NCBI GenBank assembly: GCA_013334485.1
Contig: JAAXXL010000020.1
Coordinates: 1 to 41,711 of the forward strand
Direction: 5' to 3'
Source of the DNA: Chlorobiaceae bacterium
GTDB taxonomy: Bacteria; Bacteroidota; Chlorobiia; Chlorobiales; Chlorobiaceae
Length of the DNA stretch: 41,711 bases
Positions 1-41,711 of the stretch are shown here, in pieces. Below the pieces are notes generated by a model, which was not told where the DNA came from, searched no databases, and worked only from the letters and a program-made list of their open reading frames with translations. Each line of letters starts with the position of its first letter. The stretch's first letter is position 1. The position numbers and the translations under genes were made by a program.

Positions 1-2
1 GT

Positions 3-251
3 TTGCGCGGGGAGAAGGGCAAGGCATCGGGTCTTCTTTTGGCTGCAGGAGGAACGGGATTTACAACAGGCCCTCTCCTTGCCGGATGGCTCAGTAATTA
101 TATTTCTGTCGGGCTTGTTTTTGCGGCATTTATACCTCTCTTCCTGTTATTGGGGCTCTCTATTATTCACTCTGAATTGCGGGAGCAGCAGTCTGAAAAT
201 GAATCACTACTCTCCCTTGGAGTTGCATGCGGTGGAGAAGAATATGATTAA
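3..251 (+). CDS. MFS transporter, C-terminal fragment (gene starts before the window)
   Basis: The frame is open from the left edge and ends at TAA 249-251, so only the last ~82 residues of a larger protein are visible. They start with a basic loop (RGEKGKASG), then a Gly-rich helix (LLLAAGGTGFTTGPLLAGWL) and a last hydrophobic helix (VGLVFAAFIPLFLLLGLSII), and end in a short acidic cytoplasmic tail. A Gly/Pro-rich helix followed by a terminal helix is typical of the last two membrane segments of major facilitator transporters. Substrate cannot be inferred. The apparent TTG at position 3 is an internal codon and not a start. Confidence 0.6.
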   Translation: MRGEKGKASGLLLAAGGTGFTTGPLLAGWLSNYISVGLVFAAFIPLFLLLGLSIIHSELREQQSENESLLSLGVACGGEEYD

Positions 252-426
252 TTACCCTTTTTATGGTATACAATATGCTATTAAAATGGGATTTTGAAAT
301 TGTAATTTATTGCTGATTTTGTAATTGTAAGAATAGATTGATAATAGTGTATGTTAATGTTGATCAAGATGAATTTTTTTACGTATTCGACATTTATAAA
401 ATATTCCTTTAATGGAGTGCTTTTAC

Positions 427-498
427 GGGATGATATTGCTCGTTGTTGATCACTGCTGTGAGCAGTCTGATTAATAAGTCGAGCCTTTATGTGATCCC
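427..498 (+). other. Nested stem-loop (candidate structured leader RNA)
   Basis: Three nested complementary segments are visible: GGGAT 427-431 with ATCCC 494-498, GCTCG 438-442 with CGAGC 480-484, and a perfect hairpin ACTGCT 452-457 / AGCAGT 461-466 with loop GTG. They form one coaxial fold with internal loops. It lies in the 365-base gap between the MFS gene and the sulfotransferase gene, 23 bases before the terminator-like hairpin at 521-561, an aptamer-plus-terminator layout. I do not recognise it as a known riboswitch class. A protein-binding inverted repeat around 445-473 is an alternative. The rest of this gap (252-426) is AT-rich and shows nothing else I can name. Confidence 0.35.
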
Positions 499-520
499 TG
501 ATTATGTATAATAAGATTAT

Positions 521-561
521 AAAGAGCCGGTTCTTGATGTCAGAGAGCGGGCTCTTTTTTT
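521..561 (+). terminator. Terminator-like hairpin in front of the sulfotransferase gene
   Basis: AAAGAGCC (521-528) pairs with GGCTCTTT (550-557), and a run of seven T follows, the form of an intrinsic terminator. It sits 270 bases after the MFS stop and only ~55 bases before the next ATG, so it may be an attenuator in the leader of the downstream gene as well as a late terminator. A near-identical copy, including the loop, lies at 2369-2410. Confidence 0.6.
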
Positions 562-616
562 ATTGGTAAATATTTCGGAATCACTTTTTGTTAATAATTA
601 TTCAGCAATAGTAACT

Positions 617-2059
617 ATGGGTTATCCAACCGTTTTTCCTACAGGAGTAACACTCTATCGTCCCGATCTCGCATGGAGCGGATATACGCTTCTTCAGGCT
701 GCTGAAGTAGGAGCGCTTCTTATTGATCCGTCTGGCCGTGAAGTTCAATTATGGAAAGGATTGCAGGGCTTCCCCAATAAACTTCTTCCAGGCGGCCAGG
801 TCTTTGGCAGCACCGGTCAGCGCGATCCACGGGTTGCAGTGCAGGATCAGGTGGATCTTGTGCAGGTTGATTGGGATGGAAATGTTGTCTGGAAATTTGA
901 GCGTCTTGAGGCGGTTGAGGATCCCGGACAAGCTCGACGCTGGGTAGCACGTCAGCACCATGATTTTCAGCGTGAAGGTAATCCTGTCGGGTACTATGTT
1001 CCTGGTCGGGATCCTCTGACTGATAGCGGCAAAACGCTTGTTCTGGTTCATGAGGATATATCAAACAGTGCAATTTCAGACAAGAAGCTTCTTGATGATC
1101 GAATAATTGAGGTTGACTGGCACGGAAATATTCTCTGGAGCTGGAGTCCGAACGAGCATTTTGACGAATTGGGATTTGATGATGCCGCTAAAGCTGCGAT
1201 TCGGAGAGATCCGAATATCCGCCCGTCAGGAGGTGGAATCGGTGACTGGCTCCATATAAATTCGGTATCATGGGTTGGTGAAAATCAATGGTATGATGGC
1301 GGTGACGAACGGTTCCATCCTGACAATATTATATGGGATTCTCGCGAAGCCAACATTATTGCTATCACTTCTCGCGCGACCGGGAAGATAGTCTGGAAAG
1401 TTGGCCCCCGTTATGACGGCACGGAAGCCGAACGTGAGCTGGGATGGATTATCGGTCAGCATCATGCGCATATAATTCCAAAGGGGCTGCCCGGTGCAGG
1501 AAATCTCCTGGTTTTTGACAACGGTGGTTGGGCAGGTTATGGTGAGCCAAATCCCGGCTCTCCGTCAGGCAAGGTCAATGTCTTGCGTGACTACTCACGA
1601 GTGCTTGAAATTGACCCGATTACGCTCAGGATTGTATGGCAGTATACGCCGAAAGAGGCAGGATTCGTACAACCGCTTGATGCCGTACGTTTCTACAGCC
1701 CGTTTATTTCAAGTGCACAAAGGTTGCCGAACGGGAACACCCTGATAACAGAGGGTTCAGATGGACGAATAATCGAGGTTACAGCAGACCATCAGTTAGT
1801 TTGGGAATATATCAGTCCATACTGGGGTCGCGGTCATCTCAGTCTCAATCTGGTCTATCGCGCCTATCGTTACCCCTACAACTGGGTTCCACAGCTTACC
1901 CCGCCTGTTGAGACTCCGATTATACCGCTTGACAAAACAACGTTTCGTGTTCCGGGAGCAGCGCCAATCGGTCGAGACAGGGTTGTTGATGTTGCGGGTG
2001 TTCAGTCCACTCCTGATGATAGTGATTTCTGCCTGCTTACAGAACCGGGGAAAGCTTGA
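617..2059 (+). CDS. Arylsulfotransferase (ASST) family protein
   Basis: The 480-residue product resembles arylsulfate sulfotransferases, beta-propeller enzymes that move sulfuryl groups between phenolic esters and phenols. Visible hallmarks are the start PTVFPTGVTLYRPDLAWSGY, repeated propeller strands of the type 'VDWDGNVVWKFE', 'VDWHGNILWSWSP', 'IDPITLRIVWQYTP' and 'VTADHQLVWEY', and His-rich motifs (RQHHDF, GQHHAHIIP) in the region where the family keeps its catalytic histidines. An in-frame TTG at 563 would add 18 residues, but it abuts the T-run of the hairpin, and family members start near the 617 ATG. Neither start gives a signal peptide, unlike periplasmic ASST. A clear ribosome site is absent. 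It precedes a porin and a sulfonate-type importer, suggesting a role in organosulfur use. The donor and acceptor are unknown; a structural propeller without this activity is possible. Confidence 0.7.
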   Translation: MGYPTVFPTGVTLYRPDLAWSGYTLLQAAEVGALLIDPSGREVQLWKGLQGFPNKLLPGGQVFGSTGQRDPRVAVQDQVDLVQVDWDGNVVWKFERLEAVEDPGQARRWVARQHHDFQREGNPVGYYVPGRDPLTDSGKTLVLVHEDISNSAISDKKLLDDRIIEVDWHGNILWSWSPNEHFDELGFDDAAKAAIRRDPNIRPSGGGIGDWLHINSVSWVGENQWYDGGDERFHPDNIIWDSREANIIAITSRATGKIVWKVGPRYDGTEAERELGWIIGQHHAHIIPKGLPGAGNLLVFDNGGWAGYGEPNPGSPSGKVNVLRDYSRVLEIDPITLRIVWQYTPKEAGFVQPLDAVRFYSPFISSAQRLPNGNTLITEGSDGRIIEVTADHQLVWEYISPYWGRGHLSLNLVYRAYRYPYNWVPQLTPPVETPIIPLDKTTFRVPGAAPIGRDRVVDVAGVQSTPDDSDFCLLTEPGKA

Positions 2060-2596
2060 ATGTATTTGGGGACTATAATTAATAGCGGTGCGCACATGTT
2101 TGAATATCATATTTTGATTTGAACAGTAATAATTTATATCAAATTGAACGTATTCAATATTGTATACCATATTACCGGTATTTTATTGCATCACTCTTGA
2201 TTATTATACAAAATAATGGTTTTTTATCAGGCTTGAAATAATCAATATGATATTTATGAAGTCTATACTTTTCTTAAATATGTCCTGTCGTTGTTTGTCT
2301 TACAGGATACTTCCTGATATACAAGTAGTCGTCTCAATTTAGGCTTTGAATATATAGCCAAGGTCTTCAGGAGCCGGTTCTTATTGTCAGAGAGTCGGCT
2401 CTTTTTGTTTTCGGTATAATTAACATGAAATCTAAAAAAAAGAATAATTGTATGGCTGTAAAAGAAGTTAGAACTAAGTGGCGATGTTGTTTTAATTGCT
2501 GTCTGACAAGCAGAGTTTTCGCTCTCAGTTAGAAGTATTATCAGGCAATATCTCGTACAGTAATTGTTAATCAAGGAACTTAAACGCAAAAATAAT
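2060..2596 (+). other. Long AT-rich leader/intergenic region before the porin operon
   Basis: About 540 bases without a credible gene. It contains a hairpin TCCTGT/ACAGGA near 2283-2307, a small GGCT/AGCC hairpin near 2342-2359, and a segment TCCTGA (near 2312) that can pair with TCAGGA (2367-2372), which overlaps the 5' arm of the terminator-like hairpin at 2369-2410. That geometry could allow alternative folds, though the sequence is not similar to the 427-498 fold. Beyond the hairpin, 2411-2596 is AT-rich and unremarkable. Confidence 0.3.
2369..2410 (+). terminator. Terminator-like hairpin, copy of the one at 521-561
   Basis: GAGCCG (2371-2376) pairs with CGGCTC (2396-2401), followed by TTTTTGTTTT. 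The loop matches that of the 521-561 copy at nearly every base (GTTCTT..TGTCAGAGAG), which is more than a shared terminator shape requires. It is 310 bases after the sulfotransferase stop and 190 bases before the porin ATG. Confidence 0.6.
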
Positions 2597-3973
2597 ATGA
2601 GTAAAAAAAAGTATTTGGTGCTGCTTCTCGGGGCGCTATTAATTGCCGGTGGTGATCTTCATGCTGCTGATACAACGAACCCCGAATCGCAGGCAGAGAT
2701 AACGGCAGCAGACAGTACCGTTCCCGAGGGTGAGGCCTCAGTCGAGGTTGATAACGGCGATCAGCCGGTAACCCAGAGAGATCTGCAGGGACTCAATTCT
2801 GAAGTTGCCAACCTTCGGGATCAGTTAAATCGTCGGCTCGACAGAAATATCGCCAACACCCAGCGTGCGGTGAGGATCGGCGGGGTATTGCAGAACCGTT
2901 ACACGGCAGTAACAAAGTCCAATCAGGTCCAGACTGCTAATGGATTTACAGTGAATGCCGCGATTCTGTCGCTTTCTGGTACACTGAAGAAAGACTATGA
3001 AGAGGGGAGGAGTCTGAATTATGTTTTCTCGGTTCTCGGCTCGGCACCGACCTACAACGTTCAGCCGCTTGATGTTTTCCTACAGTACTCGATTTTGCAG
3101 TCGCTTGATCCGGAACAGTCAACCCTGTATGTCCAGTTTGGACAGCAGAAAAAGCCGTTCGGTCTTGAGCCTCAGGTAGGTGAAGACAAGACTCCTGCTG
3201 CAAATGTTGCTCGATTTGCAGGCCCGCTTGGCCTTGATCTCGCATCGAGGGATCAGGGTATTCAGTTGCGCGGCGATCTTTGGCCTCATTACGATGGCGG
3301 TTACAACTATCGTGTTCCTTTCGTTGAGTATGCGTTAGGGGTATTTAACGGTTCAGGCCAAAATGCATCGGATACCAACAGGAGCAAGGATGTTGTAGCA
3401 AGAGTTGCGCTTAATGCGCCAGTCGACTACAGCTCTGATCTGCGCGGTTTAACGGTAGGTGGTTCTGTATACAGCGGTAAAAAGGATCTCTATAACGGTG
3501 CTACGCTCATTACCGGCGGACTTGGCAAGGCGTCCAAAATACGATGGGGTGGTGATATCTCCTATGTCAGCTCACCAATAGGATTTACGGCGGAATACGC
3601 CTACGGCCATGATGAGAGTGCAGCCTCCGGAACGACTATCGCTAATGCGAGCAGGCAGAAAATAAAAAGTCTCGGTTATACCGTAACGCTTTTCTACCAG
3701 TGGGGTGAGCAGTTCCTGAAGCAGGCAAGAGCCCAGAACGTTTATGACGACTGGTGGCCGAAAACCTATCAGCCATTTGTCCGTTTTGATCGTTTTGATC
3801 CCAACACGGAGATTGCCGCGAACGAAACCTCCATTCTTACCTACGGGTTCAACTTCTTCTTTGCAGAAACAACCAAACTGCAGTTGAACTACAACGTTCT
3901 CAATGTAAAAACACCCGGAGCGGTTGACGCAAAAACGAATCAATTCGTAGCACAATTCCAGTATGGATTTTAA
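2597..3973 (+). CDS. Outer-membrane porin, phosphate-selective porin O/P-like
   Basis: A 458-residue outer-membrane beta-barrel protein. The ATG at 2597 is preferred over an upstream TTG at 2564 because it starts a clean signal peptide (MSKKKYLVLLLGALLIAGG, cleavage after HA near residue 23). After an acidic linker comes a short coiled coil (about residues 63-85, 'LNSEVANLRDQLNRRLDRN'), then an amphipathic barrel with the OprO/P-like patterns 'FGQQKKPFGLE', 'SRDQGIQLRGDL' and 'YALGVFNGSG', ending in a C-terminal Phe (QFQYGF) as expected for Bam-dependent insertion. The family forms trimeric anion channels. Its place directly before a binding protein and ABC importer suggests it is the outer-membrane entry for the same anionic substrate. 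Actual specificity cannot be read from sequence. Confidence 0.75.
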   Translation: MSKKKYLVLLLGALLIAGGDLHAADTTNPESQAEITAADSTVPEGEASVEVDNGDQPVTQRDLQGLNSEVANLRDQLNRRLDRNIANTQRAVRIGGVLQNRYTAVTKSNQVQTANGFTVNAAILSLSGTLKKDYEEGRSLNYVFSVLGSAPTYNVQPLDVFLQYSILQSLDPEQSTLYVQFGQQKKPFGLEPQVGEDKTPAANVARFAGPLGLDLASRDQGIQLRGDLWPHYDGGYNYRVPFVEYALGVFNGSGQNASDTNRSKDVVARVALNAPVDYSSDLRGLTVGGSVYSGKKDLYNGATLITGGLGKASKIRWGGDISYVSSPIGFTAEYAYGHDESAASGTTIANASRQKIKSLGYTVTLFYQWGEQFLKQARAQNVYDDWWPKTYQPFVRFDRFDPNTEIAANETSILTYGFNFFFAETTKLQLNYNVLNVKTPGAVDAKTNQFVAQFQYGF

Positions 3974-4005
3974 CAGACTATAAAACAATGAAAGGAGAGA
4001 AGATT

Positions 4006-5040
4006 ATGAAAAAGTGGATAAAAGCATTTTTACCGGTCGCAGCACTTCTTGTTATGGGGGTGAATGCTGAAGGAGCGGTAAACCCGAGAGTGATCCGGTT
4101 TGCCTACCCGGCAGCAACCAATCCCGGATATGCCGGTGCACCGGTAATCAACGTGATTAATGACCAGGGGTTGTTTGAAAAAGAGTTCGCGAAGGATGGT
4201 ATTAAAATCGAACAATCCTATATCAAGACAGCCGGACCCGGCACCAATGAGGGGTTTGCAGCCGGACTGTTCGACTTTGCCGATTATGGGGATTTTGCAA
4301 TTGTGCTTGGAAAAGCCGGAGGATTGAAAAACAAGCTTATTCTGGCTCCCTCCAAAGGCGGTAACGTTTATGTGCTTGCCCGTGCAGCTCTGCATATCAA
4401 GTCCATCAAGGATTTAAAAGGAAAGCGGGTCTCATACTGGAAAGGCACGGTACTTCAGACACAGGCGCTAAGAGTGCTTGAGGCTCATGGATTGACCGAG
4501 AAGGATATCCGGCAGGTAAACCTTAGTCTTGCCGATGCCCAGGCAGCGCTTGCAGCAGGAAGTATTGATGCAATTGTGGGAACCTACGATCGTCCTCTTA
4601 TTGATCAGGGCCTTGCAACACTGGTTTACGATACACGTAATTTTCCAATCTCCAAAAGATATCGTGAAGGACTTGTCGTTACTGATGATTTCGCAAGAAA
4701 ATATCCGGATATCACAAGGAGGGTTGTCAAGGTCTTTATCCAGGCAAGTCATTGGCTCTCTCAGGAGAAGAACAAGGAGCAGCTTGCCCAGTTGCTGGTC
4801 AAGACCGGAGCCAAATACAAATACATCAAGGGGGAGATCGGAGTCGGTAACCTGCCGGTAAAAGAGCAGTACAATCCTCTGCCGAACAAGGAGTTTGTTG
4901 ACGGTTACAAGGATCTTGTTCAGTACTCACTCAACAAACGGCTGATCAGGACCAATATTGATGTTGATCAGTGGGTAGACAAGAGCTACGCGGATGCTGC
5001 GGTGAAAGAGCTGGGCTTGCAGAACTATTGGGCTAAGTAA
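4006..5040 (+). CDS. Periplasmic binding protein of a sulfonate/nitrate/taurine-type ABC importer (SsuA-like)
   Basis: A 344-residue exported protein of the NMT1/SsuA fold. The ATG at 4006 has a good ribosome site (AAAGGAGAG, 9 bases upstream) and begins a signal peptide (MKKWIKAFLPVAALLVMGVNAEG, about 23 residues). Family features are 'IRFAYPAATNPGYAG' at the mature start, 'GLFEKEF..DGIKIEQ', 'FAAGLFDFADYGDFAIVLGKAGG', 'IKDLKGKRVSYWKGTVLQTQALRVLEAHGL' and 'ALAAGSIDAIVGTYDRPLI'. It would capture substrate in the periplasm and deliver it to the two permeases. The spacing after the porin stop is 32 bases, so one transcript is likely. Aliphatic or aromatic sulfonates or sulfate esters are plausible given the nearby sulfotransferase-like gene, but nitrate, taurine and pyrimidine-precursor binders share this fold. 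Confidence 0.75.
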   Translation: MKKWIKAFLPVAALLVMGVNAEGAVNPRVIRFAYPAATNPGYAGAPVINVINDQGLFEKEFAKDGIKIEQSYIKTAGPGTNEGFAAGLFDFADYGDFAIVLGKAGGLKNKLILAPSKGGNVYVLARAALHIKSIKDLKGKRVSYWKGTVLQTQALRVLEAHGLTEKDIRQVNLSLADAQAALAAGSIDAIVGTYDRPLIDQGLATLVYDTRNFPISKRYREGLVVTDDFARKYPDITRRVVKVFIQASHWLSQEKNKEQLAQLLVKTGAKYKYIKGEIGVGNLPVKEQYNPLPNKEFVDGYKDLVQYSLNKRLIRTNIDVDQWVDKSYADAAVKELGLQNYWAK

Positions 5041-5051
5041 GGTTAATCCAG

Positions 5052-5082
5052 TCAGGGGCAAGAGATAGTGTTTTGCCCCTGA
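5052..5082 (+). other. Intercistronic hairpin between binding-protein and permease genes
   Basis: A perfect 10-bp inverted repeat TCAGGGGCAA (5052-5061) / TTGCCCCTGA (5073-5082) with an 11-base loop, 12 bases after the binding-protein stop. A T-run is absent (TTAAAATG follows), so it resembles an RNA-stabilising or partial-termination hairpin that raises binding-protein yield over the permeases, as in other ABC importer operons. Confidence 0.55.
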
Positions 5083-5100
5083 TTAAAATGAGATGGTCTG

Positions 5101-5898
5101 ATGATAAAAAATTCCCTGAAAAAGCTGGAGTTGAAGGATAAGCTTTTGGCGCTTATTGTGCCTCTGCTTCTGCTTGCAGCGTGGCAGAGTGCAGTATCGC
5201 TGGAGCTATGCTCACCGCTGTTGCTTATACCACCGTTAACCCTGCTCGACACGCTACTCTATCTTGCTGACTCCGGAGAGCTCACCATTAACATCATAGC
5301 AAGCCTGAACCGTGTGCTTGTTGGCTTTCTGATAGGAGGGTTATCGGGATTTTTGCTTGGACTCTTTATGGGACTTTCACCCTTTCTTGACCGATTTGCA
5401 GGACCGTTGATAAAGGCATCCAAACAGGTTCCCCAGTTTGCGCTGATGCCTCTCATCATTTTGTGGTTCGGCGTAGACGAGCTTGCAAAATATGTATTTA
5501 TCGCGATAGGAGCATTTTACCCGATGGTATTCAATACCTACCAGGGGGTGAGCACGGTTTCCAAAAGGTATCGCGAACTTGCCAGAGTATTCGATTACAG
5601 GGGAGCTCGTTTTCTGACAAAAGTCATACTGCCAAGCGCAATGCCCTCTATTATCACCGGTGTTCGCCACAGTCTTGGTTTATCATGGATGTTTGTCGTT
5701 GGCGCTGAAATTTTCGGAGCTGACACCGGTCTTGGTTACATGATGGCAGCAGCCCGCAATATGTTTCAGATCGATATTGTCATGGCGGGGCTTGTGGTTA
5801 TTGGCGCTATAGGTTTCAGCATAAATTTTATTCTGCAGGTAATTGAAAAGCGGCTGCTTGTATGGCGTTTTTCATCAGACCAGGGAGCGAGCAAATAA
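5101..5898 (+). CDS. ABC importer permease, SsuC/TauC-like (first of two)
   Basis: A 265-residue inner-membrane protein of the binding-protein-dependent permease family. The first membrane segment lies at about residues 16-36 (LLALIVPLLLLAAWQSAVSLE). Several further segments follow. The cytoplasmic EAA loop is visible as 'ELARVFDYRGARFLTKVILPSAMPSIITGVRHSLG', the contact point for the ATPase, followed by 'SWMFVVGAEIFGADTGLGYMM'. It starts at ATG 5101 and ends by overlapping the next gene by one base (TAATG). It is a paralogue of the next gene, so the channel is probably a heterodimer, whereas classical SsuC is described as a homodimer. Confidence 0.8.
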   Translation: MIKNSLKKLELKDKLLALIVPLLLLAAWQSAVSLELCSPLLLIPPLTLLDTLLYLADSGELTINIIASLNRVLVGFLIGGLSGFLLGLFMGLSPFLDRFAGPLIKASKQVPQFALMPLIILWFGVDELAKYVFIAIGAFYPMVFNTYQGVSTVSKRYRELARVFDYRGARFLTKVILPSAMPSIITGVRHSLGLSWMFVVGAEIFGADTGLGYMMAAARNMFQIDIVMAGLVVIGAIGFSINFILQVIEKRLLVWRFSSDQGASK

Positions 5899-6677
5899 TG
5901 AAGAGAACTGAAAAGATAAAAATCAAGCTTATTGGTATTGCGTTGCCAATACTCCTGTTGATCCTTTGGCAATACGTGGTCTCCGCAGGTTTTGTATCGC
6001 ATCATATTCTTCCTTTGCCCGGACAGGTTCTCACAACACTGGTGAGGCTTTTTACGGAAGAGAAGCTTATTCTCCACATTGCTATCAGTTTAAGACGCGT
6101 CATCTACGGGCTTTTGATCGGGACAGCTTCCGGTTTCCTCTTTGGATTACTGATGGGACTGTCAAGAACAGCAGAGAAGATTTTTGCGCCGACCTTTCAT
6201 ACGGTACGGCAAGTTCCCCTGATCGGCTGGATACCATTAATTGTTATGTGGTTCGGTATGAACGAGCTGCCGAGAATCCTCATTGTTGCGATAGGTGCTT
6301 TTTATCCTACAACCCTGAATACCTTTTCTGGCGTACGTGATGTTCCTCGCAGGTATAAAGAACTCGCCGCTGTTTATGGCTACAAAGGGTTCAAGCTTAT
6401 TCGTCGTGTCATTTTGCCATCAGCATTTCCTTCAATCATAACCGGTTTTACCCTCAGCCTCGGAATGTCCTGGGTGCTGTTGATTGCCGCCGAGCTTCTT
6501 ATAGAGACTATTGCCGGTATTGGCAAACTGATTGATGTTGGCCGAGATACCTTCAATATGGAACTGGTCGTCGCAGGAATCCTGATTTCCGGATTGCTTG
6601 GATTTACCATGACAAAGATTGTTGAAAAGCTGGTACAGGCGGTGCAGAAGGGCAGGGTTTTTGAACAGGAACTTTAA
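5898..6677 (+). CDS. ABC importer permease, SsuC/TauC-like (second of two)
   Basis: A 259-residue inner-membrane permease. The start is ATG 5898, overlapping the previous stop by one base and preceded by GGGAGCGAG; the earlier in-frame ATG at 5862 lies inside the preceding gene and lacks a ribosome site. The EAA loop reads 'ELAAVYGYKGFKLIRRVILPSAFPSIITGFTLSLG', followed by 'SWVLLIAAELLIETIAGIGKLIDV'. Similarity to the upstream permease runs through the whole length ('FGLLMGLSR', 'VRQVPLIGWIPLIVMWFGMNELPRILIVAIGAFYP'), indicating tandem duplication and divergence. It would pair with that protein and the ATPase at 6701. Confidence 0.8.
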   Translation: MKRTEKIKIKLIGIALPILLLILWQYVVSAGFVSHHILPLPGQVLTTLVRLFTEEKLILHIAISLRRVIYGLLIGTASGFLFGLLMGLSRTAEKIFAPTFHTVRQVPLIGWIPLIVMWFGMNELPRILIVAIGAFYPTTLNTFSGVRDVPRRYKELAAVYGYKGFKLIRRVILPSAFPSIITGFTLSLGMSWVLLIAAELLIETIAGIGKLIDVGRDTFNMELVVAGILISGLLGFTMTKIVEKLVQAVQKGRVFEQEL

Positions 6678-6700
6678 CAAAAATGCAAAGATAAATTAAC

Positions 6701-7480
6701 ATGTCAATCGAGAAAGGTACTCTTCAAATCAGGAACCTGAGCAAAAGCTTCACTGTTGACGGCAATGCCCTGCAGGTACTCAACAACATTAATTTAACCT
6801 TCCCGGCAGGGAGTTTTATCTCCATTGTCGGCTCCAGCGGTTGCGGAAAGACAACCCTGCTCAGGATACTGCTCGGTCTTGAGACCAATTATGAGGGTGA
6901 TGCGCTGCTCGATGGTGAACGCATTGAGGGACCGGGTACAAACCGGGGAATTGTTTTTCAGGATCACAGGCTGCTTCCCTGGCTTACCGTCGGGGAGAAT
7001 GTTGCTTTCGGTCTTGACAAACAGAACCGCAAGGCAAAGAAAAAAATCGTTGATGAACACTTGAAGCTGGTCGGCCTCAGTGGATTTGAGAGTGCTTATC
7101 CGGCACAGCTCTCAGGCGGAATGGCTCAGCGAGTAGCTATTGCAAGAGCATTGGCTAACAAGCCGGAAATTCTCCTTCTCGATGAACCTCTCGGTGCTCT
7201 CGATGCCCTGACCAGAATGCATATGCAGAAGGAGCTGGAGCGGTTGTGGCTGCTTGAAAAGATCACCATGGTTATGGTCACGCATGATGTTGATGAGGCG
7301 ATCTACCTGAGTGATATCGTGGTCATTATGTCCTCCCGTCCCGGGATTATCAAACAAATCATCAAGGTCCCGTTCCCGAGACCTCGTGACAGGGCAAGTT
7401 CCGAGTTTTCGCACATCAAAGCCGAGATTTTGAAGGAGTTTCATCTTGGTACGGAGTATCCGTTTGCCTATGCCATCTGA
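6701..7480 (+). CDS. ABC importer ATP-binding protein, SsuB/TauB-like
   Basis: A 259-residue cytoplasmic ATPase that drives the importer encoded by the preceding genes. Motifs are intact: Walker A 'GSSGCGKTT' (about residues 43-51), Q-loop 'IVFQDHRLLPWLTVGENV', signature 'LSGGMAQRVAIARAL', Walker B plus D-loop 'ILLLDEPLGALD' and H-loop 'MVTHDVDEA'. The Q-loop with LLPW and the C-terminal 'SRPGIIKQIIKVPFPRPRDR' are characteristic of the nitrate/sulfonate/taurine (CUT-unrelated) importer ATPases. It lies 23 bases after the second permease. The ribosome site is weak (AAAGATAAATTAAC). No terminator is evident after it. Confidence 0.85.
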   Translation: MSIEKGTLQIRNLSKSFTVDGNALQVLNNINLTFPAGSFISIVGSSGCGKTTLLRILLGLETNYEGDALLDGERIEGPGTNRGIVFQDHRLLPWLTVGENVAFGLDKQNRKAKKKIVDEHLKLVGLSGFESAYPAQLSGGMAQRVAIARALANKPEILLLDEPLGALDALTRMHMQKELERLWLLEKITMVMVTHDVDEAIYLSDIVVIMSSRPGIIKQIIKVPFPRPRDRASSEFSHIKAEILKEFHLGTEYPFAYAI

Positions 7481-7539
7481 AGATGTTCGCACAGCAAAGC
7501 CTCTATCGGGAGTAGATCAACGTTGTTTCTGTCGCTCTT

Positions 7540-9315
7540 ATGCATAATATTTTCAGGCTTGCTTCTTATGTCAGACCATACTGGAAAGAGTCCTTTTTTT
7601 CTCTTTTCATGTTGATTGCTGTTGTTGTGATGGATTTGAGTATTCCCCGTCTGATCCAGAAGATTATTGATCAGGGTATTCAGCAGCATAACCTTCTGGA
7701 GGTAATCAATACAGGCCTTCTGATGCTTGTTATAACCCTGCTGAGTCTTTTTTTTGCAGTCGGGGCACATATTCTCTCCGTTAAAGTTGGTGAGAGTGTA
7801 GCCCGTGATCTTCGTGAAGCACTGTTTCTGAAAATTCACACTTTTTCATTCGGCAATATTGATCGACTGAAAACAGGCCAGCTTATGGTGCGTATGTCCA
7901 GTGATACCTCTGCTCTCCAGCGTGTGGCTCTGGTTTCGTTAAGAATAGGTACGAGATCGGTGTTTCTGATGTGCGGAAGTTTTATGCTGATGGTGCAAAC
8001 AAGCAGCACTCTTGCTCTGACTATTCTTCCACTACTCCTGCTTACAGCCGTTCTGATTATTTTTTTTGTTACGAAAATGGAACCGCTCTGGCACTCTGTT
8101 CAGCAACAGCTTGATCGACTCAACACTGTTTTGCAGGAAAATATTGCAGGGATTCGCCTGATCAAGGTATTTGTACGTGAGCATTTTGAGTTTATTCGTT
8201 TTGATCATGCAAACAGCTTGTTTACTCGCGATTCTATTACGGTTATGAAATTTATGGCGACTATGCCTCCAGTATTGACTATGTGTATCAATATTGGTAT
8301 GGTTCTGGTTATTTGGGTTGGAGGGCTTGATGCTATAAAGGGCAAGATGAGCATCGGGCAGGTGGTTGCTTTTACCAATTACCTTTTGACCACCATGGCG
8401 CCCCTTATTTTTATGGCAAACTTGTCGAATGTATGGGCTGGTGGTCTTGCTTCGGCTGACAGGGTCTCAGAAGTTCTTGATATTGTTCCGGATATAGTGG
8501 ATCTGCCTGAATCTGTGGAAATGCCGATTTCACATCAGGGTGGCAGAATTGTCTTTGAGCATGTCTCTTTCCAGTATAGTCGCGAGTGTGGCATTCCTGT
8601 CCTTTCGGAGATTGATTTTGTGGCCGAACCCGGAGCGACTCTTGCAATCCTTGGCGCTACGGGTTCAGGCAAGTCAACGCTTGTGAATCTGATACCTCGC
8701 TTTTATGAGATATCATCAGGCAAAATTATGATTGATGGTATTGATATTCGCAATGTTACCCAGGACTCACTTCTATCAAGAATAGCCTTTGTTCCCCAGG
8801 AGACGGTGCTTTTTTCAGGAACTCTGCTTGATAATATCCGGTATGGAGTGCCTGATGCAAGTATGGAGGCAGTTATTGACGCGGCACAAGCTGCCCAGGC
8901 TCATGATTTTATTGTCAAATTGCCCGAAGGTTATGACACCCGGATTGAAGAGCGGGGTGCCAATCTATCCGGAGGACAGAAGCAGCGTATCGCGATTGCA
9001 AGAGCCATTCTTTCCTCTACGGATATTCTCATATTTGACGACAGCACCAGTGCCGTTGATATTGATACGGAAACCCGAATACAGGAGGCACTTCGCCGAA
9101 AAGCAGAGAATTGTACGGTGCTTCTGGTTGCCCAGCGGATCAGTACGGTCCTGAAGGCAGACAAAATTATTGTGCTTGATAAAGGAACTCTTGCCGGGCA
9201 GGGTAATCACTCTTCCTTGATGCAAAGTTGTGCTGTCTATCAGGAGATTTACGCTTCGCAGTTGGGCGGAGCAACATTTCCCGAAGGCGTCAGAACCATA
9301 CAGGAGGTAGCATGA
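7540..9315 (+). CDS. ABC exporter half-transporter, subunit with degenerate catalytic site
   Basis: A 591-residue type I ABC exporter half. An N-terminal six-helix domain (about residues 15-310) is followed by an ATPase domain (about 335-580) with Walker A 'GATGSGKST', signature 'LSGGQKQR', Walker B 'ILIFDDSTSAVD' and H-region 'LLVAQRIST'. The catalytic Glu after Walker B is replaced by Asp, and the usual switch His (AHR) is Gln (AQR). Its partner downstream has the canonical residues. This split of canonical and degenerate sites matches heterodimeric exporters such as TM287/288 and LmrCD/BmrCD. The next gene overlaps by four bases (ATGA), implying coupled translation. Substrate is unknown; lipids or amphipathic compounds are common for the family. 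Confidence 0.85.
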   Translation: MHNIFRLASYVRPYWKESFFSLFMLIAVVVMDLSIPRLIQKIIDQGIQQHNLLEVINTGLLMLVITLLSLFFAVGAHILSVKVGESVARDLREALFLKIHTFSFGNIDRLKTGQLMVRMSSDTSALQRVALVSLRIGTRSVFLMCGSFMLMVQTSSTLALTILPLLLLTAVLIIFFVTKMEPLWHSVQQQLDRLNTVLQENIAGIRLIKVFVREHFEFIRFDHANSLFTRDSITVMKFMATMPPVLTMCINIGMVLVIWVGGLDAIKGKMSIGQVVAFTNYLLTTMAPLIFMANLSNVWAGGLASADRVSEVLDIVPDIVDLPESVEMPISHQGGRIVFEHVSFQYSRECGIPVLSEIDFVAEPGATLAILGATGSGKSTLVNLIPRFYEISSGKIMIDGIDIRNVTQDSLLSRIAFVPQETVLFSGTLLDNIRYGVPDASMEAVIDAAQAAQAHDFIVKLPEGYDTRIEERGANLSGGQKQRIAIARAILSSTDILIFDDSTSAVDIDTETRIQEALRRKAENCTVLLVAQRISTVLKADKIIVLDKGTLAGQGNHSSLMQSCAVYQEIYASQLGGATFPEGVRTIQEVA

Positions 9316-11135
9316 GCCGCATACAAGACAATGTGCGTGATCGCCAGAAGAGTATGGGATTTGGAAACATGGCGCAACCCGGTCCGATAGAAAAACCTCA
9401 AAATAGTACAGCCGCCACCAGTCGATTGCTTCGATATCTCTATCCTTTCAAGGTAAAGCTTTGGGCTGTATTTATTCTGGTAGTGCTCTATTCTCTTCTC
9501 GGACTGGTCGGCCCCTGGCTTATGGGGGTTGCCATAGATCGTTTTGTTGTTGAAAAAAACAGTTCCGGGCTTGAAACAGTATCGTTACTGATGCTGCTCT
9601 GCTACCTTTTATACAACCTTTTTCAGCTTATTGCCGGCTGGGTTATGGCAAGTGTCTCCCAGAGTGCCCTGAGGCAGTTGAGCGGAGATCTATTTACCCA
9701 CATCCAGACGTTGCCGGTCAGTTATTTCGACCATCACCCGGCAGGTGGACTTATGAGCCGGCTGACAAATGATATTGATGCAATCAATCAGGCGGTTTCA
9801 CAGAATATTATTGCACTTCTTGGCAGTCTTCTCTCTCTTGCTGGTATTATTATTGCGATGCTGCTGCTTGATCTCTGGCTTACTGTCACAGCATTGCTTG
9901 TGGTGCCGATAATGCTCTTCTCAACGCAGTTTGTTGCCCGATATACCCGCAAAGGTTTTCGGGAGTATCAAAAGAAGCTTGGCGAGATAAACAGTGTTAT
10001 GGAAGAGTCAATCAGCGGTCTGAAGGTTATCAAGGCCTTTCGTCGTAACGCTGAAGTCATCGAGCGGTTCCGGGTTAATAACGAGCAGGTTTATAGCGCT
10101 GCGGTCTATGCAAACAGTTATGCTATGCTTCTCATGCCGCTGACCAATGTTCTCGGGAATCTGTTTGTGATAGTTATTGCCGGTTTTGGCGGGTGGATTG
10201 CTCTCAAAGGACTTGTCAGCGTTGGTGTTATTGCCACCTTTATCATGTATGGACAGAATTTTATTCAGCCGCTTCGCCAGCTTTCAACTATGTATAATAC
10301 AATACAGGCCGCTCTGGCGGGGAGCGAAAGAATATTTGAAATTCTTGATATCCCGTCAGAAGTTGATCTGTCAAAGGAAATCGCTCCGACAACTATTGGG
10401 GGGCGGATATGTTTCGATCGTGTCACTTTTGCTTATGAGAATGGGGCTCCGGTAGTCCGGGATATGTCGTTTGTTGCCGATCAGGGTAAAACCATTGCGC
10501 TTGTCGGGCCAACAGGGGCGGGAAAAACAACTATTATTAATCTGCTGACCCGTTTTTATGAGATCAACGGAGGCGCAATTACCATTGATGCTCAAGATAT
10601 TCGGGATTTTGGCAAGGCGCGCCTCCGCAGCAGGATTGGTCTGGTGCTGCAGGATACCTTTCTTTTTTCAGGTACGGTGATGGAAAATATCCGATTTGGC
10701 CGACTCAATGCTTCTTATGATGAATGCGTTCATGCTGCTGAGCTTGCTGAAGCTGACGAGTTTATCCGGCAACTCCCAAAGGGATATAACACCGTTTTAT
10801 CTGAAAGGGCGGGGAATCTGAGTCAGGGGCAGCGTCAGTTGCTGGCCATTACCAGGGTTATTCTGGCAAATCCGGATATCCTTATTCTTGATGAGGCTAC
10901 CAGCAGTGTCGATACCCGAACCGAGCTGCGTATTCAGAAAGCCCTGTTGACACTCATGAAGGGAAGAACCAGCTTTGTTATTGCCCACAGGCTCAGTACC
11001 ATTCGCGATGCAGACAGGGTACTTGTTATCGACAAGGGCACAATAGTTGAACAGGGGAGTCATCAGGAGCTTCTTGAACAGAAAGGGATGTATTCCAATC
11101 TCTACCTGAGCCAGTTCAAAGGACAGGAGATATGA
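9312..11135 (+). CDS. ABC exporter half-transporter, canonical partner subunit
   Basis: A 607-residue type I exporter half. The start is ATG 9312, overlapping the preceding stop (ATGA) and served by AGGAGG at 9302-9307; an open frame reaching further upstream is only overlap with the previous gene. A ~45-residue cytoplasmic extension precedes the membrane domain, as in TM288-type subunits. The ATPase domain carries Walker A 'GPTGAGKTT', the unusual signature 'LSQGQRQLL', Walker B with catalytic Glu 'ILILDEATSSVD' and switch His 'IAHRLST'. LSQGQ opposite LSGGQ in the partner is the known signature pairing of heterodimeric exporters. The pair should form one transporter with a single hydrolytic site. 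It runs toward the minus-strand gene at 11149. Confidence 0.87.
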   Translation: MSRIQDNVRDRQKSMGFGNMAQPGPIEKPQNSTAATSRLLRYLYPFKVKLWAVFILVVLYSLLGLVGPWLMGVAIDRFVVEKNSSGLETVSLLMLLCYLLYNLFQLIAGWVMASVSQSALRQLSGDLFTHIQTLPVSYFDHHPAGGLMSRLTNDIDAINQAVSQNIIALLGSLLSLAGIIIAMLLLDLWLTVTALLVVPIMLFSTQFVARYTRKGFREYQKKLGEINSVMEESISGLKVIKAFRRNAEVIERFRVNNEQVYSAAVYANSYAMLLMPLTNVLGNLFVIVIAGFGGWIALKGLVSVGVIATFIMYGQNFIQPLRQLSTMYNTIQAALAGSERIFEILDIPSEVDLSKEIAPTTIGGRICFDRVTFAYENGAPVVRDMSFVADQGKTIALVGPTGAGKTTIINLLTRFYEINGGAITIDAQDIRDFGKARLRSRIGLVLQDTFLFSGTVMENIRFGRLNASYDECVHAAELAEADEFIRQLPKGYNTVLSERAGNLSQGQRQLLAITRVILANPDILILDEATSSVDTRTELRIQKALLTLMKGRTSFVIAHRLSTIRDADRVLVIDKGTIVEQGSHQELLEQKGMYSNLYLSQFKGQEI

Positions 11136-11148
11136 CTTACAGTTGCGC

Positions 11149-11823
11149 TTATAAATTGCGTCCTTCTGTAAAGAGCCGTTTGTAGTAAAATCCGCTGGTG
11201 TAGAGTGCGGCTGCCGGGTTGTGCCCGAGCAGTCGATCCTTGGTTATCAGTGTGGTAACAGGAGCGTCGGAGTGCTTCATAAAGAGCGCATCGTGGCCGA
11301 CACAGAGGCCGATGATCACATTCAGCTCGGTTTTCTCTTTATTCAGCAGCTTTGCCTGCAGGATCGGATTGCAAAGGGATTCATGCGATCCCTTCTGGAT
11401 TTTCAGATTCTCGTCGATTCCAATTTCACTTTTATCTACGGAACCTACCTTGCAGATGACCGAGTATGGTTCCAGATCGTTAATTTTCAGCACTTTGGCA
11501 AAAATCCCGGATTCTGCTGACAACCCTATACATGTCGCAAGCCCTATCTTTTTTGCTCCAATCCGGTTGGCAAAGGCAATAATCTCTTCAACACGGGTCA
11601 ATTTACCGTAGTAAGTGCCTTCAACCTCTGCGGATGCACGAGCTATTTTAGCGTCAATCGTCTCTCCCCGGTATTGGTTGGTTACCCTTTCCAGCTCTTC
11701 GCTCCCGACAGCTTCAGAGAGACATGAATTAGGAAAACGGCGATCCTGGCGGTAACAGTTCAGGAGTCCGCAGTCCGTACAGCCGGAATCTTTATGCTCT
11801 GAGGGGTCAGGTTGGGTCATCAT
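11149..11823 (-). CDS. DUF1847 family Cys-rich protein
   Basis: A 224-residue protein matching the DUF1847 family, thought to bind metal, of unknown function. The N-terminus has the Cys cluster 'CTDCGLLNCYRQ'; further Cys follow in 'ATCIGLSAESGIFAK', 'VICKVGSVDKSE' and 'IGLCVGHDALFMKHSDAPVTTLITKDRLLGHNPAAALY', all recognisable parts of this family. ATG 11823 is immediately followed by a second ATG, so the exact start may be 11820. It is 17 bases downstream of the flavoprotein gene on the same strand, so they are likely co-transcribed. A role as an accessory redox or metal protein for the divergent reductase operon is inference from position only. Confidence 0.75.
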   Translation of the reverse strand: MMTQPDPSEHKDSGCTDCGLLNCYRQDRRFPNSCLSEAVGSEELERVTNQYRGETIDAKIARASAEVEGTYYGKLTRVEEIIAFANRIGAKKIGLATCIGLSAESGIFAKVLKINDLEPYSVICKVGSVDKSEIGIDENLKIQKGSHESLCNPILQAKLLNKEKTELNVIIGLCVGHDALFMKHSDAPVTTLITKDRLLGHNPAAALYTSGFYYKRLFTEGRNL

Positions 11824-11840
11824 TAAAAAAAGGGTAAGTG

Positions 11841-12476
11841 TTACCTGATGAAGCTGGTCATGATTTTGTTAACGGGTTCCGGCCCAGGCAAGGTGTTTTT
11901 TGTTGCTTCACGCATCTTGAGCAGCCACGCCATATTGCGACCGAGCACCTCCATAATCTGAACCCCTTCACCATCCTGCAACACCTCTCCGGGTGCTCTT
12001 CCGTGCGTGATGTTCCAATAGTTTGAAGTTGCTTGAATCATTTCCGCAAAGGTGAGATAGTGGTTCAGGCAGTCAAATGTGGACGAGCCGCCTGTCCGGC
12101 GAACTGCTACCACGGAGGCGGCAACTTTCTGACGGAAGAGGCTGCCATTGCATGCTGCAACATAGAATGCCCTGTCGAGAAAGCATTTCATGGTTCCTGC
12201 GACACCGGCAAAATAGACCGGTGAACCAAGAATGATTCCGTCAGCGTTTTTGATCTGCTGGATCCATTCATTCAGCGGGTCGGAGCTTATACTACATTTC
12301 TCATCGCGATTTTTAGCACAGGTTCCGCAGGCCATACATCCTCTGACAGCCTTGTTTCCAACATGGATAATTTCAAAGTCGATTCCGTTTTTCTGCAACT
12401 CACTGCCGACACCGGCGAGCGCATGAAAGGTGTTGCCATCCTGTTTCGGACTGCCGTTGATTGCTATGACGTTCAT
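11841..12476 (-). CDS. Iron-sulfur flavoprotein / flavodoxin-family NAD(P)H reductase
   Basis: A 211-residue flavodoxin-like protein. The start at 12476 is chosen because the product then begins directly with the flavin-binding strand 'MNVIAINGSPKQDGNTFHAL'; upstream in-frame codons lack a family match. The FMN site continues with 'GIILGSPVYFAGVAGTMKCFLDR'. Between them lies 'CMACGTCAKNRDEKC' (Cx2Cx2Cx7C), the compact 4Fe-4S motif of Isf-type iron-sulfur flavoproteins, which shuttle electrons between ferredoxin-like donors and other carriers. It is divergent from the activase/dehydratase operon and upstream of the DUF1847 gene. Feeding electrons to the ATP-dependent reductase is an attractive but untested idea. 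Confidence 0.8.
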   Translation of the reverse strand: MNVIAINGSPKQDGNTFHALAGVGSELQKNGIDFEIIHVGNKAVRGCMACGTCAKNRDEKCSISSDPLNEWIQQIKNADGIILGSPVYFAGVAGTMKCFLDRAFYVAACNGSLFRQKVAASVVAVRRTGGSSTFDCLNHYLTFAEMIQATSNYWNITHGRAPGEVLQDGEGVQIMEVLGRNMAWLLKMREATKNTLPGPEPVNKIMTSFIR

Positions 12477-12859
12477 TTGTTTCAGTTGAAGTTTCCGATA
12501 TGCGCACGCATTCGTATAAAATATAAAATCCTGATTTCGTTGCAATGAGCCCTGTATTGCGCCAAGATCAACATTTTGAGAGCCGCTTTGCAACCCTGTA
12601 CCATAAAAATACCAGCTTTACGGTATCCGTCTACCCTGCAACTCAAGGCACCTCAGAATAACACACTGCTTGACTCTGTCAAAACGCTATTGTGGTATAA
12701 AATATACCGCTTCAACGGGATTTCGTACTTCACAAGAAGAAGCGATCTTGACGTATTGTTTAGAGGCTATTGGAAAGATTCATCCGGTTGCACGCCAACT
12801 TTACAGGTGATGATTGACAGGAATTATGCATGACAATGAAATCAAAACAGGAAAACTGA
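12477..12859. promoter_or_regulatory. Divergent promoter region with palindrome GGTATA-AAA-TATACC
   Basis: A 383-base gap between divergent genes. It has a perfect palindrome at 12694-12708 (GGTATA AAA TATACC) positioned like an operator over a possible -10 element; a TTGACT at 12670-12675 lies 20 bases before TATAAA, slightly too far for an ideal promoter. A 15-codon open frame (12826-12873, preceded by ACAGGA) overlaps the start of the activase gene and could be a leader peptide. No other gene is supported here. Confidence 0.35.
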
Positions 12860-13729
12860 ATGAAAAAAACTGAAGTCCTTGCTGATGAGAAGGTTTCCGA
12901 TTTGGGAGCAGCCACGGTGATAGGTATCGATATTGGTTCGCGCCAGGCCAAGGCGGTTCTGGTGTATGGCGATGAAATCTATACAACAATTACGGCAAGT
13001 GGTGTTGATTCACAGGAAACTGCCGGGAGGCTCATCAAAAAAATCGGAAAGCAGGCCGGAATCGGACACCAGGATATTGCCTATGTCGTGGGTACCGGTT
13101 ACGGGCGTATTGCACTTAATTTTGAAGCCTTTCCAACCGAGGTAGTGACCGAGATCTCCTGCCATGCGATGGGTGCACATTTTCTTAATGCGGGAACCAG
13201 AACGATCATTGACATTGGCGGACAGGATTCAAAAGCGATCAAGGTTGATCCGGACAATGGTCGTGTTGTTGAATTTGTGATGAACGACAAGTGTGCCGCA
13301 GGAACCGGACGCTTTCTGGAAAAGGTTGCTGAACTGCTTGATTACCAGCTCGAAGAGCTTGGCCAGAAGGCACTGCTCGCGGAGAAAAAACTCGAAGTCA
13401 GCAGCCAGTGTGTGGTTTTTGCCGAATCCGAAGTTATTTCGCTCAAGGCAAAAGGGGAGCGACGCGAGGATATCGCTGCGGCAATTCATTTTGCCTCTGC
13501 GCGTCGTGTGCGTAACCTGGTCAACCGTCTTGGTCTGGAGCCTGAACTTGTCTTTTCGGGCGGAGTATCCAACAATCCGGGAATGAAGCATGCACTCGAA
13601 GAGTTAATCGGCCATCCGATCAAGACAACCAAACTTGACATGGTTTATGCCGGTGCCCTGGGTGCCGCCGTGTTTGCCCAGCGTTATTACGAAGGCGCAA
13701 ATGCTGCTCGCGAAAAGGAGGTCGCATGA
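12860..13729 (+). CDS. ATP-dependent activase of the 2-hydroxyacyl-CoA dehydratase / benzoyl-CoA reductase family (BcrA/HgdC-like)
   Basis: A 289-residue ASKHA-fold ATPase that hydrolyses ATP to push electrons at low potential from a shared 4Fe-4S cluster into a partner reductase. The phosphate-1 loop is 'VIGIDIGSRQAKAVL' (residues 20-34), phosphate-2 is 'IIDIGGQDSKAI' (116-127), and the adenosine motif is 'FSGGVSNNPGM'. The two Cys that hold the bridging cluster of the homodimer are visible as NDKC(145)AAGTG and SSQC(184)VVFAES. Start ATG 12860 has AGGAAAA upstream. It overlaps the next gene by four bases (ATGA). It is highly similar to the N-terminal half of that gene's product with both Cys at identical residue numbers, pointing to a tandem duplication. 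Confidence 0.88.
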   Translation: MKKTEVLADEKVSDLGAATVIGIDIGSRQAKAVLVYGDEIYTTITASGVDSQETAGRLIKKIGKQAGIGHQDIAYVVGTGYGRIALNFEAFPTEVVTEISCHAMGAHFLNAGTRTIIDIGGQDSKAIKVDPDNGRVVEFVMNDKCAAGTGRFLEKVAELLDYQLEELGQKALLAEKKLEVSSQCVVFAESEVISLKAKGERREDIAAAIHFASARRVRNLVNRLGLEPELVFSGGVSNNPGMKHALEELIGHPIKTTKLDMVYAGALGAAVFAQRYYEGANAAREKEVA

Positions 13730-15735
13730 AGCTTGCTGAAGTTATTGATCAGAGAGTGGTCGGAGAGATCGATAATAATACCGTGCTGGGAGTAGATATC
13801 GGATCTCGCGGAGCCAAGGCGCTGCTGTTGCATGAGGGTGAACTCTTTGCCGTACAGGTGCCGACCGGGGTTAACATGCAGGAAACGGCTGACGAACTTC
13901 TTGACGAACTGCTTGAGGAAGCCGGTATAGGGCGGGAGCAGATTCGTTTCATTGTCGGGACGGGATATGGCCGTATTGCGCTCCCGTTCATTGAGATACC
14001 AAGCGAGATCGTCACGGAAATTTCCTGCCATGCGATGGGTGCACATTACTTGAATGCTGATACCCGCACGATTATCGACATTGGTGGTCAGGACTCGAAG
14101 ACGATTCAGGTTGATCCAAAGAGCGGCAAGGTCTCCAAATTTATCATGAACGATAAATGCGCGGCTGGTACCGGGCGTTTTCTGGAAAAAGCCGCAAGCC
14201 TTCTTGAATACACAATTGCTGAACTCGGCCCGGCCTCTCTGCGTGCCGAGTCGCAACCGCAGATCAGCAGCCAGTGCGTTGTGTTTGCCGAATCCGAGAT
14301 TATTTCTCACCGTGCGCGCGGCGAAACCCGCGAAGCCATAGCGGCAGGTCTACATTATGCATCAGCACGGCGCGTAAAAAATCTGGTCAGCAAGATTCCT
14401 CTTGAAGGTGATCTTGTGTTCACTGGCGGTGTTTCAAATAACGTCGGTATGAAAAAAGCACTGGAAGATCTTATTGGGCTGTCGATCAAGCCTTTCAAGC
14501 TCGATCCGGTCTATGCCGGTGCGCTTGGCGCTGCGGTTTATGCCCAGCGTTTTTATGCGGAAGAGCGCAGGCCAGACTTTGATGCTGATGAAATATCCAA
14601 CGCTGATATCAGTGAAATTCTTGAGCGCACGGTGGCTGCCGAAAAGACGTTCATTGAAAGAACAGATGTGAAAAAGATCGGCTATCTCTGCACTTATACG
14701 CCGATTGAACTGCTTGCTGCTTCGGGAGCAGCGCATACACGTCTCATGAAATGCGGTGAGCCGGAAGTTGTTTCCAGGGGTGAACTGATTACCAAAAGCG
14801 TCTTTTGCGACTTCACCAAGAGTCTATTGGGGCACTTTGCCGAAAAGGATCCGCTGCATAACGCTCTTGACCAGGTCGTAACCTTCTACACCTGTGACTC
14901 AATGAAAGCTACCGCAGAGGCTATCGATAACTTTTTTGTTCCTTCGCTCGGTTATGTTGTCCCTCGTGATGGAGGCCGTGAACAGGGGCGGAGGTTTTTT
15001 CGTCAGCAAATCCTCAACTTCAGGAAAGACCTTTCAACACTGACAGGAAAACTGGTTTCTGAAGATGAGTTGTCGGAGCAGATTCAGCTCTACAACCAGG
15101 CACGTCGTCTGATCCGTGATATCTCGGCGCTGCGCAAGCGTGACAATCCTCCGCTCAGTGGTCGCGATTTTCTGGAAATCACCAAATCCTTTTATAACCT
15201 CCAGCCGGAAGAGCAGCTTGTGCTGCTTGAAGATCTCTATCTGAGGCTGTCAGGTACACCCGAGAGCGGTCCGGCACCATTACGTCTCATGATGGCGGGT
15301 GGAATAGTGGCTGATGGCGATCGTCGTATCCTTGACATGATTGAAGATGAGATTGGAGCTCGTATTGTAGTGGAAGATCACTGTGCAGGTTACGGTGCTT
15401 TCTCTCATGATACGGACGAAAAGAGTGATCCATGGCAGGCACTTGCCAATGCCTATCTCGACCAGGCTCCGTGTGCTCGACAGACTCCACTTCAGAAACG
15501 GATCGATTTCTCGGCTGAACTGGCTACTGAATATCGGGTTCAGGGAGTAATCTACAACTACCTCAAGTTCTGCCCATGCTACGGTATGGCCAAGAACAGC
15601 TTTGTGCGTCGTTTCCAGGATATGGATCTTCCCGTGCTGGAGCTGGCAAGTGATTATTCCCAGGGAGATACCGGGCAGATCAAGACCCGTCTGGAAGCCT
15701 TCGTTGAAGTGTTAAAAGAAAAACAGGAGATATAG
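13726..15735 (+). CDS. Activase fused to 2-hydroxyacyl-CoA dehydratase-type subunit (BcrD-BcrB-like fusion)
   Basis: A 669-residue fusion. Residues 1-280 are a second complete ASKHA activase (VLGVDIGSRGAKALL; cluster Cys145 in NDKCAAGTG and Cys184 in SSQCVVFAES). A linker (~281-315) leads to a HgdB/BcrB-type subunit (~316-669), the family that receives electrons at its own Fe-S cluster and reduces the substrate. Its signature is clear: 'IGYLCTYTPIELLAASGA' (Cys322), Cys343, 'SVFCDFTKSLLG' (Cys361), 'VVTFYTCDSMK' (Cys390), 'EDHCAGYGAF' (Cys553) and 'KFCPCYGMAKNSF' (Cys616/618). The gene overlaps the first activase and is followed after one base by a second dehydratase-type subunit. Fusion of activase and reductase subunit in one chain is uncommon compared with hydroxyglutaryl-CoA dehydratase systems, though multi-domain relatives exist. 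Substrate unknown; no CoA ligase is nearby. Confidence 0.85.
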   Translation: MKLAEVIDQRVVGEIDNNTVLGVDIGSRGAKALLLHEGELFAVQVPTGVNMQETADELLDELLEEAGIGREQIRFIVGTGYGRIALPFIEIPSEIVTEISCHAMGAHYLNADTRTIIDIGGQDSKTIQVDPKSGKVSKFIMNDKCAAGTGRFLEKAASLLEYTIAELGPASLRAESQPQISSQCVVFAESEIISHRARGETREAIAAGLHYASARRVKNLVSKIPLEGDLVFTGGVSNNVGMKKALEDLIGLSIKPFKLDPVYAGALGAAVYAQRFYAEERRPDFDADEISNADISEILERTVAAEKTFIERTDVKKIGYLCTYTPIELLAASGAAHTRLMKCGEPEVVSRGELITKSVFCDFTKSLLGHFAEKDPLHNALDQVVTFYTCDSMKATAEAIDNFFVPSLGYVVPRDGGREQGRRFFRQQILNFRKDLSTLTGKLVSEDELSEQIQLYNQARRLIRDISALRKRDNPPLSGRDFLEITKSFYNLQPEEQLVLLEDLYLRLSGTPESGPAPLRLMMAGGIVADGDRRILDMIEDEIGARIVVEDHCAGYGAFSHDTDEKSDPWQALANAYLDQAPCARQTPLQKRIDFSAELATEYRVQGVIYNYLKFCPCYGMAKNSFVRRFQDMDLPVLELASDYSQGDTGQIKTRLEAFVEVLKEKQEI

Positions 15736-15736
15736 A

Positions 15737-16978
15737 ATGTCGCTTACGCTTACAGAAGAAAAAATAACGACCCGGAAGGAACTTGAAAGCCAGCTTGCCT
15801 ATATCGAAGAGAGCAAGCATGATCATCGTTACTCTCCGGCTGTTATCAAAATTTATGATCTGGCTTTGAGTTACGTTGAGGATGCTGAAGAGCATGCAAG
15901 AAGTGGGGGGAGGGCAGCCTGGGCTACGGGAATATGGGATGCGCCGCTCTTTTATGCCCTCGATATTGTTCCTATATCATTTACAGAGCTCGGCAGGCTT
16001 GGTTCGGCTGATGCCATGACTCTGGCCGAGGATTACTTTCAATTTCCCAAAGAGACCTGCTCAATGGTCTCTGCGTTGCTGGGGGAGTGGTATCTTCGTC
16101 TTAATCATCCGGTAAAGGATATTGTGGTTTTCAACTCAGCATGTGAACCACTCAATATCGGCTGGGATTTGATTGCCGCTGAAGGCTATAATCTCTATCG
16201 CGTTGAGGCGGTTAATCGACCACGAGACAACGATCCGGATCGTCTTGCTGAACAGGTGCAGTTCCTTGTTGACGAGCTTGCTGATCTGGCAATCCGTCTT
16301 ACCGGAAAACCTCTGGATCCGGCTCGTCTGGAGCACGAGATCAAACGTGTAAATCGCATTATCGGCAAGGCCCGGCAAATCATCGAGCTGCGAAAGCATA
16401 ATCCGCTCTATATCAAAAGTCTGGCTACCATGTTTCTGCTCATGGGTACGGGCCACTATTTCGGCAAACCGGAAGAGTTTGAGGCTACCCTTGACCTGCT
16501 CATCGAAGAGCTGAAGGTGGCCGACTATATCCCTTCACCACGCGGTAAAATTGTTCCGCTCGCCTGGATCGGCGGGCGCGGTCAGGAGTTTGGTGTTTAC
16601 AAGACTGTTGATGATTGCGGTGGAGCCATCACCGCCTGGAGTACACCAAACTCATGGACTCATGAGTGGCCGGAAGATGACGATCCGTTGAAAGCTATGG
16701 CCAAGCATATTCTCGGAACAACCGGAGGGCATGTGATCGGCTCACCGGTACACCGCCTGAAGAGAATAGAAGCGTTGGTTGAAGAGTATGGTGCAAAGGG
16801 AATTCTCTTCTACTCCTATGTCGGATGCTCCTTTGCCGGAGTTCACCAGGAGATACAGCGGGACCATTTCCATAAACTGGGTATCCCCTCAATCGGACTT
16901 GAAGGCAGTTTTCAGGTCGGGCCACCATCGGGTCAGTTGTTGACAAGAGTAAGAGCATTCGTTGAAATGCTTTCCTGA
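15737..16978 (+). CDS. 2-hydroxyacyl-CoA dehydratase / benzoyl-CoA reductase-type second subunit (BcrC/HgdA-like)
   Basis: A 413-residue protein of the same fold as the C-terminal half of the preceding product but only distantly similar. Recognisable blocks are 'AWATGIWDAPLFYALDIVPISF', 'ETCSMVSALLGEWYL' (Cys108), 'DIVVFNSACEPLNIGWDLI' (Cys136), a middle helical region ('LEHEIKRVNRIIGKARQIIELR') and the closing 'GILFYSYVGCSFAGVHQEIQRDHFHKLGIPSIGLEGSF'. The first cluster Cys of the family (in GYLC) is replaced here (GIWD), so cluster coordination must differ from the partner. It starts one base after the fusion gene's stop (TAG-A-ATG) with AGGAGAT upstream, so expression is coupled. A double-cubane-cluster type of reductase subunit is another possibility. 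An inverted-repeat terminator follows. Confidence 0.82.
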   Translation: MSLTLTEEKITTRKELESQLAYIEESKHDHRYSPAVIKIYDLALSYVEDAEEHARSGGRAAWATGIWDAPLFYALDIVPISFTELGRLGSADAMTLAEDYFQFPKETCSMVSALLGEWYLRLNHPVKDIVVFNSACEPLNIGWDLIAAEGYNLYRVEAVNRPRDNDPDRLAEQVQFLVDELADLAIRLTGKPLDPARLEHEIKRVNRIIGKARQIIELRKHNPLYIKSLATMFLLMGTGHYFGKPEEFEATLDLLIEELKVADYIPSPRGKIVPLAWIGGRGQEFGVYKTVDDCGGAITAWSTPNSWTHEWPEDDDPLKAMAKHILGTTGGHVIGSPVHRLKRIEALVEEYGAKGILFYSYVGCSFAGVHQEIQRDHFHKLGIPSIGLEGSFQVGPPSGQLLTRVRAFVEMLS

Positions 16979-17012
16979 ACACGGACTAACGATCCATGTA
17001 AACCACCAAACC

Positions 17013-17048
17013 AGAGACCGGATAAGAGTTTTGTTTATCCGGTTCTCT
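17013..17048. terminator. Inverted repeat between convergent genes
   Basis: GAGACCGGATAA (17014-17025) pairs with TTATCCGGTTCTC (17035-17047) with one bulged base and a 9-base loop. It lies 35 bases after the dehydratase-subunit stop and about 20 bases from the end of the opposite gene. A long T-run is absent in either direction, so termination is inferred from stem strength and position. Confidence 0.55.
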
Positions 17049-17066
17049 CGCCCCACCTGTTTGAGG

Positions 17067-18293
17067 TCAGGCCCTGTGGGGCACTCGACCGTTCCAGCAG
17101 CGGAGGGGCTCTTTTTCGATCATGATCGCGCAATGGTTGCACATGGTGCATCGCGAGGCGTTTTGGCTCTGCTCCTCAAACTTCCTCACGATGGATGGAT
17201 CGTTTATGAAGGGGCGTGACATTGAGATGAAATCGGCATCTCCGTCTGCAATGGTTTTTGAGGCATCTTCAAGAGTGTGAATACCGCCGACAGCCATTAC
17301 CGGGATTGAAACAGCCTTTTTGATGGCACTGGCCACCTCAAGGTTGTATAAATGGTATGGTTTCGGGCTCTCCGGACTGATCAAAGGCAGGATGCGGGCA
17401 ATCATCGGCCTCAGCCACTTTGGCAGGGCGTCCAGCTTGAAATTGTTGGCTTTGAGCAGCGCGTCCGTCGGCATTTCTGGTCCCCGCATAATCGCCAGTC
17501 CTTCGCTAACCGTGCCGGAGGAGATCTCAACGGCGGAGCATCCGGAGGCCTCAAGCATCATGGCAATCTTCACTGCCTCGTCCGGTCGCATTCCGCCGGG
17601 CATGCCGTCGTAACCATTCATTTTTGCCAGCACCGGATAATGCCCCAGCCTTTGGCGGATACGCACAATGATCTCCAAAACGATCCGGAACCGGTTCACA
17701 AGAGAGCCTCCCCAACTGTCACGCCTCCGGTTGGTGTAGCCGGAGAGGAACTGCGCAAGCAGGTACCCATGCGCCAGATGCAACTGCACCCCATCGAAAC
17801 CTGCAGCCTGTGCCCGAACCGCAGCATCAACAAATGCATTGATGATCGCCCTGATCCCTTGCTCCGTCAGCGCCATTGGCTCCTCTTCGCTGAAATACCG
17901 GTCCCTTACAGGCGACGGAGCCACTGTTCTCATGCCGGTGACAGCCGAACGGGTCTGAGCGCCGCAATGGGCAAGTTGTATGATCAACGCTGCTCCCTCG
18001 CGGTGAACTGCTTCGACGAGCCGCCGGTAAGCTGGTATCAACGCGTCGCTGTGCATCATCAGCATTCCGGGGAAACTGCTCCTGCCCTGCGGAAGTACAC
18101 CCGCATACCCGGTCACAATAGCGCCAGCACCGCCCTTTGCGAGACGCAGATAGAGTTTTTCAAGCGACTCCAGCGGAGCACCGTCAGTATCGGCCATCCC
18201 CTCATGCGTCGCCGAACGGATAAAACGGTTGCGAACTGATATGCCGCCGATATGAGCAGGCTCAAAGATTCCGGATGATTCTGTCATGACCAT
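17067..18293 (-). CDS. Old Yellow Enzyme family NADH:flavin oxidoreductase with C-terminal Fe-S motif
   Basis: About 408 residues of an FMN TIM barrel. Family motifs run in order: 'NRFIRSATHEGMAD', 'IIQLAHCGAQT', 'DAAVRAQAAGFDGVQLHLAHGYLLAQFLSGYTNRRRDSWGGS', 'VLAKMNGYDG', 'IPVMAVGGIHT' and 'DADFISMSRPFINDPSIV'. The protein ends with 'CTMCNHC' followed by 'CWN', the 4Fe-4S ligand motif of the 2,4-dienoyl-CoA reductase subgroup, but stops there without the C-terminal FAD/NAD(P)H domains. Such short forms reduce activated C=C bonds with electrons from outside partners. The start is uncertain: 18293 or 18287 (ATG), with a less likely TTG at 18314; none has a strong ribosome site. It is convergent with the dehydratase operon, so co-function is suggested only by proximity. 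Confidence 0.82.
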   Translation of the reverse strand: MVMTESSGIFEPAHIGGISVRNRFIRSATHEGMADTDGAPLESLEKLYLRLAKGGAGAIVTGYAGVLPQGRSSFPGMLMMHSDALIPAYRRLVEAVHREGAALIIQLAHCGAQTRSAVTGMRTVAPSPVRDRYFSEEEPMALTEQGIRAIINAFVDAAVRAQAAGFDGVQLHLAHGYLLAQFLSGYTNRRRDSWGGSLVNRFRIVLEIIVRIRQRLGHYPVLAKMNGYDGMPGGMRPDEAVKIAMMLEASGCSAVEISSGTVSEGLAIMRGPEMPTDALLKANNFKLDALPKWLRPMIARILPLISPESPKPYHLYNLEVASAIKKAVSIPVMAVGGIHTLEDASKTIADGDADFISMSRPFINDPSIVRKFEEQSQNASRCTMCNHCAIMIEKEPLRCWNGRVPHRA

Positions 18294-18437
18294 GTAAGAG
18301 AGATAATTAAGCAAATATAAGAGTTTCGATATTATTACTTCAACACACGATGCCTGAATAATTTTCTTGCAGGGTCATTTACTCGATTTCAAGGCCGTAT
18401 TTGCAGGAAAGGTGTGTGCATGCGCGAGTCAAACCGG

Positions 18438-18464
18438 AGATCTCTCCTGAAGGTCGAGATGACA
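18438..18464 (+). repeat. Degenerate copy of the GGGATGACA-type dispersed repeat
   Basis: AGATCTCTCCT..GAGATGACA matches one arm of the palindromic element at 31051-31120 and 32603-32673 with several changes. It lies in a 309-base gap (18294-18602) that otherwise shows no gene and no clear terminator, apart from a run of eight T at 18538-18545. Confidence 0.5.
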
Positions 18465-18602
18465 ATTTCGGAGGGGTTGCGGGGATGAGTGGGAATTACG
18501 GGACATAAGGAAAGCACCGATTAATAATCCAGGTTCTTTTTTTTCAAAAGGATCAGTTATTGGTTGTAAACCCACAATGGGGTGCAAGCTTTTGCTATCC
18601 GG

Positions 18603-19091
18603 TTAAGGGAGTGAAGGTTTGATTGCTTCTGTCTTGTTTTTCGCCGGACGTTCGTACTTGAAGATGCAGACGGGGCTGCCGAGAGCCTGACGGCAGAGGA
18701 TTTCTCCCTTCATCTCCGGGAAGGCCCTGCGGGATGCCTCCATATCCAGTTCGCAAATCACGTGGCATGGTGTGTCGAATCCGAACTCTTTGCCTGCTTC
18801 GAGGTAGGGGCAGACCCTTTGTATCTCAAGGGCGGCATCAATACCCAGGTTTGAAATGTCCACAGCCACCATATCCATGCCGATCGCATTGAAAATCGGA
18901 ATGGACTTGAGAAACCCTTCGATGAGGGTTGGCAGTGCAAGCAGAGGCCCCATGCGCTGCTTCTGGAGTTCGGGGAAACCCTCCAGCATTGTTTCCCATG
19001 CCTTATCCTCTCCGAACTCACTCTTAAGCTCCCTGAATTTCGAAAACTTTTTTCTTGCAGATTCCAGCAACTCCGAGTTAGCGTTTTGCAT
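18603..19091 (-). CDS. L-2-amino-thiazoline-4-carboxylate (ATC) hydrolase-like protein
   Basis: A 162-residue protein. The C-terminal half has the pattern of the ATC hydrolase family: 'RVCPYLEAGKEFGFDTPCHVICELDMEASRRAFPEMKGE', then 'CRQALGSPVCIFKYERP'. In the namesake family the enzyme opens the thiazoline ring on the way to L-cysteine, but most genomic members are uncharacterised and many sit next to redox or corrinoid genes. The N-terminal half is helical and charged. Start is ATG 19091; the reverse strand upstream (TAAACAGGGAGACCCGGCC) gives a plausible GGGAG site. A link to organosulfur or cysteine supply in this window would be in keeping with region 1, but it is an inference. Confidence 0.6.
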   Translation of the reverse strand: MQNANSELLESARKKFSKFRELKSEFGEDKAWETMLEGFPELQKQRMGPLLALPTLIEGFLKSIPIFNAIGMDMVAVDISNLGIDAALEIQRVCPYLEAGKEFGFDTPCHVICELDMEASRRAFPEMKGEILCRQALGSPVCIFKYERPAKNKTEAIKPSLP

Positions 19092-19341
19092 GGCCGGGTC
19101 TCCCTGTTTAACATTATTTGCGTCTCCTTATGCATAGTGTCCTATACAGCAAGATACGGGGAGCAGGCGTATGATTCAAATAAACGGCTCGCAAGCCGTG
19201 GTGGTGTTAAAAAGCCTTGCGTATAATCGCAGAATTTGATGATCTTCGGAGATGCGGCATTTTCTTCCGTTTGCTCCAGCAAGGCGAGGCTGTTGTAGCC
19301 GTAAATCAGATATGTTTTGGTGAACTAAAAGAGAAGGTAAT

Positions 19342-19590
19342 ATGGAAACGAAGTATGAGGTTGGAGACGATTTTTTTCGTGAAAAGATTATAGCGGCAAT
19401 GTTTTCGGGATTCCGTTCCATCAAAAATCCCGTATCTGTAACGGTTCATCCTGAACTGATGATGAGGATAAGGGAGGATCTCCGCAATAAAGTGGTTGCG
19501 CCGAAAATGGTTGGCGGTGCAGAGCTGTTTTTCGGCTTGCCGGTAATTGAGGATGCGACAAAAGAGAGGGATTATATCATGGTACAGTAA
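19342..19590 (+). CDS. Small hypothetical protein (82 aa)
   Basis: Not recognised. It starts at ATG 19342 with AGAGAAGG upstream and ends at TAA 19590. The product is mixed alpha/beta in appearance with a central 'VTVHPELMMRIREDLRNKVVAPKMVGGAELFFGLPVIEDA', which reads like a folded small domain and not a spurious frame; no membrane segment, Cys motif or signal is present. Its ribosome site and codon use are compatible with a true gene. It lies in a stretch of small accessory genes, and a phage-derived structural protein is one possibility that cannot be tested here. Confidence 0.5.
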   Translation: METKYEVGDDFFREKIIAAMFSGFRSIKNPVSVTVHPELMMRIREDLRNKVVAPKMVGGAELFFGLPVIEDATKERDYIMVQ

Positions 19591-19750
19591 GCTCTGAAGG
19601 AAACAAAAGAGTAGATGATCCACAACGGTTTCAACCTGCCATAGCGCAAATTTTTTTCTCTTTAGCCCGATACAGACGAAGGTTTTCAGGGGCACAATTC
19701 TTATTATGTCGCAAAAGTTTTTGTTGTGTAATATTGAAAAGAGGAGCATC

Positions 19751-20089
19751 ATGAGTGATTTGCCGAACTGTCCGAAATGTAATTCAGAATATACCTATGA
19801 GGTCGGGGGTCTGTTGACCTGCCCTGAGTGTGCCCATGAATGGACTGCATTTTCTGACTCTTCAACTGAATCGGTTACAGTCTGGAAGGATGCAAACGGC
19901 ACCGTGTTGCAGGATGGCGATACCGTGACGGTGATCAAGGATCTCAAGGTCAAGGGTTCATCATCGCCGATAAAAGGTGGTACAAAGGTGAAGAACATCC
20001 GCCTCATTGAGGGTGATCACAACATTGACTGCAAGATCGATGGCTTTGGTGCGATGGAGTTGAAGTCGGAATTCGTAAAGAAAGCCTGA
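19751..20089 (+). CDS. phnA: PhnA/YjdM family zinc-ribbon protein
   Basis: A 112-residue protein of the PhnA (YjdM) family. The start ATG 19751 follows GAGGAG by five bases; an in-frame ATG at 19706 would add an unrelated 15-residue tail. The N-terminal zinc ribbon is '[28 protein letters not shown]' (two CxxC pairs), followed by the compact beta domain '[41 protein letters not shown]' ending '[16 protein letters not shown]'. Despite the old name, the protein is not required for C-P lyase chemistry and its role is unclear. It stands alone; the frame after its stop continues into an antitoxin remnant. Confidence 0.9.
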
Positions 20090-20320
20090 GATAATCCCTC
20101 CCTCCACGCATTCATCCCGATCTGTTTTGTTACATGTAACGAAGCGGTCTTGCGCAAAGAGGGTATGCGCCCCTTGCAGATCTGGGTTCCCGATACCCTT
20201 ATTCCTGGGTTTGCAGAGGAGTGCAGGCGGCAATCCGAAGTGGTGAAAGATGACTTGCATGAAAAGGAGATCCTTCAGATTCTGGATGAAGCAGCAGACA
20301 AGAAAGGGTGGAGGGCGTGA
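20090..20320 (+). pseudogene. Remnant of a MazE-type (DUF3018) antitoxin gene, 5' end lost, toxin absent
   Basis: From about 20147 the frame reads 'VLRKEGMRPLQIWVPDTLIP', then 'GFAEECRRQSEVVKDDLHEKE' and a closing helix to 'GWRA', stop TGA 20318-20320. That is the conserved body of DUF3018/MazE-like antitoxins. The usual N-terminus with its start codon and ribosome site is missing; the upstream frame runs straight to the PhnA stop at 20087, so only TTG 20150 or ATG 20165 could start a truncated product of about 50 residues. The MazF-type toxin expected next is not found; 20321-20566 has no gene I can support. Confidence 0.65.
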
Positions 20321-20566
20321 CGAAAAGTGAATTGCGTCAGGCACCGTTATTTTGGCTTGATAATTCAACGATGCTTGAGATTAGCAGGGCTCTCGCAGTT
20401 TGGATCGGTATTGCATAATGGCACCTATATTTGTTTGTTCCGAAATGTAATCGGAAAACAAGAATAAGCTGCCACGATCTGAACTTCGGGTACAGTTGAT
20501 TTGTTCGGTGTTGGAAGAGTAATAATGCGGGCTTATATTTTACCATAAACCTTATATGAGACCACT

Positions 20567-20893
20567 TTGCCAGATAGCACCTTACAGAAGGTTATTGGGT
20601 TAATAGCTCAAAATAACGTTGTTATTTCCAGTCATGGATATGAGGAGCTTGCAGCAGATGATATTTTTGTGCAGGACGTTCTGCAATCGGTAAATCTTGC
20701 GGTTGTTGTTGAGGATTATCCTGATTTCGGTAAAGGACCCTGTGTCCTTGTTTTGCAGGAAGACAGGGAAAAACAACCGGTTCATGTCGTTTGGGGAATC
20801 GCAAAAGGCAAGGAATTTCCAGCGGTGTTGATAACCGCCTACCGTCCCGATCCTGACAAGTGGACTAATAATTATAGCAGGAGGAAACAATGA
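20567..20893 (+). CDS. DUF4258 domain protein, probable first gene of a toxin-antitoxin-like pair
   Basis: A 108-residue protein. The pattern 'VVISSHGYEELAADDIFVQDVLQSV', then 'VVEDYPDFGKGPCVLVLQ' and 'PVHVVWGIAKGKEFPAVLITAYRPDPDKW' matches DUF4258, a small RelE-like fold often encoded beside an antitoxin-like partner. The conserved early His (SSHGYEE) and the C-terminal 'TAYRPDPDKW' are typical. The only suitable start is TTG 20567, with no strong ribosome site, so the N-terminus is uncertain. Its stop overlaps the next start (ATGA). Toxicity is inferred from gene layout and family; it has not been shown for this protein. Confidence 0.65.
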   Translation: MPDSTLQKVIGLIAQNNVVISSHGYEELAADDIFVQDVLQSVNLAVVVEDYPDFGKGPCVLVLQEDREKQPVHVVWGIAKGKEFPAVLITAYRPDPDKWTNNYSRRKQ

Positions 20894-21105
20894 CGACAAG
20901 AAAACTTACAAAACTGGTGCATGAAGGCAAATATGCAGCGGAAGTTGTTATTGAAATAGTTGATTCCGATGAAGGCTGGTCGCCCTATATCAGCCTTGAT
21001 GATGCTTTAAAGCTTGACGCTGTAAGGGAAGCGTTACAATCAGGCGATATTGCTACTGCAAGCACATATGGACGGGTTTATGAGCTTTCACCTGTAGCTG
21101 CTTGA
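20890..21105 (+). CDS. Small partner protein of the DUF4258 gene (antitoxin-like)
   Basis: A 71-residue protein with start ATG 20890 overlapping the previous stop and a strong AGGAGG at 20879-20884. It begins 'MTTRKLTKLVHEGKYAAEVVIEIVDSDEGWSPYISLDDALKLDAVREAL' and ends 'TYGRVYELSPVAA'. This compact beta-alpha protein is the common companion of DUF4258 proteins and probably its antitoxin or regulator. No DNA-binding motif is obvious. The stronger ribosome site than that of the upstream gene would give excess partner protein, as expected for an antitoxin. A terminator follows 30 bases after the stop. Confidence 0.6.
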   Translation: MTTRKLTKLVHEGKYAAEVVIEIVDSDEGWSPYISLDDALKLDAVREALQSGDIATASTYGRVYELSPVAA

Positions 21106-21134
21106 AGAATTGTTCCGGCAAATGGAACTCAGTT

Positions 21135-21169
21135 AACGCGCAGGTGCATTTGTGTGCCTGCGCGTTTTT
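21135..21169 (+). terminator. Intrinsic terminator after the DUF4258 pair
   Basis: AACGCGCAGG-GCA pairs with TGCCTGCGCGTT (21135-21166 region, one bulge), followed by TTTTT. It lies 30 bases after the plus-strand stop. On the minus strand, toward which argG runs, the flanking sequence lacks a good T-run, so it serves mainly the plus strand. Confidence 0.75.
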
Positions 21170-21189
21170 GCTGATGTGATGGGCGGGAT

Positions 21190-22392
21190 TTAGTATCCGG
21201 GATTGACTTCGCTGAAGGTTTTCAGGCCGAGTCCGTAGAGATGGATAAATCCGGCGGCTGCCTTGTGGTTGAAGGTGTCGGCTTCGGTGTAGGTGGCCAG
21301 CTCTTCGTTGTAGAGCGAGTATGGCGAGTTCCTTCCGAGCAGGGTGACGCCACCCTTGTAGAGCTTCAAACGGACAAGACCGGTAACAGGATGCTGCGTT
21401 TCGTTAACGAAAGCATCAAGAGCCTTTCTCATTGGCGAGAACCAGGTGCCGTTGTAGATCAGGTTGGCATAGTCCTGGCTGATGTTCTTCTTGTACTGGA
21501 AGACCGATTTTTCGAGCGTCAGCCTTTCCAGTTCGCGATGGGCGAAGTGCAGTATTGTGGCTGCCGGTGCTTCGTAGATCTCTCTTGATTTGATGCCGAC
21601 CACACGGTTCTCGATCATGTCGAGCCTTCCGACACCGTTCTTTGCGCCAATCTCGTTCAGGCGGATGATGAGGTCAAGGCCGCTCATTTTTTTGCCGTCA
21701 AGCGATACCGGGATACCTTTTTCGAACTCAATCTCCACAACAGCAGGAGTATCGGGAGCATTTTCCGGTGAGGTGGTGATCTGATAGGCATCCTCGGGAG
21801 GCGCAATCATCGGGTTTTCAAGCACACCGCACTCGATACTGATTCCCCAGATGTTCTCGTCAATCGAGTAGGGGTTTTTCTTTGTTGCCGATACCGGAAT
21901 GTTGTGCTCAAGGGCATAGGCGATCTCCGCCTCTCTTGAAGTGAACTCCCATTCGCGCAGGGGAGCAAGCACTTTCAGGTGTGGAGCAAGTGAAGCGAAG
22001 GTGACTTCAAAGCGAACCTGGTCGTTGCCTTTACCGGTGCAGCCGTGTGCCAGCATGGTGCAATCTTCTGCAAGTGCGGCATCAACGATGGCTTTTGCAA
22101 GCAGCGGACGTCCGAGTGCGGTGGCAAGGGGATAGACATCCTCATAGAGTGCTCCGGCTTTGAGTGCGCGCCAGATGTACTCTTCGACAAACTCCTTGCG
22201 GAGGTCAAGAAACCGGAATTTTGATGCTCCGGTAAAGAGGGCCTTTGATTCGAGGTTTTCGATCTCCTTGGTCTGGCCGAGGTTACCGGTTACGGCAACG
22301 ATTTCGGCATCATACTTGTCTTTCAGCCATTTGATCATGACGGAGGTATCAAGTCCGCCGGAGTAGGCTATTGCAATTTTTTCCTTGCTCAT
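21190..22392 (-). CDS. argG: Argininosuccinate synthase
   Basis: The 400-residue enzyme joins citrulline and aspartate with ATP in the penultimate step of arginine synthesis. Full length for the family. The N-terminal P-loop-like motif is '[18 protein letters not shown]' (residues 6-23), followed by 'GNLGQ', the citrulline/aspartate region '[19 protein letters not shown]' and the late '[16 protein letters not shown]'. It starts at ATG 22392, 16 bases after argR, and is the last gene of the argC-J-B-F-R-G operon. No argH (argininosuccinate lyase) follows in this window. Confidence 0.97.
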
Positions 22393-22408
22393 ATTACGTT
22401 CTGAATTA

Positions 22409-22855
22409 TCAGTTTTTGAAAAGGTTGTTTTGAATATAGGTGATCACTTCCGAAATATTCAGTACGGAAGCCGGAATAACGAGAACGGTGTCATCTCCGG
22501 CAATGGTGCCGATGATGAGAGGGTTTTTAAGCTGATCGAGGTAAGAGCCGACCCCGTGCGCTCTGCCAGGCAGGGTTCTGATGATGACGGCAGTTTCATT
22601 GGATTTCACCGCAAGCACTTCAACCCCTACCAGCCCTTTGATAATGCGACCGGCGTTATCATCCGGCAGTGCCATTCGGTAGCCGTTGTTTGTACGCGAT
22701 CGCACAAGGCCGAGTTCGGCGCAGTCACGCGAAAGGGTTGCCTGTGCAACAACCATTCCGCTGGTGCGGAGCAGTTGCAGAAGCTCATGCTGATTTCCCA
22801 CCTGATTCTGCTGCAGGATCTCCATGATTTTCATCTGTCTTGCATGCTTGTTCAT
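22409..22855 (-). CDS. argR: Arginine repressor
   Basis: A 148-residue ArgR/AhrC family regulator. ATG 22855 is chosen because AAGGAG lies 8 bases before it and the product then starts at the conserved helix '[29 protein letters not shown]'. The winged-helix DNA-binding half continues with '[19 protein letters not shown]'. The C-terminal hexamerisation and arginine-binding half contains '[13 protein letters not shown]', the motif whose Asp pair contacts arginine. Lying within the operon behind a likely ARG box upstream of argC, it probably represses its own transcription when arginine is plentiful. Confidence 0.95.
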
Positions 22856-22868
22856 GACTTCAGCTCCT

Positions 22869-23885
22869 TCATGCCTTGATTTTTTTTGCGGCATTGAGCA
22901 GCCTGTGGGTCAAGTGAAATTTCCGGTACTCTTCATGGTTAAGCAGCTTTACCAGAAGGGCTTTCTGGACATGAAGCCTGTTTTCAGCTTCGTCCATGAC
23001 AATGGAGTGCGGTCCGTCCATCATCTCTGCGCTGATCTCCTGACCACGGTGAGCCGGCATGCAGTGCATGACGACTGCTGACGGGCTTGCAAGGCTGAAG
23101 AGAGCGCTGTTGATCTGATAGGGGCTGAATATTTTCAACCGCTCTTTGGTCTCCTCCTCCTTGCCCATGCTTGTCCAGACATCGGTATAGAGAACATCGG
23201 CGTTTTCTGCTGCCTCTTTCGGGTCGTGAATGATCTCTATTTTGCTGATTCCCTTCGCTCTTGACGCTTCAAGCAATCCCTGGTCAGGCAGGTACCCTTC
23301 GGGGCAGGTCAGCACGAAATGAAAGGGGAGCAGGCCTGCCAGCTCAATCCATGAGTTGGCAACGTTGTTTCCGTCACCGACAAAGACAACCTTTATGCCC
23401 TCATGCCACAACCCCTTTTCGTAGAGCGTAAAAGCATCGGCTAAAATCTGGCAGGGATGCGATAAATCGGTAAGGGCGTTGATGACCGGAATTGAGGCAT
23501 GTTCGGCAATCCCTTCGATGATGCTGTGCTCGTGCAGTCGGGCAACAATGGCGTCGTTATAGCGAGAGAGCAGTTGAGCGATATCTTCAACGGATTCCCG
23601 TGATCCTACCCCGATTGATTTGCCGTCGAGATTGATGGCATACCCGCCAAGTTCATGAATACCAAGCTCAAAGGAGACCCGTGTTCTCAGAGAGGGCTTG
23701 TTGAAGATCATGGCAACGGTTTTATCGCGCAGTGGCTGAAAACCTGACACCGAGGGCTTTTCGGCTCTTTTTTGCTTGATAAAGAGCGAGTAGTCAAACA
23801 GCTCGATAATTCTGGCTGCATCAAGATGACCAAAACCGAGAAAATCTCTTTTACCAGATACTTTATGGGTGTTTACTGCGGTCAT
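22869..23885 (-). CDS. argF: Ornithine carbamoyltransferase
   Basis: A 338-residue carbamoyltransferase making citrulline from ornithine and carbamoyl phosphate. The carbamoyl-phosphate site reads 'KPSLRTRVSFELG' instead of the textbook STRTR, a Thr-to-Leu variant, and is followed by 'HPCQILADAFTL'. Ornithine-binding motifs 'TDVWTSMGKEEE' and 'MHCMPAHRGQEIS' support ornithine as the substrate over acetyl- or succinylornithine. It starts at ATG 23885, five bases after argB. The first residues (MTAVNTHKVSGKRDFLGFGHL) are slightly longer than the shortest homologues. Confidence 0.94.
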   Translation of the reverse strand: MTAVNTHKVSGKRDFLGFGHLDAARIIELFDYSLFIKQKRAEKPSVSGFQPLRDKTVAMIFNKPSLRTRVSFELGIHELGGYAINLDGKSIGVGSRESVEDIAQLLSRYNDAIVARLHEHSIIEGIAEHASIPVINALTDLSHPCQILADAFTLYEKGLWHEGIKVVFVGDGNNVANSWIELAGLLPFHFVLTCPEGYLPDQGLLEASRAKGISKIEIIHDPKEAAENADVLYTDVWTSMGKEEETKERLKIFSPYQINSALFSLASPSAVVMHCMPAHRGQEISAEMMDGPHSIVMDEAENRLHVQKALLVKLLNHEEYRKFHLTHRLLNAAKKIKA

Positions 23886-23890
23886 TGCGA

Positions 23891-24805
23891 TTAACTGTTA
23901 AAGGATGATTCACTCTCCTGTTCGGCAATAAACTGTGTGCCGACCCCATCGTGGGTGAATATTTCAAGCAGGAGCGAATGGGTTGATTTTCCGTCAATGA
24001 GATGGATTTTTCTCACTCCGGAGTCAAGTGTCTTGAATGCCGAAAGCACTTTCGGAATCATGCCGCCGGAGATGATTCCCTGTTCAATAAAATCAGCGGC
24101 CTCCGTTTTACAGATGGTTTTCAGGATTCTCTCGCCTACATGAATACCCTCCACATCGCTGACATAGATAAGCTTTTCTGCCTTGAGAGCAATAGCGATA
24201 CTGCTGGCGGCATCGTCGGCATTGATATTGTAGATATTTCCTTTGTCATCAAAGCCGATCGGTGCGATAACCGGGATGAGCCCTGCATGGCAGAGTAGAT
24301 CAATGTAGTCGGTATTGATATGCTCAATCTCTCCGACAAGACCGAGCGTATCGGCATTCTGGTGTGGCAGAGCCTTGATGGTGTCGGCATCAAGACCGCT
24401 GACACCAACAGCCTTGCCTCCATGCTGGCTGAGGAGTTGAACAATATCCTGATTGACTTTTCCTGCAAGTGTCATCTGGATGACCGAGATCATCTCCTTG
24501 TCGGTGACCCTGCGTCCATGAAGAAAGCGTGAGTGGTGCCCAAGTTTTTCGGCGGTTTTTGTGATAGCGTCACCTCCGCCATGCACCAGCACAATGTTGA
24601 TGCCTACCTTGCGGAGCAGGGTGACATTTTGAGCCACACTGTTCTTGAGGCTGGCCTCCTTCATGGCTGAGCCGCCATATTTGATAACAAAAGTCTTGCC
24701 TTCAAACTCGCGTATGTAGGGAAGCGCTTCAATCAGCACTTGGCCTATAGCTGCTTCAGGGGCTTTTCTTGGCGAACGCAGTTCGCTGTTCTGTGGATTC
24801 TCCAT
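23891..24805 (-). CDS. argB: Acetylglutamate kinase
   Basis: A 304-residue amino-acid kinase that phosphorylates N-acetylglutamate, the usual point of arginine feedback. Motifs: '[15 protein letters not shown]' (catalytic Lys and Gly loop), '[18 protein letters not shown]', '[26 protein letters not shown]' (acetylglutamate site) and '[28 protein letters not shown]'. An N-terminal extension of about 25 residues ([24 protein letters not shown]) resembles the N-terminal helix of arginine-sensitive hexameric kinases, so feedback inhibition is likely. It lies 33 bases after argJ. Confidence 0.96.
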
Positions 24806-24838
24806 TCCGGAAAATTGCAGTTAAAGGTTAAGGTGTCG

Positions 24839-26134
24839 TCAGCTCCTGTAGCTTCCGTTTATTTCGATATACTCCTTGCTGAGGTCACAGCTCCACACTG
24901 TTGCATGCCCCGGTCCATCCCCGAGACGCAGTGTTATGGTGTAGGACTCCTTTGCCATGATTGCGGAAGCCTCCTCTTCTGAAAAATCCGAGATAAATCC
25001 CGGTTTCAGCACCTTCAGGTGGTCAAAAGAGAGTTCAAGCTCATCCTGGCTAAAAGAGGCGCCGGAGCGTCCTGCCGCAGCAATGATTCTGCCCCAGTTG
25101 GCATCTTCGCCGTGGATGGCGGTTTTAACAAGGCTTGACTCTGCAATTGTTTTGGCGGCAACTCCGGCATCGCGGTTGTCCACCGCCCCGATAACCCTGA
25201 TTTCCACAAACTTTGTGGCGCCTTCGCCGTCAATAACGATGAGCTTGGCAAGAAAGGTCATCAAAGCTTCGAGAGCCTCTGCGAACAGCTCATAATCCCG
25301 GCTTTCTGCCTTGATTTCAGGGCCGGTGCCACTGGCAAGAATAGCGGCCATATCGTTGGTACTTGTATCGCCGTCAACAGTTATAGCGTTGAAACTTCTG
25401 CTGTTAGCACCCTCCAGCGCATGCTGTAGGAGTGAGGGTGAAATGGCAGCATCGGTACAGAGAAAAGCAAGCATGGTGGCCATGTTCGGAGCGATCATGC
25501 CCGAGCCCTTGGCTATCCCGCTCAGCCGGACGGTACCGCCTGAAACCTTCAGTTCAAGGGTGAAAAACTTGGGAAAGGTGTCCGTGGTCATGATTGCCTC
25601 TGCCGTTTCAATGCCGGAGTAGCGATTCAGGCTTGAGGGGAGAGCGGCAATGCCTCCGAGAACCCTCTCCATCGGGAGGAGCTGGCCAATAACCCCGGTT
25701 GAAGCAACAAGCACCTCTTCAGCTTTGATGGCAAGTTCAGTCGCAACGGCTTTTGCCATAGCACGAGCATCCTGCATCCCTTTTATACCGGTAGCCGCAT
25801 TGGCATTGCCGCTGTTGCAGACAATGGCGCGAATCAGTGAGTGCGACTCCTCAAGATGGGTACGGCAAAGCGTTACCGGTGCTGCGCAGCAGAGGTTGGT
25901 GGTGAATACTCCGGCAGCGCTTGCCGGTTTATCTGCCGCAAGCAGTATCAGGTCGTTGCGCTCATATTTGATTCCGGCTGATACCGCTCCGGAAGAAAAA
26001 CCTTCCGGCCAGAACCCGGCTCCTCCAGCCCACTCTGTGGGCATCGGGATAACCTGGCTCGGCCATGAAGTTGAAAGAGAGAGCTTATCAATGATCCCGA
26101 GTGCTTTTTGACGTTTTTGCACGGCAGTCTGCAT
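24839..26134 (-). CDS. argJ: Glutamate N-acetyltransferase / amino-acid acetyltransferase (bifunctional ArgJ)
   Basis: A 431-residue ornithine acetyltransferase that recycles the acetyl group from acetylornithine to glutamate. It is made as one chain and cut by itself before a Thr; the site is visible in 'KGSGMIAPNMA-TMLAF' with Thr220 as the new N-terminal nucleophile. Other blocks are 'TNLCCAAPVTLCR', 'CNSGNANAATGIKGMQDA', 'STGVIGQLLPMERV' and 'AITVDGDTSTNDMAAILASGTG'. No separate argA or argE is seen in the window, consistent with the cyclic pathway. Start ATG 26134; 12 bases after argC. Confidence 0.96.
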   Translation of the reverse strand: MQTAVQKRQKALGIIDKLSLSTSWPSQVIPMPTEWAGGAGFWPEGFSSGAVSAGIKYERNDLILLAADKPASAAGVFTTNLCCAAPVTLCRTHLEESHSLIRAIVCNSGNANAATGIKGMQDARAMAKAVATELAIKAEEVLVASTGVIGQLLPMERVLGGIAALPSSLNRYSGIETAEAIMTTDTFPKFFTLELKVSGGTVRLSGIAKGSGMIAPNMATMLAFLCTDAAISPSLLQHALEGANSRSFNAITVDGDTSTNDMAAILASGTGPEIKAESRDYELFAEALEALMTFLAKLIVIDGEGATKFVEIRVIGAVDNRDAGVAAKTIAESSLVKTAIHGEDANWGRIIAAAGRSGASFSQDELELSFDHLKVLKPGFISDFSEEEASAIMAKESYTITLRLGDGPGHATVWSCDLSKEYIEINGSYRS

Positions 26135-26146
26135 GTAGTTAAATGG

Positions 26147-27181
26147 TTAGAGTAGCAGTCCGGTCGTTTCTTCAAGCCCGAGCATAATGTTCATGTTCTG
26201 AATGGCTTGGCCGGCAGCGCCCTTCAGGAGATTGTCAATGGCCGTAACAATGACCACTGAACCGGTTTCGGTTGCCTGGGCAATATGGATATCGCAATAG
26301 TTGGTATAAGCAACATGGCGTACCTCGGTCATGGACTCCCGCATCCGTACAAAGGGAGCGTTGCGGTAAAAACTCTTATAGATACGTTTCAGCGTTTCAG
26401 TTTTTTCAGGGCTTCCAAGCCGGATGTTCAGGATGCTGTATATGCCCCTGACGAGTGAGCCGATCATTGGTGTAAAGGTGAAATCAAAAGAGGGCGTTGT
26501 GGCCGAACTGCCGAGCGCCTGCATGATTTCCGGTGTATGCTGGTGCACACCGACCTTGTAAGCCCTTACATTCTCACTCATCTCCGCGTATGAAAGCTCC
26601 GTTTTGCTGCTTCTTCCTGCTCCGGAAATTCCGGAAACCGAGGTGCAGTTGACTGCGCTGAGCGGTATCGGTCCCGATTCTCCAAGAAAAAGCGGAGCAA
26701 GACCAAGAATGATGCTTGTTGCAAAACATCCCGGATTGCTGATCGAGGTTTCCTGACTGATGCGATCACGGAAGAGCTCCGGCATGCCATAGGTCATGAC
26801 GGCATCCGGGGATTTTTTCTGCTTGTAGAACTCTTCATGTTCCAGTGTGCTTTTCAGTCTGAAATCGCCGGAGAGGTCAATCACCGTTTTTCCGGCACGA
26901 AGGAGATCAGGAACGTGGGCAAGCGCCTCGCCGTGGGGAAGAGCAAGAAAATAGAGATCACTCTCCTGCTGGCCACTGTAGGGCAGGTAGCTTTTGCCGC
27001 ATGAGAGCGAAGGGTAGAGATCGTTAACCTGCTTGCCTGCCTGTGAAAAAGCATAAAGCTCCTGAAGCCTGACATTCGGATGACGAAGCAGCAAGCGGGT
27101 CAGTTCAGCGCCGGAATAGCCTGAGGCACCGATTACCGAAACGGTATATTTTTTGGAACTGTCCGATAACTGTGGCATCAT
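26147..27181 (-). CDS. argC: N-acetyl-gamma-glutamyl-phosphate reductase
   Basis: A 344-residue NADPH-dependent reductase, first gene of the operon. The Rossmann start is '[26 protein letters not shown]', the nucleophilic Cys is in '[19 protein letters not shown]', and the substrate region includes '[15 protein letters not shown]' and 'HQHTPEI'. ATG 27181 is preceded by a 223-base divergent intergenic region carrying a probable ARG box 41 bases upstream. Length and motif order are normal. Confidence 0.96.
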
Positions 27182-27221
27182 TTCAGAAGTGAGCGGTTAA
27201 TAATCGTACTGTTAACAGTAA

Positions 27222-27238
27222 AATGAATAAATATCCAT
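27222..27238. promoter_or_regulatory. Putative ARG box (ArgR operator) upstream of argC
   Basis: AATGAATAAATATCCAT matches the 18-bp ArgR operator core TGAAT-n4-ATTCA with one mismatch (ATCCA). The site is a near-palindrome, 41 bases before the argC start and next to a divergent gene at 27405. Arginine-bound ArgR from 22409-22855 is the expected ligand. A second box, usual in paired operators, was not evident. Confidence 0.65.
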
Positions 27239-27404
27239 CAAAGCGGAAATATTAACCTTTTTTGCCCGATTTTCAAGCGTGAAAAGATTTTTTTCCATTC
27301 TTTGACCAGTGTTGTTGATATTTATGCCAACATCTTTTTATTTGATGTGTTAGCTGGTATTTTCCATGGCCGGTGTTCATGCCTGAAGCTGAAAATGAAT
27401 AACA

Positions 27405-28301
27405 ATGAATATTATGAGAGGATTAAAAGCACCGAAACGGCTACTTACGCCTTTTTCGTTTCTGTTATTACTGCTCATTTTTGGTTGCAGGGAGCATCCC
27501 GTTGCTGAAACAGCCCGAAGTGGAGCGTTGACTGTTGCGGTTGACCGACAGCTTCAGGGTGTTGCGCTTGTTCAAGGCGAGGTGTTCAGCCGCCACTATC
27601 CGGAAGCACGGATAACCTTCATGCCCTCCTCATCGGGAAAGACCCTCAAGCAGCTTCTCAATCATGCAGCCGGAGCAGCTATCATCAGTGGTGATCTTCA
27701 GCCGGGCGAGGAGTCTCTTGCCGTATCAATGAAACCGCCACTGCGTCGCGAACCGGTCGGTCATGATGCGCTTGTCTGTATTGTCAATCAGCGTAACACC
27801 GTCACAGCGTTTTCGCTCAAAGAGCTTTCAACTCTTTATACCCGACAGGCGAGTAATACAACTCCTCTCATTACAGGGGATGATTACCGTCTGCGGACTT
27901 TTCTTGCCGAAAAAATCGGGAAAAAAAATGAGGAGCTGCGTGCATGGGCATGCAAGAGTGAGGGTGAACTGATCAGGAGGGTCGGAGCCGACAGGAGTGC
28001 AGTTGGCCTGCTTTTCCGCTCATCCCTCAACGCTCCGCCAGTTTCTCGGGAGGAGCGGAACCAAATCAGGGTGGTGCCTCTTGCCAGTGAACGTTCAGGG
28101 GGCAGGGCATACCTGCCGACCCGTCAAAATATCTTCGACGGGAGCTATCCTCTTGTTACGACTGTTTACTATGTATATTATCCCGGCAACGTCCTTGCTA
28201 CAGGGTTCGGTTCCTGGTTATCGAGTAGCGGGCAGAAAATTTTTGAGCAGAGTTCTCTTGTTCCCTTCAGGCTTTTTGAGCGGACTATTATTCTTAAATA
28301 A
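27405..28301 (+). CDS. PstS-like periplasmic-binding-fold lipoprotein
   Basis: A 298-residue lipoprotein. The signal is 'LLTPFSFLLLLLIFGC' with the lipobox Cys at residue 28. The mature part resembles phosphate-binding PstS-like proteins: 'ALTVAVDRQLQGVALVQGEVFSRHYPEARITFMPSSSGKTLKQLL', 'GHDALVCIVNQRNTVTAFSLKELSTLYT' and a late 'YPLVTTVYYVYYPGNVLATGFGSWLSSSGQKI'. PstS-type proteins keep the same 'NP..S.....L..I..G' and 'YPL...' landmarks. It is not next to transport permeases; it is instead followed four bases later by a membrane diguanylate cyclase, so a sensing role is more likely than transport. Ligand unknown. Confidence 0.7.
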   Translation: MNIMRGLKAPKRLLTPFSFLLLLLIFGCREHPVAETARSGALTVAVDRQLQGVALVQGEVFSRHYPEARITFMPSSSGKTLKQLLNHAAGAAIISGDLQPGEESLAVSMKPPLRREPVGHDALVCIVNQRNTVTAFSLKELSTLYTRQASNTTPLITGDDYRLRTFLAEKIGKKNEELRAWACKSEGELIRRVGADRSAVGLLFRSSLNAPPVSREERNQIRVVPLASERSGGRAYLPTRQNIFDGSYPLVTTVYYVYYPGNVLATGFGSWLSSSGQKIFEQSSLVPFRLFERTIILK

Positions 28302-28305
28302 CGGT

Positions 28306-29598
28306 ATGACAGCAGTATCTGCAATTAAAAAATTTGCCCCGCTGAAGGCTATTGTTGTTACCGGAATCATCAGTATTGTACTTGTTCTTGCCGGTACGGT
28401 GGGCCTGCTTGTATTGCAGGGCAAACTGCATGAAGATGTCGAAAAAAAACAGGCGTGTTATCTTGATCTGGTTGCTTTCAGAGGTAAACTTATTGAATTT
28501 GAACTTCATCGCACTCATCCCGAAAGCCATCATCTCTTTTCGGAAGAGCTGCCCGGCCTGTCGGAGGAGCCCGCAGGAGTAATTCTTTTCATGTACGACA
28601 AGCTTGCTGTTGAAATGAAAGCCGCAGGATTTAACAATCTTCCTGTTCTCCACGCTGCCCGGCAGAACAGCCCTGCCATGCTCGCACTTGAAAATTTTGA
28701 ACTTTTTCGTTTTGAGCTTGACAACACTATTCAGAAAGTCGATCTGGAGTCAAGGGGCGCGGCGGACAAACTTGTTGACATTAATCACTTCTTTCTCTTT
28801 TTCATTCTCGCCATACTCCTCTCGCTCAGTATTACGGCAGGTTGGCTGCTGCATAACAACTACCGGCAGACCCTTATTCCGCTTGCTCAACTGGCCTCAC
28901 AACTGAAGCTGATCAATCGCAATATTCCCGAGAGTATACATGATACGGCCGAGGAGATGAAAAAAGAGCTTACTGAAACCGACTCATCAAGCGACATTAC
29001 CCAGATAGCCGAATCTATCATGAGCTTTTGCGGCGATATCGAGGCAAAAAACAAAAAGCTTGATGAGCTCCATATTCGTGATGAAAAGACAAATCTTTAC
29101 AACTATCGTCATTTCAAGGAGCGCCTCATTACCGAGGTTGAGCGAGCAAAACTTCCTGGAGACAGGGTTTCCCTGGTGATGATTGATATTGACCACTTCA
29201 AGAGGTACAACGATGCCAACGGTCATATTGCCGGTGACAAGGTTCTTGAATTACTCGCCGGGATCATCAGCAGTCAGTGCCGGACTACAGATCTTCCCTC
29301 ACGTTTCGGCGGGGAGGAGTTTGCGCTCCTTTTTCCGAAAACAGACTCTCTGACAGCATGGGAGATAGCTGAACGTCTTCGCAAAATTATCAGCATAGAG
29401 CCGTTCCCCCACGAAAAGCATCAGCCGGAAGGTCAGCTAACGGTCAGTATCGGCATTGCAACGTTCCCCGCCGACGCAACTGACTGGTATACCCTTATCA
29501 ATAATGCCGACAGGGCGCTCTACAAGGCGAAATCTGCCGGAAGAAACAATGTGGTTACCTTTGCATCCATGAACACCGACTCAACCACGACAGGATGA
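28306..29598 (+). CDS. Membrane-bound diguanylate cyclase (GGEEF)
   Basis: A 430-residue c-di-GMP synthase. ATG 28306 begins four bases after the lipoprotein stop; a longer frame from 27997 lies inside that gene and is rejected. Membrane helices are at about residues 13-36 and 160-183, enclosing a ~120-residue periplasmic sensor region not matched to a known domain. A short HAMP-like or coiled linker (about 184-255) leads to the catalytic domain: 'RDEKTNLYNYRHFKERL', 'VMIDIDHFKRYNDANGHIAGDKVL', intact GGEEF at 335-339, and the inhibitory I-site RTTD at 326-329 five residues before it. It should be active and product-inhibited. Coupling with the binding-protein lipoprotein suggests a ligand-controlled c-di-GMP switch. 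The next gene overlaps by four bases. Confidence 0.9.
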   Translation: MTAVSAIKKFAPLKAIVVTGIISIVLVLAGTVGLLVLQGKLHEDVEKKQACYLDLVAFRGKLIEFELHRTHPESHHLFSEELPGLSEEPAGVILFMYDKLAVEMKAAGFNNLPVLHAARQNSPAMLALENFELFRFELDNTIQKVDLESRGAADKLVDINHFFLFFILAILLSLSITAGWLLHNNYRQTLIPLAQLASQLKLINRNIPESIHDTAEEMKKELTETDSSSDITQIAESIMSFCGDIEAKNKKLDELHIRDEKTNLYNYRHFKERLITEVERAKLPGDRVSLVMIDIDHFKRYNDANGHIAGDKVLELLAGIISSQCRTTDLPSRFGGEEFALLFPKTDSLTAWEIAERLRKIISIEPFPHEKHQPEGQLTVSIGIATFPADATDWYTLINNADRALYKAKSAGRNNVVTFASMNTDSTTTG

Positions 29599-30866
29599 AG
29601 CCAGGGCTCTATATTGCAAGACGGTTCGCATTCAAACAGCGTTCAGCCTCCCGCCCGACCTTTATCATCATGGTTGCGGTGATCGGCATAGCTGTGGGCA
29701 CCGCAGCACTGATTCTTACCCTCTCCATTGTCAAAGGGTTTGCCGGAAGCGTTGAACAGAAACTCATCAGCTTCTCTTCCCATCTTCAGATTCGATATTC
29801 CGATGACCGGCTTTTTCAGGAACGGCGCCAGGACCTCCTGCGTATTACTCAGCACCCCGATGTCGCAACAGCAGCACCCTTTCTTGAAAAAAGTTTTGTA
29901 CTCAGGAGTCGCAGTGGAGGGGAGGGGGATAGTTATCAGAGCAAACCGGTAGTGCTCAAGGGTATTACCTCTGAGCAGCGAAGCTTTTTCCTGAAGAGGT
30001 TTTTAAAGGAGGGAACTCCCGTCACGACTCCGGGGAGTGAGGCGATTGAACTCTATGCGGGAAAACCGCTGGCCGAGCATCTTGGGCTGAAGGTCGGACA
30101 AAATGTCATGCTTGTCGGTCTTGGAAGTGACTCGACAGGAGCCCGGCTTATCAGTGGAAACAAGAGTGTGATTGATCTGCTCTCTTCACTGGATCTGGAG
30201 ATTGGTGTTATCCGTGGAGTCTATGATACCGGCCTTCAGGAGGGGTTTGATGATTTTGTTGTTCTTGCCGATCTGAAGCAGTTGCAGGAGCGATTCAATC
30301 CCATGATGATCAGCGGTTATGACGCCAATGTCAGGAATTTTAACAAGCTGCCGGATACGGTAAACGAGCTGACAGCCACGCTCGGATACCCTTTTTATGG
30401 CTATACGGTCTTTCAGCGATATGCCAATCTTTTTGAATGGCTGAAGCTTCAGAAAAACATTATGCCGATGCTGATTGTCACCATCACCATTGTGGCCGTT
30501 TTTAATATTATCTCTACGCTGCTTGTTCTGATTATTGAAAAAACCCGTGAGATAGGTATGCTCAGTGCGCTGGGTCTTGAACCCGGCAAAATCAGCCGCC
30601 TCTTTATGGCGCAGGCCTTTCTCATAGCACTGGCAGGTATTGCCGCAGGCAATATTCTTGCGCTCTCTCTTTCGCTTTTTGAGCTGCGATTCCATCTCAT
30701 TACCCTGCCGGAGAAGAGCTATTTTATCAAGTATGTTCCGCTTCTGATTGACCCTGTGGATTATGCGATAGTCTCGGTTGCCGTCATGTTGCTGACCCTT
30801 CTTTTTGCTTTTATTCCTGCCCGGATAGCGGCGTCACTGAAGCCGGGCACAGCCCTGAGCACCTGA
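29595..30866 (+). CDS. LolC/LolE-family ABC permease (FtsX-like), first copy
   Basis: A 423-residue inner-membrane protein with the MacB/Lol layout: N-terminal helix in 'TFIIMVAVIGIAVGTAALILTLSIVKGFAGSVEQKL', a large periplasmic domain (about residues 50-270), and three C-terminal helices including 'NIMPMLIVTITIVAVFNIISTLLVLIIEKTREIGMLSALGL' and 'FAFIPARIAASLKPGTALST'. The cytoplasmic 'EKTREIGMLSALGLEPGKISRLFMAQ' loop contacts the ATPase. The family extracts lipoproteins from the inner membrane. It starts inside the cyclase stop (ATGA) and is separated from a second copy by repeats. No LolD ATPase is adjacent. Confidence 0.8.
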   Translation: MKPGLYIARRFAFKQRSASRPTFIIMVAVIGIAVGTAALILTLSIVKGFAGSVEQKLISFSSHLQIRYSDDRLFQERRQDLLRITQHPDVATAAPFLEKSFVLRSRSGGEGDSYQSKPVVLKGITSEQRSFFLKRFLKEGTPVTTPGSEAIELYAGKPLAEHLGLKVGQNVMLVGLGSDSTGARLISGNKSVIDLLSSLDLEIGVIRGVYDTGLQEGFDDFVVLADLKQLQERFNPMMISGYDANVRNFNKLPDTVNELTATLGYPFYGYTVFQRYANLFEWLKLQKNIMPMLIVTITIVAVFNIISTLLVLIIEKTREIGMLSALGLEPGKISRLFMAQAFLIALAGIAAGNILALSLSLFELRFHLITLPEKSYFIKYVPLLIDPVDYAIVSVAVMLLTLLFAFIPARIAASLKPGTALST

Positions 30867-30871
30867 TGGAT

Positions 30872-30918
30872 CGCTGTTTATTTGTTACGCGATTCGATTG
30901 CTGCGTTGGGCGGTGCAG
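30872..30918 (+). repeat. Dispersed repeat, copy 1 (CGCTgTTTATTTGTT..GCGTTGGGcGGTGCA)
   Basis: 47 bases that match 34520-34565 at most positions, especially CGCT.TTTATTTGTT, CGATT.CTGCGTTGGG and GGTGCA. It begins six bases after the LolC/E-like stop. Function unknown; non-coding interspersed repeat. Confidence 0.55.
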
Positions 30919-30976
30919 GGCAAAGAGCGCAAGGAGTTCAGTGACGGCAGGAGAAGAGGTTTGCGATGACAAAAAT

Positions 30977-31033
30977 GGGCAAACACGCAGGTTTGCCCCT
31001 ACACCATTTCGTGCCAATTCGTGTAATTCGTGG
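30977..31033 (+). repeat. Dispersed repeat, GGGCAA..TTGCCCCTAC type, copy 1
   Basis: A GGGCAAAC/GTTTGCCC hairpin followed by CTACACCATTTCGTGCCAATTCGTG; it matches 32482-32540 in order and orientation. Both copies lie after a LolC/E-like gene, together with the palindromic element next to them, so the two intergenic regions are probably related by duplication or repeated insertion. Confidence 0.6.
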
Positions 31034-31050
31034 ACAATCATTTTTTTCTC

Positions 31051-31120
31051 TGTCATGTCGAACTACGTGAGACATCTCTGTTTACGAAAAACAGATCCCT
31101 CCCTTCGGTTCGGGATGACA
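31051..31120. repeat. Palindromic element TGTCAT..GGGATGACA, copy 1
   Basis: The left arm TGTCATGTCGAACTA.. and right arm AGATCCCTCCCTTCGG..CGGGATGACA form an imperfect inverted repeat with a central loop, MITE- or REP-like. A partial extra copy of GTTCGGGAT follows to 31138. No transposase is nearby. Confidence 0.6.
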
Positions 31121-31182
31121 ATGGGGGATGTTCGGGATAACAATTGGGGTACCCTTATATTTTTTAACGATATGCCGCTTGT

Positions 31183-32433
31183 ATGAAAACAGGACTATGG
31201 ATAGCGCGCCGCTTCAGCTTTGCCCGCAAACGGTTCAGGATTATCAATGTCATTTCGGCAATCAGCCTTGCCGGTATTGTGATAGGCGTCAGTACGCTGC
31301 TTGTGGTTATGAGTGTGCTGAACGGCTTTCAAAAACTTGCCCGTGATCTGTTTATCACCATCGACAGCCCTGCTCAGCTTGTGCCTCTCCACGGCCGCTC
31401 TTTTGCCGTCTCTGACTCTCTGCTCCACTCCATACGCTCAATTGAAGGTGTTGCATCTGCCGAACCCTTTGCTGAAGGAGAGGCGATTATGGCCACCAGG
31501 GATAAAAGCGAACTGGTTATGGTGAAGGGGCTCAGCGATACAGCCCACAAGCGTCTGATTCGCCAAACCCGTGCCGGTCACCCATATTTTTCAGATGAAA
31601 CCATTGCTGTCGGTGAGCTTCTTGCCTGGCGTACCAACATCGAGGCGTTCAAAATGGTGAAGATTTTCAGTCCCGAGTTGATCTCCTTCGGACTTGAATC
31701 ACTCTCGGAACCCTATATGATGCCGGTGCTAACCATTCCTGAAGCAAGAGTATCCTCTCTTTTTTCCCTTCAGAAAATATTTGATGATCGCTACGTGCTC
31801 ACCTCAAACCGCTTCGCAGAGAAAATTCTGCTCCTTGGTCAAGGTCTCTCCTCAGGTGTTGATATCCGGGCGGAGGATGGAGTTTCAAACGATGCCTTTA
31901 TCTCTGCTCTCAGAGAGTGGCTGGACCGAAGCCCCATAAACAAAAGCTGCCGGATCCGGAGTCTTGAGGAGAAATACAGCTCTGTTTTTGCAGTCATGAA
32001 GCTTGAAAAGTGGGTGAGTTTCGGAGTGCTGATGCTCATCATCCTTGTCGCCTCACTCAGCCTCACCGGAGCGCTTGCCATGACCGCTATTGACAAACAG
32101 CGGGAGCTCTTCTACCTGCGATGCCTCGGGCTTGAGAAACCGCAGTTTATGGCCATATTTATCATTCAGGGAGCCATGACCGGAGTTATCGGTACAGCCG
32201 CAGGAGTCGTTATTGCATGGAGTATCTGTACACTGCAGGAGCTTTTCGGTATTGTAAAACTCCCCTCAAAAAGTGCCTTTATTATTGATGCCTACCCTGT
32301 GAGTATGCAGCTCAATGACTTTATTGCAGTCTCCATTCTCGCAATTCTCCTCTGTATTGCCGTCAGCCTCTATCCTGCCCGCAAGGCGGCCTTGATTGCG
32401 ACGAGCAGGTCGCTTGATTTGAAGACCAACTGA
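31183..32433 (+). CDS. LolC/LolE-family ABC permease (FtsX-like), second copy
   Basis: A 416-residue relative of the protein at 29595, starting at ATG 31183 ('[49 protein letters not shown]'). A periplasmic domain (about residues 50-265) precedes three C-terminal helices; the ATPase-contact loop is '[31 protein letters not shown]' and the end is '[21 protein letters not shown]'. The N-terminal 'GLWIARRF' and the C-terminal 'PARxAA' are shared with the first copy. Together the two could form a LolC-LolE-type heterodimer, with a LolD elsewhere in the genome, or serve another lipid or lipoprotein export role. Confidence 0.8.
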
Positions 32434-32481
32434 GCTGAAAGGAGATCAAGGACAACAAGGACGAAGAGGAATATTTCAACA

Positions 32482-32540
32482 GGGCAACCACAAGGGATTG
32501 CCCCTACATAATTTTGTGCAAATTCGTGTGATTTGTGAAC
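32482..32540 (+). repeat. Dispersed repeat, GGGCAA..TTGCCCCTAC type, copy 2
   Basis: GGGCAACCACAAGGGATTGCCCCTAC followed by AATTCGTGTGATTTGTGAAC, matching 30977-31033 with about a quarter of positions changed. It lies in the 291-base gap between the second LolC/E-like gene and the end of the CobW gene, a gap wholly explained by repeats. Confidence 0.6.
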
Positions 32541-32602
32541 AACACACATCCTACGTGACAGTAACACAATTTCTTTTTGTTGTTATTCCCAATGCACTCC
32601 CT

Positions 32603-32673
32603 TGTCATCCCGAACGCAGAGAGGGATCTGATTGCAGTGAAAGAGAGATCCCTCCTTTCAGTTCGGGATGACA
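32603..32673. repeat. Palindromic element TGTCATCCCGAACG..GTTCGGGATGACA, copy 2
   Basis: The left arm TGTCATCCCGAACGCAGAGA.. and right arm ..CCTTTCAGTTCGGGATGACA are nearly perfect complements, with a ~14-base loop. An additional TTCGGGATGACACAAGG unit follows (to 32697). This resembles short palindromic elements that I recall from many unrelated genomes; that recollection was not checked. Confidence 0.7.
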
Positions 32674-32724
32674 CAAGGATGTTCGGGATGACACAAGGGT
32701 GGTTCGCGACAATTCGCGCAATTC

Positions 32725-33765
32725 TTATGGTTTGGCAGCGCTGTTACGAAGCTGTTGGTCAATTTTGTGGCAGTGGAGTGGTGTTGTGTCCATGAGTTCG
32801 AGGCGGGAACTGTCGAGAGCATTGCAGGAGGAGAATGTGAGCTGACCTTCACCACCATTGATGCTTATCCATCCATTCTGGCAGAGCATGACCCCTTTTA
32901 TTCGTTCAAATGGTAATGTTTTGAGCAGTGCTGTAATGGTGGTTTCACTGAATCGGTAACCGCTTCCGATGGACCAGCTTCCGGTGTAATACCCCTCTGC
33001 ATTGCCTTCATGAACGCTCCATTTTTTTGAATCAGGCGCTTTTGTCTCGTTATGCTGGTTATTGATGCTGTTCGCAGGTAAAAAAGGTTTGCCTGTTATT
33101 TGATGGGCATCCGGAAAAACCGGAATACGGCTCTCGTTGCGCTCAATATCAAGCAGCCGGAGATCGAGTTGTCCATACGTTATTTCGCTAATAACTGATT
33201 TTGCGGGCAGAGCTGATTCCGCAAGTTCAAGAAATGCGTTATGGTCTTCGGCACTGTAGCAGTCCGCCTTGTTGCCGATCACAATGTCGGCAAGGTTGAG
33301 CTGATCCTGAAAAGAGGGGTGCTCACGGTATCTTGAGTCACCGAGTTTGCGGGCATCGACCAGGCAGATAGTCCCCTTCAGGTCGAGCACTTCACGGTAG
33401 TAGCCGGAGGAGAGTGCGCGGATGATCTTCAGCGGGTGGCCTATACCGGTTGGTTCAATGAGTACTCTTTGGGGGCTGGTGTCGCGGATAAGACGGTTCA
33501 GTGCGGTTTCAAAAGAGGCTCCTGCCGTGCAGCAGAGACATCCGCCGGCAATTTCCCTGACAACGATCTCTTCACGGGGTGCAATCAGTGATGCGTCAAC
33601 GCCGACACTCCCGAACTCATTGACAAGCACCGCCCATCGCTCTCTGGCAGGCTTGTTGGCTATCAGGTGGTTGATGGCGGTTGTTTTGCCCGACCCGAGA
33701 AATCCGGTAATTATTGTGGTCGGAATATGGTGGTATGTTCCTGAGTGCGACGAGGAAGATCTCAT
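32725..33765 (-). CDS. CobW/COG0523-family GTPase (metal chaperone)
   Basis: A 346-residue G3E GTPase. Walker A is 'ITGFLGSGKTTAINHLI' near the N-terminus, the metal-binding CxCC motif is 'GGCLCCTAG', and the GTP specificity motif 'IGNKAD' and switch region 'IEPTGIGHP' are present. A C-terminal CobW_C domain follows a His- and Asn-rich linker. Members deliver Zn, Co, Fe or Mn to target proteins; the metal cannot be told here. Its start overlaps the stop of the GNAT-rubredoxin gene by four bases, so the two form an operon; the neighbouring exporters for divalent metals are in keeping. Confidence 0.88.
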   Translation of the reverse strand: MRSSSSHSGTYHHIPTTIITGFLGSGKTTAINHLIANKPARERWAVLVNEFGSVGVDASLIAPREEIVVREIAGGCLCCTAGASFETALNRLIRDTSPQRVLIEPTGIGHPLKIIRALSSGYYREVLDLKGTICLVDARKLGDSRYREHPSFQDQLNLADIVIGNKADCYSAEDHNAFLELAESALPAKSVISEITYGQLDLRLLDIERNESRIPVFPDAHQITGKPFLPANSINNQHNETKAPDSKKWSVHEGNAEGYYTGSWSIGSGYRFSETTITALLKTLPFERIKGVMLCQNGWISINGGEGQLTFSSCNALDSSRLELMDTTPLHCHKIDQQLRNSAAKP

Positions 33766-34397
33766 GAAAATGGATCAAAATCTGATTTTGAGGCAAAACA
33801 GACAGGGCAGCTCCACCCGGAGGATACCGCTTCAAACGGAGTCCCACTCTTGATGTTGTTGTCACTGTCTCCCTCTTTCGGGTCATAGAGCCAGCCGCAC
33901 TCTTTGCACATCCATGCTGCTGTTTCACTGTTGCAGGTGGTTGTTTCTGTGCCAAGAGCTTTTCTGAACACAATCATTCCTGATTGAGAAAATCCTTTTG
34001 AGCGGTAGAATTTTTGTGCCGGTTCGTTATCGCTGTCAGTCAGCAGCGTAATGCGTCCGAACCCCTCCCTCCGGGCAACCTCCACGGCGTGGTCGATGAG
34101 GAGGGAGCCGATGCCTTTTGAACGCCAGGCAGGGGCTACAACCATATCTTCAAGGAGGGCGACTTTTTTGCCGAGAAAAGTGCTGACAGTAAAAAGCAGC
34201 AGCACCATGCCCTGAATTTCCCCATCACTCTCACAGATAAATATCCTGCCCGTGTCGGGGTTCTCAATGATCAAGGAGAGCCCTTTCGACTGCGCTAAGC
34301 TGTCAGGGGTAAACTCTTTTTCCTGGCTGAAGAGGAGTTCAAGCAGTGCAGAGCACTCCGCAATATCTCCGGCAACAGCCGTTCTTACTTCTGGCAT
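33762..34397 (-). CDS. GNAT acetyltransferase fused to a rubredoxin domain
   Basis: A 211-residue two-domain protein. Residues 1-150 are a GNAT N-acetyltransferase: 'VALLEDMVVAPAWRSKGIGSLLIDHAVEVARREG' contains the acetyl-CoA motif R-S-K-G-I-G and is followed by 'NEPAQKFYRSKGF'. From about residue 161 comes rubredoxin: 'MCKECGWLYDPKEGD' and 'GWSCPVCFASKSDFDP', both CxxC pairs intact for one Fe. A rubredoxin on an acetyltransferase is unusual and suggests an iron- or redox-sensing control of acetylation, or an electron-transfer protein with a regulatory partner domain. The substrate is unknown. It is co-transcribed with CobW. Confidence 0.85.
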   Translation of the reverse strand: MPEVRTAVAGDIAECSALLELLFSQEKEFTPDSLAQSKGLSLIIENPDTGRIFICESDGEIQGMVLLLFTVSTFLGKKVALLEDMVVAPAWRSKGIGSLLIDHAVEVARREGFGRITLLTDSDNEPAQKFYRSKGFSQSGMIVFRKALGTETTTCNSETAAWMCKECGWLYDPKEGDSDNNIKSGTPFEAVSSGWSCPVCFASKSDFDPFS

Positions 34398-34720
34398 TTT
34401 GGAAACTCAAAGGGGTTTACAAGCAGGGTGTTTTGTTTCAATAATAAAATATCTTGCTGAATTTATCCGTTTATCCACTCTCAGGCAAGGGCAACATAGA
34501 GCAAATATCGGTAGGGCACCGCTATTTATTTGTTCTGAAACCCGATTACTGCGTTGGGTGGTGCACGGTATGAATATTTGAGGCTTTTTATTTCAAAACT
34601 TGTAGTTCCTCCGAGATTGCCCTATACTTGTTTTTTGTTTTTATACAGAGCGTACATGCCAAGCCCTTTTGTTGTTGCGTGTAGGTGTTTTGAGTAACCG
34701 GTAACCGATGGTATAGTACA
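34398..34720. other. Divergent intergenic region between GNAT and GDT1 genes
   Basis: 323 bases with no gene. It holds the repeat at 34520-34565. Since the downstream gene may export manganese I looked for a yybP-ykoY riboswitch; its conserved core was not found. No clear promoter was pinned down. Confidence 0.3.
34520..34565 (+). repeat. Dispersed repeat, copy 2 of 30872-30918
   Basis: CGCTATTTATTTGTT..CGATTACTGCGTTGGGTGGTGCA, matching the copy after the first LolC/E-like gene with an 8-base variable middle. It lies in the gap before the GDT1-family gene. Confidence 0.55.
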
Positions 34721-35368
34721 ATGGACGCATTCTGGCTTTCGCTTGTCATGATCTTTTTGGCCGAGCTTGGCGATAAAACGCAGCTTGTCGCATTGACCCT
34801 TGCAACCTGCTACAACACTGGCGTTGTTCTCTGGGGAATCTTCTGGGCGACCCTTGCCGTTCATGTGTTTTCTGCCGGGATCGGCTGGTTTATTGGCGGG
34901 AGTCTGCCGGTTGACTGGATCAAGTTCGTTGCTGGTATCGCTTTTATCGCTTTTGGTTTCTGGACCCTCAGGGGGGACTCTCTCGATGATGAAGAGAAAA
35001 GCTGCAAACCCGGAATTAACCCTTTCTGGCTCGTTTTTTCGACGTTTTTCATGGCGGAACTCGGCGACAAAACCATGCTCTCCACCGTCACGCTTGCCTC
35101 AACAAATCCCTTTCTGCCCGTATGGCTCGGTTCTACGATCGGAATGGTGATTTCTGACGGTCTGGCTATCATTGCCGGAAAAATGCTCGGGACAAGACTG
35201 CCTGAAAAAACAATAAAGATCGGCGCATCGGTCATCTTTTTCCTTTTTGGTATTATCAGTATGATTGATGGCGGTTCACACTTCTCCCTTATCATCTGGG
35301 CTGGATCAGCACTGATTATCGGGCTCACGGGTTACATTTTTCTTCGTAAACCGGTCGGGACCGCATAG
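34721..35368 (+). CDS. UPF0016/GDT1 family cation exporter (Mn2+/Ca2+:H+ type)
   Basis: A 215-residue six-helix membrane protein with the duplicated family signature E-x-G-D-K-T: '[17 protein letters not shown]' (from about residue 12) and '[18 protein letters not shown]' in the second half. The two halves are inverted repeats joined by an acidic cytoplasmic loop ([11 protein letters not shown]). Family members (yeast Gdt1, human TMEM165, bacterial MneA, plant PAM71) move Mn2+ or Ca2+. Manganese export is likely in a bacterium. It precedes a FetAB-like exporter by 43 bases, hinting at shared metal-stress expression. Confidence 0.87.
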
Positions 35369-35411
35369 TTTTATCGAGTCTCCCCAACGGGCAGTTTTTC
35401 AACAGCATGAC

Positions 35412-36083
35412 ATGAATCCACTGCTTGAAATCCGCAATCTCTCCTTTAGCTATGAGGGATCAAAATCCCTTGTTTTTGAGGCTCTTGATCTCTCTGTTCG
35501 GGAGGGTGAGTTTCTTCTGGTCAAGGGACCTTCCGGATCGGGTAAATCGACCCTGCTCCGTCTTATCTGCCGGTTGAACCCTCCTCTCGGGGGTACAATC
35601 CTGTTTCAGGGAAGCGATATTACCGCAATAGCCCCGGCCAGGCTTCGGAGATCTCTCTGTTATGTTGCCCAGATTCCACAGATGATTGACGCTTCAGTTG
35701 AGGAGAACCTTCTTCTTCCCTTCTCTTTTGCAGCCAATTCCTCCAAATCTCCTCCTTCCCGCGAAGAGTTGAGAGCGATGCTCCGGAAGTTCTATCTCGA
35801 AGAGGTGGAACCCGCTCAATCAGCCATGAAACTTTCTGTTGGTCAGAAACAGCGTCTTGCCATCATGAGAGCCCTCTTGCAGGACCCGCTTCTTCTGCTG
35901 CTTGATGAACCGACCTCCGCTCTTGACCAGGAGAGTGCGGCCATGGTCTTTTCGATCATGGAGCGTCTGAACATAGAGGAGGGGAAAACCCTGATAACGG
36001 TTACCCATGCTGATTACAAGCCGGTAAAAAAGAGGCCGTTGAATTACATGCTCGATAACCGCAGACTCAATCTTCTGCCATGA
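35412..36083 (+). CDS. fetA: ABC ATPase, FetA/YbbL-like
   Basis: A 223-residue ATP-binding protein. Walker A is 'KGPSGSGKSTLLRLI', Q-loop 'CYVAQIPQMID', signature 'LSVGQKQRLAIMRALL' (V for G in the third place), Walker B 'LLLLDEPTSALD' and H-loop 'VTHAD'. With the following UPF0014 permease it matches FetAB (YbbLM), described in E. coli as an iron exporter supporting resistance to oxidative stress. Stop and next start overlap (ATGA). Symbol assigned by similarity of the pair. Confidence 0.75.
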   Translation: MNPLLEIRNLSFSYEGSKSLVFEALDLSVREGEFLLVKGPSGSGKSTLLRLICRLNPPLGGTILFQGSDITAIAPARLRRSLCYVAQIPQMIDASVEENLLLPFSFAANSSKSPPSREELRAMLRKFYLEEVEPAQSAMKLSVGQKQRLAIMRALLQDPLLLLLDEPTSALDQESAAMVFSIMERLNIEEGKTLITVTHADYKPVKKRPLNYMLDNRRLNLLP

Positions 36084-36859
36084 ACCGGATTATTGACATC
36101 TCTCTTGCTCAACTGTTTCTGGCCCTGCTCTTTATTCTAATAGCCCAGATCAGCTCCTTTATCTATCATCTCGGCCTGAACCGCGATATCACCATCGGCA
36201 CCATCCGTACCTTCGCCCAGCTTTTTCTGATGGGTTATGTGCTCACCTTCATTCTGAAATCATCTAACCTCTGGCTGGTACTGCTGGTCTTTTTTGTTAT
36301 GGTTCTCTCTGCCATGTTTATTGTGAAAGGACGGGTAAGGGAGAAGCAGATTCCCTATTTCATACCGACATTTCTCACCATGCTCATCAGTTATTTTGCC
36401 ACGGCGCTCTTCGTATCGGGAGTGATTGTCGGTACTGCCCCCTGGTGGGATCCAAGGTATTTTCTCCCTGCCGGGGGGATGGTGATCGGAAACTCCATGT
36501 CGGCGCTTGCAATTGCCCTTGAACGGCTTTTCAGGGATCTCCGTGAACAGCGTGAGCTTGTTGAGATGAAGCTTGCGCTTGGAGCCAACTACCGTGAAGC
36601 AAGCGATGAGCTGTTCCGCAAAGCGGTTTCTGCTGGAATGATTCCATCAATCAATGCCATGATGGGGGTTGGTCTTGTCTTTATTCCCGGAATGATGTCG
36701 GGTCAGATTCTTGCAGGAACTGACCCGCTCATCGCCATCCGCTATCAGATTGTTGTGATGCTGATGCTTGTGGGCTCCACGGCAGTCACTTCCGTCGTGG
36801 TGATGCTCATTGTTCGCCGCCGTTGTTTTGGCAGCGGGGAAGAGGTGTTACTTCGTTGA
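36080..36859 (+). CDS. fetB: UPF0014 family permease, FetB/YbbM-like
   Basis: A 259-residue membrane protein of UPF0014. Features are 'LGLNRDITIGTIRTFAQLFLMGYVLTFIL' near the N-terminus, 'PAGGMVIGNSMSALAIALERLFRDL', and 'EMKLALGANYREASDELFRKAVSAGMIPSINAMMGVGLVFIPGMMSGQILAG', all hallmarks of the family. About seven membrane segments. It pairs with FetA-like ATPase upstream. Its 3' end overlaps the opposite-strand lgt gene by 12 bases, a compact convergent arrangement without a terminator between. Confidence 0.8.
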   Translation: MNRIIDISLAQLFLALLFILIAQISSFIYHLGLNRDITIGTIRTFAQLFLMGYVLTFILKSSNLWLVLLVFFVMVLSAMFIVKGRVREKQIPYFIPTFLTMLISYFATALFVSGVIVGTAPWWDPRYFLPAGGMVIGNSMSALAIALERLFRDLREQRELVEMKLALGANYREASDELFRKAVSAGMIPSINAMMGVGLVFIPGMMSGQILAGTDPLIAIRYQIVVMLMLVGSTAVTSVVVMLIVRRRCFGSGEEVLLR

Positions 36860-37699
36860 ATTTAAAGCGGCTTTTTTCTGGACAATATAGATGGCGATGG
36901 CGGCAAGCATCATGATGAAACAGAGTACCTGACCCATAGAGAAATTGAAGAGCACAAAGCCGAGCTGAGCATCCGGTTCCCTGAAATATTCGATAAAAAA
37001 CCGGAAAAATCCGTAACCGAAAAGATAGATGGCCGAAAGAAATCCGGGGAATGGCGATTTTCTGCGAAGCAGCCAGAGGATGGTAAAGAGCACAACGCCT
37101 TCGAAAATAGCTTCATAGAGCTGTGACGGGTGGCGCAGCTCAACGGTTGGTGCAAGCGGAAAGTACATCCCCATTGCGGCTTCAGTCACCCGTCCGTAGA
37201 GCTCTCCATTGATGAAGTTTCCGATACGCCCGAAGGTGTAGCCGAGCGGCACGGCGGGAATAAGCAGGTCGAAGGTTTTGAAAAAACCGGTTTTCTGTGA
37301 ACGGCTGAAAAGAAGCAGGGCAAGCGTAACGCCGATGACCCCGCCATGATAGGACATGCCGGTAACACCGGTGAAACGGCACCCCCCTGGAGCAGAGACC
37401 CAGGGCAGGAGAGAGCCGAGCGGATCGGTGAGAAAAGAGTCCATTCCATAGAAGATGATATAGCCGAGGCGCCCGCCGATAACCACTCCACCCATAGCCC
37501 AGGTGAGGGCATCGCCGACGAAGGCCCGGTTGAAAGGAAGCTTCTCTGTATCAAGACGGTAACGGGTAAGCAGATAGACTACAGCAAAAGCAATCAGATA
37601 CATCATTCCATACCAGCGAACGGCAAAGCTTCCAAAAGAGAAGAGTACCGGGTTCATTTGTGCAGGAAGATTCTGCCAGAAGTGTAAAAAATCGGTCAT
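36848..37699 (-). CDS. lgt: Prolipoprotein diacylglyceryl transferase
   Basis: A 283-residue inner-membrane enzyme that moves diacylglycerol from phosphatidylglycerol to the lipobox Cys of prolipoproteins. The signature 'GYTFGRIGNFINGELYGR' and the catalytic-loop 'GMSYHGGVIGVTLALLLF' are intact, along with 'RHPSQLYEA' and seven hydrophobic segments. ATG 37699 is used; an in-frame TTG at 37708 would add three residues. Overlaps fetB at its 3' end. It would process the lipoprotein at 27405. Confidence 0.95.
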   Translation of the reverse strand: MTDFLHFWQNLPAQMNPVLFSFGSFAVRWYGMMYLIAFAVVYLLTRYRLDTEKLPFNRAFVGDALTWAMGGVVIGGRLGYIIFYGMDSFLTDPLGSLLPWVSAPGGCRFTGVTGMSYHGGVIGVTLALLLFSRSQKTGFFKTFDLLIPAVPLGYTFGRIGNFINGELYGRVTEAAMGMYFPLAPTVELRHPSQLYEAIFEGVVLFTILWLLRRKSPFPGFLSAIYLFGYGFFRFFIEYFREPDAQLGFVLFNFSMGQVLCFIMMLAAIAIYIVQKKAALNSTK

Positions 37700-37739
37700 A
37701 AATCTCAATGTTTCAATGATTTTTTGCTGAAAAAAATTC

Positions 37740-37769
37740 TTGATCTATTGTATCAAAAAAAAATATAGT
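37740..37769 (+). promoter_or_regulatory. Probable sigma70-type promoter of aclBA
   Basis: TTGATC (37740-37745) and TATAGT (37764-37769) are separated by 18 bases. A start near 37776 would give an ~80-base leader to the aclB ATG at 37858, holding the tandem repeat. The A-run in the spacer may aid promoter bending. Confidence 0.55.
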
Positions 37770-37779
37770 TAACTTTTAA

Positions 37780-37831
37780 TCTTGCGCATTTTTCTTGTGT
37801 TTCTACTCTTGCGCATTTTCTGTATTTCTAC
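37780..37831 (+). repeat. Imperfect tandem repeat in the aclB leader
   Basis: TCTTGCGCATTTTTCTTGTG.. (27 bases, 37780-37806) is followed at once by TCTTGCGCATTTTCTGTATT.. (25 bases, 37807-37831), both closing TTTCTAC. The copies abut and lie 27 bases before the start codon, downstream of the predicted promoter. A repeated regulator site or an RNA element are both possible, as is plain duplication. Confidence 0.7.
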
Positions 37832-37857
37832 CCATTAACATACAAATACCGATAAGT

Positions 37858-39054
37858 ATGGCTAAGATACTTGAAGGGCCAGCCATGAAATTATTCAACA
37901 AATGGGGCATTCCTGTGCCAAATTATGTTGTGATCATGGATGCCAATCGCCTTGCCCAACTTGGGGAAGCTAATAAATGGCTGAGAGAATCAAAACTCGT
38001 TGTTAAAGCTCATGAAGCTATCGGCGGGAGATTCAAGCTGGGGCTGGTGAAGCTCGGTCTCAATCTTGAACAGGCCCTTGAAGCCGCACAGGAGATGATT
38101 GGCCGTGAAATCGGTACGTCGGTTATCCGTCAGGTTATTGTTGCTGAAATGCTCGATCATGATGAAGAGTACTATGTTTCCATTGCCGGTAATCGCGATG
38201 GAGCGGAACTGCTTCTTTCAAACAAGGGTGGAGTGGACATTGAAGATAACTGGGAGACGGTTAAGCGCCTCTTCATTCCTCTTGATGAAAATCCTACCAT
38301 CGAGCGCATTACCGAAATTGCCCATGAAGCAGGTTTTTCGGGAGAGGTTGCAGAACGTGTAGCCAAAATCGCCTCACGCCTTATTCTCTGTTTTGACAAT
38401 GAAGATGCGCAGTCCATCGAGATTAATCCCCTCGTTATTCGCAAGAGCGATATGCGCTTTGCCGCTCTTGATGCCGTTATGAATGTTGACTGGGATGCCC
38501 GTTTCCGTCATGCTGACTGGGATTTTAAGCCGGTTTCCGAAATTGGCCGTTCCTATACCGAAGCCGAGCAGCAGATCATGGATATCGATGCCCGTATCAA
38601 GGGTTCGGTCAAGCTGGTTGAGGTTCCCGGTGGAGATATCGCCCTTTTGACTGCCGGTGGAGGTGCTTCAGTGTTCTATTCCGATGCGGTTGTAGCAAGA
38701 GGAGGCACTATTGCCAATTATGCAGAATACTCCGGTGATCCGCCGGACTGGGCAGTAGAGGCTCTGACTGAAACTATCTGCAGGCTTCCAAATATCAAGC
38801 ATATTATCGTCGGCGGCGCAATTGCCAATTTCACCGATGTCAAGGCGACCTTCAGCGGCATCATCAACGGGTTCCGTGAGAGCAAATCGAAAGGGTACCT
38901 TGAGAATGTGAAAATCTGGGTGCGTCGTGGCGGACCGAATGAAAATCAGGGTCTTGCCGCCATCAAAAAGCTGCAGGAAGAGGGATTTGATATCCACGTC
39001 TATGATCGCAGCATGCCGATGACTGATATCGTTGACCTTGCCCTGAATTCATAA
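37858..39054 (+). CDS. aclB: ATP-citrate lyase, beta (small) subunit
   Basis: A 398-residue subunit of the enzyme that splits citrate to acetyl-CoA and oxaloacetate, the key step of the reductive TCA cycle of green sulfur bacteria. ATG 37858 (MAKILEGPAMKLFNKWGIPVPNY) is the family start; an upstream frame lacks similarity. The ATP-grasp part shows 'LVVKAHEAIGGRFKLGLVKLGLNLEQALEAAQEMIG' and 'SIEINPLVI', and the citrate-binding region 'LLTAGGGASVFYSDAVVARGG' with 'RRGGPNENQGLAAIKKLQ'. It corresponds to the N-terminal part of mammalian ACLY. Followed after 60 bases by aclA. Confidence 0.95.
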   Translation: MAKILEGPAMKLFNKWGIPVPNYVVIMDANRLAQLGEANKWLRESKLVVKAHEAIGGRFKLGLVKLGLNLEQALEAAQEMIGREIGTSVIRQVIVAEMLDHDEEYYVSIAGNRDGAELLLSNKGGVDIEDNWETVKRLFIPLDENPTIERITEIAHEAGFSGEVAERVAKIASRLILCFDNEDAQSIEINPLVIRKSDMRFAALDAVMNVDWDARFRHADWDFKPVSEIGRSYTEAEQQIMDIDARIKGSVKLVEVPGGDIALLTAGGGASVFYSDAVVARGGTIANYAEYSGDPPDWAVEALTETICRLPNIKHIIVGGAIANFTDVKATFSGIINGFRESKSKGYLENVKIWVRRGGPNENQGLAAIKKLQEEGFDIHVYDRSMPMTDIVDLALNS

Positions 39055-39114
39055 GGAGTGCTTTCCGCAGGAGAGCCCAAAGAGAAATTTCTAAATTATT
39101 AACCGGAAAGAATC

Positions 39115-40947
39115 GTGAGCATTTTAGCAAATAAGGAAACACGAGCGGTCATCATAGGCGGTGTTGCCGGATTGAATGCCGCCAGGCGCATGGCCCAGTT
39201 CGACTTTCTGATCAACCGGCCGCTGACAGTCCAGGCATTTGTCTACCCGCCTGAAGAGGGCCAGCAGAAAGAGATATATCGCGGCGGTGAACTGAACAAT
39301 GTTACGGTATACTCATCGCTTGAACAGGCACTTGAGGAGAATCCTCAAATCAATACCGCACTGATCTACATCGGCTCATCGAGAGCCTATCAGTCAGCCA
39401 AAGAGGCTCTTGATGCAAAGGGTATCAAGCTTGTCTCCATGATCACTGAAGGCGTGCCGGAAAAGGATGCCAAGAGGCTTCGCAAATATGCGCTTGAGAC
39501 AGGCAAAATTTTCAACGGGCCATCCTCTATCGGTATCCTCTCAGCAGGGGAGTGCCGTCTTGGTGTTATCGGTGGCGAGTACAAAAACCTGAAGCTTTGT
39601 AACCTCTACCGCGCAGGCTCTTTCGGTGTTATTACAAAGTCAGGTGGACTCTCCAACGAAGCGATGTGGCTTTGTGCCCAGAACGGTAACGGTGTTACAA
39701 CAGCCGTTGCAATCGGTGGTGACTCCTATCCGGGAACGGACTTTGTTACCTACCTTGAAATGTTTGAAAAGGATCCGGAGACCAAGGCTGTCGTTATTGT
39801 CGGTGAAGTTGGCGGTACCCTTGAAGAGGAGGCGGCTGATTGGCTTGGAGCGGAAGTTCGCCGCATCAAAGTTATTGCTGCAATCGGCGGAACCTGTCAG
39901 GAGGTGCTTCCGCAGGGTATGAAGTTCGGTCACGCAGGTGCGAAGGAGGGAAAAAAGGGTCTTGGATCCGCCCGTTCCAAAATGAATGCACTTCGTGATG
40001 CCGGAGCTATTGTGCCTGACACCTTTGGCGGACTCAGCAAAGCGATCAAGCAGGTCTATCAGGAGCTGCTTGCAAGCGGAGTGATCAAGCCGGAACCGGA
40101 ACTCGATGAGAAGCTTCTTCCAGCTCTACCTCCAAGTGTTCAGGAGGTCATGAAGCAGGGTGAGGTGATCGTAGAACCTCTGATTCGTACCACCATCTCC
40201 GATGATCGTGGTGAAGAGCCCCGTTATGTCGGTTATGCCGCTTCCGAACTCTGCGAAAAAGGGTATGGAATTGAAGATGTTATCGGTCTTCTCTGGAACA
40301 AGAAACTTCCATCAAAAGAGGAGTCGGAGATCATCAAGCGTATTATCATGATCTCTGCTGATCACGGCCCGGCAGTTTCAGGCGCATTCGGCTCCATTAT
40401 TGCCGCATGTGCAGGAATTGACCTGCCACAGGCAGTATCGGCAGGCATGACCATGATCGGCCCCCGATTCGGCGGTGCTGTTACCAATGCCGGTAAATAT
40501 TTCAAGTACGGCGTCAAGGAGTATCCCAACGATATTTCGGGATTTCTCTCCTGGATGAAGCAGAATGTCGGCCCGGTTCCCGGTATCGGACACAGGGTGA
40601 AGAGCCTTAAGAATCCTGACAAAAGGGTGAAGTATCTGGTTGACTATGTAAAAAACCAGACCACGCTCCACACTCCCTGTCTTGACTATGCTCTCGAAGT
40701 TGAGAAGATAACGACAGCCAAAAAGGATAACCTGATTCTTAATGTTGACGGTACCATCGGCTGTATTCTTGTCGACCTTGACTTCCCGGAATACTCACTC
40801 AACGGCTTTTTCGTTCTTGCCCGTACCATCGGCATGATCGGCCACTGGATTGACCAGAATAATCAGAATTCACGTCTTATCAGACTCTACGATTACCTGA
40901 TCAACTACGCTGTAAAAGAAGAGCGCGAAGTGCCGCTAAAAAAGTAA
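39115..40947 (+). CDS. aclA: ATP-citrate lyase, alpha (large) subunit
   Basis: A 610-residue subunit with a GTG start (39115, weak site CCGGAAAG). The N-terminal CoA-binding succinyl-CoA-synthetase-like part includes 'FNGPSSIGILSAGECRLG' and the phospho-His loop 'MKFGHAGAKEGKKGLGSARSKM'. The C-terminal citrate-synthase-like part has 'ISADHGPAVSGAFGSIIAACAG', 'GPRFGGAVTNAGKYF' and 'GPVPGIGHRVKSLKNPDKRVKYL' with its catalytic His. It forms the A/B enzyme with aclB, catalytic core for CO2 fixation here. A terminator lies 70 bases after the stop. Confidence 0.96.
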   Translation: MSILANKETRAVIIGGVAGLNAARRMAQFDFLINRPLTVQAFVYPPEEGQQKEIYRGGELNNVTVYSSLEQALEENPQINTALIYIGSSRAYQSAKEALDAKGIKLVSMITEGVPEKDAKRLRKYALETGKIFNGPSSIGILSAGECRLGVIGGEYKNLKLCNLYRAGSFGVITKSGGLSNEAMWLCAQNGNGVTTAVAIGGDSYPGTDFVTYLEMFEKDPETKAVVIVGEVGGTLEEEAADWLGAEVRRIKVIAAIGGTCQEVLPQGMKFGHAGAKEGKKGLGSARSKMNALRDAGAIVPDTFGGLSKAIKQVYQELLASGVIKPEPELDEKLLPALPPSVQEVMKQGEVIVEPLIRTTISDDRGEEPRYVGYAASELCEKGYGIEDVIGLLWNKKLPSKEESEIIKRIIMISADHGPAVSGAFGSIIAACAGIDLPQAVSAGMTMIGPRFGGAVTNAGKYFKYGVKEYPNDISGFLSWMKQNVGPVPGIGHRVKSLKNPDKRVKYLVDYVKNQTTLHTPCLDYALEVEKITTAKKDNLILNVDGTIGCILVDLDFPEYSLNGFFVLARTIGMIGHWIDQNNQNSRLIRLYDYLINYAVKEEREVPLKK

Positions 40948-41017
40948 CCCGCTCTTTTTGCTGATAAAAAGGCTCTCCTTGAGTTCAGCAAGAACAGGGC
41001 AGTTACGATGAGATCGC

Positions 41018-41053
41018 AAAAAAAGCGGAAACCACGAGGTTTCCGCTTTTTTG
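41018..41053 (+). terminator. Strong intrinsic terminator after aclBA
   Basis: AAAAAAGCGGAAACC (41018-41032) pairs with GGTTTCCGCTTTTTT (41038-41052) around a CACGA loop, so the stem ends in a T-run, a textbook bidirectional-looking terminator. Confidence 0.9.
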
Positions 41054-41572
41054 CATTATAGCCCTCATCCTCACGCAAACATCCGGTTCCCCATCCTGCC
41101 TTACCTGCTATCTGTTTATCGCGTTTATTTTCGACAGAGAGGAATATGAGACGTAAGTGAGACGAACAAGATTGCTTCGCTTATTGAACGTTCATTGTGG
41201 AAACCTGCATCCATGGAGCGTGTAATGCTCTCCTCCTGAATTCATAACTATACGCTGGACCGGTTTTTACAGATAGGCAAAATCAATCCCTTTTACTGAT
41301 TCTCTCAGGGATATCATACTAAACCAGAGCGTGAGAGCTTGCCTCCCTCTGAATCATATCAGGCTTGGTTGATCATTTTTGTCTCATTTCAGGACACTTT
41401 CTCGGGTGTTACAGATGAAGCACTCAATTTCTCTGATTATACACGCATAATTGCTCCAGTGATCTTCAGGAGTGCCGGTTTTGTTGGCTTATAAAAGAAT
41501 GGCGTGATAATTGCTGTGTGAATAGCATTAAGGGTCATTCTGACACGCCACGCTATGCAAGCACGATAAAAA
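41054..41572. other. Gene-poor stretch before the autotransporter-like gene
   Basis: 519 bases without a gene I can support. An 85-codon minus-strand frame (41437-41694) is not convincing because its 3' part is antisense to the ESPR-coding start. No insertion-sequence ends or tRNA were seen. Confidence 0.4.
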
Positions 41573-41711
41573 GTGAACAAGATCTTCAACATCATCTGGT
41601 CGAGAACCAAGGAGCGCTGGATAGTGGTCTCCGAAAAGGTAAAGACCAACGGCGGTGTGCCGAAGTCAAAGCTTCTCAGCCTTTCGCTTCTCATGGCACT
41701 CTTTGCCGGAG
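41573..41711 (+). CDS. Autotransporter/haemagglutinin-like protein, N-terminal ESPR fragment (continues past the window)
   Basis: From GTG 41573 the frame reads 'MNKIFNIIWSRTKERWIVVSE', then 'KVKTNGGVPKSKLLSLSLL' and 'MALFAG', still open at the right edge (46 codons). This is the extended signal peptide region (ESPR, 'MNKIY..IWN.....WVVVSE') found only at the start of large type V secreted proteins: filamentous haemagglutinins and autotransporter adhesins. The following hydrophobic stretch 'LLSLSLLMALFAG' is the usual signal-peptide core. Start site has only a weak AT-rich upstream; the GTG is chosen because it begins exactly at the motif. The passenger domain lies outside the window. Confidence 0.75.
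   Translation, partial: MNKIFNIIWSRTKERWIVVSEKVKTNGGVPKSKLLSLSLLMALFAG

Follow-up and report, generated by a model that had tools for sequence, protein, structure and literature searches.

The closest described systems to the locus reported here are ATP-dependent enzymes of the BCR/HAD superfamily and a nitrogenase-like isethionate reductase. Class I benzoyl-CoA reductases (BCR; Bzd/Mbd/Bcr, BzdNOPQ; PDB 8s02, 9gai) are reported to spend about one ATP per electron, and the characterised 2-hydroxyacyl-CoA dehydratases work with a single activase and carry a [4Fe-5S] cluster in their N subunit. Double-cubane clusters operate at very low redox potentials, the characterised BCR/HAD relatives use CoA esters, and what the archetype, DCCP, acts on in nature is not known (PMC11971306). 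In the BzdNO structure, the catalytic [4Fe-4S]-OH2 cluster is bound by Cys95, Cys128 and Cys380 of BzdO; the thioester oxygen receives hydrogen bonds from Tyr97, Tyr298 and Gln274, and the residues acting on the ring are Glu65 and His131 (PMC11971306). In Rhodobacter capsulatus, the isethionate-induced locus has been tabulated, isrBHDK together with ssuCAB was shown to confer isethionate-dependent growth, and IsrBHDK suffices for isethionate without the three-gene operon described below (PMC11423573). Most green sulfur bacteria lack key assimilatory sulfate reduction genes (PMC5498476).

The locus under study lies in a 41,711-nucleotide stretch of a Chlorobiaceae bacterium (contig JAAXXL010000020.1, analysed at its full length and referred to as the window). 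It is a real three-gene operon: the first two ORFs overlap by 4 nt (activase/fusion), a gap of 1 nt follows (fusion/third gene), and the products match BcrAD_BadFG, BcrAD_BadFG plus HGD-D, and HGD-D, respectively, all far over the Pfam cut-offs (Table 1). A scan of 84,980 species genomes located the third protein at 13 further loci, in eight Chlorobiaceae/Chlorobiales MAGs, three Aromatoleum species, Rhodovulum strictum and Rhodobacter viridis. The closely spaced order activase, activase-HGD-D fusion, HGD-D was kept at all 13 loci and in three bacterial groups, and is therefore neither chance nor an assembly artefact; by the same token the fusion is a stable trait of a small family spanning these groups. 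One MAG among these loci (L031) has the third gene in two tandem copies. Within the Chlorobiaceae family of the window the operon is carried by 9 of 86 genomes, and in a scan of 395 Rhodobacteraceae genomes R. viridis was the sole carrier.

Table 1. Operon genes, domains and upstream transport genes in the window.
Feature	Position	Strand	Evidence
Outer-membrane-barrel-like protein of import cassette	2564-3973	+	Signal peptide, C-terminal Phe, no Pfam match; putative porin as read from the sequence
NMT1/SsuA-family substrate-binding protein	3988-5040	+	PF09084; TIGR01728 (aliphatic sulfonate SBP subfamily) 135 bits, below cut-off 163.5
Two ABC permeases, SsuC/SaoP-like	5101-5898 and 5862-6677	+	PF00528; NF040733 and NF008470 below cut-off
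Importer ABC ATPase, NitT/TauT/SsuB type	6701-7480	+	PF00005; NF040729, ntrCD and sulfonate ATPase models below cut-offs
ABC exporter pair	7540-11135	+	Gene-order table; pair also beside other reductase clusters L025, L026, L028, L110
Free activase	12860-13729	+	289 aa; Cys145/Cys184 for bridging [4Fe-4S]; PF01869 200 bits; TIGR00241 243 bits
Fusion protein, activase + HGD-D	13726-15735	+	669 aa
Fusion protein, N-terminal activase domain	13726-14595	+	Residues ~1-290; Cys145/Cys184 kept; PF01869 201 bits
Fusion protein, C-terminal HGD-D domain, predicted double-cubane 'N' type (BzdN/BcrC/DCCP-like)	14596-15735	+	Residues ~291-669; PF06050 266 bits
Third protein, predicted catalytic 'O'-type subunit	15737-16978	+	413 aa; three cluster Cys; PF06050 145 bits

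The free activase belongs to the family of ATP-dependent electron activators BcrA/BcrD/HgdC, has PDB matches to MbdQ, HadI and HgdC, and is 62% identical to the fused activase domain; the cluster cysteines Cys145 and Cys184 were found in both. In the fused HGD-D domain, Cys322, Cys361, Cys390, Cys553, Cys583 and Cys616 align with all six double-cubane cysteines of DCCP (7yyl), which is also the top sequence match of this domain. Among NCBIfam models the domain matched BzdN (112 bits) and BcrC (61 bits), with no match to the BcrB or BzdO models. NF040772 (double_cubane) was the top NCBIfam model for both HGD-D domains of the operon, with 214 bits for the fused domain and 66 bits for the third protein, both below the cut-off of 350. 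The AF2 model of the whole fusion protein was poor (pLDDT 64, pTM 0.45); as judged from its sequence, the fused HGD-D is of the BzdN/BcrC double-cubane type and not BcrB.

The third protein has C108, C136 and C364 as its only cluster cysteines. These are invariant in 14 sequences and align in a profile alignment with Cys95, Cys128 and Cys380 of BzdO, a three-cysteine pattern common to BzdO, MbdO and HadB, and a [4Fe-4S]-OH2 cluster is accordingly predicted for this subunit from the alignment. The AF2 model (pLDDT 80, pTM 0.84) matched the folds of DCCP (Z 35.6), HadC (35.6), BzdN (35.1), BzdO (27.0) and HadB (26.7), the nearest unrelated fold reaching Z 9.5, and DCCP was the top match in both fold and sequence. 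With respect to the active site, Tyr97, Tyr298 and His131 of BzdO correspond to Met110, Thr303 and Leu139 in a residue mapping that, at 15-17% identity, is uncertain beyond the cysteine motifs and, for the Tyr298 position, alignment-dependent. Tyr97 (in a C-x-Y motif) and Tyr298 are kept throughout the six catalytic subunits compared that belong to enzymes known or presumed to use CoA esters (two BzdO, MbdO, HadB and those of two more pairs, from Aromatoleum and Rhodovulum), whereas all seven third-protein sequences in the alignment, Aromatoleum copies included, have Met (in a C-S-M motif) and Thr there; the C-S-M motif is invariant in 14/14 orthologues. The position of His131 varies across the superfamily in the alignment, being F in MbdO and V in HadB. 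The replacement of Tyr97 and Tyr298 argues against a CoA-thioester substrate, for the Aromatoleum copies too. In the region of the GIWD motif, an equivalence of W67 with BzdO Trp46 was considered and given no weight, as it depends on the alignment (W62 or T64 in others); the Rhodobacterales copies carry a cysteine (MCGG) near this position.

These results bear on a first-pass annotation of the window made from sequence alone, which had described a four-module ATP-dependent reductase of one free and one fused activase with two dehydratase-type subunits, both activases keeping their cluster cysteines. This description is borne out by the ORFs, the Pfam matches, the cysteines and the 13 loci, as is its choice of the fusion as a distinguishing feature. 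Its order BcrD-BcrB for the fusion was mistaken: given the BzdN/BcrC matches, the lack of match to the BcrB/BzdO models and the six cysteines, the label should read 'activase-BcrC/BzdN type'. Nor does loss of a first cluster cysteine (GIWD for GYLC) set the third protein apart, since three cysteines are missing, which catalytic subunits of the superfamily normally lack.

In a tree of 35 HGD-D domain sequences, which sampled Bzd, Mbd, Had, DCCP and chlorobial proteins and did not include HgdAB, the third protein grouped with BzdO/MbdO/HadB and the chlorobial 'O' proteins, and the fused domain with DCCP, BzdN/MbdN/HadC and the chlorobial 'N' proteins. The split has 98/98 support and places an electron-transfer and a catalytic subunit beside the two activases. 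Each of the two HGD-D types of the operon formed a clade of its own (100/100), and both lay outside the Bzd/Mbd/Had clades (support 100/99 for O, 98/97 for N). AU tests (p 0.34) did not discriminate between a closer kinship of the third protein to the BCR/HAD catalytic subunits and one to the other chlorobial ones, and scores of both subunits were far below the cut-offs of the BCR equivalog models (NCBIfam). Membership of the BCR/HAD superfamily (PF06050 + PF01869) follows from the HGD-D and activase Pfam matches and from the fold model of the third protein. Judged by sequence and tree, the operon is thus a member of this superfamily with N + O logic, outside the characterised BCR and dehydratase families sampled, and the best reading is that of a new lineage of ATP-dependent double-cubane reductase.

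With class I BCR the operon shares two activase domains, a double-cubane subunit and a catalytic subunit with the three-cysteine sequence pattern; it differs in that one activase is fused to the double-cubane subunit, that both subunits fall in separate lineages, that Tyr97, Tyr298 and His131 are absent and that the context points to sulfur uptake. DCCP and its reductase (PDB 6eno, 7yyl) are closest in fold and sequence, have the six-cysteine site seen in the fused subunit and likewise use an ATP-driven activase, whereas DCCP is a homodimer and the operon product would be heteromeric, with the activase fusion and with a third protein that has the proximal three cysteines only. HadBC-HadI, the (R)-2-hydroxyisocaproyl-CoA dehydratase (PDB 3o3m, 4eht), has the family fold, an activase and a three-cysteine catalytic subunit, but its N subunit holds a [4Fe-5S] cluster, it needs electrons only catalytically and it forms a separate clade. 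IsrBHDK shares with the operon genomic islands and a transporter type, and resembles it in the role proposed below, the reductive splitting of the C-S bond of an imported sulfonate under anaerobic conditions and at the expense of ATP; its scaffold is unrelated (NifHDK-like plus radical SAM), so that the operon enzyme is likened to it in role and is no member of it. The type 1 mlp/corrinoid cluster was rejected as a parallel, as its activases are Ram/RACE enzymes and unrelated.

In the window, an import cassette and the exporter genes lie upstream of the operon on the same strand (Table 1). The cassette adjoins the orthologous operon on one strand at L019, L021, L022 and L031/L102; near the operon of G032 (L020) no importer was found. 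It also stands beside a second, non-orthologous type of chlorobial reductase cluster, consisting of an activase and several N/O pairs (L025-L028, L103, L105, L110, L112), and at L110 the activase, N and O genes lie on one strand between the genes for the binding protein and the permeases, i.e., inside the importer operon. HGD-D proteins occur in 21 of the 86 family genomes. The outer-membrane gene of the importer is present in 20 of these 21 and in 7 of the 65 genomes without HGD-D (Fisher p 9e-13; relatedness ignored), and an Isr-like D gene in 15/21 versus 8/65 (p 6e-7; relatedness again ignored). Six of the seven genomes with the importer gene and without HGD-D have a nitrogenase-like H-D-K system instead. 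A single kind of importer thus goes with one or the other, or both, of two kinds of ATP-dependent reductase. The chlorobial rSAM/H/D/K proteins are 50/76/32/38% identical to IsrB/H/D/K of a Rhodobacter reference genome whose gene order matches the published R. capsulatus isethionate locus (PMC11423573), an identification inferred from that order. Isr-like genes are found in 7/9 fusion-type family genomes and adjoin the operon at L019, L021, L022 and L024; in the genome of the window the nitrogenase-like genes are on a different contig (G000:C66). The neighbourhood survey of Chlorobiaceae proposed in the first-pass annotation thus links the fusion to the importer and Isr-like genes.

The gene order in the Rhodobacter reference is luciferase-like monooxygenase, SsuC, SsuA, SsuB, ..., IsrK, IsrD, IsrH, IsrB, Xsc, TauA, TauB, ..., cysteine desulfurase, encapsulin. 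In R. strictum the operon directly follows, on one strand, the monooxygenase (80% identity to the reference), SsuC (73%), SsuA (69%) and SsuB (70%), and is itself followed on the same strand by genes for a rhodanese, a CysK-like and a CysE-like protein, an SrpI-type encapsulin (89%) and its cargo cysteine desulfurase (72%). SrpI encapsulin is induced in Synechococcus by sulfate starvation (PMC8049743). A complete isrBHDK (81/88/55/53%) is located ~10 kb upstream on the same contig and strand, which rules out the operon as a replacement for isrBHDK in Rhodovulum. No other single observation speaks as strongly for a role in organosulfur assimilation as this neighbourhood; the context in R. viridis is weak. 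In Aromatoleum (L037, L040, L041) a divergent AraC regulator precedes the operon, whose neighbours are genes for an acyl-CoA ligase, an acyl-CoA dehydrogenase, a FadB-like protein and a thiolase as well as molybdopterin genes, and no sulfur genes were found beside it. These genomes also encode true BzdNO, and one also MbdNO, so the operon is not their benzoyl-CoA reductase; a CoA-linked substrate is possible in this genus.

Taking these data together, we propose, with about even weight, that the operon product is an ATP-dependent reductase of four modules whose substrate is most likely no CoA thioester but a small organosulfur compound taken up from outside, probably a sulfonate. The neighbours in two bacterial groups and the altered active site suggest sulfur removal from imported small organics, not attack on a ring, as the most likely activity, and a role in anaerobic organosulfur (sulfonate) assimilation is probable. 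Gene order, domains, cysteine pattern, lineage, neighbourhood and the fold of the third protein come directly from the analysis; as for cluster types, electron path, stoichiometry, substrate and product, we infer the following. The activase pair (the free protein and the fused domain) would take low-potential electrons from ferredoxin or flavodoxin and, hydrolysing ATP at about one per electron, would pass them from its [4Fe-4S] cluster to an [8Fe-9S] double cubane of the fused subunit, and from there they would reach the three-cysteine [4Fe-4S] centre of the third protein, where the substrate would bind. With one activase fused to the double-cubane subunit, the electron donor would be held in place next to its acceptor. 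The substrate would enter through the linked SsuABC-like importer, and reductive C-S cleavage would release sulfite or sulfide for assimilation. The enzyme is probably oxygen-sensitive. It would act in parallel with the nitrogenase-like isethionate reductase IsrBHDK; as the latter by itself is enough for isethionate in R. capsulatus, the operon must serve a different substrate or step. That it represents a second, independent type of anaerobic sulfonate-cleavage enzyme, on the double-cubane/BCR scaffold instead of the nitrogenase scaffold, we put forward tentatively, at somewhat less than even confidence.

The first-pass annotation had called the operon a benzoyl-CoA-type reductase while doubting an aromatic substrate. 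A reductase of benzoyl-CoA or another CoA ester (Birch-type, on an aromatic or unsaturated acyl-CoA), with the sulfonate importer a mere neighbour, would account for the four modules and the cluster pattern, which equal those of class I BCR, and for the beta-oxidation/CoA-ligase neighbourhood in Aromatoleum. The architecture implied by the name is supported, but not the substrate: neither subunit lies within the Bzd/Mbd clades, the thioester-binding tyrosines and the acid-base histidine are replaced even in the Aromatoleum copies, those strains already have bona fide BCR subunits, and the neighbourhoods of the operon point to organosulfur uptake. The doubt was also well placed, as aromatic degradation was rejected for the window's own draft genome (96% complete), where the best matches to 6-oxocyclohexenecarbonyl-CoA hydrolase (Oah; 98 bits, cut-off 464) and benzoate-CoA ligase (228, cut-off 375) are both under the cut-offs. 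We consider a CoA-ester reductase unlikely, though worth keeping in view. Of the two readings in the annotation, its alternative, a double-cubane reductase acting on some other substrate, comes nearer. It could take the form of a DCCP-like small-molecule reductase whose imported substrate is free of sulfur (e.g. a nitrile, nitro or unsaturated compound), as suggested by the DCCP matches of both HGD-D domains, by NF040772 and by the breadth of the importer family, the SsuA-type superfamily also carrying nitrate, thiamine precursors and others. Yet DCCP has a double cubane in each subunit and the third protein has lost the distal-cluster cysteines, and this reading offers no reason for the presence of IsrBHDK, SsuCAB and sulfur-assimilation genes nearby; we regard a sulfur-free substrate as rather improbable.

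A helper function for the nitrogenase-like Isr system, in electron supply or cofactor maturation and with no independent reductase activity, would fit the co-occurrence with Isr-like genes in most fusion-type genomes and their adjacency at four chlorobial loci and in R. strictum. It is at odds with an R. capsulatus Isr that works without the operon (PMC11423573), with operons that occur without Isr in G032, G083 (80% complete) and the three Aromatoleum, and with the operon's own activases and catalytic-type subunit, and is in our view very unlikely. Still further down we place a 2-hydroxyacyl-CoA dehydratase, which has the same Pfam families and fold, but against which stand the six double-cubane cysteines, the two activases, the lack of fermentation genes among the annotated neighbours and the separate HadB and HadC clades in the tree (HgdAB not included), where, as the annotation had asked of such a tree, neither subunit joined the Had clades sampled; this we hold to be scarcely credible.

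Literature searches that paired double-cubane enzymes with sulfonate, or benzoyl-CoA reductase with green sulfur bacteria, returned nothing on this system. In two phyla, gene neighbourhood now points to a tie of a conserved, fused version of a double-cubane enzyme with sulfonate import and sulfur assimilation. If the reductase of organosulfur compounds proposed here is the correct reading, it would be the first superfamily member known in sulfur assimilation, would provide a natural non-CoA substrate for a double-cubane reductase, and would give green sulfur bacteria an extra anaerobic route to organosulfur. The function of double-cubane enzymes has thereby become directly testable in a cultivable relative, Rhodovulum strictum DSM 11289.

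Chlorobiaceae also carry a BCR/HAD-like cluster of a second kind, non-orthologous to the window operon (loci L025-L028 and L103-L112), which combines activase(s) with several pairs of double-cubane (N) and catalytic (O) subunits (two size ranges, 392-417 aa and 461-486 aa), and whose genes are interleaved with an importer of the same type as the window import cassette. The O subunits of this cluster formed a clade of their own in the tree (100/99). Outside the family, two further N/O pairs grouped with Mbd/Had, yet were not close to any characterised enzyme in the comparison.

Isr-like nitrogenase-like operons were also observed in Chlorobiaceae (L118-L121), including the window's own genome (G000:C66, L122), with the radical-SAM gene rSAM2 in tandem, up to several copies; Chlorobi is not named among the main phyla in the published Isr distribution (PMC11423573).

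Among the genes flanking the operon and import cassette, the divergent pair was absent from every other Chlorobiaceae locus that was compared, and the ASST-like protein is possibly another organosulfur gene. The GNAT-rubredoxin gene neighbours a CobW-type GTPase.

Features of the window and of compared loci (L)
Feature	Location	Strand	Context
DUF1847 protein and NADPH-dependent FMN reductase-like protein	window 11149-12593	-	divergent from operon
Arylsulfotransferase (ASST)-like protein	window 563-2059	+	edge of import cassette
Old-yellow-enzyme-type flavoprotein	window 17067-18314	-	close downstream of operon
L-2-amino-thiazoline-4-carboxylate hydrolase (weak match, below cut-off)	window 18603-19091	-	close downstream of operon
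GNAT acetyltransferase, fused C-terminal rubredoxin domain	window 33762-34397	-	
Second-kind BCR/HAD-like cluster (examples)	L027:2978-14955; L110		
Third-protein gene, two tandem copies	L031:8449-9720 and 9947-11221		behind single activase-fusion pair
HGD-D N/O pair (L050/L055)	G062:C66:9165-11459		Rhodovulum strictum
HGD-D N/O pair (L056/L061)	G064:C75		Aromatoleum diolicum

The tandem third-protein genes of L031 suggest alternative catalytic subunits, with one electron-activating unit serving both.
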